Positions 1 through 64,000 of a stretch of DNA of 64,000 bases are shown here, one piece after another. The notes beneath the pieces are model-generated. The model did not search any database, was not told where the DNA came from, and saw nothing but the letters and a program-made list of their open reading frames with translations. Position 1 is the stretch's first letter. Every line of letters starts with the position of its first letter. The DNA is taken from contig NZ_CP150662.1 of the NCBI RefSeq assembly GCF_038024125.1, positions 2,125,501 to 2,189,500 on the forward strand, written 5' to 3'. This DNA comes from Polaribacter gangjinensis. Its GTDB lineage: Bacteria; Bacteroidota; Bacteroidia; Flavobacteriales; Flavobacteriaceae. Both the position numbers and the translations under genes were made by a program.

Positions 1-1419
1 TTTTTGGTAATCCACTTTCAAAGAAAAAACGCGTACATTTCGAAAAAATTCTAATTTTTCTAGTTTTTCTTGAATCCAAACGGTTTCGTTTTTTGTTTTA
101 AAAATCAATCCTTTAAATGTTCCAAAGTATTGATTTCCAAACATATCCTTGCAAAAACTGGTGATGATGAGATCTTCATTTTTTTCGGGTTCATTGAAAA
201 TGGGTACCGATTCAAATTCATTTATTTTACCTGTTTTTTCTCTGTACAAACCATTGGTTGTAGCTAAATGAACAATGCCATGCAACGTATCAACCTTAAT
301 AGGCTTCGCTTTTTCTGGCAATTTGATCATTTCGTTGCTATTCGTTTCAAACGAGTAGCTGTAAAATTTGTCTGCTTGAAATCCGTAGTAGACCAATTCA
401 TCTTTTACAAAAAGCGTTCTGATATGTCCTTTTCTTTGGATGGGTAAACTTTTAAAATTTTTGGCATCTAAATTTGTGTATAAGAGTCCGTTTTTGTTAG
501 AGACCCACAAGGTGTTTGAAGCATCTTTAAAAATAGTATTTAAGGGATTGTTGTACAGTGTAAATTGATTTATGTCATTGGATGCATCAATTTTTGTTAC
601 TGTCATATTGGTAAGATTGATTCTTAAAAGTCCATCATCAAAAGTTCCAACCCATAAATTGTTATTGGTGCCTTCAACGATTGAAAATAAATTGCTATTG
701 ATGATTTCTTGTTTTGAAATGAGTGTATTCTCAATTATTTGAAACAAACCACTAGTGCCTCCAACCCAAATTTCGCCTTTCTTAGTTTCTTGGATGGTTC
801 TAAAAAATAAATAATCAGAACCTTTGATTAAAGAAAATGTATCCTGCTGTTTTTTCCAAACTCCTTTATCAGTAGCAAAAAGGATGGTGCCGTTTTTTAA
901 AATTTCGATTTGTTTGATGTTCAAACCTGTTAGTGGAGATTGCATAATTTCATAAGAAAACTCGTTCTCCTTTTCTGTAATTTTAAACAAACCAACAGTT
1001 GTAGCGATTAAAAATGTTCCATCAGCAAGTTGTTTGATATGATTGATGATTTCATAATTATTCGGAACAGGTACTCTTGTGATCGTCCCTTTTTTTAAGG
1101 AATAATAATTCAAACCATAGCCATCTGTACCAATCCAAATTCGTTTTTTCGAATCTTCAAACAAACTTAAAATACGGTTGCTGGATAAACTTGAAGGAGT
1201 ATCGTCATGAAAAAAATTCTCTACTTTATACCCATCAAATCGATTCAAACCATCATAGGTGCCAATCCACATAAAACCCTCAGAATCTTGCAAAATGCTA
1301 CTCACATCATGCTGAGACAAACCGTCTTTTACCGTCAGTGAATTGAATTGTAGTTGTTGTGATTTTACGGATAAAATGACAAAACTCAGAAGATATAAAA
1401 ACAACAATTGTTTTTTCAT
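1..1419 (-). CDS. Two-component regulator propeller sensor, probably hybrid two-component system (N-terminal part)
   Basis: The reading frame is open from an ATG at 1419 down to the window edge, about 473 codons, so the 3' part is missing. It begins with a signal peptide (MKKQLLFLYLLSFVILSVKSQ) and continues with repeated propeller blades of the pattern D-G-L-S-x-x-x-V, then W-I-G-T or W-V-G-G/T with D-G-L-x-R-F/I, for example near residues 32-36, 50-58 and 84-92. This is the periplasmic sensing part of Bacteroidota hybrid two-component systems, which sense an oligosaccharide and act on DNA through a C-terminal AraC-type domain. Kinase and DNA-binding domains are not visible here, so that part is inferred. 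It is divergent from the GH110-SusCD operon, the usual place for the locus regulator. Confidence 0.85.
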   Translation of the reverse strand, partial: MKKQLLFLYLLSFVILSVKSQQLQFNSLTVKDGLSQHDVSSILQDSEGFMWIGTYDGLNRFDGYKVENFFHDDTPSSLSSNRILSLFEDSKKRIWIGTDGYGLNYYSLKKGTITRVPVPNNYEIINHIKQLADGTFLIATTVGLFKITEKENEFSYEIMQSPLTGLNIKQIEILKNGTILFATDKGVWKKQQDTFSLIKGSDYLFFRTIQETKKGEIWVGGTSGLFQIIENTLISKQEIINSNLFSIVEGTNNNLWVGTFDDGLLRINLTNMTVTKIDASNDINQFTLYNNPLNTIFKDASNTLWVSNKNGLLYTNLDAKNFKSLPIQRKGHIRTLFVKDELVYYGFQADKFYSYSFETNSNEMIKLPEKAKPIKVDTLHGIVHLATTNGLYREKTGKINEFESVPIFNEPEKNEDLIITSFCKDMFGNQYFGTFKGLIFKTKNETVWIQEKLEKLEFFRNVRVFSLKVDYQK

Positions 1420-1506
1420 GGTTTTATGCTAGTGCTGTAAGATACTTCAAAGTAATTAAAAAAAAATGAATTGGTATGGGTGCAAATTAGGCAAAAATAG
1501 GGGGTT

Positions 1507-1571
1507 GTTACATTTCCAAAACACTTTGTTACATATCAAAATAGGGTTAAAAGCATCTTTTAATAGGTTTG
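1507..1571 (+). promoter_or_regulatory. PUL promoter A with paired GTTACA operator
   Basis: Two GTTACA half-sites lie at 1507-1512 and 1528-1533, 21 bp apart (two helical turns). The second is extended as GTTACATATCAAAA. A Bacteroidota -7 element TAGGTTTG lies at 1564-1571, and no good -33 TTG is seen, which suits an activator-dependent promoter. The same arrangement recurs at 12230-12294. The start of transcription would be near 1577, about 80 nt before the first GH110 gene. The likely regulator is the divergent propeller sensor (inference). Confidence 0.7.
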
Positions 1572-1659
1572 CTGAGTGAATTTATCACAAGATAAATCTA
1601 TAAATTATGAAGCTAAATTAATTAGTTCACAAATTTTTAAATAAACATCAATACTAATA

Positions 1660-3570
1660 ATGCATTTTAAAATTCTAACTAAATATTTTTTTGCACTTAC
1701 TTTTTTTACCATACTAAGTAGTCATGGACAAAAAGTATTGAATCTAAAAGATTTCAACATAGAAGGTGTAAAAGATGTTACTCCAATCGTTGTGGAAGCG
1801 TTAGAAAAATGTAAAAAAGAAGGCTATAGTTCGTTAGTATTTCCAAAAGGAACCTATCATTTTTACCCAACTTTTGCACCTGAAAGATATTGCGAAATCA
1901 CGAATAACGATAATGGATTGAAAAGAACGTCCTTTCCATTGATTGGTTTTCGTGATTTTGTCGTAGATGGAAATGGAGCTGATTTTATTTTTCATGGTAA
2001 AATGATTCCGTTTATCATTGAGGAAAGTAGTAATGTTACGATCACAAATCTAAGTATTGATTGGGAAGTGCCATTTGCTTTAGAAGGATTGGTTGTTGCC
2101 AACAATCCAGCAAAACACACTTTTGATATTGAAGTAAAAACGCCTTATATGGTTGAAAACGAGCGTTTGTATTTATGCTTAGAAAGAGAAGATTCTCCTT
2201 ACGAACGTAAATATGGAAAACGTTTTGCAACTTGGGAACATTATAATATTGAAGTGGGTCAAAATATTTTTTGGGATTCCAAAACGATGGCTCCTTTATA
2301 CAATACCCAACTTTACAATATTCCTGAAAAAGGAAACAAAGCAGTAGAGTTGAAAAAAGGATTGATTCGAATCTCCACCAAAATCAAAAAATTACCTCCA
2401 ATTGGTTCTGTGTTGGTTTCTAAAGGAGAATACTTACAAAACAGAACAAGTCCTGCATTTCGAGTTTTTAAATCTAAAGATTTAGAATTTAAAAATGTCA
2501 ATGTACATCATGCAGGAGCTATGGGGTTGATTGCAGAAAGATCAGAAAATATTACCTTGGATGGTTTTAATGTAGTGCTCAAAAAAGGTTCTGGAAGAAT
2601 GGTAACCACCACTGCTGACGCGACTCACTTTTGCAATGTAAAAGGCACTGTAATTATCAAAAATTGCACGTTCGAAAATATGTTGGATGATGCCACCAAT
2701 ATTCATGGAACCTATGTGCGAGTAAACAAAATTATTGATGCGTATACCTTGGCTGTAGAAACCTTTCATCCGCATCAAAATGGCTATTTATTTGGAGAAG
2801 AAGGAGATTCCGTAAAAGTGGTTAGTCAAAAAAATTTACAATATACCACTGAATCTTTGGCTTTGAAAAAGGTGAAACGTGTGAATGAAAAAATTTCCTA
2901 CATCACTTTTGACAAACCAATTACAGGAAAAGTGGACATTTATGATGGAGTTGAAAATATTTCTTGGCACGCAGCCGCAATCATAGAAAACAATGTTGTT
3001 CGCAATAACAGAGCGCGAAGTTTTCTAATTTCTACACCTAGAAAAGTAGTAGTTCGCAACAATCATTTGTCATCACAAATGGCAAATTTCAGAATTACGG
3101 GAGATTTGAACTTGTGGAATGAATCAGGTCCAAATGTGGATTTATTAATCGAAAACAACGTCATTGAAAATTCTGTGTATGGTGGTGCAGGTGTTCAAGC
3201 AGTTTTTTTAATAGACCCAGAATATTCTGACAAGAAAAATATTGAGGGCAAATTCAGTAAAAATATTACCATCAGAAATAATATCATCAAGACTTTTGAT
3301 AGCTCCATTTTGGTAGCCATTTCTGTGGACGGATTGATTTTTGAAAACAATCAAATCATCCAAACTGATGCCTATAAACCTATTTTTCCAAATGCAGAAA
3401 ATCTACATATTACGAACTGTAATAATGTATCCATCAAAGGAAATACCTATAAAAAACTGGATGGAAAAGAGGCAACAGTTTTTATTGATGAAAAATCAAC
3501 GAACGTAAAAGTGGACACAAAAGATGCGTTTAGTAAAAATTCATCTAAGAAAATAACTAGTAAAAAATAA
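1660..3570 (+). CDS. GH110-type exo-alpha-1,3-galactosidase, copy 1
   Basis: This is a secreted right-handed beta-helix enzyme of 636 residues with a signal peptide ending near SSHGQ. It has the features I know for glycoside hydrolase family 110, inverting exo-alpha-1,3-galactosidases: VDGNGADFIFHGK near residue 107, AGAMGLIAERSENITLDGF, ADATHF, ENMLDDATNIHGTY, HPHQNG and NNRARS. Asp320 followed by Asp343-Asp344 matches the spacing of the three active-site acids described for a marine GH110 (D321, D344, D345), so the enzyme is probably active. It is the first gene after promoter A and heads three tandem homologues. Export to the periplasm is expected; there is no lipobox or T9SS tail. The product should be galactose released from the non-reducing end of an alpha-1,3-linked glycan. 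Fine specificity is not readable. Confidence 0.85.
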   Translation: MHFKILTKYFFALTFFTILSSHGQKVLNLKDFNIEGVKDVTPIVVEALEKCKKEGYSSLVFPKGTYHFYPTFAPERYCEITNNDNGLKRTSFPLIGFRDFVVDGNGADFIFHGKMIPFIIEESSNVTITNLSIDWEVPFALEGLVVANNPAKHTFDIEVKTPYMVENERLYLCLEREDSPYERKYGKRFATWEHYNIEVGQNIFWDSKTMAPLYNTQLYNIPEKGNKAVELKKGLIRISTKIKKLPPIGSVLVSKGEYLQNRTSPAFRVFKSKDLEFKNVNVHHAGAMGLIAERSENITLDGFNVVLKKGSGRMVTTTADATHFCNVKGTVIIKNCTFENMLDDATNIHGTYVRVNKIIDAYTLAVETFHPHQNGYLFGEEGDSVKVVSQKNLQYTTESLALKKVKRVNEKISYITFDKPITGKVDIYDGVENISWHAAAIIENNVVRNNRARSFLISTPRKVVVRNNHLSSQMANFRITGDLNLWNESGPNVDLLIENNVIENSVYGGAGVQAVFLIDPEYSDKKNIEGKFSKNITIRNNIIKTFDSSILVAISVDGLIFENNQIIQTDAYKPIFPNAENLHITNCNNVSIKGNTYKKLDGKEATVFIDEKSTNVKVDTKDAFSKNSSKKITSKK

Positions 3571-3603
3571 GAAGTCGAAAATATAAAAGAACCCAAAGTG
3601 AAT

Positions 3604-5517
3604 ATGTTTACAAAATCTATCAGAAAATTCATTACCATTTTAGCAGCATTTGCAGTACTTGGAAGTTATGGACAAAAAGTGTTGAACATGAAAGATTTCA
3701 ACATTGAAGGTGTAAAAGATGTTACACCAATTGTTGTTGAAGCGCTTGAAAAATGTAAAAAAGAAGGCTACAGCTCGTTGGTATTTCCCAAAGGGACGTA
3801 TCATTTTTACCCAACTTTTGCTCCTGAATTTTTCTCTGAAATTACCAACAACGATAACGGATTGAAAAGAACGTCTTTTCCATTAATAGGTTTTCGTGAT
3901 TTTGTAGTGGATGGAAATGGATCTGATTTCATTTATCATGGTAAAATAATTCCGTTTATCATCGAGGAAAGCAGCAATGTAAAAGTGACCAATATCAATA
4001 TAGATTGGGAAGTGCCATTCACACTTGAAGGATTGGTTGTTGCCAATGATGAAACAAAAAACACTTTTGATATTGAGATAAAAACACCTTACGTGGTTGA
4101 ATTTGAACGTTTGTATTTGTCTTTGGAAAGAGAAGATTCTCCTTATGAGCGCAAATATGGAAAACGATTTGCGATGTGGGAACATTACAATTTGGAAATT
4201 GCTGAAAATATTTTCTGGGACCCAAAAACCATGGCGCCATTGTATAACACTCAATTATATCATTTGCCAGAAAGAGGTGTAAAAGCGGAAGAAATCAAAA
4301 AAGGAGTTGTTCGTCTTTCTGCCAAAATGAAAAAATTACCCCCAATTGGTTCCATATTTGTTTCCAAAGGCGATTATTTGCAAAACAGAACGAGTCCAGC
4401 ATTTCGCGTTTTCAAATCAAAAAATTTAGAATTTAAAAATGTCAATGTATACCATGCTGGCGCTATGGGCTTGATTGCAGAAAGGTCAGAAGATATTACC
4501 TTGGATGGTTTTAATGTGGTGTTGAGAAAAGGTTCAGGAAGAATGGTAACGACCACTGCTGATGCCACTCACTTTTGCAATGTAAAAGGCACTGTTGTCA
4601 TCAAAAATTCGATTTTCGAAAATATGTTGGATGATGCTACCAATGTTCATGGAACTTATTTGCGTGTAAATAAAATAGTTGATGACTATACCTTGGCTGT
4701 AGAAACCTACCATCCACATCAAAATGGTTATTTGTTTGGAGAAGAAGGAGATTCCGTAAAAGTGGTTAGTCAAAAAAATTTACAATACACTACAGAAGCT
4801 TTGATTTTGAAAAAAGTGAAACGTGTGAACGAAAAAATTTCCTTCATCACTTTTGACAAACCTATTACAGGAAAAGTGGAAATTTATGATGGAGTTGAAA
4901 ATATTTCATGGCATGCAGCTGCAATCATAGAAAACAATATTGTTCGCAATAACAGAGCTCGAAGTTTTTTAATTACGACCCCTAGAAAAGTGGTGGTTCG
5001 CAACAATCAATTGTCCTCTCAAATGGCGACTTTCAGTATTACTGGAGATTTAGGATTGTGGAATGAATCAGGTCCAATTGTTGATTTGTTGATTGAAAAT
5101 AATGTTATTGACAATTCAGTTTTTGGAGGAAATGGCGCGCAAGCAATTTTCTTTATAGAGCCTCAATACCCTGAAAAGAAAAATAAGGAAGGGATATACA
5201 GCAAAAATATCACCATCAGAAATAATATCATCAAAACTTTTGATAGCTCTATTCTTGTGGCTGCTTCTATTGATGGATTGACTTTTGAAAACAATCAAAT
5301 CTTCCAAACAGATACCTATGCACCTATTTTTCCGAATGCAAAAAATATCAGTATTGAAAATTGTACTAATGTGGTTTTTAAAGGAAATACCTATAAAAAA
5401 ATTGATGGAAAAGAAGTGACCATTAGTATTGATGAAAAATCATCGAATGTCAAAATTGATAAAGGAGATGCATTCAGTATTGCTTCAAAAAAGATGAAAT
5501 CAACCTCTAAAAAGTAA
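3604..5517 (+). CDS. GH110-type exo-alpha-1,3-galactosidase, copy 2
   Basis: This second tandem GH110 copy closely resembles its neighbours over its whole length. The ATG at 3604 was chosen over the GTG two codons upstream (3598); it gives a clean signal peptide ending near LGSYGQ and a 637-residue protein. The putative catalytic acids are kept: Asp320 in ADATHF and Asp343-Asp344 in ENMLDDATN. It lies 33 bp after copy 1 and 54 bp before the chosen start of copy 3, so it should be on the same transcript. In the N-terminal half it agrees more with copy 3 (YVVEFERLYLSLE), while around residues 370-460 it agrees more with copy 1 (EEGDSVKVVSQKN). This points to recombination between copies. The three enzymes may differ in tolerance for sulfate or branching next to the cleaved galactose (inference). 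Confidence 0.85.
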   Translation: MFTKSIRKFITILAAFAVLGSYGQKVLNMKDFNIEGVKDVTPIVVEALEKCKKEGYSSLVFPKGTYHFYPTFAPEFFSEITNNDNGLKRTSFPLIGFRDFVVDGNGSDFIYHGKIIPFIIEESSNVKVTNINIDWEVPFTLEGLVVANDETKNTFDIEIKTPYVVEFERLYLSLEREDSPYERKYGKRFAMWEHYNLEIAENIFWDPKTMAPLYNTQLYHLPERGVKAEEIKKGVVRLSAKMKKLPPIGSIFVSKGDYLQNRTSPAFRVFKSKNLEFKNVNVYHAGAMGLIAERSEDITLDGFNVVLRKGSGRMVTTTADATHFCNVKGTVVIKNSIFENMLDDATNVHGTYLRVNKIVDDYTLAVETYHPHQNGYLFGEEGDSVKVVSQKNLQYTTEALILKKVKRVNEKISFITFDKPITGKVEIYDGVENISWHAAAIIENNIVRNNRARSFLITTPRKVVVRNNQLSSQMATFSITGDLGLWNESGPIVDLLIENNVIDNSVFGGNGAQAIFFIEPQYPEKKNKEGIYSKNITIRNNIIKTFDSSILVAASIDGLTFENNQIFQTDTYAPIFPNAKNISIENCTNVVFKGNTYKKIDGKEVTISIDEKSSNVKIDKGDAFSIASKKMKSTSKK

Positions 5518-5571
5518 CAGTTTTCGATGCAAAAAACTCATAAAACAAAACGATATACAAAAACATCATTG

Positions 5572-7461
5572 ATGAAACCTATCAAAATAGTCATAGCATT
5601 CATAGCCTTTTTTTCAGTAATGACGAGTTATGGTCAAAAAGTATTGAATATGAAAGATTTCAACATTGAAGGCATTAAAGACGTTACTCCAATTGTTGTG
5701 AAAGCTTTAGAAAAATGCAAAGAAGAAGGAATCAGTACCTTGATTTTCCCAAAAGGAACCTATCATTTTTACCCAACTTTTGCTCCTGAATTTTTCTGTG
5801 AAATCGTAAATAACGACAATGGATTGAAAAGAACCGCTTTTCCGCTCATCGATTTTCATGATTTTGTTGTAGATGGAAATGGATCTGATTTCATATTTCA
5901 TGGCAAGATGATTCCTTTTATCATTGAAAAAAGTTCGAATATCAAAATCACAAATCTAAGCATTGATTGGGAAGTTCCATTTACGTTGGAAGGGTTGGTT
6001 GTTGCCAATGATTCAGAAAAAAACACTTTTGATATCGAAGTAAAAACGCCTTATGTGGTTGAATTCGAACGCTTGTATTTGTCATTAGAAAGAGAAGACT
6101 CTCCTTATGAGCGCAAATTTGGAAAACGATTTGCCATGTGGGAACATGACAATTTAGAAATTGCGGAAAGCATTCTTTGGGATCCAAAAACAATGGCGCC
6201 AATGTATCATACAAATCAATATGATACGCATGAAAGAGGCGTGAAAGCAGAAGAATTGAAAAAAGGGTTGATACGATTGAAAGCCGAAATGAAGAAATTA
6301 CCTCCAATTGGGTCCATTTTTGTTTCCAAAGGAGATTATCTGCAAAACAGAACAAGTCCTGCTGTCCGAATTGTAACATCAAAAAATCTAACCTTCAAAG
6401 ATGTGAATGTGCATCATGCTGGTTCTATGGGGTTGATTGCTGAAAGATCCGAAAATATTACGTTGGATGGTTTTAATGTGGTGCTCAAAAAGGGTTCTGG
6501 AAGAATGATTACTTCAACAGCTGATGCTACGCATTTTTGCAATGTAAAAGGAAACATCACCATCAAAAACTGTACGTTCGAAAATATGTTGGATGATGGT
6601 ACAAACATTCATGGAACCTATGTTCGTGTGAATAAAATAATCGATGAATATACCTTAGCTGTAGAAACCTATCATCCACATCAAAATGGTTTTTTATTTG
6701 GTGAAGAAGGCGATTTGGTCCAAATTTTAGATCAAAAAAATCTACAGATTACGAGTGAGCCCATGATTTTGAAAAAAGTGAAACGAATAAATGAGAAAAT
6801 CTCCTACCTCACTTTTGACAAACCAATTACTGGAAAAGTGGAAATTTATGACGGAATTGAAAATATTTCTTGGCAACCAACAGCTGTTATTGAAAACAAT
6901 GTAATTCGCAATAACAGGGCGCGAAGCATGATTTTGAAAACTCGTAAAAAAGTGGTGGTTCGCAACAATCATTTGTCATCACAAATGGCAAGTTTTAGAA
7001 TCACAGGCGATTTGGGTTTGTGGAATGAATCAAGTCCAAGCAATGATTTGCTAATAGAAAACAATGTAATAGAAAACTGTGTGTATGGAGGAAATGGCGC
7101 GCAAGCTATTTTTTTAATTGACCCACAATATGTGGACAAGAAAAATTTTGAAGGAAAATACAGCAAAAATATTACCATTAGAAATAACATCATTAAAACT
7201 TTTGATAGCTCCATTTTAGTGGCGATGTCTGTAGATGGTTTGACTTTTGAAAACAATCAAATTATTCAAACGGACACTTTTAAACCTATTTTTCCTGATG
7301 CAGAGAATGTGCAAATTATAAATTGTAACAATGTTCTGATAAAAGGAAACACCTATCGAAAAATAGACGGAAAACAAACAACGATAACAATCGATCAAAA
7401 ATCAACGAATGTGAAAGTTGTCAAAGGAGATGCTTTTAGTAAAAAATCATCTAAAAAATAA
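5572..7461 (+). CDS. GH110-type exo-alpha-1,3-galactosidase, copy 3
   Basis: This is the third tandem GH110 copy. The frame also has an ATG at 5527, but starting at 5572 (MKPIKIVIAFIAFFSV) gives a normal signal peptide ending near TSYGQ and a 629-residue protein, so the 15-residue basic extension is probably not translated. Asp318 and Asp341-Asp342 (MLDDGTN) preserve the catalytic spacing. It is the most different of the three at sites likely to face the substrate: YHTNQYD replaces YNTQLY, WQPTAVIEN replaces WHAAAIIEN, and KTRKK replaces STPRK or TTPRK. These changes suggest a different preference within one glycan. It is followed after 57 bp by the SusC gene, probably in the same operon. Confidence 0.83.
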   Translation: MKPIKIVIAFIAFFSVMTSYGQKVLNMKDFNIEGIKDVTPIVVKALEKCKEEGISTLIFPKGTYHFYPTFAPEFFCEIVNNDNGLKRTAFPLIDFHDFVVDGNGSDFIFHGKMIPFIIEKSSNIKITNLSIDWEVPFTLEGLVVANDSEKNTFDIEVKTPYVVEFERLYLSLEREDSPYERKFGKRFAMWEHDNLEIAESILWDPKTMAPMYHTNQYDTHERGVKAEELKKGLIRLKAEMKKLPPIGSIFVSKGDYLQNRTSPAVRIVTSKNLTFKDVNVHHAGSMGLIAERSENITLDGFNVVLKKGSGRMITSTADATHFCNVKGNITIKNCTFENMLDDGTNIHGTYVRVNKIIDEYTLAVETYHPHQNGFLFGEEGDLVQILDQKNLQITSEPMILKKVKRINEKISYLTFDKPITGKVEIYDGIENISWQPTAVIENNVIRNNRARSMILKTRKKVVVRNNHLSSQMASFRITGDLGLWNESSPSNDLLIENNVIENCVYGGNGAQAIFLIDPQYVDKKNFEGKYSKNITIRNNIIKTFDSSILVAMSVDGLTFENNQIIQTDTFKPIFPDAENVQIINCNNVLIKGNTYRKIDGKQTTITIDQKSTNVKVVKGDAFSKKSSKK

Positions 7462-7518
7462 ATATTAACCATTTAAATTAATGAACAAATCTACTTTTAA
7501 CTATTTAAATTTAACACA

Positions 7519-10500
7519 ATGAATAAAAGATTATTAATTTTTCTGCTATGTGCATTTAGTTTTCAACTAGCAAATGCCCAAAAATCGATTTCTGGAAAAG
7601 TAACAGACAACAGTGGGTACGCACTTCCAGGAGTTTCAATTCAAATCAAAGGCACAAGTATTGGTGCCATTACTAATTTTGATGGAGAATATAGTTTAAC
7701 AGTTCCAAATGATGATGTTTTTATTGTATTCAGTTATTTAGGAATGACAACTAGAGAGTTTAAATACATTGGTCAGCCTACTTTAAATGTTGTTTTAGAA
7801 GAAGAGGCAAGTAGATTGAATGAAATTGTCATTGTAGGATATAGTGCTGTAAAAAAAGAGGACATTACAGGTTCTATCAGTTCTATCAATGATAGTTTGA
7901 TCGGTGTTTCAAAAACTCCCAATTTATTCGATGCTATTCAAGGAAGAATTGCGGGTGTAAACATCGTATCTCAATCAGGTGAACCAGGAGCTGGGGTTAA
8001 TTTCAATGTTCGAGGTTCCAATTCCGTTTTCAGTGCAGGTTCTCCATTATTCATCATTGACGGTGTTCAAATAGACGTGAACGAAAGTGAAGTGGCAAGT
8101 TCAGGTGTTGGTTCATCAGCAAGAATGGACCCCTTAGCTACCATCAATCCAATGGATATCGAATCTATGGAAGTTTTGAAAGACGCCTCTGCTACCGCAA
8201 TTTACGGTTCAAGAGGTGCGAATGGTGTGATCATCATTACCACAAAAGGTGGAAAAAAAGGAAAATTAAATTTAGAGTACACGACTTCTCTAGGTTTTTC
8301 CGAGGCAGCCAACAGAATAAATGTTATCAATCCGGAAGAGTATTTGATCTACAGAAATTTAAGAGATCCTGGCAATGACTTTACCACTTTAGCAGATGGA
8401 ACTCCAAGAGATTTTTCAAATATTAGCAGCAGAAATTGGCAAAATGAAGCATTAAGAACAGCTGCTACTCAAAATCATTTTATCTCTGTAAGAGGAGCAA
8501 GTGATAAATCAGACTATGCTGCCAGTTTAGGGTTGGTTGATCAAGAAGGAATTATCGATAAGAACAATTATCGTAAATACAATGCGAGTGTTAAAATCAC
8601 ACATCAACAAACGGAAAAATTAAAATTAGGATTCACTATGAATTCTGCTTTTACTGAGTTAACAGGTGTTGCCAATAGTGGTGGTGGTGGAGATGAATTC
8701 AATGGAGTTGTGCAGTTTATGGTTATTTCTAATCCTTGGGAATTACCAGATTTGTCAGATCAAGATCAGTTTGGAAACACAAACTTTATTTCACCATTGT
8801 CTTTAATCAATGAAGCTGAAAAGAAAATTCGTTTTACAAGAACATTTGGTTCACTATTTAGTGAATATGCTTTTTCCAAACACTTAAAAATGCGAACTCA
8901 AATAGGAACTACTTTCACAGGGTCAAAATTACAAGAATTCCATAGTTCGAATAGTTTATTTGGTTTCCGTTGGAACGGTAGAGCAGTAATAAGACAAGTA
9001 GAAACAAATTCTTACAACTTATCTCATACCTTTCAATTTTCAAAAACAATCAATAAAAAGCACTACGTGTTTGCTCTTGCTGGTGCAGAGGTAGCAAGGT
9101 ATATGTATGAAGCCTTTTTCAATGATGTTACAGGTTTCGAAAATCAATCTTTAGGATTCAATAATATTGGTATTGGTCAAGTGTTTAATGATTTTGGTAC
9201 TGAGAGACTTCCTTCTAATAGAATTTCGTATTTCTCAAATGTCAATTATACTTTAAAAGGGAAATATTTATTTACAGCCAATTTTAGAGCAGATGCTTCT
9301 GATCGTTTTGGAGCAAAAAACAGATGGGGATTTTTCCCAGGAGCTGCATTTGCATGGAATGCTCATAAAGAAAAGTTTATTAAAGACATCCCTCAAATCA
9401 ATCAGTTAAAATTGCGTGCTAGTTATGGGCAAACAGGAAATGAGAGAATACCTCAAGCGGCACGTTTTGGTGGAATGGAAAACGCGTATTACGCAAGTAA
9501 TGACCAGTTAAATTTTGGATTGGCGCCAAGTTCACTTGAAAATACAGCGTTAAAATGGGAGACAACCACTCAGTTTGATGCAGGGTTGGATATCGGTCTT
9601 TTTAAAGATAGAATTCATATTACTGCAGATTATTATAACAAGCAAACTACTGATATGTTGATCAGAGCACTTGTCCCTGCTCAATCTGGATTCAATGCGC
9701 AATGGCAAAATTTGGGCGCAATAGAAAATAAAGGTTTTGAGTTTACTTTAAGTACTGTAAACATCAGTAAGTCTAATTTTAGATGGACAACCGATTTCAA
9801 CATCAGTTTCAATAGAAATAAAATAAAGGATTTAGGGAATGTTGAATTTATTCCTACAGTAATTCCTGGGGGATGGATTACCAATCCAGGAAGAGTAATT
9901 GTTGGTCAACCAATTGGAACCATGTATGGATATGTTTTTGACGGCATTCATCAAGAAGGAAATGCAGAAGGCGCTGTGCCCGGAACCATGAAATACAGGG
10001 ATTTAAATGGAGATGGTTTGATTGATGATGCGAATGATAGAACTATCATTGGAGATTCAAATCCATTGCATATAGGAGGTTTAAACAACTCTTTTTCATA
10101 TAAAAACTTTACATTCTCCTTTTTCTTTCAATGGAGTTATGGAAACGAAGTATTCAATGCAGCAAAACTTAGAACAAACGGTTTGCAGCCTTTTATGAAC
10201 ATAACAAGAGATTATTATGAAAATGCTTGGACACCAGAAAATCAGTCAAATATCGCACCAGCTTTTGGTAGAGTTGATCAAGTTCCTTCAAGTTATTTTG
10301 TAGAAGATGCATCATTTTTACGACTAAAAACCGTAAATTTCTCGTATGATGTTCCAAAAGAAATATTCCAGAATCGTGCGATCAGCGGAATTTCATTGTT
10401 TTTATCAGCGAATAATTTATTTACAATTACAGACTACACTGGATTTGATCCAGAGGTAAGTTCAAACAATCAATTGTTGCCAGGATTTGAAAGATTCTCT

Positions 10501-10548
10501 TATCCAAGAGCAAGAACAATCACTTTAGGTTTAACTATTAAATTATAA
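7519..10548 (+). CDS. SusC-like TonB-dependent outer-membrane transporter
   Basis: The protein has 1009 residues. A signal peptide (to about NAQ, residue 21) is followed by a carboxypeptidase-regulatory-like domain (SGKVTDNSGYALPGVSIQIK, about 24-100), the linker LNEIVIVGYSAVKKEDITGS, a plug domain (about 110-230, with NVRGSNSV, FIIDGVQID and the AIYGSRGANGVIIITTK block) and a long TonB-dependent beta-barrel ending in TLGLTIKL. It forms the glycan import pore with the SusD-like lipoprotein encoded 4 bp downstream, taking oligosaccharides into the periplasm with energy from TonB-ExbBD. Its position directly after three GH110 genes implies that the imported glycan carries terminal alpha-galactose. 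Confidence 0.95.
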   Translation: MNKRLLIFLLCAFSFQLANAQKSISGKVTDNSGYALPGVSIQIKGTSIGAITNFDGEYSLTVPNDDVFIVFSYLGMTTREFKYIGQPTLNVVLEEEASRLNEIVIVGYSAVKKEDITGSISSINDSLIGVSKTPNLFDAIQGRIAGVNIVSQSGEPGAGVNFNVRGSNSVFSAGSPLFIIDGVQIDVNESEVASSGVGSSARMDPLATINPMDIESMEVLKDASATAIYGSRGANGVIIITTKGGKKGKLNLEYTTSLGFSEAANRINVINPEEYLIYRNLRDPGNDFTTLADGTPRDFSNISSRNWQNEALRTAATQNHFISVRGASDKSDYAASLGLVDQEGIIDKNNYRKYNASVKITHQQTEKLKLGFTMNSAFTELTGVANSGGGGDEFNGVVQFMVISNPWELPDLSDQDQFGNTNFISPLSLINEAEKKIRFTRTFGSLFSEYAFSKHLKMRTQIGTTFTGSKLQEFHSSNSLFGFRWNGRAVIRQVETNSYNLSHTFQFSKTINKKHYVFALAGAEVARYMYEAFFNDVTGFENQSLGFNNIGIGQVFNDFGTERLPSNRISYFSNVNYTLKGKYLFTANFRADASDRFGAKNRWGFFPGAAFAWNAHKEKFIKDIPQINQLKLRASYGQTGNERIPQAARFGGMENAYYASNDQLNFGLAPSSLENTALKWETTTQFDAGLDIGLFKDRIHITADYYNKQTTDMLIRALVPAQSGFNAQWQNLGAIENKGFEFTLSTVNISKSNFRWTTDFNISFNRNKIKDLGNVEFIPTVIPGGWITNPGRVIVGQPIGTMYGYVFDGIHQEGNAEGAVPGTMKYRDLNGDGLIDDANDRTIIGDSNPLHIGGLNNSFSYKNFTFSFFFQWSYGNEVFNAAKLRTNGLQPFMNITRDYYENAWTPENQSNIAPAFGRVDQVPSSYFVEDASFLRLKTVNFSYDVPKEIFQNRAISGISLFLSANNLFTITDYTGFDPEVSSNNQLLPGFERFSYPRARTITLGLTIKL

Positions 10549-10552
10549 TCTT

Positions 10553-12184
10553 ATGAAAAATTTTAAATTTTATTTTACAGTACTGTTTCTATCTGTATTT
10601 ATCATTTCTTGTGATGAAGATATTTTAGATTCACCACCGCTATCTATGGTTACAACAGATAGCTATTATAAAACTCCAGAAGAGGCAGAAATTGCATTGA
10701 CAGGAGTTTACCATATCCTTTCTGCAACTGCTGTTCAAAATTTTGGTAACAATTCAACCTTCTCAAGAAGTTTGATGGTGATGCTTAATGGTGCTACAGA
10801 CGAAGTGCTAGCAGTAAACAACCAATTCGAACCTGAACACAGAGTTTGGGGAAATGGTACATTTACAGCACAAAGTAACTTTGTAAATGAAACTTGGGTA
10901 TTTTTATATTCTGGAATCAGTAGAGCCAATTATTTGATTGACAGAATTGAGGCTATTGAAGGCTTTACAGGCAATAGAAAAAATGAAATCATTGCTGAAG
11001 CTAGATTCATGAGAGGATTTTATCACATGATTTTATCAATGATGCATGGTGGTATTCCTGTGTATGATGGTGTAGGTCAAGACATCACCAAACCTAGAAG
11101 CACCATTCAAGAAGTGTATGATTTAATTTTGGCGGATTATAAATTTGCCTACGAAACATTACAAGACAGAGCTCAAGTCCAAGGAAGAGCGAATAAATGG
11201 ACTGCTGCAGGATTTTTAGCAAAAGCACATACCTATTTGGCAAGTGCAAAAAACTCTGGATTGAATGGTTTTATTGATATCAATAGTTTTGATTGGGTAG
11301 ATAGTGACCAACATTATAGAGAAGCTTTAACGTACACACAAGCGATTGTTTCAAATAGTGGATATGTGTTGATTCCTAGATATGATTATTTGTTTAGAGA
11401 ATCTACCAAGCAACATCAATATCAAGAAACACTATTAGCAGCGGAAGCTAGTACAAGTGCCACTCGCGATGCCATTCACTTATTAGCCAATACATTTTTA
11501 CCTCAAGGAAATCAAAACGTGACTGGAGGAGGTTTTGGATGGTTTCGTCCAACAGATGAATTGCACAAAAAATATGTGGTAGGTGATTTTAGAAGAGATC
11601 ATAATTTGACCGGAAATTTGAATTCAGTTAATAATTTTGAAATGATTGAAGGAGTGAAATATTTTGTGCCAAGAACCCTTCCAAATACCAATCAAGGATA
11701 TTATAGTATAGGAAAATATCGAATGATTGACCCAGCTTTAAAACTGTTGCCAAAATGGGCTTCTACCATGAATTTACCAATTTTAAGATTTGCTGACGTT
11801 TTATTGATGCATGCAGAAGCGCAATATTTTACGGGTAATGAAGCAGGTGCAAGAACTACATTATCAACTATTAGACAAAGAGCAGTAACAGCTGGAACAA
11901 CAGTAACTGCATTAAATGACGCTTATAGAAAAGCCAATTTTGTGGATGAGCTGTTAGAGGAGCGCTCACGCGAATTGTGTTTTGAAAATTGGAGAAGAAT
12001 TGATTTAGCACGTTTCAATAAATTTGATCAAACCATTAATGGATTATCAACCACAGAAGGTTTTTACAACAGAGTAACTGTGCCAATTATTCAAACTAAC
12101 TGGAGACCAGAGCGTGTTTGGTTCCCTATACCAATCATTCAAATAGATTTAAATAAAAACTTAGTTCCAAATCAAGGATATTAA
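10553..12184 (+). CDS. SusD-like glycan-binding outer-membrane lipoprotein (RagB/SusD family)
   Basis: The protein has 543 residues. Its N-terminus is a lipoprotein signal with the lipobox FIISC, so the mature protein starts at Cys20 followed by DEDILDSPP. It shows the SusD layout: DSYYKTPEEAEIALTGVY at the N-terminus, a TPR-like helical half (NEIIAEARFMRGFYH, ANKWTAAGFLAKAHTYLA), and the C-terminal RFADVLLMHAEAQYFTGNEAGA plus LLEERSRELCFENWRRIDLARF block. It caps the SusC transporter on the cell surface and captures oligosaccharides. It ends the first module; the second module has its own promoter 30-110 bp downstream. Confidence 0.95.
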   Translation: MKNFKFYFTVLFLSVFIISCDEDILDSPPLSMVTTDSYYKTPEEAEIALTGVYHILSATAVQNFGNNSTFSRSLMVMLNGATDEVLAVNNQFEPEHRVWGNGTFTAQSNFVNETWVFLYSGISRANYLIDRIEAIEGFTGNRKNEIIAEARFMRGFYHMILSMMHGGIPVYDGVGQDITKPRSTIQEVYDLILADYKFAYETLQDRAQVQGRANKWTAAGFLAKAHTYLASAKNSGLNGFIDINSFDWVDSDQHYREALTYTQAIVSNSGYVLIPRYDYLFRESTKQHQYQETLLAAEASTSATRDAIHLLANTFLPQGNQNVTGGGFGWFRPTDELHKKYVVGDFRRDHNLTGNLNSVNNFEMIEGVKYFVPRTLPNTNQGYYSIGKYRMIDPALKLLPKWASTMNLPILRFADVLLMHAEAQYFTGNEAGARTTLSTIRQRAVTAGTTVTALNDAYRKANFVDELLEERSRELCFENWRRIDLARFNKFDQTINGLSTTEGFYNRVTVPIIQTNWRPERVWFPIPIIQIDLNKNLVPNQGY

Positions 12185-12210
12185 AAAAATCTATTTTTTT
12201 ACCAAAAATG

Positions 12211-12305
12211 ATAATCAGTTACAAAGAATGTTACAAAAGCAAAACACATGGTTACATATCAAAAATCCATAGAGTCAATGCTTTCATAATTTTGTAACTG
12301 ATTAT
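12211..12305. repeat. Perfect 15-bp inverted repeat flanking promoter B
   Basis: ATAATCAGTTACAAA at 12211-12225 is the exact reverse complement of TTTGTAACTGATTAT at 12291-12305, with 65 bp between the arms. The left arm carries a third GTTACA (12218) and the right arm carries it inverted (12293-12298) across the end of the -7 element and the likely start site. The left arm is upstream of the start site, so this is a DNA-level dyad and not an mRNA hairpin. Confidence 0.75.
12230..12294 (+). promoter_or_regulatory. PUL promoter B with paired GTTACA operator
   Basis: GTTACA half-sites lie at 12230-12235 and 12251-12256, again 21 bp apart, with CAAAACAC between them and the extended second half-site GTTACATATCAAAA as in promoter A. 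The -7 element TAATTTTG is at 12287-12294, exactly 36 bp after the start of the second half-site, the same distance as in A. Over the 35 bp from the first half-site through the extended second one, A and B agree at 29 positions. The predicted start is near 12300, giving a leader of about 48 nt before the gene at 12348. Confidence 0.72.
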
Positions 12306-12347
12306 TATCAAATTATTTCAACTTTCATTTAACTAAAACTTAAAATT

Positions 12348-13628
12348 ATGAAAAAAAATTACCTTTTATTATTACTATTATTGATTAATACAGTATTATT
12401 TTCTCAAAATATTGATTTCACTAACAATGCTGGAACGGGAGATAAACTTTGGTCAACTGCAACAAACTGGACTCCGAATGGTGTTCCAAGTTCAGCAAGC
12501 ATAGTTCGATTACCATTGATTGTTGAATCATTAGTAGATGCAGATTTTACAATCAAACAAATTCTTGTACCCTTTGGAACTTCAGGAGATGTTCCTGTTG
12601 GCGGAACTAATACCGTAACTATTAATGTTGCAGTTGCCAATGCAGTTGCTATTGATAATGCCTCTAATAATGATATCAAATTAATTTTTAATGGAAAAGT
12701 AACTATCAATAATTCTGCAGGTTTTTCAAATATGAGAAATAGTAATGGAACAGGAAATTCCATTGAATTTGCAACTGGCTCAACACTTAAAATTTCAACT
12801 GGTTTTCAGCCTTCTGAAGGGTCAAGTAACGACTTTTTCTTTAATGGAAAAATTGAAGGAACTGCTAATTTACGATTTGGTGCCAACACAACTTCTACAT
12901 TTGGAAACACAGTATCAAATACAGGTTATACAGGTGAGTTGGTTCAGTTATTGAATTCCTCTATTATTGTAAACACTGCTGATGATGTTGTTTTTTATGA
13001 CGGATTAAAAATACAAGTAAATGGAAACAATTCTTCAGCTACTTTAAATGGCGAAAATGTTTTTAAAAGTGGAATTACAGTTGGTGGAACAAATACATAT
13101 ACATTCAACGTAAATAAAAATCAAAGTGCCATGACGAACATCATTTTTCAAGGTGGTGGAACGTTAAATTTGGTAGTTGATAATGCTGTAACAAATTTAT
13201 CTTTTGCGAATAATTCAGCGAATCCTTGGTTAACAGGAACTGTAAACATCACAGGGTTTAAAAATGGTGTGATCCGTTTTGGAACAGACAATACTGGACT
13301 AACAGCACAACAATTATCTCAAATCAAAGCAACTGGTATCACTGCTTTTGCATTGGATAGCGAAGGTTATTTGATTGATGCAGCAACAGCATCTGTAAAC
13401 GATTTTGAAGAAAATACCATCAATCCAATTGCATATCCAACAATTTCTTCTGATATAATCAACTTTAAGGAAGCGCAAAATAATGTAAAAGTGTTTGATG
13501 TAAATGGTAGAGTTATTTTACACAATACAGCTAAAAATCAAACAGTTTTAACGGTTTCTTCATTACCAAGAGGTCTTTATTTTGTTATGTTTGACAATAA
13601 AAAAGTTGAAAAAATAATTAAACAATAG
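12348..13628 (+). CDS. Secreted T9SS-sorted protein of unknown function, first gene of PUL module two
   Basis: The protein has 426 residues. A signal peptide (MKKNYLLLLLLLINTVLFSQ) leads into the phrase WSTATNWTPNGVPSSAS and a long, Asn/Thr/Val-rich stretch with regularly spaced hydrophobic residues (TVTINVAVANAVAIDN, SATLNGENVF). This looks like a beta-helix or beta-roll as seen in adhesin-like surface proteins. The last 70 residues form a type IX secretion sorting domain (VKVFDVNGRVILHN, SLPRGLYFVMFDNKKVEKIIK), so it should be exported to the cell surface. I recognise no catalytic motif. As the first gene behind promoter B and before the GH110-like and sulfatase genes, a glycan-binding surface role is possible, but that is inference only. 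Confidence 0.75.
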   Translation: MKKNYLLLLLLLINTVLFSQNIDFTNNAGTGDKLWSTATNWTPNGVPSSASIVRLPLIVESLVDADFTIKQILVPFGTSGDVPVGGTNTVTINVAVANAVAIDNASNNDIKLIFNGKVTINNSAGFSNMRNSNGTGNSIEFATGSTLKISTGFQPSEGSSNDFFFNGKIEGTANLRFGANTTSTFGNTVSNTGYTGELVQLLNSSIIVNTADDVVFYDGLKIQVNGNNSSATLNGENVFKSGITVGGTNTYTFNVNKNQSAMTNIIFQGGGTLNLVVDNAVTNLSFANNSANPWLTGTVNITGFKNGVIRFGTDNTGLTAQQLSQIKATGITAFALDSEGYLIDAATASVNDFEENTINPIAYPTISSDIINFKEAQNNVKVFDVNGRVILHNTAKNQTVLTVSSLPRGLYFVMFDNKKVEKIIKQ

Positions 13629-13650
13629 CTATTAAAAAATCAACAGTTTC

Positions 13651-16329
13651 ATGAAAACCAATTGGGTATTTTTATTTTTGATTTCTAGCTTGGGTATTTT
13701 TGCTCAATTTGCACCCCAACCAAGTTTTTTTAGAACCCAAAGACAAATGCCTTTGGTAGAACTTACTACAACTAGCACCATTCTTGTTTCAAGTTATGGT
13801 GCTGTTGTTAACGATGGTATAGATGATACTGCTGCTATACAAAGTGCCATCAATGCTGCAGTAAGCTCAGGAACGCTACAAAATCCTGTAAGATTATTGT
13901 TTGATAGTGGTACGTATGATATTAAAGCTACTTCTGCTGCAAGAGATTCACATTTACTGAGTATGATTGATGCGAAAGGCGTCCTTTTTGATGGTAATGG
14001 TGCGCTTTTTTTGATTCATAATCCTGTTTTGGGTTTTATGTCAACCTTAAGATGTGCCAATACAATTATCAAAGACTTTACGATTGATTATGCAACATTG
14101 CCTTTTTCACAAGGCAAAGTTACCAAGGTTGATGCAGCCAATGGATTTTTTGAATTTGTGGTTGATGATGGTTTTCCATTACCTGTAGAACAGCATTTTA
14201 TTGATTCTCCTCAACGTTGGGGAATGTTTAAAAACGCTAAAGGAGGTATTAAAGAAGGTACGCGTAATTTAATTTCTCACAATCGATTTTTTGAACCAAT
14301 AGGTTCAAGAAAATATAGATATGGTGGCCAAAGTGAAAACAGTTTAATTAACGCTGAAGTTGGAGATTATTTTGTGCATATTGCTAGATATAATGGTGCA
14401 ACAGCAATTTTAAATTCTGGAGGTAAAAATCTTACATATATCAATGTAGTTGTTCACGCAAGTCCTTCAGGAGGTTTTAATTCAAGAGATTCAGAAGAGT
14501 GGAATGTGATCAATTGCCAATTAAAACTAAAAGAAGGTCGTGTGCATACTACAAATGCGGATGCTATGCACATCAATGGCAGTAAATTTGGGCCATGGGT
14601 TGAAGGTTGTCTTTTTGAAGGGTTTTCTGATGATGGTATGAATTTAAAGTACACCAAAAAAATAATAAAAGAAGTTCATAGTCCCACTCAAATAACCGTT
14701 CAATTTACTACAAAAGTTGGTGAAGTATTAGAATTTTACAATCCAAGAGATGGCATTTATTTAGGTACTGCAACTATAACTAACGTGCAAAATTTAGGTA
14801 GTAATCTTTTTAAAATCACCTTATCTAATGCAATTAATATCACTTCTGTAAATGAAATAGATCATCAATCAACAGATAAAGCTTATGTAGAAAGTAGCTC
14901 TAATGAATCTTTTATTTTTAGAAACAATATTATTCGAAATTCAAGAAGATATGGTATTTTAATACAAAGTAAATATGCGTTGATTGAAAATAATTTGTTT
15001 CAAAATTTAAGTGGGGCAGCTATTAGAATTGAAAATGGTGTTGATTGGGGTGAAGGTTTTAGAGCTGATAATATTGAAATCAAAAATAATAGAATAGAAA
15101 ACTGTGGTTACGATACTGGCTATATTGAAGAAAGTAACTCCGCCGCAATTTCAATTGATTTTGCAAAATTGAGCACTCCATGTTCAATAAATACAACTTG
15201 GTGTGGAACAACTAGTGCAACTTGGCAAGCGCATAGCAACATCCGAATTTTAGACAATACAATTTCATATAACAAAAGAGGATTATATCTTAAAAACATC
15301 AATGGTTTAACACTTAAAAACAATTTTATTTGCCATAGAGATGAAGATATCACTTTAACAAACAATCAAGACCCAATTGAGCAAACCATTTTTAACACAG
15401 GTAACCAAAATATTGAAGGGTATAATTTATCTACACCAACTGCAAATTTGCATTTTTTGTTAAATGAACAAAGCTCACAAAATATTGCTAATACTGGGTC
15501 TAATACAACAGTTTCTTTACAAATTAACACACAAGGTGGAGGTGAGATAACTAAAGGATTTTTTGATTCAGAAATTGGCAATGCTTACAAAATAAATACG
15601 ACTAATAATGGTTCGCTAAACCTGATAAATGCAAACGACAATTCATCATATTCCCCTGCAACACAAGGTGCTGCAAGATCATTTGCCTTTTGGGTAAAAC
15701 CAGAAGAAGCCATTTTTCAAACCTTTATGTATAGTGGAGGTCCAACAGATGGCGAAGTCTTTACCATTCAAATGGAAGATAGTGGAGTGGTAAGAGTTAC
15801 AGATAACAATCAAAATTTTGTTAGAATGTCAGATATGCCTTTAAATATTGGTAGCTGGAATCATGTTGTCATCACAGTGCCTACAAACAATACGCTGAAT
15901 AGTATCCAATTTTACAAAAATGGAGTTGCATCAACAGAAACCTATTCAGGCTCAAATCCACTGATTAATACTGCCACTAACGGAATTAATTTTTTTCCAA
16001 GATATAAAGGTTTAGCCAGTGATATCCGTTATTTTGATTATAAATTGTGCAGTAGTGAAGTAGAAAGTGTGTTTAATGATAGAAGAAATACGTTGTCAAT
16101 TGATGAAAACCCAATTGATGAAACGCTAAAAGTTTATCCAACTTTAGTAACATCATCTGTATTTTTCAGCAAACCTATTCAATCAGTAAAAGTGATCAAT
16201 ATGTTAGGAAAAACTTTTGTTTCAAAATCGAAAGTCAATCTTTCAGAATTGGATTTATCACATTTATCCTCTGGTGTTTACATCTTACACATCAATCAAA
16301 ATCAAATGGTTAAAATTTTAAAGAAGTAA
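13651..16329 (+). CDS. Divergent GH110-like beta-helix enzyme with LamG-like module and T9SS sorting domain
   Basis: The protein has 892 residues: signal peptide, then a right-handed beta-helix (about 40-590) starting VSSYGAVVNDGIDDTAAIQSA, then a concanavalin/LamG-like module (about 605-800, FWVKPEEAIFQTFMYSGG and GSWNHVVITVP), then a T9SS sorting domain (VYPTLVTSSVF through LSSGVYILHINQNQMVKILKK). Within the helix, ADAMHINGSKFGPW and FEGFSDDGMN place Asp304 and Asp327-Asp328 at the same +23/+24 spacing as the three GH110 copies. The later RNNIIRNSRRYGILIQ aligns with their NNRARS region. I therefore see a distant GH110 relative, likely an exo-acting galactosidase on the cell surface, with the LamG-like part as a binding module. 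Activity is inferred. Confidence 0.72.
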   Translation: MKTNWVFLFLISSLGIFAQFAPQPSFFRTQRQMPLVELTTTSTILVSSYGAVVNDGIDDTAAIQSAINAAVSSGTLQNPVRLLFDSGTYDIKATSAARDSHLLSMIDAKGVLFDGNGALFLIHNPVLGFMSTLRCANTIIKDFTIDYATLPFSQGKVTKVDAANGFFEFVVDDGFPLPVEQHFIDSPQRWGMFKNAKGGIKEGTRNLISHNRFFEPIGSRKYRYGGQSENSLINAEVGDYFVHIARYNGATAILNSGGKNLTYINVVVHASPSGGFNSRDSEEWNVINCQLKLKEGRVHTTNADAMHINGSKFGPWVEGCLFEGFSDDGMNLKYTKKIIKEVHSPTQITVQFTTKVGEVLEFYNPRDGIYLGTATITNVQNLGSNLFKITLSNAINITSVNEIDHQSTDKAYVESSSNESFIFRNNIIRNSRRYGILIQSKYALIENNLFQNLSGAAIRIENGVDWGEGFRADNIEIKNNRIENCGYDTGYIEESNSAAISIDFAKLSTPCSINTTWCGTTSATWQAHSNIRILDNTISYNKRGLYLKNINGLTLKNNFICHRDEDITLTNNQDPIEQTIFNTGNQNIEGYNLSTPTANLHFLLNEQSSQNIANTGSNTTVSLQINTQGGGEITKGFFDSEIGNAYKINTTNNGSLNLINANDNSSYSPATQGAARSFAFWVKPEEAIFQTFMYSGGPTDGEVFTIQMEDSGVVRVTDNNQNFVRMSDMPLNIGSWNHVVITVPTNNTLNSIQFYKNGVASTETYSGSNPLINTATNGINFFPRYKGLASDIRYFDYKLCSSEVESVFNDRRNTLSIDENPIDETLKVYPTLVTSSVFFSKPIQSVKVINMLGKTFVSKSKVNLSELDLSHLSSGVYILHINQNQMVKILKK

Positions 16330-16332
16330 CAA

Positions 16333-18087
16333 ATGAAAAAAATTTCTTTTATCATATTTCTTTTGAGCATTGCAATAAATGCCCAATATCAATTTAAATT
16401 ACCCGAACATTTTAGAACAAAAAGAGAGTTACCTCTTATTGATTTTCCTACAAGTGTTGATGCCATATTAACTGATTTTGGTGCCATACCAAATGATGGT
16501 AAAGACGATACAGAGGCAATTTTTAAATCATTAGAATATGCTAGAAAATTAAGTTTATTTGGTTCTAATGTTAGAATCGTTTTTGCTAAAGGGAAGTATG
16601 ATTTATTTACAAATAAAAACAACAACCATTTAATTGAAGTAAAAAACCTAAAAAATGTAATTATTGATGGTAATGGCGCAGAAATTACCATTCATGATCC
16701 TTTAAAAGGTTTCATGTCAATTTTTAAATGCAACAATATCATCGTAAAAAACTTATACATAGACTATGACCCACTTCCTTTTACACAAGGAAAAATAACG
16801 GCTATAAATTTAGAAGACAAAACATTTGAGCTAAAAATTGATGAAGGTTTTCCATATTTAAATCATACCATGTTTCAAGAATCGAATCAAGTTTGGGGCA
16901 TGTTAATGGATCCTAAAATTCCAGGGAAATTAAAAGATGGCGCTCCCAATTTATTTGCTTCTAAGCAATTTGAAGAAATTGAAAAAGGACTTTTTAAAGT
17001 GAAAATAAATGCCATTAATTTACTAAAGGCTATGGAAGTTGGTGATTCTTATGTTCATATAGCTCGTTTTAATGGTAAATCTATTTTTTCGACATCGTTT
17101 AGTAAAAATATTACCTATTTAGATGTAACAAGTTATTCAAGTCCTGCAGGCACCTATCAAGCGCACAATATGGAAGAGTGGAATGTAATTAACTGTAAAA
17201 TAAAATTAAAACCTGGCAGGTTACATAGTGCAAATGCTGATAGTTTTCACGTAAATGGGGGTAAATTTGGTCCTTGGATAGAAAATGGATATTTTGAAGG
17301 ATATAGTGATGACGCTGTCAATTTAAAGTATGCAAAAAGAAGTATCATAAAACAACTATCACCAACAGAAATTGTTATCAAACATACCTTAGAGGTTAAT
17401 GAAGTAATCAAAATTTTTAATCCAAGAGATGGTGAGTTAATTGGAACTTATAAAATTTTAGAAGCAAAACCAGATGGTTTACCTAATGTAAAAATTACGC
17501 TTGATAAACCAATAACTGTTCAATTACAAGTGGGTGAAGAAACCAATGATGATGTAGCTTATGTTGATTCGCAATCAAACGAATCATTTGTAATTAGAAA
17601 CAACACATTTAGAAATGCCCGTAGATATGGCATATTAATTCAAGCCACAAATGGCTTAATAGAGCGCAATATTTTTGAAAATTTAAGCCAATCTGCCATT
17701 ACGATTTACAATGGGGTTGATTGGGGTGAAGGATTTACAGCGAATAATATAGTTATCAACCAAAATATTTTTAATAACTGCGGATACGATTCTGCTTACT
17801 TGTCAGATTATGATGCAGCTACCATAAAAATGAGTGTTAAAAAGTTAAAAAATAAAGTTCCTAACGGAAAATGGTATGGAGTAACAACTGCAAATTGGCA
17901 AGCACTAGAAAACATAACGATAACAAACAATACTTTTTCATATAATAAAAAAGCCTTGTCTATAGAGTCTACAGTAAATGCGGTTATAAAATCGAATATG
18001 TTTATTAAAAATTCAAAAGACTTATCAAAACAGAGTGAACTTATTTTTGAAAATAACAATACCAATCTAATTTTCGAAAATAAATAA
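16333..18087 (+). CDS. Divergent GH110-like right-handed beta-helix enzyme
   Basis: The protein has 584 residues with a signal peptide (MKKISFIIFLLSIAINAQ) and no C-terminal sorting or LamG module. It is clearly a paralogue of the catalytic half of the preceding gene: both share FRTxRxxPL, ADxxHxNGxKFGPW, YARRYGILIQ-like blocks and NGVDWGEGF. Asp303 followed by Asp326-Asp327 (FEGYSDDAVN) repeats the GH110 acid spacing. It is probably periplasmic and may trim what the surface paralogue releases or exposes. It starts 3 bp after its neighbour and precedes the first sulfatase by 15 bp, so the genes should be co-transcribed. It could be annotated simply as a pectate-lyase-fold protein; the acid spacing is why I prefer GH110-like. 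Confidence 0.72.
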   Translation: MKKISFIIFLLSIAINAQYQFKLPEHFRTKRELPLIDFPTSVDAILTDFGAIPNDGKDDTEAIFKSLEYARKLSLFGSNVRIVFAKGKYDLFTNKNNNHLIEVKNLKNVIIDGNGAEITIHDPLKGFMSIFKCNNIIVKNLYIDYDPLPFTQGKITAINLEDKTFELKIDEGFPYLNHTMFQESNQVWGMLMDPKIPGKLKDGAPNLFASKQFEEIEKGLFKVKINAINLLKAMEVGDSYVHIARFNGKSIFSTSFSKNITYLDVTSYSSPAGTYQAHNMEEWNVINCKIKLKPGRLHSANADSFHVNGGKFGPWIENGYFEGYSDDAVNLKYAKRSIIKQLSPTEIVIKHTLEVNEVIKIFNPRDGELIGTYKILEAKPDGLPNVKITLDKPITVQLQVGEETNDDVAYVDSQSNESFVIRNNTFRNARRYGILIQATNGLIERNIFENLSQSAITIYNGVDWGEGFTANNIVINQNIFNNCGYDSAYLSDYDAATIKMSVKKLKNKVPNGKWYGVTTANWQALENITITNNTFSYNKKALSIESTVNAVIKSNMFIKNSKDLSKQSELIFENNNTNLIFENK

Positions 18088-18102
18088 AAAAAAAACACTT
18101 AT

Positions 18103-19497
18103 ATGAAGTTAAGGTATGCTATTTTCACATTTATAGTCTTACTATTCATTTTTTCGAGTTTTAATAAAACTATACATCCAAATAAAACAGTAGCAACGTC
18201 ATCAAAACCAAATATCATTTTGTTTTTTGTGGATGATTTAGGTTGGTCAGATTTGGGTTTTAGAAATCCTGTTTTTAAAACTCCCAATATTGATGCTTTG
18301 GCAAAAGCCGGAATTAATTTCAATCAAGCTTACATTGCAAGTCCGACTTGTAGTCCAAGTAGAGCCACGCTTTTAACAGGGCAACATCCTGCAAGATTAA
18401 AAATGGTGCGTCATATTCCTGCTGGTAAAAATTTTGGTTTTGATCAATTTGATAGAACGGATATCGAATTTCATAAATTACCCACAGATCCTGCTCAATT
18501 TCCTTCAAGAAATTGGTTGCCTCTAGAAAACACCACTTATGCAGAAGCTTTAGCTGAGTTAGGTTACTACAATTTATTCGTTGGCAAATGGCATTTAGGT
18601 CACGAAAAATTTCATCCTATAAAACAAGGATTTCAAAAACAAATAGGCACATCCAATTTTGGGCATCCAAAATCTTATTATCCACCCTATTTTAAGCAGG
18701 ACACTATTTTTTCGGATACAAAGAACACGTATCTCACAGATAAATTAACCAATGAAGCTGTTGATTTTATTTCGGATTATAAAAGTGATTCTCCATTTAT
18801 GTTGACTTTTTCCTATTATTCTGTGCACAGTCCTCACATTGGGAGAAAAGATTGGGTAACCCATTACCAACAAAAAGGTTTAGATGATAAGTATGCAAAT
18901 TATGCTGCTATGGTTTCAACGATGGATGAATCTGTAGGAAAAGTTTTAAAAGCAGTTAAAGAAAAAGGCATTGAAAAAGAAACCATCATCATTTTCTTAT
19001 CAGATCAAGGAGGATATTTTGAGAATTCACCATTGAGAGGTGGAAAAATGTCAGAAACTTTATTTGAAGGCGGAGCAAGAGTACCATTTTTTGTGCATTG
19101 GCCTGGAGTTACAAAATCCAATTCAACCAATAATTCAGTAGTGCAGTCTACAGATATTTTTCCAACATTGGTTGAAATTGCAGGTGGTAAAGTTTCAAAA
19201 TACAAAGAATTAGACGGAATTTCTTTATTGACAACCATCAAAAAGAATGATCATTTGAAACGTGAACCCATTTTTGGATACAGAGCTTACGAAGATTTAT
19301 ATGTTTCAGTCAGAGAAGGAGATTGGAAATTGTTGGCATACAGAAGTGGCAAGCTAGAACTTTTTAACATCGCAAAAGATGCATCAGAAAAAGACGAAAT
19401 CTCTAAAAATCATCCTGAAAAAGTGAAACAAATGGTAGCAAAATTGGTTCAATGGGAAAAAGAAATGGATGTTTCATCATATTCAGGAATCAAATAA
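18103..19497 (+). CDS. Secreted formylglycine-dependent sulfatase (S1 family)
   Basis: The 464-residue protein has an N-terminal signal/anchor, the sulfatase opening PNIILFFVDDLGWSDLG with the metal-binding Asp44-Asp45, and the maturation motif C-S-P-S-R at Cys83 (TCSPSRATLLTGQHPAR), where Cys becomes formylglycine. Later blocks VGKWHLGH, FFENSPLRGGK-like (YFENSPLRGGKMSETLFEGG) and STDIFPTLVEIAG are typical of arylsulfatase-type S1 enzymes. It removes a sulfate ester from the glycan, probably in the periplasm. The matching maturase gene is not in this window. I cannot assign a SulfAtlas subfamily by eye. Together with the GH110 genes it implies a sulfated galactose-containing substrate. Confidence 0.93.
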   Translation: MKLRYAIFTFIVLLFIFSSFNKTIHPNKTVATSSKPNIILFFVDDLGWSDLGFRNPVFKTPNIDALAKAGINFNQAYIASPTCSPSRATLLTGQHPARLKMVRHIPAGKNFGFDQFDRTDIEFHKLPTDPAQFPSRNWLPLENTTYAEALAELGYYNLFVGKWHLGHEKFHPIKQGFQKQIGTSNFGHPKSYYPPYFKQDTIFSDTKNTYLTDKLTNEAVDFISDYKSDSPFMLTFSYYSVHSPHIGRKDWVTHYQQKGLDDKYANYAAMVSTMDESVGKVLKAVKEKGIEKETIIIFLSDQGGYFENSPLRGGKMSETLFEGGARVPFFVHWPGVTKSNSTNNSVVQSTDIFPTLVEIAGGKVSKYKELDGISLLTTIKKNDHLKREPIFGYRAYEDLYVSVREGDWKLLAYRSGKLELFNIAKDASEKDEISKNHPEKVKQMVAKLVQWEKEMDVSSYSGIK

Positions 19498-19503
19498 AAA
19501 AGG

Positions 19504-21105
19504 ATGAAAACAAAATTTATTTATACAGCCAGCATTTTTTTATTGATAGGAATTAGCAGTATTTTTTTCTTTAATTTCAAAAAAAAAGAAACTGAAAAAA
19601 AACCAAATATTTTGTTTTGTATTGCTGATGATGCTACTTGGAAACATTTGAGCGCTTATGGCTCTAAATGGGTAAATACACCTGCCTTTGATAGAATTGC
19701 AAACGAAGGATTGCTTTTTCAAAATGCATATACACCTAATGCCAAATGTGGTCCGTCAAGAGCAATTGTTTTAACAGGAAGAAATACGTGGCAGTTAGAA
19801 GAAGCTGGAAATCATTTAGCTTTTTTTCCTCAAAAATTTAAAACATATCCAGAAGCACTTGCTGAAAATGGGTATCAAGTTGGCTTTACAGGAAAAGGTT
19901 GGGCACCAGGAACAGCTTTAAATGCTGATGGCACAAAAAGAGAATTATTGGTAAAACCTTACAATAAAATCAAAAAAGAAACACCTACAAAGGGAATTAA
20001 TGCTGTTGATTATGTAGCTAATTTCAGGTCTTTTTTAAAAGATAAAAAATCAGATACTCCATTTTGTTTTTGGTATGGAGGCCATGAACCTCATCGTTTT
20101 TATGAATACGGAACTGGCGTAAGTGTTGGAAAGAAAAAGTTATCTCAAATTGATTCCGTTTTTTCATACTGGCCACAATCAGAAACAGTTAAAAATGATA
20201 TGTTAGATTATGCTTTTGAGTTGGAATATTTTGACCAACAATTAGGCGGAATTTTAAAAGTTTTAGAAGAAAATGGCGAATTAGAGAATACGATTATTGT
20301 AGTAACTTCCGATAACGGCATGCCATTTCCAAGAGTAAAAGGTCAAAGTTATGAGCATTCCAATCACATGCCATTAGCAATCATGTGGAAAAATGGCATC
20401 AAAAATCCTGGGAGAATCATAGAAGATTACGTTAGTTTTATTGATTTTGCACCAACTTTTATGGAGGTTGCAGGTGTTGATTCAAAATCGCTAAAAATGC
20501 AGTCCATTCAAGGAAAAAGTTTGGTTCCTTATTTCAATTCTGATAAAACAAAACTCACTCCAACCAAAGAAAACTATGTTTTATTAGGTCAAGAAAGACA
20601 TGATGCTGGCAGACCTAAAACGGTTGGTTATCCAATTAGAGGTATTGTAAAAGACGGATTTTTGTACTTGAAAAATTATGAAAATGATCGTTGGCCAGCT
20701 GGAAATCCTGAAACTGGCTACACAAATACTGATGGAAGTCCAACCAAAACAGAGATTCTTAATTTGAATAGAAGTGGTGAAAATCATGAATTTTGGAAAA
20801 TCAATTTTGGAAAACATCCAAAAGAAGAGCTATATCAAATTACTATTGATGAAGATTGCATGAATAATTTGGCTGATAAAAAGCAATTCCAAAAAATTAA
20901 AAATGAGTTGAGAAAACTCTTAGAATCAAATTTAAAGAAACAAGGAGATCCAAGAATGTTTGGAAATGGAGCTATTTTTGATAGTTATCCTCCAAATAAC
21001 GGAGCAAATTTATATGAAAAATATATGAATGGGGAGAAAGTAAATACAGGATGGATTAACGATTCTGATTTTGAGAAGAAAGATTTTAAAATCAAAGACA
21101 AATAA
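19504..21105 (+). CDS. Secreted formylglycine-dependent sulfatase (S1 family), second
   Basis: The 533-residue protein has one N-terminal hydrophobic segment (about 9-24), the core KPNILFCIADDATWKHL with metal-binding Asp42-Asp43, and Cys82 in the maturation motif KCGPSRAIVLTGRN. Further sulfatase blocks are GYQVGFTGKGWAPG, VVTSDNGMPFPRVKG and YVSFIDFAPTFMEVAGV. The HLSAYGSKWVNTP start resembles the sulfohydrolase-like branch of the S1 family rather than the arylsulfatase-like branch of the preceding gene, so the two enzymes probably take different sulfate positions. It is the last gene of the array: it follows its neighbour after 6 bp and is followed by a strong hairpin at 21121. Confidence 0.92.
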   Translation: MKTKFIYTASIFLLIGISSIFFFNFKKKETEKKPNILFCIADDATWKHLSAYGSKWVNTPAFDRIANEGLLFQNAYTPNAKCGPSRAIVLTGRNTWQLEEAGNHLAFFPQKFKTYPEALAENGYQVGFTGKGWAPGTALNADGTKRELLVKPYNKIKKETPTKGINAVDYVANFRSFLKDKKSDTPFCFWYGGHEPHRFYEYGTGVSVGKKKLSQIDSVFSYWPQSETVKNDMLDYAFELEYFDQQLGGILKVLEENGELENTIIVVTSDNGMPFPRVKGQSYEHSNHMPLAIMWKNGIKNPGRIIEDYVSFIDFAPTFMEVAGVDSKSLKMQSIQGKSLVPYFNSDKTKLTPTKENYVLLGQERHDAGRPKTVGYPIRGIVKDGFLYLKNYENDRWPAGNPETGYTNTDGSPTKTEILNLNRSGENHEFWKINFGKHPKEELYQITIDEDCMNNLADKKQFQKIKNELRKLLESNLKKQGDPRMFGNGAIFDSYPPNNGANLYEKYMNGEKVNTGWINDSDFEKKDFKIKDK

Positions 21106-21120
21106 TATCAAAATAAAATA

Positions 21121-21154
21121 AAAAAGGTGGTTGCAATTTGCAACCACCTTTTTT
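21121..21154. terminator. Bidirectional intrinsic terminator
   Basis: AAAAAGGTGGTTGC and GCAACCACCTTTTTT form a stem of about 14 bp with loop AATTT, with A and T runs on the two sides. It lies between the convergent sulfatase and ppc genes and can end transcription from both. Confidence 0.93.
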
Positions 21155-21156
21155 AT

Positions 21157-23736
21157 TTAAGCCGAATTTCTACTTGCATTGATATTTCCAAACAGCGAAC
21201 GCATCACCATTTTTTCAAAGACTTCAATTTCTTTTGAATCTGGATCGGTTTTTTGTAATTCTTGAATTTGTTTCAATGCATATTGCTGAATGGTTAGCAA
21301 AGGCAATACAATTTTTTCTCTAATTTCTATGGATGCTTTTCCAACAGGAAAATCTTCCATTAATTCTTGATAGCCTGCTAATTTTAGTAGCAATCGTTTT
21401 GTGGTCTTATATTCTTCGTAAATCAATTTCCAAAATTCACCAAAAACAGGATCATCAGCCATGTATTGTGTCAATCCAAAAAACGATTTTTTCAAACTCA
21501 TCATACTGTTTTCAAGCAATGTTTTGAAAAAGTCAGAAGCGTTATAAAACTCTACAATTTCGTCAAAACGACCTGCATCTTCATATTTTTTCAAGGCAGT
21601 TCCTACGCCAAAAAATCCAGGTACATTTTGCTTTAATTGACTCCAACTTCCTACAAAAGGAATGGCTCTTAACGATGCAAAATCAAGTGAATCTGAAGTA
21701 GAGCGTTTGCTTGGTCTACTGCCAATATTGGTTTTTGCATAGTATTTTAAGGTACTCATTTGCTCTAAATACGGCAAAAACTGTGGATGATTTTTAAAGT
21801 CAATATAGGTTTTATAGCTGGTTGCAGCCATATCTTCCATCAATTTTCTATGATGTTCGTTCAATTGATCTTTGGTGAACATTTCATTTTTGATACCTGA
21901 ACTTAGCAATTGTTCTAAATTGAATTGTGAGGATTCTTCTGTTCCAAAATTAGAACTAATTGTTTGACCTTGAATGGTTAACTGAATTTCTTTGTCTTCA
22001 ATAGTAGGTCCTAAAGAAGCATAAAATTGATGTGTTTTTCCTCCTCCTCTTGCAGGTGGTCCTCCACGTCCGTCAAAGAAAATAACTTCTACATCAAATT
22101 CTCTTGAGATTTTGGTAAGCGCTTCTTTAGCTTTGAAAATTCCCCAATTTGCCATTAAATAGCCACCATCTTTCGTCCCATCAGAAAAACCTAACATCAC
22201 AGTTTGTTTGTTTTTTCTTTTGGTTAAATGATATCTATAGGCATGATTTGAGTATAAAATTCGCATCACATTACTTGCATTTTCCAAATCATCAACTGTT
22301 TCAAAAAGCGGAATTATATCTACAGGCAATTCGTTTTCAAACCCACACAAATTCAACATTGCAAAGGTTTGCATCACATTCAATGCAGATTGATTATTAC
22401 TTATGATATACCTATTTGCACCACGTTCGCCATTTCGTTGTTGAATAGTTTTTAAAGCATAAATTGATTCAATAGTACTCACAGACATTTCATCTGATAA
22501 AATACTTGGGTCAATATTTCCTTTTACTAAGGATAAAACTTCAATTTGTTCTTCTTCAGAAAGTGAGTGGTAATTTTTTGGAAAAGTAGTATCGCCAGTT
22601 GTTAGTAAATCAGTTACTATTTGTGTAAATGCTTTGTGATGCACTCTACTGTCTTGCCTGATATCTAATGTGGCAAAATGAAAACCAAAAATGCGTACTT
22701 TATTGATAAAATCGTTCAATTCTTCTATGAACAGCGATTGATGTTCTTTTTCGATTATCGTTCTTGCTTCATACAATTCTTCTAACAAAATTTTTTGTGA
22801 AAAATTGATTTTTTCATAACTACGAATTACGTGTTTGTACAAACGTTTTTCAACTCTTGTTAAAATTTCTTGCACACCATCAAAAGTAAAACGTCTTTTT
22901 AAACGTCTAACATCTCTGTAATAATTTCTTAAAATTGTTTGACGTAAACGCTCAGCAACATCAAGGGTAATTTGAGTTGTAACAAACGGATTTCCATCTC
23001 TGTCACCTCCAGGCCAAAAACCAAGATCAATAATTTCATTGTCAATTGGTTTTCCGTCGTAAATATTATCTTGAATATAGTTGTAAATTTTACTTACAGA
23101 GTGATAAAATACATTTTCTAAGTACCAAATTAAGCTAACAGCTTCGTCAAATGGCGTAGGTTTTTTCTTTTTATAAAAAGGAGTTTTTCCTAATTGGGCT
23201 AATAATTTTTTAATCAATAATAAATCATCATTTCTGATGGCTTTGTCTAAATCTGTGATGATTCCTAAAACACTTCCTGGATAAAATTGAGTTGGATGAG
23301 CTGTAAGTACAACACGTACCTTAAATTCTTCTAAATGCCTTTTTAAATCTTCTTTTTTATCATTTAAAAATGCAGTTTCTTTCGAATTTCTGAGCGTTCC
23401 AATTCCGTCCATATTATTGATAATTGGAAAAGCGGCATCTTCAATAGCATCAAACAAAACTACTTGACGTTCAATGTATTGGATAAAACGAAATAGCAAA
23501 TCATTTTTTTCATCCTCAGATGGATTTTCTTGATATTTATTAAAAAATGTTGCGATGATTTCTGTAGGATTTTTCCCATCTTGAAACCCTTTTTCACAAA
23601 TTGTATGAAAAAGAGGCAATAAAACACCTGTGTTGTTTATGGTATCAAACGGAAGTGTAATAAATATGCTGTTGTAAATTTGATATTTAGACAATACGTT
23701 ATTATTGAATCTTGCCAATTTAGGTATCGCAGTCAT
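21157..23736 (-). CDS. ppc: Phosphoenolpyruvate carboxylase
   Basis: The protein has 859 residues. It adds bicarbonate to phosphoenolpyruvate to give oxaloacetate, an anaplerotic reaction. Signatures seen are VVLTAHPTQ with the catalytic His, LGFWPGGDRDGNPFVT, FHFATLDIRQDS, MLGFSDGTKDGG and the glycine-rich loop FFDGRGGPPARGGGKTHQF. The length suits the shorter bacterial enzymes. The C-terminus reads SRNSA, where many family members end in NTG; the last residues are part of the active-site region, so this is mildly odd. It is a single gene facing the end of the PUL. Confidence 0.97.
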   Translation of the reverse strand: MTAIPKLARFNNNVLSKYQIYNSIFITLPFDTINNTGVLLPLFHTICEKGFQDGKNPTEIIATFFNKYQENPSEDEKNDLLFRFIQYIERQVVLFDAIEDAAFPIINNMDGIGTLRNSKETAFLNDKKEDLKRHLEEFKVRVVLTAHPTQFYPGSVLGIITDLDKAIRNDDLLLIKKLLAQLGKTPFYKKKKPTPFDEAVSLIWYLENVFYHSVSKIYNYIQDNIYDGKPIDNEIIDLGFWPGGDRDGNPFVTTQITLDVAERLRQTILRNYYRDVRRLKRRFTFDGVQEILTRVEKRLYKHVIRSYEKINFSQKILLEELYEARTIIEKEHQSLFIEELNDFINKVRIFGFHFATLDIRQDSRVHHKAFTQIVTDLLTTGDTTFPKNYHSLSEEEQIEVLSLVKGNIDPSILSDEMSVSTIESIYALKTIQQRNGERGANRYIISNNQSALNVMQTFAMLNLCGFENELPVDIIPLFETVDDLENASNVMRILYSNHAYRYHLTKRKNKQTVMLGFSDGTKDGGYLMANWGIFKAKEALTKISREFDVEVIFFDGRGGPPARGGGKTHQFYASLGPTIEDKEIQLTIQGQTISSNFGTEESSQFNLEQLLSSGIKNEMFTKDQLNEHHRKLMEDMAATSYKTYIDFKNHPQFLPYLEQMSTLKYYAKTNIGSRPSKRSTSDSLDFASLRAIPFVGSWSQLKQNVPGFFGVGTALKKYEDAGRFDEIVEFYNASDFFKTLLENSMMSLKKSFFGLTQYMADDPVFGEFWKLIYEEYKTTKRLLLKLAGYQELMEDFPVGKASIEIREKIVLPLLTIQQYALKQIQELQKTDPDSKEIEVFEKMVMRSLFGNINASRNSA

Positions 23737-23941
23737 TTTCTTAGAGTTTTAAGCTGTGAAATTACAAAAAACCTAAAATAAAGAGGGTAGCTTTCTCTAA
23801 ATAATGTGCAAAAAAATTACGAAAACGATATAAATTTCCACATTAAATTGTGAAAAGTTTATTTTTTAAACAAAACCCGTAAAATGTGTTCAAAATTTAA
23901 GATTCAAAATCCAAAATTTCAAAGTCAGATAGTTGAATTTT
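23737..23941. other. Intergenic region between ppc and dsbD
   Basis: There is no coding frame here. It should contain the ppc promoter, but I find no convincing TAnnTTTG. The last 50 bp carry imperfect TTCAAAATTT repeats of a kind also seen at 36226 and 39906. Confidence 0.5.
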
Positions 23942-25909
23942 TCAATATTGTTTAAAGCTTTTCAAACCTGTTTCCAGCCATTTTTGATAGGTTTCCACAT
24001 CTGAATATTGTTGTGGAGAATTTAAAATTTCCAATTCAGGAGTCATTAAAATATAATAAGGCTGAGAAGCATTTTTAAAATTAATCACTTGAAAAGTTGC
24101 CCATTTATCACCAACCGTTTTTATTTCTTTCGTTTTTCCATTGGCTTTTAAAAAGGTAAATTGTTGGTCTTTTGGTAGTTGCTTTTCGTTATCATCTACA
24201 TACAAAGAAATCAATATAAAATCGTTTTTTAAAAGTTGATAAATCTTTGGATCGCTCCAAACATTTTCTTCCATTTTTCTGCAATTTACACAAGCCCAAC
24301 CTGTAAAATCTAGTAAAATTGGTTTGTTTTGGAGTTTTGCAGCAGCCAAACCTTTGTCAAAGTCTTTGTAACAATCCAATCCTAAAGGACAATCACTTTC
24401 TTGTTCGTAAATACTGTAAAATTGTGGTGGAGGAAAACCACTCAACAAACTCAAATTCCAAGTCGGATTTTTTAGAACTCCAGGAGATAAATACACCACA
24501 AAAGCGATTAATAAAACTCCAAAAGAAATGCGCGAAAATGACAATTTCTTAACTGGTGAATCATGTGGAAATTTGATTTTTGCAAAAACATACAAGGCTA
24601 AAAGGATAAAAATCAAGATCCAAATTCCGATAAAAATTTCTCTTTTTAAAATTCTCCAATGTCCAACCAAATCAGCATTTGATAAAAATTTGAATGCAAA
24701 AGCAAGTTCAATAAATCCCAAAATTACTTTGGTAGTGTTTAACCATCCACCAGATTTTGGTAAAGAATTCAACCAATTAGGAAACAACGCAAATAGCGCA
24801 AATGGCAAAGCCAAAGCCAATCCAAAACCGGTCATTCCTGCAGTTAGTTGAGTTGCACCTCCATCAGAAGTTAATGAGCCTGCTAACAACGAACCTAAAA
24901 TGGGTCCTGTACACGAAAATGACACAATTGCCAACGTTAATGCCATGAAGAAAATTCCGATAAATCCACCAACTGAAGAGGCAGAATCCATTTTGTCTCC
25001 CCAAGAACTTGGTAAGGTGATTTCGTAAAATCCGAAGAAAGAAAATGCGAAAAAAACCAAAATGACAAAAAAGAAAGTATTCAACCAAATATTGGTAGAA
25101 ATGGTGTTTAAAATTTCAGGATTTACATTGTCTAAAAAATGAAATGGAGCACTTAATAGTATGTAAATCAAAACAATAAAAAATCCGTAAATGGTTGCAT
25201 TTAAAATTCCTTTTTTCTTGTTTTTAGATTGTTTGGTAAAAAAGGAGACAGTTAAAGGAATCATTGGAAATACACATGGCGTTAACAAAGCCAACAATCC
25301 ACCTACAAATCCTAATAAAAAAATACTCACTAATCCAGTTGATTTTTCGGAAGTTGATGAATCTGAAAGCGCTAAAAGCTCCGTATTTTTTAAATCTAAT
25401 TGTAATTCTTGAGATAACTTTTTGCTTTTTTCATCAATTGAAATACTCTCTGAAATAGTATTTCCTATCAATGAAATCGTGAAATTTTCATTAATATTGA
25501 TACAGGCAGTTTCGCAGACTTGTCCAAAAAAATTGAGTTTTATCTGAGTGATTTTTTTGTTTGTAAGTTGAATTCTTTGCGTAATTTTTGCGCTTTCTTT
25601 AAAGACGATTTCCTCTTTTTCCCAAACATCCGAATATTTTTTAAAAGTAGTTTCCTCTTTGGCTTTTCCTACCAATTCATAGCCAGTTTCACCTTCTTGA
25701 ATCGTGATTTCTAAAGGCAAAGAAGCGCCATCAGGATTGTATTGAGAATACAAATACCAACCATTAAAAAGCTTGGCTTTGAAAATGATATCATATTCAG
25801 TTTCAGAGATTTTTTGAACTTCTGTAGAAAGTATAATAGGATTATCAGCAGTTTGTGCTTTTGATAAAAAAACACTTAAAAAGGATAGTATAATAAAGAA
25901 TTGCTTCAT
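23942..25909 (-). CDS. dsbD: Thiol:disulfide interchange protein DsbD-like
   Basis: The 655-residue inner-membrane protein carries reducing power from cytoplasmic thioredoxin to the periplasm. It has a signal peptide (to SKAQ), an N-terminal alpha-type domain (about 20-150, with QVCETACININ, a Cys pair), a central domain of about eight membrane helices (FLLGFVGGLLALLTPCVFPMIPLTV and SFSCTGPILGSLLAG, each with the conserved Cys), and a C-terminal thioredoxin domain with the active site WACVNCRK. Its start overlaps the tilS stop by 4 bp (ATGA), so it is the last gene of a five-gene minus-strand operon starting at pabB. Nothing links it to the cytochrome-like gene at 31189 beyond proximity. Confidence 0.95.
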   Translation of the reverse strand: MKQFFIILSFLSVFLSKAQTADNPIILSTEVQKISETEYDIIFKAKLFNGWYLYSQYNPDGASLPLEITIQEGETGYELVGKAKEETTFKKYSDVWEKEEIVFKESAKITQRIQLTNKKITQIKLNFFGQVCETACININENFTISLIGNTISESISIDEKSKKLSQELQLDLKNTELLALSDSSTSEKSTGLVSIFLLGFVGGLLALLTPCVFPMIPLTVSFFTKQSKNKKKGILNATIYGFFIVLIYILLSAPFHFLDNVNPEILNTISTNIWLNTFFFVILVFFAFSFFGFYEITLPSSWGDKMDSASSVGGFIGIFFMALTLAIVSFSCTGPILGSLLAGSLTSDGGATQLTAGMTGFGLALALPFALFALFPNWLNSLPKSGGWLNTTKVILGFIELAFAFKFLSNADLVGHWRILKREIFIGIWILIFILLALYVFAKIKFPHDSPVKKLSFSRISFGVLLIAFVVYLSPGVLKNPTWNLSLLSGFPPPQFYSIYEQESDCPLGLDCYKDFDKGLAAAKLQNKPILLDFTGWACVNCRKMEENVWSDPKIYQLLKNDFILISLYVDDNEKQLPKDQQFTFLKANGKTKEIKTVGDKWATFQVINFKNASQPYYILMTPELEILNSPQQYSDVETYQKWLETGLKSFKQY

Positions 25910-27222
25910 GATTTGTAAATGATTTGTAAACTATTTTCGCTTGCAGAGTTTGCTAAAAATCGCCTGTCTTGTCTATGATTGATGACCCAAATAATTTCGT
26001 TTTCAGCAGTACAAAGCAACCAAATTTTCTCTTTTTCGATGAGCGAAATTTTTTCATCTTTAAAATACTTGCTCAGTTTCTTTTTGCCTTGCATTCCTGA
26101 AGGACAAAAATAGTCTCCATTTTGCCATTTTCTTAGGATTAATGGATACTTTAACAGATTTTTAGCTACTGAAATGCTATTTTTTGAAGCAATTTTTTTT
26201 GAAGGATTTTCTTCAAAATTTAAAAAAATAGGCGTTGAAATTGTAGATTGAGTTTCTAATATTTCAACATATGCTGAATCTTTTTTTTTAATGGGAATTT
26301 CAGATAAAATCAAAAAATCTCTGTCTTTTAACAACACATGTGTTTTAGAAAAAACCTGTTTTCCAGTTTGAGAAGTAAGCAAATCAAGTACATTATTCCA
26401 TTCTGTAAACTGATATTTTTTCAATAATTGATACAAATATGCTTTCGGTTTTGACAATTGTTTGATTTTTGAAACATCAAAAAATACCATTCCGTCTTTT
26501 TCAAAACTACTATTTGCAGAAATCTCTTCGATTTTATCATCAATAATTTGTTGTGCATCTTGTAAATTCTGAATTGTATTTGCAAATGAATCCAACAAAC
26601 TTGGATTGATTTCTTTCAAAATCGGAATTACTTGATGTCTGATGTTATTTCTGAGATATTTTGTGGTTGCATTTGAACTATCTTCACGCCATTCCAACTG
26701 ATTTTCAATGGCATACTCCAAAATTTCAGCTCTTGAAAAAGCCAATAAAGGACGAATGATATTTCCACTTTTTGCAGGAATTCCTGTAAAACCATCCAAA
26801 CCTGAACCACGAGTGAGGTGAATTAAAAAAGTTTCCAAAGAATCGTCTAAATGATGTGCTGTTAAAACAAACTCAAATTGATGCTCTAGAACCAATTCTT
26901 GAAACCAGTTATAGCGCAATTCTCTTGCAGCAATTTGAATAGAAATTTGCTTGTTTTTTGCAATTTTTTCAGTTTCAAAATAAGTTGTAAAAATCTGATT
27001 AGACGATATTTGACCTATTTTTTTTACAAATTCTTCATCCAAATCACTTTCTTCATTTCGTAATTTAAAATTGCAATGCGCCAAAGAAATTTGTAAGTTT
27101 AGTTGATTGCACAAGTGCATTAAAACTACAGAATCCAATCCTCCAGAAATTGCCAATAATAATTTTACATCCTTTAAAAAAGGAAAATTTGTATTTATAT
27201 GTTGTATAAATTTTTGGAGCAT
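25906..27222 (-). CDS. tilS: tRNA(Ile)-lysidine synthetase
   Basis: The 438-residue enzyme puts lysidine at C34 of tRNA-Ile(CAU) so that it reads AUA. The PP-loop ATPase motif SGGLDS is at residues 26-31 (LLLAISGGLDSVVLMHL), followed by AHCNFKLR, ILTAHHLDD-like (VLTAHHLDDSLETFLIHLTRGSGLDG) and a C-terminal TilS domain (LRKWQNGDYFCPSGMQGKKKLSKYFKDEKI). This length and domain order match the family. It lies 21 bp after the hydrolase gene and overlaps dsbD by 4 bp. Confidence 0.97.
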   Translation of the reverse strand: MLQKFIQHINTNFPFLKDVKLLLAISGGLDSVVLMHLCNQLNLQISLAHCNFKLRNEESDLDEEFVKKIGQISSNQIFTTYFETEKIAKNKQISIQIAARELRYNWFQELVLEHQFEFVLTAHHLDDSLETFLIHLTRGSGLDGFTGIPAKSGNIIRPLLAFSRAEILEYAIENQLEWREDSSNATTKYLRNNIRHQVIPILKEINPSLLDSFANTIQNLQDAQQIIDDKIEEISANSSFEKDGMVFFDVSKIKQLSKPKAYLYQLLKKYQFTEWNNVLDLLTSQTGKQVFSKTHVLLKDRDFLILSEIPIKKKDSAYVEILETQSTISTPIFLNFEENPSKKIASKNSISVAKNLLKYPLILRKWQNGDYFCPSGMQGKKKLSKYFKDEKISLIEKEKIWLLCTAENEIIWVINHRQDRRFLANSASENSLQIIYKS

Positions 27223-27243
27223 TTCAAGTCAAAAGTACGTTTT

Positions 27244-28068
27244 TTAGAGTTGTGAGTTCAACCAATCAACCACATCTTGTAGCAATTCATCTTTACACAA
27301 ATCATGTTGCAATTCATGATAACCACCTTCAAACAATTTGAGGCTTGCTTTTTTTGAATTATTTACAAATGCTTGACTGCCTTTATAATCGATAATTTTG
27401 TCTTCAGTTCCATGTGCAATCCACATAGGAATGGACAATTTTGACGCATTTTCAATTGCCCATTTTCCGGATTCAATGAACGTTAATGAAAAATTGGGAC
27501 TGATTTGATCATGAACCAACACATCATTTTTATAGTCTTCAACTGCTTTTGGATCTCTTGAAATATCATTGGGATTCAATTCATTTCCTAAGGTAATGGA
27601 AGGCGCGATTTTTTGTAAGATTTTACCAACAAAAAGTTTGATTTTTGGCGGTTCAAAAGCCAATTTCAAAAATGGACTTGTAGCAATGGCACCTTTCAAA
27701 GAATGATTTTTTCGCAATACAAAATTGATAACAGCATTGCCTCCCATAGAATGTCCATATAAAAAAATAGTTTTTTCTGGGAACAAATTTTCAGCTTTTT
27801 CAATCGTTTTTTGGATGCTTTCCAAAACTGCATCAAAATTTGGATTATGTCCTCTTTTTCCCTCTGTTTTTCCATGTCCAAAATGATCAAAAGCAACTAC
27901 AGAAAAATCATTTTCTGTCAATTTTTGAGCCACATGAGCAAAACGTCCTGAATGTTCTCCCATTCCATGCACCAAAACAACAACAGCTTTTGTGGTATTT
28001 GCTTGCCAATATTGTCCGTAAAATTCGGTATTGCAATAGTTGAAATTAAATTCTTGGTGTATCATCAT
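27244..28068 (-). CDS. Alpha/beta hydrolase, monoacylglycerol-lipase-like
   Basis: The 274-residue cytoplasmic serine hydrolase has VVLVHGMGEHSGRF (oxyanion-hole region), a Ser107 nucleophile in GHSMGG, DHFGHGKTEGKRG, and a C-terminal WIAHGTEDKIIDYKGS plus GGYHELQHD supplying the Asp and His. This pattern is that of the serine aminopeptidase S33/monoacylglycerol lipase group. The natural substrate is unknown; lysophospholipids or monoglycerides are usual guesses. Its ATG overlaps the stop of the small gene upstream (4 bp), so translation is probably coupled. Confidence 0.88.
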   Translation of the reverse strand: MMIHQEFNFNYCNTEFYGQYWQANTTKAVVVLVHGMGEHSGRFAHVAQKLTENDFSVVAFDHFGHGKTEGKRGHNPNFDAVLESIQKTIEKAENLFPEKTIFLYGHSMGGNAVINFVLRKNHSLKGAIATSPFLKLAFEPPKIKLFVGKILQKIAPSITLGNELNPNDISRDPKAVEDYKNDVLVHDQISPNFSLTFIESGKWAIENASKLSIPMWIAHGTEDKIIDYKGSQAFVNNSKKASLKLFEGGYHELQHDLCKDELLQDVVDWLNSQL

Positions 28069-28301
28069 TTTTTATGTTGTAACCAAATTAGCAACTCTTT
28101 TTTTAAAGCCTGTTCTGGTTGTGAGAGTGGAATTGAATTGCCAAATTGTTTGCTTCTTTTAAATTTTGAGAACGTAGTTTTTAATAGTTTCCAATCTTCA
28201 GGATAAGTTTCCAAAAATTTGTTAAACATACTTTGCGCTGTTTTTTGATCTTTTAAGCTTTCAAAAATATGCTGAAATTTTTCCTCTTTGTTATAAATCA
28301 T
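28065..28301 (-). CDS. Small conserved-looking hypothetical protein
   Basis: The protein has 78 residues, is highly charged and probably all-helical (HIFESLKDQKTAQSMFNKFL and KKELLIWLQHKK). There is no signal peptide and no motif I recognise. It is 18 bp after pabB and overlaps the hydrolase gene by 4 bp, so it sits inside a tight operon; that, not homology, is the main reason to believe it is real. Confidence 0.65.
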   Translation of the reverse strand: MIYNKEEKFQHIFESLKDQKTAQSMFNKFLETYPEDWKLLKTTFSKFKRSKQFGNSIPLSQPEQALKKELLIWLQHKK

Positions 28302-28319
28302 TTCGTAAATATAAAAAAC

Positions 28320-29621
28320 CTAGATGGAATTTAGCAACACTTGTTTCATTGCTTTCGCTTTCAACAAACATTCTTCATATTCTTTTTCAGGAATTGATTT
28401 TGCTGTGATGGCACTTCCTACAGAGTAAGAAACGTACTCTTTATCAGCATTATACAAAATACTTCTGATGACCACATTGAAATCAAAATTTCCATTTGGG
28501 GTAAAATAACCAACTGCACCAGAATACAATCCGCGTTTGGTAGTTTCGTATTTTTCGATGATTTTCATGGCAGAAACTTTGGGTGCACCAGTCATACTTC
28601 CCATTGGAAAAGTGTCTTTTAACACTTGAATTGGCGTTGTTTTTTCATCAATTTCACAAACAACAGTTGAGATCATTTGATGCACTTGTTTGAAAGCATA
28701 AACCTTACATAATTCTTCTACTTTGACACTTCCTTTGATGGCTGATTTTGATAAATCGTTTCTAACCAAATCTACAATCATCACATTTTCAGAACGTTCC
28801 TTACTGTCTCTTGACAAATCAAAAGCAATTTTTTCATCATCAATTTTACTTCTCAAACGTTTTGCAGTTCCTTTGATAGGTTGAGAAATGATTCTTTGAC
28901 CTTCTTTTCTGATATATCTTTCAGGTGAAGCAGACAGTAAAAATAGATGATTCAACTTCAAAAAAACCGCAAAAGGAGGTTCAGAAATGCTGTTTAAATC
29001 TTGATATACTTTTAACGGATTTATACTTGCGTTTTCAGCATAAAACTCCTGACAAAAATTGGCTTCATAAATATCACCTCTGTGAATGTGTTGCAAAATT
29101 GCAGTTACTTTTTCATGATATTCCTCTTTGTGGACACGTAATTTTATTTTAATATCTGAATTTGATTGTTGGATTTTTGTATGATAAACTTGTTTGATTT
29201 CTTCAAAATCGCTTTCAATTTCATCATCAACCATTTTTAAATACTGAAATTCAACACAATTTTGATTGATGAAAATCAGTTTTTTAGGCTGAAAAAAATA
29301 CAATTCTGGGAATTCCAAACCATCAAAATTTGAGGAAGAAAGTTCTTCCACGTCATTTTTTACATCGTAAGAAATATATCCAAAAATATAGTCTTTGGTG
29401 TTAGATTGATATTCTTGTAATTTTTCAAAAGCATTGTGATCATCTGTTTTAATAGCTGTAAATTCTTCTACAGCCAAAGCAATATCAAAGCTTGAGTATT
29501 GTTGTTGATAGTTGTTAGAATCTAACCAAATTACAGTTTCAAATTGTTGAGACCAAACCAACAATTGTTGTTTGAATTTGGCAACGTCATCAATAAAAAA
29601 TTGCGAAATAGTTCTTTGCAT
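28320..29621 (-). CDS. pabB: Aminodeoxychorismate synthase component I / chorismate-binding enzyme
   Basis: The 433-residue member of the anthranilate synthase component I family carries the C-terminal chorismate-binding core: GDIYEANFCQEFYA, LLSASPERYI, SQPIKGTAKR, SKERSENVMIVDLVRNDLS, DTFPMGSMTGAPKVSAMKII and RGLYSGAVGYFTPNG. It should convert chorismate and ammonia to 4-amino-4-deoxychorismate for folate synthesis. The frame extends to a GTG at 29642, but that codon lies inside the lpdA terminator stem. The ATG at 29621 (MQRTISQFF) is the better start. It is the first gene of the operon leading to dsbD. A separate glutaminase subunit gene is not nearby. Confidence 0.9.
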   Translation of the reverse strand: MQRTISQFFIDDVAKFKQQLLVWSQQFETVIWLDSNNYQQQYSSFDIALAVEEFTAIKTDDHNAFEKLQEYQSNTKDYIFGYISYDVKNDVEELSSSNFDGLEFPELYFFQPKKLIFINQNCVEFQYLKMVDDEIESDFEEIKQVYHTKIQQSNSDIKIKLRVHKEEYHEKVTAILQHIHRGDIYEANFCQEFYAENASINPLKVYQDLNSISEPPFAVFLKLNHLFLLSASPERYIRKEGQRIISQPIKGTAKRLRSKIDDEKIAFDLSRDSKERSENVMIVDLVRNDLSKSAIKGSVKVEELCKVYAFKQVHQMISTVVCEIDEKTTPIQVLKDTFPMGSMTGAPKVSAMKIIEKYETTKRGLYSGAVGYFTPNGNFDFNVVIRSILYNADKEYVSYSVGSAITAKSIPEKEYEECLLKAKAMKQVLLNSI

Positions 29622-29633
29622 TTTGTAAGCAAA

Positions 29634-29671
29634 AAACCTCACAGTCTCGAAATTCCGGGATTGTGAGGTTT
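29634..29671 (-). terminator. Intrinsic terminator after lpdA
   Basis: AAACCTCACA at 29634-29643 pairs with TGTGAGGTTT at 29662-29671, with partial pairing inside the loop. On the minus strand it follows the lpdA stop and is followed by TTTTGC, so it should end lpdA transcription before pabB. Confidence 0.8.
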
Positions 29672-29690
29672 AGTTTATATTTTATTGTTT

Positions 29691-31091
29691 TTATGAATTC
29701 AAAGGTTTGCCATCCCAAGCCGCTTTTGCTGCTTCTTTTACAGCCTCTGAATACGTTGGATGACCATGACAAATTCTTGCTAAATCTTCAGCAGAAGCTC
29801 TAAATTCCATTGCCACAGCAGCTTCCATAATCAAATCAGCAACTCTTGCACCCACCATATGAACACCTAAAATTTCGTCTGTTTTTTTATCAGCCAATAC
29901 TTTTACAAATCCATCAACATCGCCACTTGCTCTAGATCTTCCTAAAGCACGCATTGAAAATTTACCAGCTTTATAATCGATTTTTGATGCGATTAATTCT
30001 TCTTCAGTTTTACCAACAGCTCCAACTTCTGGCCAAGTATAAACAATTCCAGGAATCAAATTGTAATCGATATGTGGTTTTTCGCCTGCAATAAATTCTG
30101 CTACAACAACACCTTCTTCTTCTGCTTTGTGAGCCAACATGGCACCTTTTACAACATCACCAATTGCATAAATATTCGAAATATTAGTTTGCAAATGATT
30201 GTTAATTTCGATTTGTCCTTTTTCATTGACTTTTACACCCACTTTTTCCAAACCTAAACCTTCTGTATATGGTTTTCTACCAACAGAAACCAAGCAATAA
30301 TCACCTGTAAATGTTACTTCTTCTCCCTTTTTATTGGTTGCTTTTACAGTAATTTCGTTGCCATTTCTTTCAACAGATTTAACTCCATGACTTACAAAAA
30401 AGTCCATTCCTTGTTTTTTCAGAACTTTTTGTAATTCTTTTGAAATTTCACCATCCATAGTTGGTGTAATTTTTGGTGCGTATTCAATGACTTTAACATC
30501 CGCTCCTAAACGTGCATACACAGAACCTAATTCTAACCCAATAACTCCACCACCAATTACGATTAAATTTTTTGGAACTTCCGAAAGTTTTAAAGCTTCT
30601 GTGGAAGTTATAATTCGTTCTTTATCTAACTTTATAAAAGGTAAACTAGCAGGTTTTGAACCAGTTGCAATGATGATATTTGTGCCTTCAATCACTTCTG
30701 ATGAACCATCATTTTTGGTAATTTTTACATGTGTTGCATCTTCAAAAGAACCCAAACCTTCAAAAACATCAATCTTATTTTTATCCATCAAATATTTGAT
30801 TCCACCTGTGGTAGTTTCTACAACATTGGCTTTGCGTTCAATCATTTTTGAAAAATCAAACGATGGTTTTGATACCGAAATTCCATGTTCTTCAAAGTGA
30901 TATACAGCATCATAATAATGATGAGAAGAATCTAACAAAGCTTTTGAAGGAATGCAACCAACGTTTAAACAAGTACCTCCAAGAGTGCTATATTTTTCGA
31001 TGATAGCCACTTTTTTTCCTAATTGAGAGGCTCTCACTGCAGCAATATATCCTCCAGGACCAGAACCAATAACAATAATATCGTATTTCAT
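29691..31091 (-). CDS. lpdA: Dihydrolipoyl dehydrogenase (E3)
   Basis: The 466-residue FAD flavoprotein reoxidises dihydrolipoamide in 2-oxoacid dehydrogenase complexes. It has the FAD dinucleotide fold IIVIGSGPGGYIAAVRAS, the redox-active disulfide Cys41/Cys46 in GGTCLNVGCIPSK, the NAD-binding GGGVIGLELGSVYARLG, the second FAD motif YAIGDVVKGAMLAHKA, and the C-terminal catalytic HGHPTYSEAVKEAA. It is a stand-alone gene closed by its own terminator. A possible TAATTTTG -7 element lies upstream on the minus strand (31112-31119). Confidence 0.97.
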   Translation of the reverse strand: MKYDIIVIGSGPGGYIAAVRASQLGKKVAIIEKYSTLGGTCLNVGCIPSKALLDSSHHYYDAVYHFEEHGISVSKPSFDFSKMIERKANVVETTTGGIKYLMDKNKIDVFEGLGSFEDATHVKITKNDGSSEVIEGTNIIIATGSKPASLPFIKLDKERIITSTEALKLSEVPKNLIVIGGGVIGLELGSVYARLGADVKVIEYAPKITPTMDGEISKELQKVLKKQGMDFFVSHGVKSVERNGNEITVKATNKKGEEVTFTGDYCLVSVGRKPYTEGLGLEKVGVKVNEKGQIEINNHLQTNISNIYAIGDVVKGAMLAHKAEEEGVVVAEFIAGEKPHIDYNLIPGIVYTWPEVGAVGKTEEELIASKIDYKAGKFSMRALGRSRASGDVDGFVKVLADKKTDEILGVHMVGARVADLIMEAAVAMEFRASAEDLARICHGHPTYSEAVKEAAKAAWDGKPLNS

Positions 31092-31188
31092 GCTAAAATT
31101 ATTTTGGGTTACAAAATTACAGCTTTTTTTAGAGAATATTATCAGAATTGTGTAGTTTTACTATCTCATAGATTTTAATTTTTTTACC

Positions 31189-31662
31189 ATGAAAATATTC
31201 AAAAAAGTAGCCATTGTATTACTTGTGATTTTTGCAATTGCACAGTTTTTTCGACCAGAAAAAAACGAAGGAGATGTAACATCTATAAATGCTTTTATTG
31301 CTGAGACAAATCCTCCAAAAGAGGTACAAGAAATTTTGAAAAATACCTGTTTTGATTGTCATTCTAGCAATACTAGATATCCTTGGTATAGCAATATTAC
31401 TCCCGTTAATTTCTGGTTGGCAGATCACGTCAAAGACGGAAAAAAGCATTTGGATTTTTCGAATTGGAATTCTTATAATTTGAAGAGAAAAGAGCACAAA
31501 ATGGATGAATTGCACGAAGAAGTTGCCAAAGGAGAAATGCCTTTAAATTCCTACACTTGGACACATGCAGATGCAAGATTAACACCTGAACAAATTGAAG
31601 CAGTTGTTTCTTGGGGCAAAAAAGTGCAAGCAGATTACAAGCAACAAATGAGTGTAGAATAA
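31189..31662 (+). CDS. Haem-binding domain protein (c-type, CxxCH)
   Basis: The 157-residue protein has one N-terminal membrane/signal helix (about 5-20) and a single c-type haem motif C-F-D-C-H at residues 54-58 (KNTCFDCHSSNTRYPWYSNITPVNFWL). The W-Y-S-N-I-x-P segment is the signature of the short haem-binding domain common in Bacteroidota. It should be a periplasm-facing electron carrier or haem sensor; no partner is obvious. The glycosyltransferase gene starts right after its stop codon. Confidence 0.88.
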   Translation: MKIFKKVAIVLLVIFAIAQFFRPEKNEGDVTSINAFIAETNPPKEVQEILKNTCFDCHSSNTRYPWYSNITPVNFWLADHVKDGKKHLDFSNWNSYNLKRKEHKMDELHEEVAKGEMPLNSYTWTHADARLTPEQIEAVVSWGKKVQADYKQQMSVE

Positions 31663-32901
31663 TTGTCAAAACCATCAATTTTAATCATTGGAACAGTTTG
31701 GGTAGCACCCAATGCATCTGCAGCAGGCAGTAGAATGTTGCAATTGATAGAAGTTTTTTTGCAACAAAATTTTCACATTACTTTTGCGTGTGCAGCAAAA
31801 AAATCGGCACCTATTTTTTCTTTAGAAACTCTCGGAATTGAAGAAGTTGAAGTTCAGTTGAATGATACTTCTTTTGATGATTTTGTTCGAAAATTGAATC
31901 CTGAAATAGTAATTTTTGATCGCTTTTTGACAGAAGAACAATTTGGATGGCGCATTCGCGAACAGTGCCCAAATGCACTCACAATTTTAGATACAGAAGA
32001 CTTGCATTGTTTAAGAAAAACAAGAGAAATTTGTGTTCAAAAACAGCTTGATTTTTCAATTGACGAACTCAAAAAACAAGACATTACCAAGCGCGAAATT
32101 GCCTCCATTTTACGATGTGATATTTCTCTAATCATTTCCAATTTTGAGATGGAATTACTGATAAATGATTTTAAGATTGATGCTTCACTTTTGTATTATT
32201 TACCATTTTTGTTAGATGTAATTTCTGAAAGTCAAATTGAAAAATGGAAGTCTTTTGAAGAAAGAGAACATTTTGTTTTTATCGGAAATTTTTTCCATAA
32301 ACCCAATGTTGATGCTGTAATTACGCTGAAAAACGAGATTTGGGGAAATATCAAAAAACAACTTCCAAAAGCAGAAATGCATATTTATGGTGCTTTTGTA
32401 ACACAACAAATTCAACAATTACACAATCCAAAAGAAGGATTTATTATTAAAGGATTTGCGGAAAATGCTCAAGAAATCGTTGAAAATTCGAAAGTTGTTT
32501 TAGCGCCTTTGCGATTTGGGGCAGGCATTAAAGGAAAACTTTCTGAAGCCATGTTGAATGGAACACCAAGCGTAACAACCACAATTGGTGCAGAAGGAAT
32601 GCATCAAAATTTACCTTGGAATGGTTTTGTTGCGGATGATTTTTCTGAATTTGTTGAAAAAGCTGTTTTGTTATATTCAGATAAAAATATTTGGAAAACA
32701 ACTCAAAAAAATGGCGTGAATATCATCAATAGTATATATGACAAACAAAAATTCACAAAACCATTTATCAATCATATTTTTAAAATTCGACAAAATTTAG
32801 CAAATCACAGAGCTCAAAATTTTATAGGAAATTTGTTGCAGCATCATAGTTTGCAAGCTTCAAAATATTTGAGCAAATGGATTGAGGCAAAGAATGGTTG
32901 A
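31663..32901 (+). CDS. Glycosyltransferase, GT4-like
   Basis: The 412-residue cytoplasmic glycosyltransferase opens with ILIIGTVWVAPNASAAGSRML in a Rossmann-type N-domain, and its C-domain has FVFIGNFFHKPNVDAV, FIIKGFAENAQEIVENSKVVLAPLRFGAGIKGKLSEAMLNGTPSVTT, the donor-binding E-x7-E type region. The start is a TTG directly after the TAA of the haem gene; the first in-frame ATG is too far inside the fold. The acceptor is unknown. It shares a transcript with the haem protein, but no functional link is evident. Confidence 0.85.
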   Translation: MSKPSILIIGTVWVAPNASAAGSRMLQLIEVFLQQNFHITFACAAKKSAPIFSLETLGIEEVEVQLNDTSFDDFVRKLNPEIVIFDRFLTEEQFGWRIREQCPNALTILDTEDLHCLRKTREICVQKQLDFSIDELKKQDITKREIASILRCDISLIISNFEMELLINDFKIDASLLYYLPFLLDVISESQIEKWKSFEEREHFVFIGNFFHKPNVDAVITLKNEIWGNIKKQLPKAEMHIYGAFVTQQIQQLHNPKEGFIIKGFAENAQEIVENSKVVLAPLRFGAGIKGKLSEAMLNGTPSVTTTIGAEGMHQNLPWNGFVADDFSEFVEKAVLLYSDKNIWKTTQKNGVNIINSIYDKQKFTKPFINHIFKIRQNLANHRAQNFIGNLLQHHSLQASKYLSKWIEAKNG

Positions 32902-32923
32902 GTTTTTAAAGTTGAAAATAGAG

Positions 32924-34138
32924 TTATTCCAAAGGATCATAATCCATTGGCAAAGAATTTCCAAACTTTTCGTAAGACCAATATCCTTCGTAAAAAACAT
33001 CTAATGGGTTTGTCATAAATCCATTTTTATCTAAAATTGTTGGAATTTTAATGGGAATTATTGAGGATGTTTGTGCTAAAGGTGCTCTCATTTTACTAAA
33101 GGGATTTCTAAGAATATAACCTTTTTCTTCAATTTCTTTGGTATAAACAATGCTCAAATTATTTTCAAAATCTAGGGATATAACACCGTTTTTTACAGAT
33201 ATAATTGAGTCTGAAGGAATACTAGATTTGTATAAATAATCAATTGATTTTGGTAAATTCACCTTTCTTAAAATCACGATTGATGAGTCTAAAGTTGTTT
33301 TTGGGTCTTCTATTTTTTTTGAAAAATCAATTGGATTTTTAGAAAGTTTAACAAATTCTCGTGCTTTTTTAATGGCTTCTTCACTTGGTCTTTGTGGGTT
33401 TGGAACTCTTCTAAATTGATGAATAATAAAACCTTCTTGATACGTTGTATTTTTCAATAATGTTTGATAAAAATGTGTGTAAGATCCATTATAGGCAGTT
33501 AATCTATTTTTTGTCCATTGAAGTTGTTTTCTTTTAGAACCTTTTAAATTTTCATACCTTGAATATCCAAGATATGAAACCATATTTTTATTGATTGTAA
33601 AATCCTCTAATTCATAAATAATTTTATATCCCAAACTTTCATGTTTTATTTCTAAAGGTTTTTTTGCGATTGCGGTTAAAACATTGTTTTTGGCATCAAA
33701 ATTAAAGAGCAAAACTTCAGGATTTAACATCTTACACCCTGCTGCGATTTCAGTTCTACCAATAAATTCTCTCTTGAAAACTTCTAGATTGTATTTCCAT
33801 TCGTCATTGTAAACCGTTTTAGAAATGATGACTTCATCTAACGTATTTTGTTCTTCTTCTAATTTAAAAACTAAGGATTTTTTATAATTTGAAGTGTTTA
33901 AAGAATAGATAATTTTCTTATAACCTAAATATGATACCACCAAATCATAAATACCTTCTCTAACTTTTATTGAAAATTTTCCCTGAACATCAGTAGTTGT
34001 GCCAAGCATGGTATTATTAAAATATACAGCTGCTCCCTCTAAAGGGCCATTTTTATCAGCAACAATTCCACTAATAGTAATTTGTGCAAATACTGAAAAC
34101 TGAATTAAAAGTAAAATAAAAAAGAACCGTTTTTTCAT
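32924..34138 (-). CDS. Carboxypeptidase-regulatory-like domain protein (secreted/outer membrane associated)
   Basis: The protein has 404 residues, with a signal peptide (MKKRFFFILLLIQFSVFAQ) and one carboxypeptidase-regulatory-like domain (about 21-100: ISGIVADKNGPLEGAAVYFN through VVSYLGYKKIIYSL). About 300 residues follow that I cannot assign, with DEVIISKTVYNDEWKYNLEVFKREF, as found after this domain in many Bacteroidota proteins. It lacks a TonB plug and barrel, so it is not a transporter. The function is unknown; it is probably an envelope protein. Confidence 0.8.
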   Translation of the reverse strand: MKKRFFFILLLIQFSVFAQITISGIVADKNGPLEGAAVYFNNTMLGTTTDVQGKFSIKVREGIYDLVVSYLGYKKIIYSLNTSNYKKSLVFKLEEEQNTLDEVIISKTVYNDEWKYNLEVFKREFIGRTEIAAGCKMLNPEVLLFNFDAKNNVLTAIAKKPLEIKHESLGYKIIYELEDFTINKNMVSYLGYSRYENLKGSKRKQLQWTKNRLTAYNGSYTHFYQTLLKNTTYQEGFIIHQFRRVPNPQRPSEEAIKKAREFVKLSKNPIDFSKKIEDPKTTLDSSIVILRKVNLPKSIDYLYKSSIPSDSIISVKNGVISLDFENNLSIVYTKEIEEKGYILRNPFSKMRAPLAQTSSIIPIKIPTILDKNGFMTNPLDVFYEGYWSYEKFGNSLPMDYDPLE

Positions 34139-34193
34139 TGTCTAAAAATAGAAAATGAAAAACCGATTTAAGAAAAAAGTTTGTTAATTAGTG

Positions 34194-36218
34194 TTAATGA
34201 TTTTTAAGTAACCCAGCACGTTTTAGCAAAGCATCAGGTTTTGGTTCTTTGCCTCGAAAACGTTTGTATAATTCCATGGGTTTTTGTGTTCCTCCTTTGG
34301 AAAGGATGTTTTCTTTGAACTTAGTTGCCACTTCTTTATTAAAAATTCCTTTTTCCAAAAAGTATTCAAACGCATCTGCATCTAACACTTCTGCCCATTT
34401 GTATGAGTAGTATCCTGCTGAATATCCTCCTTGAAAAATATGTGAAAAAGATGTACTCATGCAATTTTCAGCAACATCAGGATACAATTTTGTGTCTTTA
34501 AAAGCTGCCAATTCAAAATCTTTGATTGATGTAATTTCTGATGGATTTTCACTGTGCCATTTCATATCTAAAATACCAAAACTCAATTGACGCAAGGTTT
34601 GCATGCCTTCATGAAAACTGGCTGATTCTTTAATTTTTTCGATGTATTTCATCGGAATTGTTTCGCCAGTTTTGTAATGTTTTGCGAACAAAGCCAAAGC
34701 TTCAGGTTCGTAACACCAGTTTTCAAAAATCTGACTTGGCAATTCTACAAAATCCCAAGAAACGGATGTTCCAGATAAACTTGTGTAGGTTGTGTTGGCT
34801 AACATTCCGTGCAAAGCGTGTCCAAATTCATGAAACAACGTGGTTACTTCATTGAATGTTAATAAAGATGGCTTTGTAGCAGTTGGTTTGGTAAAATTGC
34901 ACACAATAGAAACATGTGGACGCTCATTTATTTGATTTTGAATGAATTGCGATTTGTAAGAAGTCATCCAAGCGCCATTTCTTTTGCCTTTTCGTGGATG
35001 AAAATCTGCATAAAAAATGGAAATAAAATTGTTTTGTGTATCAAAAACCTCGTAAGTTTTTACATCTTGATGGTATTTGTCGATGTTGAAAACCTCTATA
35101 AATTGCAAGTCGTATAATTTCTCTGCGATGGTAAAAACACCTTCAATCACATTTTCTAATTGAAAATAAGGTTTCAATTGTTCTTGATCTAAATCAAACA
35201 ATTCTTTTTTCAATTTTTCAGCATAATAGGCACCATCCCATTTTTCGAGTTGCTCAATTCCGTCTAATTTTTTAGCAAATTGTGCTAAATTATTGAATTC
35301 ACGCAAAGCTGCAGGTTTTGCTTTTTGAAGCAATTCATTGGAAAACTCCATTACTTTTTCAGGAGTTTCAGCCATTCGTTCTTCCAACACAAAATGCGCA
35401 TGACTTTTATATCCCAATAAATTGGCGCGTTCATGACGTAATTTTACAATGTTTAAAACGATATTTTCATTGTTGAATTCGTTGTTTTGAAACCCTTTTT
35501 TGCCAGCAGCAATTGCCATTTTTTTACGCAATTCTCTGTTTTCAACATAGGTTACAAATGGAATATAACTTGGAAAATCTAGGGTAAAAACGAACCCTTC
35601 TTTGCCTTTTTCTTTTGCGATTTCTTGAGCAGCTTCTTTGGCAGATTCTGGCAAACCAGCCAACTCTTTTTCATCTAATATGTGCATTTCAAAAGCATTG
35701 GTTTCTGCCAACACATTTTCTCCAAATTGCAATGAGAGTTTAGACAATTCAGCGTCTATTTTTCGTAATTTGATTTTATTTTCTTCGGATAAATTCGCGC
35801 CATTTCTTGCAAAACCTTTGTATTGTTTTTCTAACAACATGGTTTGCTCTGGTGATAATTGCAAACTATCTTTTGATTCAAAAACCGCTTTTACTCTGGT
35901 AAATAATCCTTCATTTAAAGTGATATCATTTCTGAATTCACTCAATAATGGCGAAACTTTTTGGGCTATTTTTTGAATTTCGTCATTGGTTTCTGCGGCA
36001 TTCAAATTGAAAAAAATACTGGTAATTCTGTTTAGTTTTTCGCCAGCAAAATCAAGAGCAACTGTGGTGTTTTCAAAAGTTGGTTTTTCAGAATTTGAGA
36101 CAATAGCATCAATTTCGGCTTTTGCCAATTCAATCGCATTTTCAATTGCTGGTTGATAATGATGCGATTCTATTTTTGAAAATGGCGCAGTATTAAAATC
36201 TTGTAAAAGTGGATTCAT
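34194..36218 (-). CDS. M3 family zinc metallopeptidase (oligopeptidase/dipeptidyl carboxypeptidase-like)
   Basis: The 674-residue cytoplasmic peptidase has the zinc motif H-E-F-G-H at residue 463 (TLFHEFGHALHGML) and the family blocks FENTTVALDFAGEKLNRI, FYADFHPRKGKRNGAWMTSY, FVELPSQIFENWCYEPEAL and FSHIFQGGYSAGYYSYKWAEVLDADAFEYF. It degrades short peptides. No signal peptide is present. It is 50 bp downstream of purE in the same direction, in AT-rich spacer DNA with GTTCAAAGTTT-type repeats, so it is probably transcribed separately or by read-through. Confidence 0.95.
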   Translation of the reverse strand: MNPLLQDFNTAPFSKIESHHYQPAIENAIELAKAEIDAIVSNSEKPTFENTTVALDFAGEKLNRITSIFFNLNAAETNDEIQKIAQKVSPLLSEFRNDITLNEGLFTRVKAVFESKDSLQLSPEQTMLLEKQYKGFARNGANLSEENKIKLRKIDAELSKLSLQFGENVLAETNAFEMHILDEKELAGLPESAKEAAQEIAKEKGKEGFVFTLDFPSYIPFVTYVENRELRKKMAIAAGKKGFQNNEFNNENIVLNIVKLRHERANLLGYKSHAHFVLEERMAETPEKVMEFSNELLQKAKPAALREFNNLAQFAKKLDGIEQLEKWDGAYYAEKLKKELFDLDQEQLKPYFQLENVIEGVFTIAEKLYDLQFIEVFNIDKYHQDVKTYEVFDTQNNFISIFYADFHPRKGKRNGAWMTSYKSQFIQNQINERPHVSIVCNFTKPTATKPSLLTFNEVTTLFHEFGHALHGMLANTTYTSLSGTSVSWDFVELPSQIFENWCYEPEALALFAKHYKTGETIPMKYIEKIKESASFHEGMQTLRQLSFGILDMKWHSENPSEITSIKDFELAAFKDTKLYPDVAENCMSTSFSHIFQGGYSAGYYSYKWAEVLDADAFEYFLEKGIFNKEVATKFKENILSKGGTQKPMELYKRFRGKEPKPDALLKRAGLLKNH

Positions 36219-36268
36219 GTTTTTAGTTCAAAGTTTAAAGTTTTTGGTTCAAGATTTTGAATATTGAA

Positions 36269-36751
36269 CTATGAATTTCGAACCTTATTTGAGGCTTGTT
36301 CTACTTTTATTTTCAATCCTTCTTTGTAAGCGATGACTTTATCCAAGACACATTTGTCTGAAGCTCCAATAATTTGTGCGGCTAAAATTCCCGCATTTTT
36401 CGCGCCATTCAAAGCAACAGTTGCTACAGGAACACCTCCAGGCATTTGCAAAATTGACAAAACAGAATCCCATCCATCAATAGAATTGCTACTTTTTACA
36501 GGAACTCCAATAACAGGCAAAGGGCTCATACTTGCCACCATTCCTGGTAAATGAGCAGCACCTCCTGCACCAGCAATAATTACTTTGATGCCACGTAAAT
36601 GTGCATTTTTTGCGTAATCAAATAGTTTTTCAGGAGTTCTGTGAGCAGAAACAATATCTACTTCAATTTGAATATCAAAACTTTCTAAAATATCAATGGT
36701 TTCTTGCATTACTGGAAGATCAGAATCACTTCCCATTATTATTCCTATCAT
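36269..36751 (-). CDS. purE: N5-carboxyaminoimidazole ribonucleotide mutase
   Basis: The 160-residue class I PurE moves the carboxyl group of N5-CAIR to give CAIR in purine synthesis. GSDSD at residues 7-11 and SAHRTP with His37 are the active-site motifs; AGAGGAAHLPGM and GVPVKSSNSIDGWDSVLSILQMP complete the family core. Its partner purK lies upstream, but a RhuM-Fic gene stands between them (3 bp gap). Confidence 0.97.
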   Translation of the reverse strand: MIGIIMGSDSDLPVMQETIDILESFDIQIEVDIVSAHRTPEKLFDYAKNAHLRGIKVIIAGAGGAAHLPGMVASMSPLPVIGVPVKSSNSIDGWDSVLSILQMPGGVPVATVALNGAKNAGILAAQIIGASDKCVLDKVIAYKEGLKIKVEQASNKVRNS

Positions 36752-36754
36752 TTG

Positions 36755-37696
36755 TTAATTTATTAGGTTGATAATTACGTTTATCATCATTTCTTTTTCA
36801 GCAGGATTGCTTTCTGCAATTAGTAAAGTTAATGCAACTAAAGTATTATTTTCTATTCTTTTTGATTGATCTTTTTTATATAGATAGTTGTTTTTATCTA
36901 AATACCAAACAAATAACCAAGCTGCAATTCGTTTATTTCCATCACTAAAAGAGTGATTTTTCACTACAAAATACAATAGATTTGCAGCTTTTTCCTCGAT
37001 ACTTGGATACAATTCTTTACCATCAAAAGTTTGATCAATAGTTGCAATGGAACTTTTGAATGATTGATCTTTTTCGTTTCCAAATAAATCAGAACCTCCA
37101 AATTTTACTTTTAATTTTTCAATGGCATCTTTTGCTTCTTTGTATTCAATTTTATATGAAATAACATTGTTAACATTATTTTTTGACAATGTTTGATGGT
37201 CAAATTTATCTAAAATATCAAGAGCGTTAGAATAATCAGCTAAAATATCAAGTAAACCTTCAGTATCGCTTGTAAGTTTTGATGTTCTTTTTACAAGTTG
37301 AATAGTTTGTTGAAGCTGTTCTAAACGCTTTTCATTGATTGAATATCCTTTTGTAAGATGTTCTTTTATAATATTTGTTGCCCAAATTCTGAATTCTGTT
37401 GCAATTTTAGATTTTACTCTATAACCAACAGAAATAATAACATCTAAATTATAATGACTTACCTCATAAGTTTTTCCATCATTTGCAGTATGTGCAAATT
37501 TTGCACATACTGAATCTTGAATAAGTTCTTGCTCTTTAAAAATATTTTTTAAATGCTTTGAAATTACAGTTCTGTCTCTATTAAATAGAGAAGCAATTTG
37601 TTGTTCTGTTGCCCAAAAAGTTTGTTTTCCTTCATCTAATAAGACTTCAAAATTATTTTCATTTTGGGCAGATTTAAATGAAATTATTTTATTCAT
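36755..37696 (-). CDS. RhuM-like / Fic-Doc domain protein
   Basis: The 313-residue protein has an N-terminal RhuM-type region (about 15-125: TFWATEQQIASLFNRDRTVISKHLKNIF, YEVSHYNLDVIISVGYRVKS, FRIWATNIIKEHL). Its C-terminal Fic/Doc region has the motif H-S-F-S-D-G-N-K-R at residues 248-256. GNKR resembles the Doc branch (kinase-type toxins) more than the GNGR of AMP-transferring Fic enzymes; the actual activity is inference. It sits scarlessly in the pur operon: its start overlaps the purK stop by 4 bp and its stop is 3 bp before purE. No antitoxin-like gene is beside it. Confidence 0.88.
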   Translation of the reverse strand: MNKIISFKSAQNENNFEVLLDEGKQTFWATEQQIASLFNRDRTVISKHLKNIFKEQELIQDSVCAKFAHTANDGKTYEVSHYNLDVIISVGYRVKSKIATEFRIWATNIIKEHLTKGYSINEKRLEQLQQTIQLVKRTSKLTSDTEGLLDILADYSNALDILDKFDHQTLSKNNVNNVISYKIEYKEAKDAIEKLKVKFGGSDLFGNEKDQSFKSSIATIDQTFDGKELYPSIEEKAANLLYFVVKNHSFSDGNKRIAAWLFVWYLDKNNYLYKKDQSKRIENNTLVALTLLIAESNPAEKEMMINVIINLIN

Positions 37697-38850
37697 TTCG
37701 AAATCACTCTAATCGTTTCTTTCACCTTTTGCGCAATTTCTCTAGCTTTATCAATGTCTTTGTTAACGATAGTTACATGACCCATTTTACGAAAAGGACG
37801 TGTTTCTTTTTTACCATAAATATGAGGAGTTACTCCGTCAATTCGCAACATTTCTTCAATATTTTCATAAAAAACATTGCCCGAAAATCCCTCTTCGCCA
37901 ACCAAATTCACCATTATTCCTGCTACTTTACTTTCAGTATTTCCTAAGGGAAGATTTAAAATGGAGCGCAAATGTTGTTCAAATTGATTGGTATAACTCG
38001 CTTCAATAGAATAGTGACCCGAATTGTGTGGCCTTGGGGCTACTTCATTTACCAAAATTTCATCATCAATAGTTTGAAACATTTCAACCGCTAATAAGCC
38101 TACAAAATCTAAAGAATGAACTACTTTTAAAGCGATTTCTTGTGCTTTTTGAGCCACTTTTTCATCAATTCTTGCAGGACAAATAACATATTCTACCTGG
38201 TTTGCTTCAGGATGAAATTCCATTTCCACGACAGGATAGGTTTTCATTTCTCCGTTTAAATTTCTGGCAACAATAACCGCCAATTCGTTTTTAAAAGGAA
38301 TTAGTTTTTCTGTGATGCATTCTACATTAGGTAAATTCTCTAGGTCAGAAAAATTCCGAACGATTTTTACGCCATTTCCATCATAGCCAAAGCGTGCAGC
38401 TTTCCAAACAAATGGAAATTGAAGAGCTGAATTTTCAATGGCGTGTTTCAATTCTTCTAAATAGGCAAAATGTGAAAATGGTGCTGTTGGAATTTGATGA
38501 TCAATATAAAAATGTTTTTGGCGTGCTTTACTTTGAATGATTCTAAGATTTTGCGGCTTTGGAAAAATAGGCAATCCTTCTTTTTCAAGCTGCTCTAAAG
38601 CATCAATATTTACATTTTCAATTTCGATGGTTAACAAATCAACTGTTTTTCCGAAGTTGTAAACAGCCTCATAATCCAATAAATTACCAACTTCAAATCG
38701 ATTGCAAATTTCGCTACAAGGCGCATTTTTATCATTGTCTAAAATAGCGGTGTAAATATCAAATTTTTGAGTCTCAGAAAGTAACATTCTTCCCAATTGT
38801 CCACCTCCTAAAACGCCTAAAGTAAAGTTGGATGAGAAATAATTTTTCAA
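37693..38850 (-). CDS. purK: N5-carboxyaminoimidazole ribonucleotide synthase
   Basis: The 385-residue ATP-grasp enzyme makes N5-CAIR from AIR, bicarbonate and ATP, feeding PurE. LGVLGGGQLGRMLL opens the N-domain; FPFVWKAARFGYDGNGVKIV, FVGLLAVEMFQTIDDEILVNEVAPRPHNSGHYSIEA and QFEQHLRSILNLPLG are typical. It is the first gene of the operon. A possible TATTTTTG -7 element lies upstream on the minus strand (38873-38880). Confidence 0.97.
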   Translation of the reverse strand: MKNYFSSNFTLGVLGGGQLGRMLLSETQKFDIYTAILDNDKNAPCSEICNRFEVGNLLDYEAVYNFGKTVDLLTIEIENVNIDALEQLEKEGLPIFPKPQNLRIIQSKARQKHFYIDHQIPTAPFSHFAYLEELKHAIENSALQFPFVWKAARFGYDGNGVKIVRNFSDLENLPNVECITEKLIPFKNELAVIVARNLNGEMKTYPVVEMEFHPEANQVEYVICPARIDEKVAQKAQEIALKVVHSLDFVGLLAVEMFQTIDDEILVNEVAPRPHNSGHYSIEASYTNQFEQHLRSILNLPLGNTESKVAGIMVNLVGEEGFSGNVFYENIEEMLRIDGVTPHIYGKKETRPFRKMGHVTIVNKDIDKAREIAQKVKETIRVISK

Positions 38851-38900
38851 TGGATAACCTATTTTGTTTCCGCAAAAATAAACATCTTGCTGTTAAGAAA

Positions 38901-39320
38901 CTAGTTAAAACTACTGATTTGAAGCGTGGTGCCATTTTTTACAACGCGATATTCTATGGCAGGACATTCAAATCCATTTGTTTGAGGTGCGCCCCCAAAA
39001 TCAACACTATATCTGCTGTTATCACAAGAACATTTCAGAATTCGATTTTCAAAAATCATGGGTTGATTGCAATCGTTTGCAGGACATAATTTATCAAAAG
39101 CAACAAACTCAGTTCCGTTTTTATTAAAAATTAAAATCCCTTTATTTCCTCCTACAATTTCTGCAAAACCACCTGGAGTTTGCACATTAATGAGTTCAGG
39201 ATTGTTTAAATCTCTTAAAATATTTAATGGTAAAGTTCGAATACAGTTTTGCAAATTTGCTGTATCTGAGCAATTTACAAATAAACAAAACCCAAATATA
39301 AAAGTTAGTTTTCGAATCAT
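38901..39320 (-). CDS. Rieske-like lipoprotein lacking the histidine ligands
   Basis: The 139-residue protein has a lipoprotein signal (FGFCLFVNC, mature Cys17). Its C-terminal half has the layout of a Rieske domain: EFVAFDKLCPANDC, then ILKCSCDNSRYSVDFGGAPQTNG. In a true Rieske protein the pairs are C-P-H and C-P/x-C-H-G; here both His are replaced (CPA and CSCD) while the Cys residues remain. It therefore cannot hold a normal Rieske 2Fe-2S cluster. It is an envelope lipoprotein of unknown role, divergent from greA. Confidence 0.78.
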   Translation of the reverse strand: MIRKLTFIFGFCLFVNCSDTANLQNCIRTLPLNILRDLNNPELINVQTPGGFAEIVGGNKGILIFNKNGTEFVAFDKLCPANDCNQPMIFENRILKCSCDNSRYSVDFGGAPQTNGFECPAIEYRVVKNGTTLQISSFN

Positions 39321-39368
39321 CTTTTAAAGACTGTAGTTACAAAACGATGCCAAGTTACAAATATTTTG

Positions 39369-39376
39369 TATATTTG
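39369..39376 (+). promoter_or_regulatory. Likely greA promoter -7 element
   Basis: TATATTTG fits the Bacteroidota -7 consensus TAnnTTTG. No clear -33 TTG is present. Transcription would start near 39383, at the foot of the hairpin at 39384. Confidence 0.5.
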
Positions 39377-39383
39377 TTTCACA

Positions 39384-39414
39384 ATCTCATTCCTTTCAAG
39401 GCAATGAGATTTTT
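39384..39414 (+). terminator. Terminator-like hairpin in the greA leader
   Basis: ATCTCATT (39384-39391) pairs perfectly with AATGAGAT (39403-39410) and is followed by TTTT. It lies between the greA promoter and the greA start (39429). The neighbouring gene is divergent, so the hairpin cannot serve an upstream gene on this strand; attenuation of greA is possible. Confidence 0.6.
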
Positions 39415-39428
39415 AAATTTTAGAAACT

Positions 39429-39902
39429 ATGAGTAACATATCTTATTATTCGCCAGAAGGATTAAAGAAATTGAAAGATGAATTGCTTCATTTAGAGCAA
39501 GTAGAGCGTCCAAGAGTTACCCAAGAAATTGCAGATGCAAGAGATAAAGGGGATTTGAGTGAAAATGCGGAATATCATGCCGCAAAAGAAGAACAATCAC
39601 ATTTAGAAACAAAAATTGCGAAATTGAAAAACGTAATTTCGAATGCACGCATTTTAGATGAAAGTCAATTAGATACTTCAAAAATATTGATTCACTCTAA
39701 AGTGAAAATTAAAAATATTGCCAATAAAATGGAGTTTACATATACACTTGTTGCAGATTCTGAAACAGATGTTCGTAATGGAAAACTTTCTGTAAAATCG
39801 CCAATTGGTCAAGGATTGTTAGGAAAAGAAGTAGGAGAAATTGCCGAAATTAAAGTACCAAATGGCATTATGAAATTTGAAATTTTAGAGATTTCAAGGT
39901 AA
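39429..39902 (+). CDS. greA: Transcription elongation factor GreA
   Basis: The 157-residue protein rescues backtracked RNA polymerase by stimulating transcript cleavage. It has the N-terminal coiled coil with the tip acids (YYSPEGLKKLKDEL, RDKGDLSENAEYHAAKEEQ) and a C-terminal domain ending in LLGKEVGEIAEIKVPNG. Length and motifs are normal. A hairpin with a T-run lies in its short leader. Confidence 0.97.
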   Translation: MSNISYYSPEGLKKLKDELLHLEQVERPRVTQEIADARDKGDLSENAEYHAAKEEQSHLETKIAKLKNVISNARILDESQLDTSKILIHSKVKIKNIANKMEFTYTLVADSETDVRNGKLSVKSPIGQGLLGKEVGEIAEIKVPNGIMKFEILEISR

Positions 39903-39967
39903 CAAGAGTTCAAAATTTTAGGTTCAAAATTTATTAAAAATCACTCGTCAAACGTCAGTCTAAATAC

Positions 39968-40357
39968 ATGAGCATATTTACAAAAATTATCAATGGTGAA
40001 ATTCCGTGTTATAAAATTGCTGAAAATACTGATTTTATTTCTTTTTTAGATATCAATCCAAATGCTGTTGGACATGCTTTGGTGGTTCCAAAAAAAGGGG
40101 AAAACAAACTGTTTGATTTGTCAAAAGAGGAATACAGTTCTTTGATGGATTTCTCTTATAGAGTTGCAAAAGCACTGGAAAAAACAGTTCCATGTAAAAG
40201 AATTGGAATGACTGTTATTGGTTTGGAAGTGCCTCACGTTCATGTTCATTTGATTCCAATTAATGAAATGGCAGATATGCAATTTCAACGAAAAATTAGT
40301 TTATCAAAAGAAGAGTTTGAAGATTTAGCGAAACGAATTTCAGGAAATTTTATCTAA
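39968..40357 (+). CDS. HIT family protein
   Basis: The 129-residue histidine-triad nucleotide hydrolase/transferase has IFTKIINGEIPCYKIAEN at the N-terminus and the catalytic H-V-H-V-H at residues 90-94 (VPHVHVHLIPI). The likely substrates are adenosine phosphoramidates or dinucleoside polyphosphates. It is 65 bp after greA, separated by AT-rich repeats, and its last 18 bp overlap the 3' end of the convergent kinase gene. Confidence 0.95.
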   Translation: MSIFTKIINGEIPCYKIAENTDFISFLDINPNAVGHALVVPKKGENKLFDLSKEEYSSLMDFSYRVAKALEKTVPCKRIGMTVIGLEVPHVHVHLIPINEMADMQFQRKISLSKEEFEDLAKRISGNFI

Positions 40358-41491
40358 AATAATTTCAAAAGTAGTTCCTTTTCCAATTTCTGATTTTTGT
40401 ACAAAAATTTTGCCTTTGTGATAATCTTCTACAATTCTTTTAGAAAGAGATAAACCTAAACCCCAACCTCTTTTTTTAGTGGTATAACCGGGTTTAAAAA
40501 TCTGTTTGAATAATTTTTTGGGCATTCCTTTTCCAGTATCTGAAATTAAAATCCGAACTTTTTTTTCTGAACTTTCAATTTTTAAGGAAACTTCACCTTT
40601 CCCAAGCATGGCATCAATGGCATTTTTGATGATATTTTCAATCACCCAACCAAAAAGTTCTTCATTGATAAGTGTTTGAATTTCTTTGTCTGATGAAGTA
40701 AATGAAAAGGAAATTTGAGTAGAACTCCTAAATTTTAAATAATCAAACGCTTGTTTAGTGATCAAAACGACATCTCTTTTTTTCAATTCGGGAATTGAAC
40801 CAATTTTTGAAAAACGATTCGCAATTGTATTCAATCTATGAACGTCTTTTTCAATTTCATCAATATAGGTTTCATCCACTTTTTCGGCTTTTAAAATGGC
40901 AATCCAACCTAATAAAGATGACAATGGCGTACCAATTTGATGTGCTGTTTCTTTTGCCATTCCAGTCCATAATTTATTGGTTTCTGCAGCTTTATTGGAA
41001 CTGTAAAAAAGATAAATTACAGATAAAAACAACACCAAAATTAAGATTAATGCTAAAGGATAGTACGTTAGTTTTTTCAGTAAATCGGAATCTCGATAGT
41101 AAATATATTGCTTATTTTTTCCGTCATAACTAATTTCAATTGGCTTGTTTTCTTTTTTCATAATTGCCAATTGTTCTTGTAAATACTCAGGATTTAGAGA
41201 CTTTATAGAATCTAAATTATTGGCATAAATTATTTCGTCTTTATCATCTACCAAAATCATTGGAATGCTATTATTGGTCGTAATAATTTTGTCTGATAAA
41301 GCAATATTCGAATTCAAATCAGCTGTTGATAATTCTTTTTGAGCTTCTGCCAAAATCTCCATTTTAATACGCTCTTCTTGTTTGAATTTTTGAAAAAAAG
41401 TGTAGGTATTCCATAAAATTAAGGAAACAATCACAAACGAAACAACAATGCTAATCCGCTTAAATAAAAGTGGTTGGTTGAAAATATTCAT
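40340..41491 (-). CDS. Sensor histidine kinase (orphan)
   Basis: The 384-residue membrane kinase has TM1 at about 11-31, an extracytoplasmic sensor of about 115 residues, and TM2 at about 144-163. The H-box is MAKETAHQIGTPLSSLLGW (His184), followed by the N-box NIIKNAIDAM, the G1 box DTGKGMP and the G2 box GWGLGLSLSKRIVE. The ATG at 41491 (MNIFNQPLLFKR) was chosen over upstream codons because it starts just before TM1. No response regulator lies beside it. The signal is unknown. It overlaps the HIT gene tail to tail by 18 bp. Confidence 0.93.
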   Translation of the reverse strand: MNIFNQPLLFKRISIVVSFVIVSLILWNTYTFFQKFKQEERIKMEILAEAQKELSTADLNSNIALSDKIITTNNSIPMILVDDKDEIIYANNLDSIKSLNPEYLQEQLAIMKKENKPIEISYDGKNKQYIYYRDSDLLKKLTYYPLALILILVLFLSVIYLFYSSNKAAETNKLWTGMAKETAHQIGTPLSSLLGWIAILKAEKVDETYIDEIEKDVHRLNTIANRFSKIGSIPELKKRDVVLITKQAFDYLKFRSSTQISFSFTSSDKEIQTLINEELFGWVIENIIKNAIDAMLGKGEVSLKIESSEKKVRILISDTGKGMPKKLFKQIFKPGYTTKKRGWGLGLSLSKRIVEDYHKGKIFVQKSEIGKGTTFEIILDKIS

Positions 41492-41567
41492 CAAAACAAA
41501 TATAAAGTTTTTTGAATATAACTCATTTAAAGATTTGATAGTATCTTTAGGGCATAAAAAAATATTC

Positions 41568-42428
41568 ATGCGTACCATTATTCCCAATGAAATTTCTACA
41601 GGACAATTTCACTCGTATTTATTAGGTGCCATTGCGCCAAGACCTATTGCTTTTGCAAGTACTATTGATGTTGAAGGAAATCCGAATTTATCACCTTTTA
41701 GTTTTTTCAATGTATTTGGTTCCAATCCACCAACATTGATTTTTTCACCTGCAAGAAGAGTGAGAGGAAATACTACAAAACATACTTTAGATAATGTTTT
41801 AGCAACCAAAGAAGTTGTTATAAATGTGGTAAATTATGATATGGTGCAACAAATGTCATTGAGTAGTACTGAATATCCAAAAGGCGTAAATGAGTTTGTA
41901 AAAGCAGGATTTACCATGCTAAAATCCGAAGAAATAAAACCATTTAGAGTAGCAGAATCTCCAGTTCAATTTGAATGTGTTGTGAAAGATGTAATTTTTA
42001 CAGGCAATGAAGGTGGAGCAGGAAATTTAATCATTTGTGAAGTTGTAAAAATGCATATTTCAGAGGATGTTTTAGACGAAAATGGCGAAATAGATCAACA
42101 TAAAATTGATTTGGTTGCTAGAGCAGGAGGCAATTATTATTCAAGAGCCAAAGATGGTTTTTTTGAAATTCCAAAGCCACTTTCTTCACTCGGAATTGGA
42201 ATTGACCAAATTCCATCAGAAATAAAAAACAGCCAAATTTTGACAGGAAATGATTTAGGAATGCTAGGAAATGTCTCAGAATTGCCATCAAAAGAAACTG
42301 TTGATAACTTTGGAAAAGAACATCCTCAGTTTATGGGGTTAGAAACCACAAAAAAACATATTTTTGCGAAAGAGTATTTAAAAAATAATGACATTGAAAG
42401 TGCTTGGAAAGTACTTTTATTAAACTAA
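41568..42428 (+). CDS. Flavin reductase-like FMN-binding protein
   Basis: The 286-residue protein begins RTIIPNEISTGQFHSYLLGAIAPRPIAFASTIDVEGNPNLSPFSFFNVFGSNPPTL, the FMN-binding split-barrel of the flavin reductase-like family. The ATG at 41568 fits the fold start; the 40-residue upstream extension would run back through the divergent kinase promoter region. The substrate is unknown. It is followed after 8 bp by the DUF3127 gene. Confidence 0.88.
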   Translation: MRTIIPNEISTGQFHSYLLGAIAPRPIAFASTIDVEGNPNLSPFSFFNVFGSNPPTLIFSPARRVRGNTTKHTLDNVLATKEVVINVVNYDMVQQMSLSSTEYPKGVNEFVKAGFTMLKSEEIKPFRVAESPVQFECVVKDVIFTGNEGGAGNLIICEVVKMHISEDVLDENGEIDQHKIDLVARAGGNYYSRAKDGFFEIPKPLSSLGIGIDQIPSEIKNSQILTGNDLGMLGNVSELPSKETVDNFGKEHPQFMGLETTKKHIFAKEYLKNNDIESAWKVLLLN

Positions 42429-42436
42429 AACATACC

Positions 42437-42808
42437 ATGGAAGTTATTGGAAAAGTAAAATTGATTGGAGAAGTACAAACGTTTGGATCAAGTGGATTTA
42501 GAAAAAGAGAATTGGTAGTAACTACTGATGAGCAATATCCACAAATGATTATGATTGAATTTTTGCAAGATAAAGTGGATTTATTGAACAATTATAAAGT
42601 TGGTCAAGATGTAAAAGTTTCTATCAATTTACGTGGTAGAGAATGGATCAATCCACAAGGTGAAGCAAAATATTTCAATTCAATTACAGGTTGGAGAATA
42701 GAAAGTTTGTCACAATCTGCACCAAATGCTTCAAATTTACCTCCAGTTGATCAATTTCAAGCAGCAACTAATTTTACTGAAGAAGAGCCAGATGATTTGC
42801 CTTTTTAA
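42437..42808 (+). CDS. DUF3127 family protein, OB-fold-like
   Basis: The 123-residue protein begins MEVIGKVKLIGEVQTFGSSGFRKRELVVTTDEQYPQ, typical of DUF3127, with VSINLRGREWINPQGEAKYFNSITGWRIE and an acidic C-terminus EEEPDDLPF like that of single-strand DNA-binding proteins. The ATG at 42437, 8 bp after the upstream stop, was chosen over one inside the flavin reductase gene. Nucleic-acid binding is a guess from the tail. Confidence 0.82.
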   Translation: MEVIGKVKLIGEVQTFGSSGFRKRELVVTTDEQYPQMIMIEFLQDKVDLLNNYKVGQDVKVSINLRGREWINPQGEAKYFNSITGWRIESLSQSAPNASNLPPVDQFQAATNFTEEEPDDLPF

Positions 42809-42835
42809 TTAGACAAGTTAGATTATTAGATATAA

Positions 42836-42868
42836 AAAAGAGAAATCAATAGTGATTTCTTTTTTTTA
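42836..42868. terminator. Bidirectional intrinsic terminator
   Basis: AGAAATCA and TGATTTCT form a stem with loop ATAG, with A-run before and T-run after. It lies between convergent genes ending at 42808 and 42893. Confidence 0.88.
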
Positions 42869-42892
42869 TTGTAAAATTATTTCTAAAAATTT

Positions 42893-43135
42893 TTATTTTT
42901 TCTCTTTTTCAGGCATTGGACCTCGTAAATGAATAATCAATCCATTCAAAAAATTACGCAAAAATTGGTCACCACATTCCACATATTTTGGATGATCTTC
43001 ATTTCTGAAAATAGCACCAATTTCGCCTTTAGTTACTTTAAAATCGACCAAAGCGCAAATGTCTATAATATCAGAATCTCGCAATTTATGTGCTACTCTT
43101 AGTTTTTTAAAAATATCGTTATTTGATAATCCCAT
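42893..43135 (-). CDS. DUF1456 family protein (single-repeat form)
   Basis: The 80-residue protein starts MGLSNNDIFKKLRVAHKLRDSDIIDICALVDFKVTKGEIGAIFR, one copy of the DUF1456 helical repeat; longer relatives carry two copies. It ends with NFLNGLIIHLRGPMPE. The ATG at 43135 gives the family start and lies clear of the gene at 43156. The function is unknown. Confidence 0.8.
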   Translation of the reverse strand: MGLSNNDIFKKLRVAHKLRDSDIIDICALVDFKVTKGEIGAIFRNEDHPKYVECGDQFLRNFLNGLIIHLRGPMPEKEKK

Positions 43136-43155
43136 AGTGTCAAAAATACAATTTT

Positions 43156-43779
43156 TTAGTGAACAACCTGAAAAATTGCCCAAGCATAAATAGCAAAACG
43201 AGCAAAACGAAATAATCCAAAAAAGGCTACATTTTTAAAAGGATATTTTATCATTCCTGCTGTGATACAAGCTATAGAAAATGGTAAGGGCAATAAGGCT
43301 CCAACCAAAATTAAAATACCTCCCCATTTTCTGGAATTTTTTAGGTTTTTTTCCATTTTTACTTCTAAATAATCTCGTAAAGAATCAATTTTTAGTGTCA
43401 ATTTTCCTAAAAAATAAGATAGTAAACCACCTAAATAAGATACTGTTGATAATAAAAATAGGTTGAATAATGGCGCATCTGTTTTTTTTGTCCAGGCAAT
43501 AAAAATTTCTGGAGGAATCAATCCCAAAAACGTTTCTGAAATAAAAAAGAAGATTAAAATGCCAATTCTCGAAAAAGTTTCGGTCATATGTTGCAAACCC
43601 TCATTGATGTTGAAAACATATTCATTGACTAAAAAAACAAGCATCACAACACCTAATATTGGAAAGAAAGCTTTTTTTAAGCTCGTCCAAACAAAAAGAT
43701 AAAAACCTGTCCTCGAAAAGTAATGATGCATTAATTTTGCACGGTGTGAGTTTGTTTTTTTCTTTTTTTGAGGTTTCAT
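43156..43779 (-). CDS. VTT/DedA-like integral membrane protein
   Basis: The 207-residue protein has a basic N-terminus (MKPQKKKKTNSHRAKL) and about five hydrophobic segments. FISETFLGLIPPEIFIAW and GALLPLPFSIACITAGMIKYPF resemble the re-entrant loops of the VTT (SNARE-associated/DedA) family, whose members act as lipid carriers or scramblases. The ATG at 43779 was preferred to one 15 codons upstream. It lies 20 bp downstream of the start of the DUF1456 gene, in the same direction. Confidence 0.7.
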   Translation of the reverse strand: MKPQKKKKTNSHRAKLMHHYFSRTGFYLFVWTSLKKAFFPILGVVMLVFLVNEYVFNINEGLQHMTETFSRIGILIFFFISETFLGLIPPEIFIAWTKKTDAPLFNLFLLSTVSYLGGLLSYFLGKLTLKIDSLRDYLEVKMEKNLKNSRKWGGILILVGALLPLPFSIACITAGMIKYPFKNVAFFGLFRFARFAIYAWAIFQVVH

Positions 43780-43893
43780 AAACGAATTAAAATCAATTTT
43801 AAAAAGGATTACAAAAGTACTCACATTTTTAGCTCGATTTACAAGTTTTTAAAACATTAACTCTTTTTTAAATTATCGTAATATTTAATGGAG

Positions 43894-43926
43894 TTGTTTT
43901 TTAAATTTTATTAATTTATACCTTTG
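43894..43926 (+). promoter_or_regulatory. aat promoter
   Basis: TTG at 43894-43896 and TACCTTTG at 43919-43926 form a -33/-7 pair with a 22-bp spacer. The ATG at 43932 is only 5 bp after the -7 element, so the mRNA may be leaderless. Confidence 0.6.
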
Positions 43927-43931
43927 ATATT

Positions 43932-44564
43932 ATGATTTGGTTGACAGAAAAAATTGAATTTCCTCCTTATGAATTTGCAAATAAAGATGGAATTATTGCG
44001 CTTGGTGGAGATTTGTCTTCTGAGCGATTGATTTTTGCCTATCAAAATGGAATTTTCCCATGGTATTCTAAAGGGGATCCAATTGTATGGTATTTTCCAA
44101 AAAAGCGAATGGTATTATTTCCAGATGAGTTGAAAATTTCTAAATCAATGCGAAAAATTATTCAAAAAAATGAATTTCAAATTACTGAAAATAAAGTGTT
44201 TGAAGACGTAATTTACAATTGTAAAAATATTAAAAGAGTTGATGGCTTAGGAACTTGGATTACGGATGAGATGGAGCAAGCTTATATTGCCCTTCATAAA
44301 CAAGGTGTTGCAAAATCCATAGAAGTTTGGGAAAATGATATTCTAGTAGGCGGTTTGTATGGTATTGAAATGAACAATATATTCTGTGGAGAAAGTATGT
44401 TCAGTAAAGTTACTAATGCTTCGAAATTGGCTTTTATTTATCTGGTGACAAAGATGAACTATCAATTGATAGATTGCCAAGTTTATAATGATCATTTGGC
44501 GAGCTTAGGTGCAAAAGAAATTGAAAATCGTGAGTTTTTAAATTTGTTGAGAAAATTCCAATAA
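43932..44564 (+). CDS. aat: Leucyl/phenylalanyl-tRNA-protein transferase
   Basis: The 210-residue enzyme adds Leu or Phe to N-terminal Lys/Arg of proteins, marking them for ClpAP degradation. FPPYEFANKDGIIALGGDLSSERLIFAYQNGIFPWYSKGDPIVWYFP is the family signature, followed by TWITDEMEQAYIALHKQGVAKSIEVW and GGLYGIEMNNIFCGESMFS. The length is normal. It is a single gene with its own promoter and terminator. Confidence 0.96.
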   Translation: MIWLTEKIEFPPYEFANKDGIIALGGDLSSERLIFAYQNGIFPWYSKGDPIVWYFPKKRMVLFPDELKISKSMRKIIQKNEFQITENKVFEDVIYNCKNIKRVDGLGTWITDEMEQAYIALHKQGVAKSIEVWENDILVGGLYGIEMNNIFCGESMFSKVTNASKLAFIYLVTKMNYQLIDCQVYNDHLASLGAKEIENREFLNLLRKFQ

Positions 44565-44594
44565 AAAAACCTCACTTATACAAGTGAGGTTTTT
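44565..44594. terminator. Bidirectional intrinsic terminator between aat and tsf
   Basis: AAAACCTCACTT and AAGTGAGGTTTT pair around loop ATAC, with A-run before and T-run after. It closes aat on the plus strand and the ribosomal operon on the minus strand. Confidence 0.93.
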
Positions 44595-44614
44595 ATGATT
44601 TATGGATAGAAATA

Positions 44615-45586
44615 TTATCCTAAAGTTACTCTTTTGAATCCTGTTACTTCAACATCTCCATAAGTTTTAACATATGAAGCAACATTTTTCTTATCATCTT
44701 TAATAAATGCTTGGTCTAATAAACACAATTCTAAATCTAACGTTGTGTTGTCAGAGATAAAACGCTCTAATTTACCTGGTAAAATTTTATCCCAAATTTT
44801 CTCTGGTTTTCCTTCAGCAGCTAACTCAGCTTTTGCATCAGCTTCAGCTTGAGCTAAAATTTCAGGAGTCAATTGGGCCATTGAAATGTATTTAGGAACA
44901 TTTTTCAATGTTTTACCCAATCTAGCCAATTCGATATTATCTTTTTCGATAACAGCGATTCTAGCTTCTGTTTCAGCAGCAACGAATGCAGGATCAAAGT
45001 CTTTGTAAGACAAAGTTTTAGCGCCCATAGAAGCAACTTGCATTGCTACATCTTTCGCTAAAATTTCAGCATTTTTTACAGGAGCAGACAATCCAACCAA
45101 AGCAGCAATTTTTCCAATGTGTGTATAAGCACCTACATAAGCAGCTTCAATTTTTTCGAAAGCAGTGATGTCTAATTTTTCACCAATAACTCCAGTTTGT
45201 TCAACTAATTTATCAGCAACTGTAATTCCGCCAAAATCAGCAGCTAAGAAAGATTCTTTGCTATCATGATTGATTGCGATTGCAGCAAATTCTTCAGCCA
45301 ATGCTACGAATTTGTCGTTTTTTCCAACAAAATCAGTTTCACAAGCCAATACGATTGCAACACCTACAGTTTTATCATCGTTGATTTTAGTTACTGCAAC
45401 ACCTTCAGTAGATTCTCTATCTGCTCTGTTTGCAGCAATTTTTTGACCTTTTTTACGTAAAATATCAATTGCTTTGTCGAAGTCACCACCAGCTTCTACT
45501 AATGCCTTTTTACAGTCCATCATTCCAGCTCCAGTAGCTTCTCTTAAATTTTTAACATCAGCAGCACTTACATTTACTGTTTCCAT
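44615..45586 (-). CDS. tsf: Elongation factor Ts
   Basis: The 323-residue protein is the nucleotide exchange factor for EF-Tu. The N-terminal UBA-like domain reads LREATGAGMMDCKKALVEAGGDFDKAIDILRKKG; the core has ACETDFVGKNDKF, the EF-Tu contact region, and MQVASMGAKTLSYKDFDP. Last gene of the rplM-rpsI-rpsB-tsf cluster, 29 bp after rpsB. Confidence 0.97.
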   Translation of the reverse strand: METVNVSAADVKNLREATGAGMMDCKKALVEAGGDFDKAIDILRKKGQKIAANRADRESTEGVAVTKINDDKTVGVAIVLACETDFVGKNDKFVALAEEFAAIAINHDSKESFLAADFGGITVADKLVEQTGVIGEKLDITAFEKIEAAYVGAYTHIGKIAALVGLSAPVKNAEILAKDVAMQVASMGAKTLSYKDFDPAFVAAETEARIAVIEKDNIELARLGKTLKNVPKYISMAQLTPEILAQAEADAKAELAAEGKPEKIWDKILPGKLERFISDNTTLDLELCLLDQAFIKDDKKNVASYVKTYGDVEVTGFKRVTLG

Positions 45587-45615
45587 GTTATGTTTTTTTT
45601 AGAATTAAATTATAT

Positions 45616-46392
45616 TTAGTCTTCGTCAGAAATTTCAATAACTTTTCTAGTTACAACTTCTTCAATTTCTTCTTCTTGATCATCATTTGCTTTATTTTTA
45701 TCAGCTTTTCTTTCTGATAAACCTTCTGCAATTGCATCAGTGATGTATGTTAATACTTTGTCAATAGATTTAGAAGCATCGTCGTTAGATGGAATTACAA
45801 AATCAACCAATCTAGGGTCAGAGTTTGTATCAACCATTGCAAAAATTGGAATATTTAAATTTTGAGCTTCTGCAACTGCGATGTGTTCTTTTTTGATATC
45901 AACTACAAAAATTGCACCTGGCAAACGAGTCATATCAGCAATAGAACCTAAGTTTTTTTCTAATTTTTCTCTTTGACGGTTGATTTGTAATTTTTCTCTT
46001 TTAGACAAAGCATCAAAAGATCCGTCTGTTTTCATTCTATCAATAGAAGCCATTTTTTTAACAGCTTTTCTGATAGTTACAAAATTAGTTAACATTCCAC
46101 CTGGCCATCTTTCAGTGATGTAAGGCATGCCAACTGCTTTTGCTTTTTCAGCAACAACGTCTTTTGCTTGTTTTTTAGTAGCTACGAATAAAACTTTACG
46201 TCCAGAGTTTGCAATTTTTTTCAAAGCTTCTGAAGTTTCTTCTATTTTAGCAGCCGTTTTATACAAATCTATGATGTGTACACCATTTCTTTCTGTATAA
46301 ATGTATGGAGCCATGTTTGGGTTCCATTTTCTAGTAAGGTGTCCAAAATGTACACCACTATCTAATAATTCTTGAATGTTTACTTTTGCCAT
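45616..46392 (-). CDS. rpsB: 30S ribosomal protein S2
   Basis: The 258-residue protein has NIQELLDSGVHFGHLTRKWNPNMAPYIYTERNGVHIIDL, ITERWPGGMLTNF and PIFAMVDTNSDPRLVDFVIPSNDDA, all S2 signatures. The Asp/Glu-rich tail (NDDQEEEIEEVVTRKV) is a Bacteroidota-type extension. The 144-bp leader holds three inverted repeats. Confidence 0.98.
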   Translation of the reverse strand: MAKVNIQELLDSGVHFGHLTRKWNPNMAPYIYTERNGVHIIDLYKTAAKIEETSEALKKIANSGRKVLFVATKKQAKDVVAEKAKAVGMPYITERWPGGMLTNFVTIRKAVKKMASIDRMKTDGSFDALSKREKLQINRQREKLEKNLGSIADMTRLPGAIFVVDIKKEHIAVAEAQNLNIPIFAMVDTNSDPRLVDFVIPSNDDASKSIDKVLTYITDAIAEGLSERKADKNKANDDQEEEIEEVVTRKVIEISDED

Positions 46393-46430
46393 TTTTATAA
46401 ATGTGTTTACTTTCTGTTTTTTTAAATCAA

Positions 46431-46494
46431 TATATAAGTAGTCTTTTCGAGTCTTATATATTTAGATACTAAACTGTTATTTTTTGATAACAGT
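46431..46494 (-). promoter_or_regulatory. Structured leader of rpsB (two perfect dyads)
   Basis: TATATAAG at 46431-46438 pairs with CTTATATA at 46453-46460, and ACTGTTAT at 46473-46480 pairs with ATAACAGT at 46487-46494. Both stems are 8 bp without mismatch and lie 39-102 nt before the rpsB ATG. This could be a site for autogenous control by S2; I know of no described leader of exactly this form. Confidence 0.45.
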
Positions 46495-46513
46495 CTCATA
46501 AACTTAAAAAGAT

Positions 46514-46530
46514 GCTGAAACAAGCTCAGC
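46514..46530 (-). terminator. Weak terminator-like hairpin after rpsI
   Basis: GCTGA and TCAGC pair around a 7-nt loop and are followed on the minus strand by ATCTTTTT. It lies just after the rpsI stop; partial termination before rpsB is plausible. Confidence 0.5.
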
Positions 46531-46536
46531 AAATAA

Positions 46537-46923
46537 TTAACGTTTAGAGAACTGGAATCTTTTACGAGCTTTTTTCTGACCAAATTTCTTACGCTCTACC
46601 ATTCTTGGATCTCGAGTTAATAAGCCTTCTGGTTTTAAAACTGCTTTGTTTTCAACATTAATTGCTACTAAAGCTCTTGTAATTGCCAAGCGAATTGCTT
46701 CAGCTTGACCAGTAACTCCACCACCATAAACACTTACTTTGATATTGTAAGAAGTTACATTTTCAGTAAGCATTAAAGGCTGTTGTACTTTATATTGTAA
46801 AGAAGCTGTTGTAAAATAATTTTTAAATTCTCTTTTATTGATGGTAATTGTACCATCACCCTCTGAAAGATAAACACGCGCTACAGCTGTTTTTCTTCTA
46901 CCTATCTTGTGTACAGTTTCCAT
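46537..46923 (-). CDS. rpsI: 30S ribosomal protein S9
   Basis: The 128-residue protein has HKIGRRKTAVARVYLSEGDGTITINKR, GGGVTGQAEAIRLAITRAL and the C-terminal LLTRDPRMVERKKFGQKKARKRFQFSKR, which reaches the P-site tRNA. Its start shares one base with the rplM stop region (rplM ends at 46923), the usual rplM-rpsI coupling. Confidence 0.98.
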   Translation of the reverse strand: METVHKIGRRKTAVARVYLSEGDGTITINKREFKNYFTTASLQYKVQQPLMLTENVTSYNIKVSVYGGGVTGQAEAIRLAITRALVAINVENKAVLKPEGLLTRDPRMVERKKFGQKKARKRFQFSKR

Positions 46924-47378
46924 TATTTGTAATCGTTAAGGTTAATAGCTCTAGGTGTTTGACCTGCTTGTTTGTGCTCAGTTCCTGCATATACATACAA
47001 GTTTCTGTACAAAGCTGCACCTAATTTGTTTTTTGGTAACATCCCTTTTACTGCTTTTTCAATCAATCTTGATGGATCTTTGTCAAACATTTCTGTTGCA
47101 GTTAACGATCTTTGTCCTCCAGGATAACCAGTGTGGTGAATGTAGGTTTTATCAGCCCACTTTTTACCTGTTAAATTAATTTTTTCTGCGTTGATAACCA
47201 CCACATTGTCTCCACAATCTACGTGAGGAGTATAATTTGGCTTATATTTACCTCTAATTAGCTTTGCTACTTTAGAAGCAAGACGACCCAACGATTGACC
47301 GTCCGCATCAACCAAAACCCACTCCTTATTAACGGTAGCGCTGTTTGCTGATACTGTTTTGTAACTTAATGTGTTCAT
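46923..47378 (-). CDS. rplM: 50S ribosomal protein L13
   Basis: The 151-residue protein has WVLVDADGQSLGRLASKVAKLIRGKYKPNYTPHVDCGDNVVVINAEKI and HHTGYPGGQRS, with MLPKNKLGAALYRNLYVYAG, all L13 signatures. First gene of the ribosomal cluster, under the promoter at 47437. Confidence 0.98.
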   Translation of the reverse strand: MNTLSYKTVSANSATVNKEWVLVDADGQSLGRLASKVAKLIRGKYKPNYTPHVDCGDNVVVINAEKINLTGKKWADKTYIHHTGYPGGQRSLTATEMFDKDPSRLIEKAVKGMLPKNKLGAALYRNLYVYAGTEHKQAGQTPRAINLNDYK

Positions 47379-47436
47379 AATTACACTTTTAGTTTTTGTT
47401 CAATTAATAATATTTATTTTCCTTGAAAAAGGAGTG

Positions 47437-47466
47437 CAAATGTACAGCTTTTTATTTGATTGACAA
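47437..47466 (-). promoter_or_regulatory. Promoter of the rplM-rpsI(-rpsB-tsf) operon
   Basis: Read on the minus strand, TTG (47464-47466) and TACATTTG (47437-47444) are separated by 19 bp, an excellent Bacteroidota -33/-7 pair. The leader is about 50 nt. Confidence 0.8.
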
Positions 47467-47554
47467 ATAACACGTTACTTTAATTTTTTGATGTTTTTTG
47501 CTGTAAAAAATAATTAACAAAAAGTTAAGAAAAGAGAAAATTACTTTTGTGCTA

Positions 47555-47578
47555 TAATTTTGAGTAATTTTATTACTC
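47555..47578 (+). promoter_or_regulatory. Possible promoter of the DUF5916 gene with start-site dyad
   Basis: TAATTTTG at 47555-47562 fits the -7 consensus, and GAGTAAT/ATTACTC (47562-47568, 47572-47578) forms a 7-bp dyad at the likely start site. No -33 TTG at the right distance. Confidence 0.4.
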
Positions 47579-47605
47579 TCTTCATCCAAAAAATCAAAAT
47601 CACCA

Positions 47606-50242
47606 ATGAAATTTTATGTAAATTTCTATTTCATATGCTTTTTTTTTATTTCAACAATAAAAGCACAAGAAGTCATTAATCCTTCAGTTGTTAAAAGAAT
47701 TTACACCACAAAAAAATTAAAAATTACCCCAGTTATTGATGGTGATGTTTCTGATGAGGCTTGGAATGAGGTTGAATGGAGTACAGATTTTACAGAGAGA
47801 GAACCTGATGAAGGAACGCCACCAACGTATCAAACGTTATTTAAAATTATGTATGATTCCAAATATTTATACATTGCTATCAAAGCCTTGGATGAGCAAC
47901 CTGAATTGATTCAACAGCGTTTAAGTAGAAGAGATGGTTTTGCTGGGGATAGAGTCAATGTGATTATTGATAGTTATCATGACAAAAGAACAGCATTCGT
48001 TTTTACCATAACTGCAGCTGGTGTAAAAGGTGAAGAAATTGCCTCTCAAAATGGACAAAGTTGGGATGAAAGTTGGAATCCTGTTTGGTTTACAGATGCA
48101 AAAGTTGATGAATTTGGTTGGACAGCAGAAATGAAAATCCCTTTTAGTCAGTTGCGTTTTGGGGATGCAAAAGAGCAAGTTTGGGGTTTTAACATGATTC
48201 GAAATATTTTCAGATTGAACGAGCGTTCGCTTTGGCAAAGAATTCCAAATAATCAAGCAGGTTTTATAAGTGAATCTGGTGAGTTGCATGGTTTGGTTGA
48301 TCTGTCTCCTCAAAAACAATTAGAAATTCAGCCTTTTACAGTATTGCAATACGATTCTTATCCAAAAGAAGCAAACAATCCTTACAGAGATGGCAACGAT
48401 TTTGGCATCAATGCAGGTTTGGATGCTAAAATTGGAGTTACTAATGATTTAACTTTGGATGTAACCATTAATCCTGATTTTGGACAAGTTGAAGCTGATC
48501 CAGGAGCGATTGCTTTGGATGGTTTTCAACTCTTTTTTAGAGAGCAAAGACCATTTTTTGTTGAAAATAAAAACATTTTTGATTTTCAATTTGCCAACGG
48601 AAGTGACAACCTTTTTTACAGCAGAAGAATTGGAAGAAATCCACACAGAAATGCCAATCTTTCAGATGGAGAATTTGCAGATACTCCCCAAAATTCAACG
48701 ATTTTGGGCGCAGCAAAATTCTCAGGAAAAACTAAAAACGGATGGTCTGTTGGTGTTTTAGAAAGTGTAACTGCTAACGAATTTGCCACTGTAAAACAAG
48801 TAAACGGAACCACGAGAAAAGAGATTGTAGAGCCTTTAACCAATTATTTTATATCAAGAGTTCAAAAAGATTTTAACGAACGAAATTCATTTATTGGTGG
48901 AATTTTTACTGCAACAAATCGAAATTTAAACGGTAATTTTAACGAACTTCACAAAGCAGCCTATACAGCAGGAATCGATTTTCAACATAACTGGAAAAAT
49001 CGTGATTATTTTTTAGACGGAAATATCATCATGAGTCACGTTTTGGGTAGTCCTGAAGCTATTGAAAATACGCAACGTTCTATCACTCGTTTATTTCAAA
49101 GAACAGATGCAACACACGTTTCTGTTGATCCCACAAAAACCTCTTTAACAGGAACTGGAGGAAGAATAGAGCTCGGAAAAGCTGGAGGTGGAAATTGGCG
49201 TTACAATGGCGGATTTATTTGGAGATCTCCAGAATTAGAATTGAATGATGTTGGTTTTTTAAGAAGAACAGATGAAATAATTCAGTTTGGAAACGTTAGA
49301 TATTTGTGGCAAGTTCCTACAAAAACTTTTAGAAATGCTTCTGTTTTTGCATCTCAAGTAACAGAATATGATTTTCAAGAAAATTTAAATAGAATCCGAT
49401 TTGAAGGTGAAGGAAATATCAATTGGGCAAATAATGCTACATCAAATTTAGGTTTTGGTACTAGTATTCGTGGATATTCAAACGCATTTTTACGAGGTGG
49501 TCCAAGATGGAGAACTGCTGATAATAGGTATTTCTGGGGTTCTTTTGGTTCTGATAGAAGTAAAAAATTCAGCTATTTTTTCAACTTCAGTTACGTAAAT
49601 GCTGATGAGGATGTTTTCGAATCGAGTAATTTTATCTTTGGATTCAATTACCAACCATTTGACGCTTTGAACATTTCTCTGGAAAATCAGTTGGTTAATA
49701 CAAAAGATAGAGCTCAATATGTTACCACTTTAAATTTTGGAAACGATAAAAGATACATTTTGGGGAATATTAAAAACGATGAGTTTTCTACAACTTTGCG
49801 TTTTACCTATAGTATCAATCCAAATATGTCTATTCAGTTTTACGGGCAACCATTTATATCGAGAGGACGTTATTCCGAATTCAATTATGTAAATATTGCA
49901 GCAGCAGATCGTTTTACAGATCGTGTAAATTTATATGATGAAAATCAAATTTCAGCTATAAATATCAATGGAAATGATTTTTATACAATTGATGAAAATA
50001 GAGATAACATTATTGATTATCAGTTTCATAAACCTGATTTTTCGTTTGTGCAATTCCGCTCAAATTTAGTTGCAAGGTGGGAATACATTCCTGGTTCTGA
50101 AATCTTTTTAGTTTGGGCACAAGGTGTCGTTGGAAATGAAAATCCAGATGCGAATTTGTCAACTTCGCTTAGAAATCAAGTGTTGAGTACTCAAAAAGAA
50201 AATACTTTTTTGTTGAAATTTACCTATCGATTTGTAAGATAA
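47606..50242 (+). CDS. CBM9-like/DUF5916 outer-membrane-type protein
   Basis: The 878-residue protein has a signal peptide (to STIKAQ), a CBM9-like beta-sandwich (about 35-215: PVIDGDVSDEAWNEVEWSTDF, YDSKYLYIAIKALDE, EMKIPFSQLRFGD) and the DUF5916 region (about 235-878: DVTINPDFGQVEADPGAIALDGFQLFFREQRPFFVENKNIFDF). The latter is rich in alternating aromatic strands and ends LLKFTYRFVR, the look of an outer-membrane beta-barrel. The role is unknown; the CBM9-like domain suggests ligand or glycan contact. Unlinked to other sugar genes here. Confidence 0.88.
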   Translation: MKFYVNFYFICFFFISTIKAQEVINPSVVKRIYTTKKLKITPVIDGDVSDEAWNEVEWSTDFTEREPDEGTPPTYQTLFKIMYDSKYLYIAIKALDEQPELIQQRLSRRDGFAGDRVNVIIDSYHDKRTAFVFTITAAGVKGEEIASQNGQSWDESWNPVWFTDAKVDEFGWTAEMKIPFSQLRFGDAKEQVWGFNMIRNIFRLNERSLWQRIPNNQAGFISESGELHGLVDLSPQKQLEIQPFTVLQYDSYPKEANNPYRDGNDFGINAGLDAKIGVTNDLTLDVTINPDFGQVEADPGAIALDGFQLFFREQRPFFVENKNIFDFQFANGSDNLFYSRRIGRNPHRNANLSDGEFADTPQNSTILGAAKFSGKTKNGWSVGVLESVTANEFATVKQVNGTTRKEIVEPLTNYFISRVQKDFNERNSFIGGIFTATNRNLNGNFNELHKAAYTAGIDFQHNWKNRDYFLDGNIIMSHVLGSPEAIENTQRSITRLFQRTDATHVSVDPTKTSLTGTGGRIELGKAGGGNWRYNGGFIWRSPELELNDVGFLRRTDEIIQFGNVRYLWQVPTKTFRNASVFASQVTEYDFQENLNRIRFEGEGNINWANNATSNLGFGTSIRGYSNAFLRGGPRWRTADNRYFWGSFGSDRSKKFSYFFNFSYVNADEDVFESSNFIFGFNYQPFDALNISLENQLVNTKDRAQYVTTLNFGNDKRYILGNIKNDEFSTTLRFTYSINPNMSIQFYGQPFISRGRYSEFNYVNIAAADRFTDRVNLYDENQISAININGNDFYTIDENRDNIIDYQFHKPDFSFVQFRSNLVARWEYIPGSEIFLVWAQGVVGNENPDANLSTSLRNQVLSTQKENTFLLKFTYRFVR

Positions 50243-50313
50243 TAGTAGTTAAAAATTTTGAATTAGTAATCAAATTACTAAGGTCTAAAGTCTAAAAATC
50301 ACCATCTAAAAAA

Positions 50314-51999
50314 CTAATTTCCTCCCCAAGAATCTCGCAAACCAACTGTCTTATTAAATACTAGTTGGTTATCTGTAGAATCGTTATCTACACAAAAATA
50401 ACCTAAACGTTGAAACTGGAAGCGTTCTCCAATTTTGGCATTTTGCAAGCTCGGTTCAACAAAAGCATTAACAATTTCAAGTGAATTCGGATTTAAATAA
50501 TCCATAAAATCTTTATCTTTTTGAGCATCAGGAGCTTCGTGTAAAAACAATCGATCATAAACTCTTACTTCGGCTTTTACAGCATGCTTCATAGAAACCC
50601 AATGTAAAGTTCCTTTTACTTTTCGTAAACTTTCTTCTGTGCCACTGCCAGATTTGCTAAGCTCATCATAAGTACATTGAATTTCAATGATATTTCCGTT
50701 TTCATCTTTTGTACAACTTTCTGCTTTAATGATGTATGCGTTTTTTAATCGAACTTCTCCACCTAATTTTAAGCGGAAAAACTTTTTATTGGCTTCTTCT
50801 CTAAAATCTTCTTTTTCGATAAAAATTTCTCTAGAAAAAGGGACTTCTCTATAACCAGCAGCTTCATCTTCTTGATTGTTTTCAGCTTGCAACCATTCTT
50901 CTTTCCCCTCAGGATAATTGGTAATCACTAGTTTGATTGGATCTAAAACAGCCATTACTCTATTGGCAGTTTTGTTTAAATCTTCTCTAATTTTAAATTC
51001 TAATAAAGCGACATCAATCACATTTTCACGTTTTGAAACCCCTACAGTTTCAATAAAACTTCTAATAGATGCAGGTGTGTATCCTCGTCTTCGCAAACCT
51101 GAAATGGTGGGCATTCTTGGATCATCCCAACCAGAAACAATTTTTTCTTCCACCAATTTTAGTAATTTTCGTTTACTCATAATGGTGTAACTTAAATTTA
51201 ATCTCGAAAATTCTCGTTGTTTTGGCACTAAAGGATAAGTTTCTTTGCTGTAACCATAAACATTATCTTTAAACCAATCATACAATTCTCTGTGAGGTTT
51301 AAATTCTAATGAACACAAAGAATGTGAAATTTGTTCAATATAATCACTTTCGCCATGAGCCCAATCATACATAGGATAAATGCACCATTGATTTCCTGTT
51401 CTATGATGTGCTTTATGTAAAATTCGATACATCAAAGGATCACGCATTAACATATTTGGAGAACTCATATCGATTTTTGCACGTAAAACATGCTCCCCTT
51501 CTTTAAATTTTCCATCTTTCATTCCTTGAAATAAGGATAAATTTTCATCTACAGAACGATTTCTATAAGGACTATTTGTTCCTGGCTCAGTTGGAGTTCC
51601 TTTTTGAATTCTCATTTCTTCTGATGTTTGAGAATCTACATAGGCTTTACCATCTTTGATGAGTAAAATTGCCCAATCATACATTTCTTGAAAATAATCA
51701 GATGAATAACATTCATTTGCCCAAGTATAGCCTAGCCAAGAAATATCATTTTTAATTGCATCAACATATTCTTGTTCTTCTTTTGCTGGATTTGTGTCGT
51801 CAAAACGCAAATTTACAGGTGCATTGTATTTAATGCCCAAACCAAAACTAATGCCAATGGCTTTAGTATGGCCAATATGTAAATAACCATTTGGTTCTGG
51901 TGGGAAACGAAAACGCAAGTTTTCTTTAGGCATTCCGTTTGCTAAATCCTCTTCAATAATTTGCTCTAAGAAATTGAGCGATTTTTTCTCTTCAGACAT
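50314..51999 (-). CDS. glnS: Glutaminyl-tRNA synthetase
   Basis: The 561-residue class I synthetase has RFPPEPNGYLHIGHTKAI (HIGH motif), FDDTNPAKEEQEYVDAI, IYPMYDWAHGESDYIEQISHSLCSLEF, and the KMSKS-like TIMSKRKL. The C-terminal anticodon-binding barrels are present (LGGEVRLKNAYIIKAE, NPNSLEIVNAFVEPSL). The ATG at 51999 (MSEEKKSLNFLEQIIEEDL) is preferred to a start 23 codons upstream. Its presence means Gln-tRNA is charged directly. Confidence 0.97.
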   Translation of the reverse strand: MSEEKKSLNFLEQIIEEDLANGMPKENLRFRFPPEPNGYLHIGHTKAIGISFGLGIKYNAPVNLRFDDTNPAKEEQEYVDAIKNDISWLGYTWANECYSSDYFQEMYDWAILLIKDGKAYVDSQTSEEMRIQKGTPTEPGTNSPYRNRSVDENLSLFQGMKDGKFKEGEHVLRAKIDMSSPNMLMRDPLMYRILHKAHHRTGNQWCIYPMYDWAHGESDYIEQISHSLCSLEFKPHRELYDWFKDNVYGYSKETYPLVPKQREFSRLNLSYTIMSKRKLLKLVEEKIVSGWDDPRMPTISGLRRRGYTPASIRSFIETVGVSKRENVIDVALLEFKIREDLNKTANRVMAVLDPIKLVITNYPEGKEEWLQAENNQEDEAAGYREVPFSREIFIEKEDFREEANKKFFRLKLGGEVRLKNAYIIKAESCTKDENGNIIEIQCTYDELSKSGSGTEESLRKVKGTLHWVSMKHAVKAEVRVYDRLFLHEAPDAQKDKDFMDYLNPNSLEIVNAFVEPSLQNAKIGERFQFQRLGYFCVDNDSTDNQLVFNKTVGLRDSWGGN

Positions 52000-52106
52000 G
52001 TTTATATGCAAAAAATTTCGTTGTAAAATTACATAAAATACTTGATTGACATTGAGTATAGTTGACAAATTTGTAAATTGTACCTTTAATTTAAAATCTT
52101 AAAATC

Positions 52107-52323
52107 ATGAGTGATCAAATACGAAATTATACCTGTCCAAAATGTTCTTGTAAAACATATAAATTAGGACAAATGCGCGCTACTGGGGGTGTTTTCTTAA
52201 AAAATGTTTGATATTCAGACTGAAAAATTTACCAGTGTTACTTGTGAAAGATGCACATATACTGAGTTTTATCGAACAAAAACAAGTTCAATTAGCAATG
52301 TATTTGATTTTTTTACAGGTTAA
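52107..52323 (+). pseudogene. Zinc-ribbon nucleic-acid-binding protein, frameshifted at an A6 run
   Basis: The first frame (52107-52211) encodes MSDQIRNYTCPKCSCKTYKL, GQMRATGGVFLKN, then a TGA. The second frame (in phase from 52204 to the TAA at 52321-52323) continues FDIQTEKFTSVTCERCTYTEFYRTKTSSISNVFDFFTG. Together they make one short zinc-ribbon protein with two CxxC pairs, of a family I know as a single frame with GGFFSKIFDVQ-like joining. Removing one A from the six-A run at 52199-52204 restores the frame. It may be a real mutation, transcriptional slippage, or a sequencing error. Confidence 0.75.
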
Positions 52324-52397
52324 AATGAATGATTTTAAGGCGTTAAATTTTTCATAAACAAAATCAAAAACTCTTTTTTATAGTAAATTTGCGTTGT

Positions 52398-52814
52398 ATG
52401 AAAAACGAATCAAAAAAACCCGATTTAGTTGTTTTTAATGAAGAAACGAAGCAATATGATGCTGCTTTAAAACCATATGGAACTTCAGCAAGTGCACCTA
52501 CAATTAAACCATTAAATACAGCAACTTGGAGAAATGACGGTGTACAAAGAGTTAATAAAAAAATAAAATCGGAGTTTGATGAGGTTAAAAAACAGTATGA
52601 AAAATTGTTAGAAAAATTTCATTACAACGATTTGGTTTACAATGCTAATTTTAGCTTTGAACCCAATATTGGTGAAGAATATCATTTGTATAAAGGAAAA
52701 AATCAGCAAAATTTTTTATCAATCATTCATCCAAATCAGTGTAATTTTGAACACATAGGTTCTTTTAGATTGAACTCAGATAAAATGTGGGAAAAAGTTG
52801 ATGCAACAAACTAA
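52398..52814 (+). CDS. DUF2452-like conserved protein
   Basis: The 138-residue protein starts MKNESKKPDLVVFNEETKQYDAALKPYGTSASAPTIKP, which I match to DUF2452; the rest (FDEVKKQYEKLLEKFHYNDLVYNANFSFEPNIGEEYHLYKGK) includes a helical hairpin. There is no signal peptide. The function is unknown. The ATG at 52398 is used rather than a TTG three codons upstream, which overlaps a TAAATTTG -7 element (52384-52391); the mRNA could be nearly leaderless. It precedes folB by 5 bp. Confidence 0.75.
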   Translation: MKNESKKPDLVVFNEETKQYDAALKPYGTSASAPTIKPLNTATWRNDGVQRVNKKIKSEFDEVKKQYEKLLEKFHYNDLVYNANFSFEPNIGEEYHLYKGKNQQNFLSIIHPNQCNFEHIGSFRLNSDKMWEKVDATN

Positions 52815-52819
52815 ATAAA

Positions 52820-53176
52820 ATGGGAATTATCAAAGTTAAAAATATCAAATTGTATGCATTTCATGGATGTTTGGATGAAGAAGCTGCTATTGGTTCTCCA
52901 TACAGAGTAGATGTTAAGGTGAAAGCTGATTTAAAAAAATCTGCCAAAACAGACGAATTAAAAGATACAGTAGATTATGTGCATTTGAACTTAATTGTTA
53001 AGGAAGAAATGGCAATTCGATCTAAATTATTAGAAGAAGTAGCGCAAAGAATTTTGGATCGTTTTTTTGATGAAATCCCAATGATACAAAAAGCAACAGT
53101 GGGTGTTTCAAAAATAAATCCACCAATTGGAGGAAATGTGGAAGAAGTGGTCATTGTTTTGACAAAAAAGCGATAA
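52820..53176 (+). CDS. folB: Dihydroneopterin aldolase
   Basis: The 118-residue enzyme of folate synthesis cleaves 7,8-dihydroneopterin to 6-hydroxymethyl-dihydropterin and glycolaldehyde. IKVKNIKLYAFHGCLDEEAAIGSPYRVDVKV, KDTVDYVHLNLIV, and KINPPIGGNVEEVVIVLTK are family signatures; the glutamate and lysine of the active site are kept. Likely co-transcribed with the DUF2452-like gene. Confidence 0.95.
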   Translation: MGIIKVKNIKLYAFHGCLDEEAAIGSPYRVDVKVKADLKKSAKTDELKDTVDYVHLNLIVKEEMAIRSKLLEEVAQRILDRFFDEIPMIQKATVGVSKINPPIGGNVEEVVIVLTKKR

Positions 53177-53189
53177 GCATAAAAAAATC

Positions 53190-53219
53190 TTGCAGTAATT
53201 GTAAAATTGCGTAAATTTG
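53190..53219 (+). promoter_or_regulatory. tRNA-Cys promoter
   Basis: TTG at 53190-53192 and TAAATTTG at 53212-53219 with a 19-bp spacer match the Bacteroidota -33/-7 pattern. The tRNA begins 20 bp downstream. Confidence 0.8.
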
Positions 53220-53238
53220 CACTCCTTAATTCAAATAA

Positions 53239-53309
53239 GGTGTCGTGGCCGAGTGGCTAGGCTATGGTCTGCAACACCATCTACAGCGGTTCGAATCCGC
53301 TCGACACCT
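53239..53309 (+). tRNA. tRNA-Cys (GCA)
   Basis: A 71-nt cloverleaf: acceptor GGTGTCG pairs with CGACACC, discriminator T, anticodon arm TGGTCT-GCA-ACACCA region, T-arm GCGGTTCGAATCCGC. The anticodon GCA reads Cys codons. CCA is not encoded. Followed directly by a terminator. Confidence 0.96.
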
Positions 53310-53310
53310 C

Positions 53311-53347
53311 AAAAAAATCGCAACAATTATTTGTTGCGATTTTTTTA
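53311..53347 (+). terminator. Intrinsic terminator after tRNA-Cys
   Basis: AAAAAATCGCAACAA pairs with TTGTTGCGATTTTTT around a short A/T loop, followed by more T. It separates the tRNA from the convergent GH53 gene and may serve both strands. Confidence 0.9.
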
Positions 53348-53372
53348 TTTTTAAAAAGTGATTGGTAATTTC

Positions 53373-55046
53373 TTAATTTATGATGAATTTAATCGACTTT
53401 TCTTTATTAATTTTTAAAATATACATGCCTTTTGATAACTGATTTATTTTTAAAAATTCAGTTAGCTTACCGCTATTTTTTTCTAAAATCAAACGACCAT
53501 TGACATCAAATATTTTAATAGATTTTAATTCTTTTTTAATAGATTTTACGTGTAAAATATCATTAGTTGGATTTGGAAAAATTTGGTAAGAAATCTCTTC
53601 TATTATTGAATTATCAGTAGTTGATAAAGTTTCTTTAATTAAAAAAGCATCCATAGCTATTGAAGGACTTCCATCTTCATCCCAAGCGCCTTTTGAGTAT
53701 GAATTCCAATTTTTATGAGCAATTGGTTCCCAATAAAATACACCTAAACCGTTTGCTTGTTTTGTTTTTTCAATAATATAAGTTAAGAATTGATTTGAAA
53801 TATCTGGTCTATTGCTTGCAAAACCAACTTCTGCCATCATTACGTCTTTATTATATCTCGTTTTTACATCAATCATATTATTATAGGTGTCATTTACCAT
53901 TGAAACCCAGTTGTTTTCCTCAGGATATAAAGACATTCCTATAATATCTAATCTGCTTGAAATCAATCCATTGTTTATCAATCCATCAATATTCCAACGA
54001 AATAAAGGATTGTAGTTTCCATTAGGAAGGTGTAAAATTGTTTTGATAGAATTGTTGAATGCTTTTACAGCATTTGTTCCTGCATTTATGAATTTTGCAT
54101 AATTTCCAAAACCTCCTGTTGATGCTTTTCCTGAATTCCACAACATTCCATCACTTGTTTCATTGCCAATTTGAACCCATTTTGGTGTAATTCCTTTTGT
54201 ATTCAATGCGTTTAAAATATCAGTTGTATGATTATAAACCGCTGTTTCTAATTGAGAAATTGAGAAATTTATCCAAGCTACAGGTTTTGTTTGTTGACCA
54301 GGATCTGCCCACCAATCACTGTAATGAATGGAAATCATAACCTCTAAACCAGCGTTTTTTGCGAGTTCAGCTTTGACAACTAAATCATCAATATCACACC
54401 AACCATTTGCTGATGAAACATCAGGATTTACCCATACTCTTAATCTTACAGCATCTAAATCATATTCTTTTAATAAAGGCATCAATTCTTTTGAATTACC
54501 ATTGTTATCTTTCCATGAAAAACCACTGTTTTCCATTTCTGTCATCCAGCTAATGTCAGCACCATTATTGATGCGATTTTTGCTAAACTCATATCCTTGT
54601 GTATTTTGTAAAATCAATGCAGGCGTGTTCCAATAGCCAGCCCAAGCATTTGCTATCCAATTTGTTTTGTATAAAATTGCTTTTACCTGGTAATAATGTC
54701 CATTTGGCAAATTTGTTGACAATTTGTGAACACTTCCAATAAAAAAATTAACTGAATTTTGAATATTTGTTCCGGTTTGTTGATTTTGTAAAGTGCTTTC
54801 TGCGATGGTTTTAACAAATTGATTATTTCCATCTAGGATTTCTAAACCAATATAAATGTGATTTCCAATAGAACCAACTTCACTTGAATAGTTGAAGTTA
54901 ATTGTTAAAGTAGCTCCTAATAAAGGACTTACCTCAAGTGGGTTTTCATTAAAGGAGGTAATTTCTATGGATTGTGAGAAAAGAGTTTTATTATAAAAAA
55001 CAAAACAGAACAAAATGGCTTTTATTATCTGAAATTTCTGAAACAT
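53373..55046 (-). CDS. GH53 endo-beta-1,4-galactanase with N-terminal beta-sandwich and T9SS sorting domain
   Basis: The 557-residue protein has a signal peptide, a beta-sandwich-like region (about 27-150) that may be a binding module, a GH53 catalytic barrel (about 160-480) and a T9SS sorting domain (about 488-557, YQIFPNPTNDILHV to LSKGMYILKINKEKSIKFI). The acid/base Glu296 is in VQIGNETSDG and the nucleophile Glu406 in VMMAEVGFASN. Family members cut beta-1,4-galactan, as in arabinogalactan type I. Sorting should place it on the surface. It lies 12 bp after the second GH53 gene. Confidence 0.93.
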   Translation of the reverse strand: MFQKFQIIKAILFCFVFYNKTLFSQSIEITSFNENPLEVSPLLGATLTINFNYSSEVGSIGNHIYIGLEILDGNNQFVKTIAESTLQNQQTGTNIQNSVNFFIGSVHKLSTNLPNGHYYQVKAILYKTNWIANAWAGYWNTPALILQNTQGYEFSKNRINNGADISWMTEMENSGFSWKDNNGNSKELMPLLKEYDLDAVRLRVWVNPDVSSANGWCDIDDLVVKAELAKNAGLEVMISIHYSDWWADPGQQTKPVAWINFSISQLETAVYNHTTDILNALNTKGITPKWVQIGNETSDGMLWNSGKASTGGFGNYAKFINAGTNAVKAFNNSIKTILHLPNGNYNPLFRWNIDGLINNGLISSRLDIIGMSLYPEENNWVSMVNDTYNNMIDVKTRYNKDVMMAEVGFASNRPDISNQFLTYIIEKTKQANGLGVFYWEPIAHKNWNSYSKGAWDEDGSPSIAMDAFLIKETLSTTDNSIIEEISYQIFPNPTNDILHVKSIKKELKSIKIFDVNGRLILEKNSGKLTEFLKINQLSKGMYILKINKEKSIKFIIN

Positions 55047-55058
55047 TTCAAGTTTTTT

Positions 55059-56099
55059 TTAATATCTTACATATTTATCAAATACAGTTATTACAGGTAA
55101 AACATTGCCGTCTTTATCAAAATAAGTTCTGTTAGAAAAGCTTTTGTTAGGAGCAGCAGGTTCCCACCAAAAAATCCCTTTACCTTTATTGTTTGGAATT
55201 CCTAAAATTATTTTATGTACCTCTTCTAAAAAATCTTTTTGGCCTTGAGGTGTTTCAGGAAAGGGAGCAGGCTTACTACTATATTCTGCTTGGGCATAAT
55301 TATAGGCTGTTTCTACCAAAACAATATCTTTATCATATCTTAAGGCTGTATAATGCAAACAATCTTTTAGGTCTAGCAAGCTGCCATGCCACCAAGGATA
55401 GTAAGACTGACCAATAACATCAAATTGTATGTTATATGTATTGAGTTTATCAAAAAAATACTTGGTAAATTCTTTGTTTCCCCCTTTATCAATATGAATC
55501 ATAATTTTGGGAACGGAGTTATTAGCAACACTTGCATAAACTCCATTGATTCCTGCTTTTAGTAATGCTGCAAAATTGTCCCAATTTTCTGGTAATTTAC
55601 CATAAGGCCAAAGCATGCCAGTACTTATTTCATTGCCAATCTGAACCATATCTGGAGATACATTTGCTTTTCTAAAAGCTTCTAAAGTTTCTTTGGTGTA
55701 CTCGTAAACTAAATTTTCGATTTCTTTTTGAGTCTTTCCTTCCCATGCTTTTGGTACATGTTGTTTGGCAGGGTCAGCCCAAGTATCTGAGTAATGATAA
55801 TCTAGTAAAAATTTAAATCCTCGTTGTTTGGCCTCTTTGGCTAAATTGATAGTATATGTAAGGTTGTTTGGAAGTTCAGTAGGACTATGAAATAATCGTA
55901 ATCGTATCCAATTGTAGCCATGCTCTCTAAAAATTTCAACTACTTTTTTTGATTTCTTATTTTCTTTAAAAGCATATCCATTGTCCTCAGCTTCTTTTGC
56001 GAATGATAAATCTGCGCCAATCATGTATTCTTGTGAATTCATTTGAAAACAAATTAAAGAAAGAGCAAAAACTAATGTTAGTTTGTATAATTTTTTCAT
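55059..56099 (-). CDS. GH53 endo-beta-1,4-galactanase, single-domain
   Basis: The 346-residue protein has a signal peptide (to about QMNSQ) and a bare GH53 barrel: YMIGADLSFAKEAEDNGY, YNWIRLRLFHSP, FLLDYHYSDTWADPAKQ. Glu157 in VQIGNEISTGMLWPYG is the acid/base and Glu263 in VLVETAYNYAQ the nucleophile. It should be periplasmic and finish shorter galacto-oligosaccharides made by its surface neighbour. It is the first gene of the pair; no SusCD genes lie beside it. Confidence 0.94.
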   Translation of the reverse strand: MKKLYKLTLVFALSLICFQMNSQEYMIGADLSFAKEAEDNGYAFKENKKSKKVVEIFREHGYNWIRLRLFHSPTELPNNLTYTINLAKEAKQRGFKFLLDYHYSDTWADPAKQHVPKAWEGKTQKEIENLVYEYTKETLEAFRKANVSPDMVQIGNEISTGMLWPYGKLPENWDNFAALLKAGINGVYASVANNSVPKIMIHIDKGGNKEFTKYFFDKLNTYNIQFDVIGQSYYPWWHGSLLDLKDCLHYTALRYDKDIVLVETAYNYAQAEYSSKPAPFPETPQGQKDFLEEVHKIILGIPNNKGKGIFWWEPAAPNKSFSNRTYFDKDGNVLPVITVFDKYVRY

Positions 56100-56305
56100 A
56101 ATAAATTGTTTAAAAATTTACAAAAGTTGAATGTCAAATAAACTTTAAAATTACGAAATTTCAATTTGATATTTTTTTAAAAAATCATTAATTTAAGTTT
56201 ATTTTTTATAAAACTCTAAAAATTGCCTAGAAATTTTATCAATTCTGGCACTTTTCTTGTTGCAAATTTCTTATTTTTGAAAGACAATCTACACAACCAA
56301 CTTCT
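56100..56305. other. AT-rich intergenic region between GH53 and alpha-2-macroglobulin genes
   Basis: Divergent promoters should lie here. For the plus side, TATTTTTG at 56272-56279 fits the -7 consensus. I see no clear element for the GH53 side and no repeats. Confidence 0.45.
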
Positions 56306-56404
56306 ATGAAATCGCCATTAAAAACAGGTTTTCCTAAGCAAATAACTAAAGAAAATAAGGCGATTACGTATGTGACCTTAAAAAAACAAATTCCACACAT
56401 ATGA
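56306..56404 (+). CDS. Possible 32-residue upstream reading frame
   Basis: An ATG at 56306 opens a 32-codon frame (MKSPLKTGFPKQITKENKAI, then TYVTLKKQIPHI) whose TGA overlaps the ATG of the alpha-2-macroglobulin gene (ATGA). It begins 27 bp after a -7 element. There is no signal peptide and no recognised family. It could be a leader for coupled translation or chance. Confidence 0.3.
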   Translation: MKSPLKTGFPKQITKENKAITYVTLKKQIPHI

Positions 56405-59400
56405 AAACGAGACATTTCCTTGTGCTTTTGAGCACTTTTTTACTGATTTTTTCTTGTAAAAAAGATAACATTCAACCCAACAATATTTTTAAATTTAAAG
56501 AGTATATCAAGTTTACAACCTCAGGAATTGTATCTGTTGCAGAAAAAATTACAGTGAATCTCGCCAAAGATGTAGAAGGTTGGGAGCCAAATCAAGAAAT
56601 TTCAGCCGAAATTATTGCTGTAAAACCTTTTGTGAATGGTAAAATTAAAGTACTTAACAATCATGCTTTTGAATTTATTCCTGATGAAAATTTAGCTCCA
56701 AATACAGCATATACAGTTACTGTAAAATTGGGTGAATTGTATAAAAATACGCCCAAAAAATTTGAAACATATACGTTTCAATTCAAAACAATTACGCCAA
56801 GTTTTAGCATCAAAATGGGTACTATTCAGTCGTATTCTAGAGATTATCAATACATTGAAGGAATGTTACAATCTGCAGATATTATCGATTTGAAGCAAGT
56901 AAAAATGTTAATTCAAGCCTCACAAAAAGGGAAATCTAAAAAAATAGTGTGGAATGAATCCTATCAAAAAGAACGATTTTTTGAGTTTAAAATAGACAGT
57001 GTTCAGCGTTTTGAAACACAATCTGTTGTTTCGGTTTCTTGGGATGGAAAACCAATTGAAGCCATTACAAAAGGCGAAAATGACATTGCAATTCCAGGAA
57101 AAGACAGTTTTAAAGTATTGAGCATTAAACCAATAGATGCCAATGAACAATACATTTCCATCAATTTTTCTGATCCTTTGCAAAAACAACAAAATTTTGA
57201 TGGTTTGGTTACTATTGAAAATGAAAAAAATCCTCGTTTTATCATCAATGGAAATGAGTTAAAAGTATTTTCAGAAGTAAAATTTTCTGGAAATATCAAA
57301 GTGTCTGTTTTTGAGGGAGTTAAAAGTTCTGATGATTTTTCAATCAAAAAATATTTTTCAGAAACCATCACTTTTGAGCAACAAAAACCTGAAATCAGAG
57401 CGATTTCAAGTGGCGTAATTTTACCAAATTCGAGCAATTTGGTGTATAATTTTGAAGCTATCAATTTGAAAGCTGTTGATGTAAAAATCATCAAAATTTA
57501 TGAAAAAAATGTATTGCAGTTTTTGCAAGAAAATAACCTCAATAGCACTGATGAATATCAACTAAAAAGAGTGGGAAGAAGAGTGGCAAAAAAAACCATT
57601 ACGTTGGTTGCTGACCCCAAAAATTATAGTCAAAATTGGAGAGCTTACAGTGTTGATATTTCCAAAATGGTAGCCACTGAACCAGGTGCTATTTATAGAA
57701 TTGAAATTAGTTTTGGACAACATCAAAGTTTGTATAAATGCGATGAAAATACCATTTCTAAAGAGATAACTGAAGATGATAATTCAGATAAAGAAGAAAA
57801 TGAAGAATTGTATTGGGACAATCAATTGTATGATTATCGCGATTATGATTATGACTGGAATGAGCGAAATAATCCTTGTAACAAAGCGTATTATAAAAGT
57901 GGTGAGCGTTTTATTGCTCAAAATTTATTGGCTTCAAATCTTGGAATTACTGCCAAAAAAGGAACGAATAATGAGTACTTTTTTGCAATTACAAATATTG
58001 TAACTTCCAAACCTGAAGGCAATGCAAAAGTGCAATTGTTCAATTACCAACAACAAGAAATAGCTACCAAAAACACTACTTTAGATGGAATTGCAACCAT
58101 TACAAGTGAAAAAAATGCTGCTTTTGCTGTCGTTACAAAAGGTAAAAATAAAGGATATATCAAGTTAGAAGATGGTAATACTTTGTCTGTAAGTAATTTT
58201 GATGTTGCAGGAACACAAACTCAAAAAGGAATCAAAGGATATTTATATGGCGAACGCGGTGTTTGGAGACCTGGAGATGCTATGTATTTGACATTTTTAT
58301 TGAATGATATTGAAAATCCATTGCCCAAAAATCATCCTGTAAAATTAGAAATTACAGATCCACAAGGAAAATTGATCTACAAAAAAGTAACTTCAGAAAA
58401 CGTCAATAATTTTTACACTTTCAATGTACAAACTGCTGCCGAAGCAAAAACTGGAAATTACGAAGCCATGGTTTCTGTTGGTGGTGTCAGATTCTATAAA
58501 AATTTAAAAGTTGAAACGGTAAAACCAAATCGTTTAAAAATCAAAGTTGATTTTGAAGACGAAACATTAACAAGTCAAAAACCAATTAACGGAACTGTTG
58601 ACGTAAAATGGTTGCATGGAACACCTGCAAAAAATTTAAAAATAACGATTACTGCAAAAATTTCAGCAGCAAATTTCAGTTTTAAAAATTACCAAAAATA
58701 CTTATTTTCTGACCCTTCTAGAAGTTTTGAAACTGAAGAAATTACCTTTTTTGATGGAAATTTGAATGAAAATGGCATTTCGAAAATCAATAAAAATATC
58801 AAAATTGGAGAAAATGCGCCTGGCATGTTGCGAGTTCAATTTTTGGTAAGAGCTTTTGAAAATGGAGGTGATTTTTCCATTGATGCATTCACCAAAAACT
58901 ATGCTCCTTATACTTCTTTTGTGGGATTGAAAACACCAAATCAGGATAAAAATACGGCTTTAAATACCGATGAAAATCAACAATTTTCAATAGTTTCTGT
59001 CAACGAAAAAGGAATTCCAATTCAAAATACTGATGTTGAAGTTGTGATTTATCAAATTGCTTGGCGTTGGTGGTGGAGTGCTAGTTATGATAATTTATCA
59101 AAATACACTGCAAGCAGTTATCACAAACCATATAAAACGTTAAATATCAAAACAAACGCAAAAGGTGAAGGCACTTTTAAATTGAACATTCCTGAAGCTG
59201 AAAGAGGCCGTTTTTTAGTGAGAGTTATTGATAAAAAAAGTGGACATGCCACAGGAGAAGTAGTTTACTTTTACAAAAATTGGTGGGAAAATGCTACTTC
59301 AGGAGACAAAGAAGCTGCAAAAATGTTGATTTTTTCATCTGACAAAGAAAAATATACTGTTGGCGAAACTGCAAAAATTACCTTTCCTTCTGGCTCATCA

Positions 59401-61920
59401 GGAAATGCGTTGATAAGTATTGAAAATGGCACCAAAATTTTAGAAACAAAATGGGTTGCAGTGCAAAAAGGAATGACCACAGTCGAAATTCCAATTACCA
59501 AAAACATGGCGCCAAATGTATATGCAAGTATTTCATTATTACAACCTCATCAAATTTCGGAAAACGATTTGCCAATAAGACTTTTTGGAACAATTCCGTT
59601 GTTGGTAGAAGATACATCCACCAAATTAGAACCTCAAATTTCGATGCCAAATGAATTGCAGCCAGAAAAGGAATTTTCACTCACAGTTTCCGAAAAAAAC
59701 AACAAAGCAATGACCTATTCTGTTGCCATTGTTGAAGATGGATTGTTGGATTTAACACGTTTTAAAACGCCAAATGCCTTCGAAAATTTCTTTGCAAGAG
59801 AAGCTTTGGGAATCAAAACTTGGGATATTTTTGATGATGTGATTGGCGCGTATTCAGGAAGTGTTGATCAAGTTTTTGCAATTGGTGGAGATGGAAATTT
59901 AGAAAAAGGAAAAAATCCAAAAGTCAATAGATTTGAACCTGTTGTCAAATATTTAGGGCCTTTTTATTTAGAAAAAGGGGCAAAAAAATCACATAAAATC
60001 AAATTGCCAAATTATATTGGTTCAATTAGAGCTATGGTTGTTGCAGGAAATGTAAAAGAAGAAGCTTATGGAAGTGCAGAAAAAACAGTTCCTGTAAAAA
60101 AACCTTTGATGATTTTAGCAACATTGCCAAGAAAATTATCGCCTAAAGAAAAAGTTCGTTTGCCCATCAGTATTTTTACTATGGATGATAAAATTAAAAA
60201 TGTAACTATCAAAGTCAATACTAGCAAAGGATTGAAAGTAAATGGAAACAATTCACAAACCATCAGTTTTTCAAAATCGGATGAAAAAATGTGTTTTGTT
60301 GATTTGGATGTTTTACCTTTAACAGGAATTCAAACTGTTGAAATTTTAGGAACTGCAAATGGTCAAACTTCTTCATACAAAGTGACTTTAGAAGTTGTAA
60401 ATCCAAATCCAATTGCCTCAAAATTAATAGAAACAGAGTTGCAACCAAATTCTGAGAAAATTATTGATTTTGAAACATTTGGAGTTCAAGACTCTAATGC
60501 TGCAATGCTTGAATTGTCTACAATTCCTGCAATTAATTTTACGTCAAGATTGGCATATTTGATTCAATATCCTCATGGATGTTTGGAGCAAACTACCTCA
60601 AGTGTTTTTCCACAGTTGTATATGCCTTCCATTTTTGATATTTCATCAGCTAAAAAACAAGAAATTCAGGAGAATATCACGCAAGGAATTCGAAAAATTG
60701 GCAATTTTCAAAAACCAAATGGTGGCTTGAGTTATTGGTTAGGAGAAGATGAAATTAGTGATTGGGGAACTTCGTATGCAGGTCATTTTATGTTAGAAGC
60801 TGAGAAAAAAGGATTTGTGTTGCCATTAACATTTAAGACGAATTTTATTGCCTATCAAAAACAAGTTGCCCGAAATTGGAGACCAAGTTACAATACATAT
60901 TTGGGTGATTTAGAACAAGCTTATAGATTATATACATTGGCTTTGGCAAACAATCCTGATTTATCTGCCATGAATCGTTTGCGCGAATTTACAGCATTGT
61001 CTAATGATGCAAAATGGCGTTTGGCAGCTGCTTATGTGTTGGTTGGACAAAAAGAAGCAAGTGATGCTATTTTGAAAAACGCCAAATTCGATTTTTCTGA
61101 AAGTGATTATTACAATTATGGCTCCAATACCAGAAATGCTGCAATGGCTCTAGAAACAATGTTATTGACAAATAATAAAAACACTAAAGAATTGGCAACT
61201 TCCATTGCAAAAGATCTGTCTAGCAATCAATGGATGAGTACACAAACCACTGCTTTTAGTTTGTTAGCAATTGGAAAAATGGTAGAAAAAAACGGAGGAA
61301 AATCGCTTAAAATTACCCTTACAAATGGCGAAAAATCCGAGAAAATCGACACAAAATCTTCGTTAATTCAACGAAATTTAGTGGTTAAGAATGGAAAAAA
61401 TTCCATCCGAATTAAAAATAACGAAAATAATTTGGTGTATGTAAGAATTCTGAATTTTGGAAAACCAGCTCTTGGAAATGAAATTTCTGAAAGTAGAGGT
61501 TTGAGTGTTTCATTAAAATACAAAGATTTGAAAGGCGCTCCAATTGCAGTTAATCAGTTGAAACAAGGACAAGATTTTGTGGCAACAATTACAGTAAATA
61601 ACCCAAAAAACACAACTGTAAATGATATTGCCATCACTCAAATTTTTCCATCAGGATGGGAAATTGTAAATACACGTTTTACTGATTTTGGAACTAACAT
61701 CAAAAGTGAAGCACGCTATACAGATGTAAAAGATGATCGTGTTCATTTTTATATCGATTTGAAAAAACAAGCCGCAAAACCAGAAACAAAAACCTTTACT
61801 GTTTTGTTAAATGCTGCATATTTAGGCAATTATTATTTACCAGGAATTCAAGTTGAAGCAATGTACGACAATGATTATTTTGTAAAAACCAAAGGAAGTT
61901 GGATAAAAGTGGTGGAATAA
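56401..61920 (+). CDS. Alpha-2-macroglobulin family lipoprotein
   Basis: The 1839-residue envelope protein traps foreign proteases. The lipobox LLIFSC gives a mature lipidated Cys19. It has an N-terminal Ig-like region, repeated MG domains (GYLYGERGVWRPGDAMYLTFLL in the middle), the YfhM-type block, and the thioester motif C-L-E-Q at 1394-1397 (YPHGCLEQTTSS) followed by an alpha-alpha barrel complement-like domain. The intact thioester argues for an active trap. The gene runs into pbpC, as in the yfhM-pbpC pair of Enterobacteria, where trap and cell-wall repair are thought to work together. Confidence 0.96.
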   Translation: MKTRHFLVLLSTFLLIFSCKKDNIQPNNIFKFKEYIKFTTSGIVSVAEKITVNLAKDVEGWEPNQEISAEIIAVKPFVNGKIKVLNNHAFEFIPDENLAPNTAYTVTVKLGELYKNTPKKFETYTFQFKTITPSFSIKMGTIQSYSRDYQYIEGMLQSADIIDLKQVKMLIQASQKGKSKKIVWNESYQKERFFEFKIDSVQRFETQSVVSVSWDGKPIEAITKGENDIAIPGKDSFKVLSIKPIDANEQYISINFSDPLQKQQNFDGLVTIENEKNPRFIINGNELKVFSEVKFSGNIKVSVFEGVKSSDDFSIKKYFSETITFEQQKPEIRAISSGVILPNSSNLVYNFEAINLKAVDVKIIKIYEKNVLQFLQENNLNSTDEYQLKRVGRRVAKKTITLVADPKNYSQNWRAYSVDISKMVATEPGAIYRIEISFGQHQSLYKCDENTISKEITEDDNSDKEENEELYWDNQLYDYRDYDYDWNERNNPCNKAYYKSGERFIAQNLLASNLGITAKKGTNNEYFFAITNIVTSKPEGNAKVQLFNYQQQEIATKNTTLDGIATITSEKNAAFAVVTKGKNKGYIKLEDGNTLSVSNFDVAGTQTQKGIKGYLYGERGVWRPGDAMYLTFLLNDIENPLPKNHPVKLEITDPQGKLIYKKVTSENVNNFYTFNVQTAAEAKTGNYEAMVSVGGVRFYKNLKVETVKPNRLKIKVDFEDETLTSQKPINGTVDVKWLHGTPAKNLKITITAKISAANFSFKNYQKYLFSDPSRSFETEEITFFDGNLNENGISKINKNIKIGENAPGMLRVQFLVRAFENGGDFSIDAFTKNYAPYTSFVGLKTPNQDKNTALNTDENQQFSIVSVNEKGIPIQNTDVEVVIYQIAWRWWWSASYDNLSKYTASSYHKPYKTLNIKTNAKGEGTFKLNIPEAERGRFLVRVIDKKSGHATGEVVYFYKNWWENATSGDKEAAKMLIFSSDKEKYTVGETAKITFPSGSSGNALISIENGTKILETKWVAVQKGMTTVEIPITKNMAPNVYASISLLQPHQISENDLPIRLFGTIPLLVEDTSTKLEPQISMPNELQPEKEFSLTVSEKNNKAMTYSVAIVEDGLLDLTRFKTPNAFENFFAREALGIKTWDIFDDVIGAYSGSVDQVFAIGGDGNLEKGKNPKVNRFEPVVKYLGPFYLEKGAKKSHKIKLPNYIGSIRAMVVAGNVKEEAYGSAEKTVPVKKPLMILATLPRKLSPKEKVRLPISIFTMDDKIKNVTIKVNTSKGLKVNGNNSQTISFSKSDEKMCFVDLDVLPLTGIQTVEILGTANGQTSSYKVTLEVVNPNPIASKLIETELQPNSEKIIDFETFGVQDSNAAMLELSTIPAINFTSRLAYLIQYPHGCLEQTTSSVFPQLYMPSIFDISSAKKQEIQENITQGIRKIGNFQKPNGGLSYWLGEDEISDWGTSYAGHFMLEAEKKGFVLPLTFKTNFIAYQKQVARNWRPSYNTYLGDLEQAYRLYTLALANNPDLSAMNRLREFTALSNDAKWRLAAAYVLVGQKEASDAILKNAKFDFSESDYYNYGSNTRNAAMALETMLLTNNKNTKELATSIAKDLSSNQWMSTQTTAFSLLAIGKMVEKNGGKSLKITLTNGEKSEKIDTKSSLIQRNLVVKNGKNSIRIKNNENNLVYVRILNFGKPALGNEISESRGLSVSLKYKDLKGAPIAVNQLKQGQDFVATITVNNPKNTTVNDIAITQIFPSGWEIVNTRFTDFGTNIKSEARYTDVKDDRVHFYIDLKKQAAKPETKTFTVLLNAAYLGNYYLPGIQVEAMYDNDYFVKTKGSWIKVVE

Positions 61921-64000
61921 TTTATAAAGGCAAAGGGTTTCAGAAATATGCTAAACCCTTTGTTTTAAAATCAATTTTTATTTCAATTTTAGTCTTGTTA
62001 TATGTGTTTTGTTTGCCCAAAAAGTTGTTTACAAAACCAACATCAACTGTAATTGTAAGCGAAAAAAACGAGTTGTTAGGGGCATTGATTGCAGATGATG
62101 GTCAATGGCGTTTTCCGCATGAAAATAAAGTTCCTGAAAAATTTAAAACCTGTGTAGTTCAATTTGAAGATGCTTATTTTTACAAACATCCTGGCTTCAA
62201 TCCAATTTCTATTTTCAAAGCAGTTTCTCAAAATATTGAAGCGGGTAAAGTTCAAAGAGGAGGAAGCACCATTACGCAACAAGTAATTCGTTTGAGTAGA
62301 AATAATCAATCCAGAACGTATTTTGAAAAAATCATTGAAATCATTTTAGCAACACGTTTGGAAATCAGGCATTCTAAGGACGAAATTTTGGCTTTTTGGA
62401 CATCAAATGCACCTTTTGGTGGAAATGTTGTTGGACTAAATGCGGCTTCTTGGCGCTATTTTAATAGAAAAGCAACAGAACTTTCTTGGGCAGAAGCAGC
62501 CACGTTAGCAGTTTTGCCAAACGCACCCAATTTGATATATCCTGGAAAAAATAAGCAACAATTATTGCGAAAAAGAAATCGATTATTGAAAAAATTATTA
62601 CTTGAAAAAAAGATTGATTCGCTCACGTATCAATTGTCAATTTTAGAGAAAATTCCTGACAAACCATATCCTTTGCCACAAATTGCACCTCATTTATTAC
62701 AAAAGGTAAATCAACAAAAAAAAGGACAATTCGTTCAAACAACCATTGATAAAAATCTACAACAACAAGCCAATGATATTGTGCAACAGCATTACAATCA
62801 ACTTTCTAAAAATGGCATTCACAACTTGGCAGTTTTGGTTTTAAATGTAAAAACACGAAAGGTATTGGCGTATGTTGGCAATTCTCCAACATCCAAAAAA
62901 AACCAAAAAGATGTTGATGTTATTGACAAACCTAGAAGTACAGGGAGCATTTTAAAACCATTTTTATACGCAGCCATGTTAGATAATGGCGAATTATTAC
63001 CAAATGCCTTAGTTGCTGATGTTCCAACCAATTTTGGTAGTTATCATCCTGAAAATTTCGATAAAACCTATGCAGGCGCAGTCTCTGCAAAATTAGCGTT
63101 GTCAAAGTCTTTAAATGTACCAACAGTAAGCATGTTGCAGCAATTTGGTTTGGAAAAATTTCATCATTATTTACAGCAATTACAGTTAAAAGACATCAAA
63201 AAAAGTGCGAATCATTATGGATTGACATTGGCTTTAGGAGGTGCAGAAAGCAACTTATGGGATTTGTCAAAAACCTATGCTTCCATGGCTTCAACCATAA
63301 ATCATTATTCAGAAAATTCGAGTCGATATTTTACAAATGAGTTTTGCGAACCCACTTTTTATGCTGAAAAAAAAGTAGATTTCGGGACAAAAACTTCCCA
63401 AAAAACCATTTTTGATGCAGCTTCTTGCTATCTCACTTTCGAAAGTTTGAAAGAAGTAAACAGACCTGATGCTGAAGAAAATTGGGATTTTTTTGATTCC
63501 TCCAAACAAATTGCATGGAAAACAGGCACCAGTTTTGGCTTTAGAGATGCTTGGGCAATTGGCGCAACCAAAGATTTTGTAGTAGGAGTTTGGGTTGGCA
63601 ATGCTGATGGTGAAGGAAGGCCTGGTTTGGTTGGCGTACAAACTGCAGCACCCATTTTATTTGACGTTTTTGATAAACTCCCAAATTCAGCTTGGTTTGA
63701 AAAACCTTTTGATGAAATGACAGAAGTGGAAATTTGCACCAAAAGTGGTTTTAGAGCAACCCAAATTTGTGAAGAAAAAAAGTCAATTTTCATTCAAAAT
63801 AGTGGTTTAAAAACAGCACCTTGTCCATTTCATGTGCTGGTAAATTTGGACGTTTCTGAACAATATCAAGTAAATACTTCGTGTGAATCTTTTGCGAATA
63901 TCAAACAAAAATCGTGGTTTGTGTTGCCACCTTTGATGGCTTATTATTACAAAGAAAAAAATCCGTTCTACAAATCTTTGCCAGATTTTCGGAAAGATTG
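61899..64000 (+). CDS. pbpC: Penicillin-binding protein 1C (partial, 3' end beyond window)
   Basis: About 700 codons are visible. A TM helix (KSIFISILVLLYVFCL) precedes the transglycosylase domain with EDAYFYKHPGF and RGGSTITQQV. The transpeptidase domain has S-I-L-K (STGSILKPFLYAAM), SKSLNVP (SxN) and WKTGTSFGF (KTG), so both activities look intact. No ATG is available near the start; the frame opens after a TGA, and a TTG at 61899, inside the last 22 bp of the preceding gene and just after AAAGGAAG, is the best candidate. The start is uncertain by some codons. It builds or repairs peptidoglycan at the inner membrane. Confidence 0.92.
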   Translation, partial: MDKSGGIIYKGKGFQKYAKPFVLKSIFISILVLLYVFCLPKKLFTKPTSTVIVSEKNELLGALIADDGQWRFPHENKVPEKFKTCVVQFEDAYFYKHPGFNPISIFKAVSQNIEAGKVQRGGSTITQQVIRLSRNNQSRTYFEKIIEIILATRLEIRHSKDEILAFWTSNAPFGGNVVGLNAASWRYFNRKATELSWAEAATLAVLPNAPNLIYPGKNKQQLLRKRNRLLKKLLLEKKIDSLTYQLSILEKIPDKPYPLPQIAPHLLQKVNQQKKGQFVQTTIDKNLQQQANDIVQQHYNQLSKNGIHNLAVLVLNVKTRKVLAYVGNSPTSKKNQKDVDVIDKPRSTGSILKPFLYAAMLDNGELLPNALVADVPTNFGSYHPENFDKTYAGAVSAKLALSKSLNVPTVSMLQQFGLEKFHHYLQQLQLKDIKKSANHYGLTLALGGAESNLWDLSKTYASMASTINHYSENSSRYFTNEFCEPTFYAEKKVDFGTKTSQKTIFDAASCYLTFESLKEVNRPDAEENWDFFDSSKQIAWKTGTSFGFRDAWAIGATKDFVVGVWVGNADGEGRPGLVGVQTAAPILFDVFDKLPNSAWFEKPFDEMTEVEICTKSGFRATQICEEKKSIFIQNSGLKTAPCPFHVLVNLDVSEQYQVNTSCESFANIKQKSWFVLPPLMAYYYKEKNPFYKSLPDFRKD

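Follow-up and report, generated by a model that had tools for sequence, protein, structure and literature searches.

The window analysed here, a stretch of 64,000 nucleotides of Polaribacter gangjinensis DNA from a 2.94 Mb contig, carries a run of genes that includes three GH110 copies, a SusC-like and SusD-like pair and two GH110-like beta-helix proteins, which we call DIV_A and DIV_B (table 1). The earlier note on this DNA had placed the latter two beside a pair of sulfatases, and both S1 sulfatases indeed belong to the same gene run. DIV_A and DIV_B were 43% identical over 565 columns. NCBIfam gave no match on DIV_B; on DIV_A it matched the sorting tail and a beta-helix repeat, with one more weak match below its cut-off. 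Among the solved relatives of Sulf2, 5g2v was followed by others including S1_8A (E 4e-26), and a further sulfatase, of S1_15 type by its PDB matches, was located upstream, just outside the window and to the left of the GH110 genes. A long regulator-like gene, by eye a putative hybrid sensor, also lies to the left of the GH110 genes and resembles genes beside the sister loci. The ten genes scanned rightward (21157-36218) were mostly housekeeping genes. The closest relatives of the three window GH110s came, where the source was named, mostly from Polaribacter; the three proteins were 34-35% identical to PdGH110A and carried Thr at the 6-sulfate position. No carrageenase and no other endo-enzyme was recognised in the DIV loci.

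Table 1. Genes and protein features of the locus, with positions counted from the first letter of the window
Feature	Position	Strand	Remark
GH110 copy 1	1660..3570	+	
GH110 copy 2	3598..5517	+	
GH110 copy 3	5527..7461	+	
SusC-like outer membrane transporter	7519..10548	+	
SusD-like lipoprotein	10553..12184	+	
T9SS-sorted protein of unknown function	12348..13628	+	Recurrent in sister loci
DIV_A (892 aa)	13651..16329	+	Signal-like N-terminal segment, GH110-like beta-helix enzyme part, LamG-like domain, T9SS tail
DIV_A D304	14560..14562	+	Counterpart of PdGH110B D321 (base)
DIV_A D327-D328	14629..14634	+	Counterparts of D344 (acid) and D345 (base)
DIV_A R432-R433-Y434	14944..14952	+	At GH110 R-A-R
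DIV_A Laminin_G_3 domain	15667..16062	+	aa 673-804; E 1.2e-8
DIV_A T9SS sorting tail	16108..16317	+	aa 820-889
DIV_B (584 aa)	16333..18087	+	GH110-like beta-helix with two inserted barrels (~aa 150-245 and 335-390)
DIV_B D303	17239..17241	+	Counterpart of D321
DIV_B D326-D327	17308..17313	+	Counterparts of D344 and D345
DIV_B R430-R431-Y432	17620..17628	+	At GH110 R451-A452-R453
DIV_B W464-x-E466	17722..17730	+	At GH110 W486-x-E488
S1 sulfatase Sulf1	18103..19497	+	CSPSR at aa 83; nearest solved relative kappa-carrageenan sulfatase S1_16 (E 3e-80)
S1 sulfatase Sulf2	19504..21105	+	CGPSR at aa 82; nearest solved relative N-acetylglucosamine-6-sulfatase 5g2v (E 4e-37)

Homology, fold and phylogenetic position

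DIV_A and DIV_B had been described as unlike the GH110 copies overall; on the contrary, both proved to be detectable full-length homologues of GH110. In BLASTP, they aligned with the three window GH110s at 22-24% identity over approximately 500-610 columns (E 3e-13 to 1e-22), and the profile-profile comparison of DIV with GH110 reached a probability of 100 (E 5e-48, 509 columns), with the catalytic acids aligned and no gap between them. This full-length homology ruled out a chance spacing of the acids. All seven PDB sequence matches of DIV_A at E 0.1 were GH110 entries, as were seven of the ten matches of DIV_B at E 1, the other three being Cas9 pieces with E 0.5-0.7; AmGH110A (8pvs) was the best match of both proteins. 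When a profile was built from 24 DIV proteins, 9 of the 18 sequences obtained at E 1 were GH110 (E 4e-29 to 1.5e-15), and non-GH110 beta-helix proteins appeared only at 1.6e-4 or worse.

The predicted model of DIV_B had a mean pLDDT of 94.9 and a pTM of 0.93, and it is this model that the Foldseek and VIA comparisons cover (VIA, 50 rows). The best 15 Foldseek rows were all GH110 (E 1.4e-30 to 7.4e-25), and the next row stood at 1.1e-8; AmGH110A (8pvs), PpaGal (9i4f), AgaBb (8yk1-3), blood group B alpha-1,3-galactosidases, were all in the top rows. VIA alignments covered 501-521 residues for GH110 chains and 281-353 for the listed rows from outside GH110, and the Z scores of the GH110 rows (31.9-39.2) were overlapped by those of some non-GH110 beta-helices (up to 33.6). 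The model matched chain 9beu_B over 510 residues at 2.7 A, and it has the two-barrel fold of PdGH110B, the exo-alpha-1,3-galactosidase of Pseudoalteromonas distincta U2A (PDB 7jw4, 7jwf, 9beu); the fold and acids of PdGH110A (PDB 9beh, 9bev) are likewise common with DIV. A beta-helix core with two small inserted beta-barrels is a feature of GH110 (PMC12002104), and it is present in the predicted DIV_B model. The Pfam GLAA-B barrel models PF23763 and PF23764, which matched above cut-off in all three window GH110s, gave no match in DIV_A or DIV_B at E 0.01; because the fold of DIV_B matches GH110, the barrels are considered common to DIV and GH110 even though these models miss them in DIV. In the predicted model of DIV_A (pLDDT 88.5, pTM 0.76), the first ~580 residues show the same order of elements as the DIV_B model.

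A right-handed beta-helix is also shared by DIV with GH28, GH87 and other beta-helix hydrolases with GH-N type machinery, and in hydrolases such as GH28 and GH87 the acid arrangement is related to that of GH110 (PMC7939477). However, hydrolases of the GH28/GH87 type matched DIV_B far more weakly in Foldseek and over the shorter alignments given above. The GH87 chains 5zru and 7c7d were found at E 7e-8, far below GH110, and no GH49 chain was among the best 50 Foldseek rows for the DIV_B model; the GH28 Pfam model PF00295 had no match in DIV_A or DIV_B at E 0.01. The idea that the two proteins belong to a different beta-helix family was set aside, as Pfam, PDB sequence and profile searches and, for the DIV_B model, the 50 Foldseek rows gave no better match, and no other characterised family gave a clear best match: GH110 was best by sequence and, for the DIV_B model, by Foldseek. 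Lyases and epimerases of the beta-helix type were seen far down the DIV_B fold list.

Against four characterised GH110s, aligned near full length, DIV_A and DIV_B showed 21-25% identity and 48-101 bits, compared with 29-38% identity and 229-399 bits among those four themselves. By enzyme, the identity to DIV was 22-24% for PdGH110B, 21-25% for PdGH110A and 22-25% for AmGH110A and PpaGal; the available part of AgaBb gave 27-29% over 119-134 columns (47-64 bits). In the careful tree (41 rows, midpoint root), the 13 DIV rows were on one long branch with support of 100/100. A clade of 12 (99/98) united the five characterised GH110s with two of the window copies and other rows, and 16 more rows, all uncharacterised, lay on the same side of the DIV branch as these; DIV fell outside the clade of AmGH110A, PpaGal and AgaBb. 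The quick tree of 77 rows, which had several long branches, recovered the same main split (SH-aLRT 94). A recent duplication of the window's GH110s as the origin of DIV_A and DIV_B was ruled out by the tree. We compared five membership features of GH110: the barrels and the three Asp were found in DIV, and the galactose-binding -1 residues (N85, R265 and R453), the GH110 position in tree and similarity, and the PF23763/PF23764 matches were not. Thus, although DIV looks built like GH110, it differs in three of the five features and was therefore not filed as GH110; the DIV proteins form a clade that is sister to GH110 and has an altered pocket. The literature searched, which comprised open-licence PMC papers without preprints, yielded no account of the clade, and the one GH110 passage seen in PMC13168452 does not mention it.

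Catalytic acids and the sugar pocket

In PdGH110B, D344 is the acid and D321 and/or D345 the base; Asn85, Glu488, Asn348 and Glu480 contact the C3, C4 and C6 hydroxyls, Arg265 reaches C2/C3, Arg453 reaches C6 and the ring oxygen, Trp486 serves as a platform, and Arg451 is located in +1 (PMC7939477). The acid motif was found in DIV just where the earlier note had read it, with A-D304-A-M-H and D327-D328 in DIV_A and A-D303-S-F-H and D326-D327 in DIV_B, and the proposed 23/24 spacing is indeed common to both proteins and the three window GH110s (D320/343/344, D322/345/346 and D333/356/357). Each of the three Asp was present in all 88 aligned relatives, where they make up 3 of only 9 invariant columns, and the spacing was 23 in 87 of the 88 (22 in L037). 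Among more distant beta-helix relatives, the acids were changed in L059 and L069.

Like the acids D321/D344/D345, several pocket residues of PdGH110B were kept across the 88 DIV rows, namely N348 (in 85), R451 (in 88), W486 (in 83) and E488 (in 85), the equivalents of W486/E488 being lost in L027-L029 on the DIV side; the position of E480 was mixed. In contrast, R265 was changed to N in 82 rows, A452 to R in all 88 and R453 to Y in 81; in DIV_B, N247 and Y432 stand in place of the two GH110 arginines. The Asn85 loop of PdGH110B is deleted in DIV, the corresponding stretch comprising 22-29 residues in 88/88 DIV rows versus 37 in 50/50 GH110 rows, and an N-terminal arm with Arg31 (84/88) and Pro34 (85/88) is specific to DIV compared with PdGH110B. 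PdGH110A keeps N85, R265 and R453, which DIV lacks, and N85, R265, A452 and R453 were each present in all 50 GH110 rows, in which position 480 was Thr in 37; these rows (two Pd enzymes, three window copies, five locus proteins and 40 of the 120 homologues listed for GH110 copy 3) are mostly close relatives of the window copies, and wider uncharacterised GH110-like groups vary. In the wider set of 81 rows, several of these groups were also without Asn85 and Arg265; thus, the pocket changes are not unique to the DIV clade. The window's three GH110s kept all of the -1 residues checked except position 480.

The earlier note had also proposed a matching RNN-x5-R-x-x-G/S-I/L region. The motif itself was confirmed in DIV_A (424) and DIV_B (422), but it was absent from all three window GH110s; the proposed match was off register, and the profile alignment sets GH110 N-R-A-R-G on DIV [A/S]-R-R-Y-G rather than RNN on RNN. 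The note's broader idea, one catalytic scaffold with altered specificity, gained support: sequence, profile, tree and fold show the scaffold to be shared and its sugar pocket to differ, and the residue changes suggest that the specificity of DIV_A and DIV_B may have changed as well. For DIV_B, the superposition on 9beu and the ungapped alignment of the acids give an indirect check on whether the three acids would meet in one pocket.

Distribution of the locus and its glycan

We read the loci of 13 genomes that carry a core DIV gene: G026, L015-L024, L032 and the genome of the window itself. The DIV genes belong to a conserved locus together with GH110s, SusCD and sulfatases. A B-type DIV gene was present in 11 of the 13 genomes, the other two (L023 and L024) carrying one that branches before the A/B split, and DIV_A was present in seven and absent from six. 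A Sulf2 homologue (at least 50%) occurred within the stretch read in 12 genomes, L020 being the exception, and a Sulf1 homologue (at least 43%) in 10, with two more genomes having a homologue of ~50% farther off. GH110 was found in 11 genomes, counting two cases farther off on the contig and one fusion, and none was seen in L016 and L023. In seven more distant loci (L025-L031), there was no GH110 among the best matches, and sulfatase matches were at most 30%. The fusion, from an uncultured Alistipes (L024), is one 1196-aa protein; residues 57-585 form its DIV domain (34% to DIV_B), residues 642-1188 its GH110 domain (~34% to the window copies), and each domain has D-x22-DD. The fusion lies within 9 kb of homologues of both sulfatases, and its GH110 half groups with PdGH110A in the tree (100/99). 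Because the two domain types are fused in one polypeptide, they are likely used together on one substrate.

The DIV clade is rare: a match at E 1e-30 was found in 5 of 249 Flavobacteriaceae genomes, one of which (G318) carries a distant type, and class-wide in 2 of 396 genomes, the window's own included. The GH110 barrel was found in 32 of the 249 (30 over cut-off), including all four core-DIV genomes and not G318; this co-occurrence gave a hypergeometric p of 2.3e-4 (for the four) and a Fisher p of 1e-3 (for 4/5), both of which ignore relatedness. Among the matches listed, T9SS tails were common in the A type, with 22 of 31 (P0090-P0120) versus 0 of 89 (P0001-P0089), and the nine of those 31 that were placed in the 77-row tree were all in the A branch.

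Reichenbachiella carrageenanivorans is among the recorded sources of DIV proteins (P0085); we take it to be one strain with Reichenbachiella strain WSW4-B4, which is a possible carrier of DIV. Five GH110 genes are present in strain WSW4-B4, a degrader of lambda-carrageenan (PMC10752948). Kordia periserrulae and Gaetbulibacter saemankumensis are carriers available in culture. PdGH110A is the exo-6-sulfo-alpha-galactosidase of the lambda-carrageenan pathway and needs prior 2-O-desulfation, and S1_15 sulfatases act on the 6-sulfate (PMC12549532). In the loci of G026, L017, L021 and L022, one GH110 shares 59-62% identity with PdGH110A and carries an Arg at the 6-sulfate position. A search for GH2 covered eight genomes, six of them with known DIV places; among these six, GH2 was near DIV (within ~9 kb) in G026 only; the nearest was ~0.8 Mb away in G000 and on other contigs in G045, G227, G247 and G282. 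Putative galK-, galT- and galE-like genes were noticed by eye beside the G045 locus. A link to kappa/iota-carrageenan was sought via GH16, which occurred in 11/11 genomes (G247 and G344 being apparently the same one) and in 6/14 controls as well, so its co-occurrence is uninformative.

Proposed function

DIV_A and DIV_B probably help to break down a sulfated galactose polymer. On the homology, the predicted fold of DIV_B, the invariant acids, the separate clade, the altered pocket residues, the conserved locus and the one GH110 fusion, we lean towards regarding DIV as an uncharacterised GH family sister to GH110, whose members would be inverting alpha-galactoside hydrolases acting on the sulfated galactan of their neighbours, with a -1 sugar that the GH110 pocket excludes. 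Its hydrolysis, inversion, alpha-galactoside substrate, sulfate tolerance and cell location are predicted properties. By analogy with PdGH110B, D326 of DIV_B would be the general acid that protonates the leaving oxygen, and D303 and D327 would activate water, leading to inversion. The linkages cut would be alpha-galactosyl linkages in a sulfated galactan on which the GH110s and sulfatases encoded nearby also act. With the Asn85 loop and two arginines gone, the -1 site should be more open, and the simplest candidates for the sugar bound there would be a galactose with its sulfate still attached or one that does not form a free end of the chain. DIV_B may work in the periplasm beside the sulfatases, and DIV_A, with its LamG-like domain, may be a second copy that is sent to the cell surface by T9SS.

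The shared fold and three acids, together with the retention of W486 and E488, would also suit ordinary divergent GH110s, that is, exo-alpha-1,3-galactosidases acting on unmodified terminal galactose like PdGH110B, with residue changes that are simply drift; the pocket varies in other GH110-like groups too. We consider this quite unlikely, since the changes are fixed rather than random (R431 in 88/88, Y432 in 81/88) and the similarity to characterised GH110s is well below the within-family level; moreover, a further plain copy would add little, because the window already has three GH110s with all tested -1 residues except position 480. The loss of R265, R453 and N85, which read O2, O3, O4 and O6 of galactose (PMC7939477), could instead indicate another sugar or chemistry on the GH110 scaffold, such as a glycosidase for 3,6-anhydrogalactose, L-galactose or uronic acid, or a non-hydrolytic enzyme, beta-helix proteins including lyases and epimerases. 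However, all three inverting acids are invariant in DIV, many galactose-type enzymes are encoded in the locus, and in the fusion the partner domain is GH110, which makes such a role unlikely. Carbohydrate-binding or catalytically dead proteins might be suspected from the LamG-like domain and T9SS tail of DIV_A and from the changed acids in some more distant beta-helix relatives; with the three acids among the most conserved positions of the DIV clade, we regard this as highly improbable.

For a sister family of alpha-galactoside hydrolases, an exo-enzyme for galactose that keeps a sulfate and an endo-enzyme both fit the data. The endo reading is favoured because A-type copies often have T9SS tails and no other endo-enzyme was recognised in the loci; the exo reading is favoured because the B type is more constant, has no sorting tail among the matches listed, and occurs by Sulf2 in nearly all loci. 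We tentatively raise the possibility, itself rather doubtful, that in this new family the GH110 pocket has been opened so as to act endo or to accept a sulfate, which would make its members the missing depolymerase of a sulfated galactan locus where no carrageenase was recognised and where, in five of six genomes compared, no GH2 beta-galactosidase lay nearby. If so, the substrate would be an unrecognised alpha-rich sulfated galactan, or lambda-carrageenan-like polymers would be cut at alpha instead of beta linkages. Because no endo-enzyme was recognised in the locus, the finding may also lead to a so far uncharted polymer, or an uncharted route, in the turnover of marine sulfated galactans. 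Should the proposed sister family prove right, it would allow a carbohydrate-active enzyme family to be set up next to GH110, and one inverting scaffold would have been retuned from plain terminal galactose, as in blood group B and alpha-Gal, to decorated marine galactan.

Genes of the window beside and beyond DIV_A and DIV_B

Three GH110 copies sharing 78-82% mutual identity are arranged in tandem at 1660-7461. A T9SS-sorted protein of 426 aa is encoded at 12348-13628; besides T9SS sorting it gave no further domain match, and its homologues were found repeatedly in sister loci, adjoining DIV_A or SusD. Farther right, an adjacent pair of GH53 genes (53373-56099), one of which carries a T9SS tail, lies ~32 kb from the sulfatases, and a bacterial alpha-2-macroglobulin of 1839 aa is encoded at 56401-61920.

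GH110-like and other beta-helix relatives

Additional uncharacterised GH110-like groups were observed in loci L033-L041 and in the Bacteroidales-type loci L043-L070, all three acids being present and the pocket residues different in both sets. In the beta-helix relatives of L069 and L059, R-D..W-K and W-D stand opposite the acids in the alignment, so their triad looks altered. A beta-helix branch of 630-710 aa is close to the DIV clade (DIV_A, DIV_B and relatives); its L101 copy showed a weak Pfam match to GH28 (E 5e-9).

A family of ~600-700 aa in DIV loci

Proteins of a further family, with pairwise identities of 36-66%, were found in four DIV loci. The family gave no Pfam match, and the three members searched against NCBIfam gave none there either; it is a candidate enzyme or binding protein.

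Positions of family members and beta-helix relatives
Feature	Locus	Coordinates
~600-700-aa family	L119	9641-11683
~600-700-aa family	L121	1643-3739
~600-700-aa family	L017	6230-8047
~600-700-aa family	L023	12793-14811
630-710-aa branch	L019	16152-18287
630-710-aa branch	L101	15687-17819
630-710-aa branch	L037	
Beta-helix relative	L069	identical place to L104:354-2027
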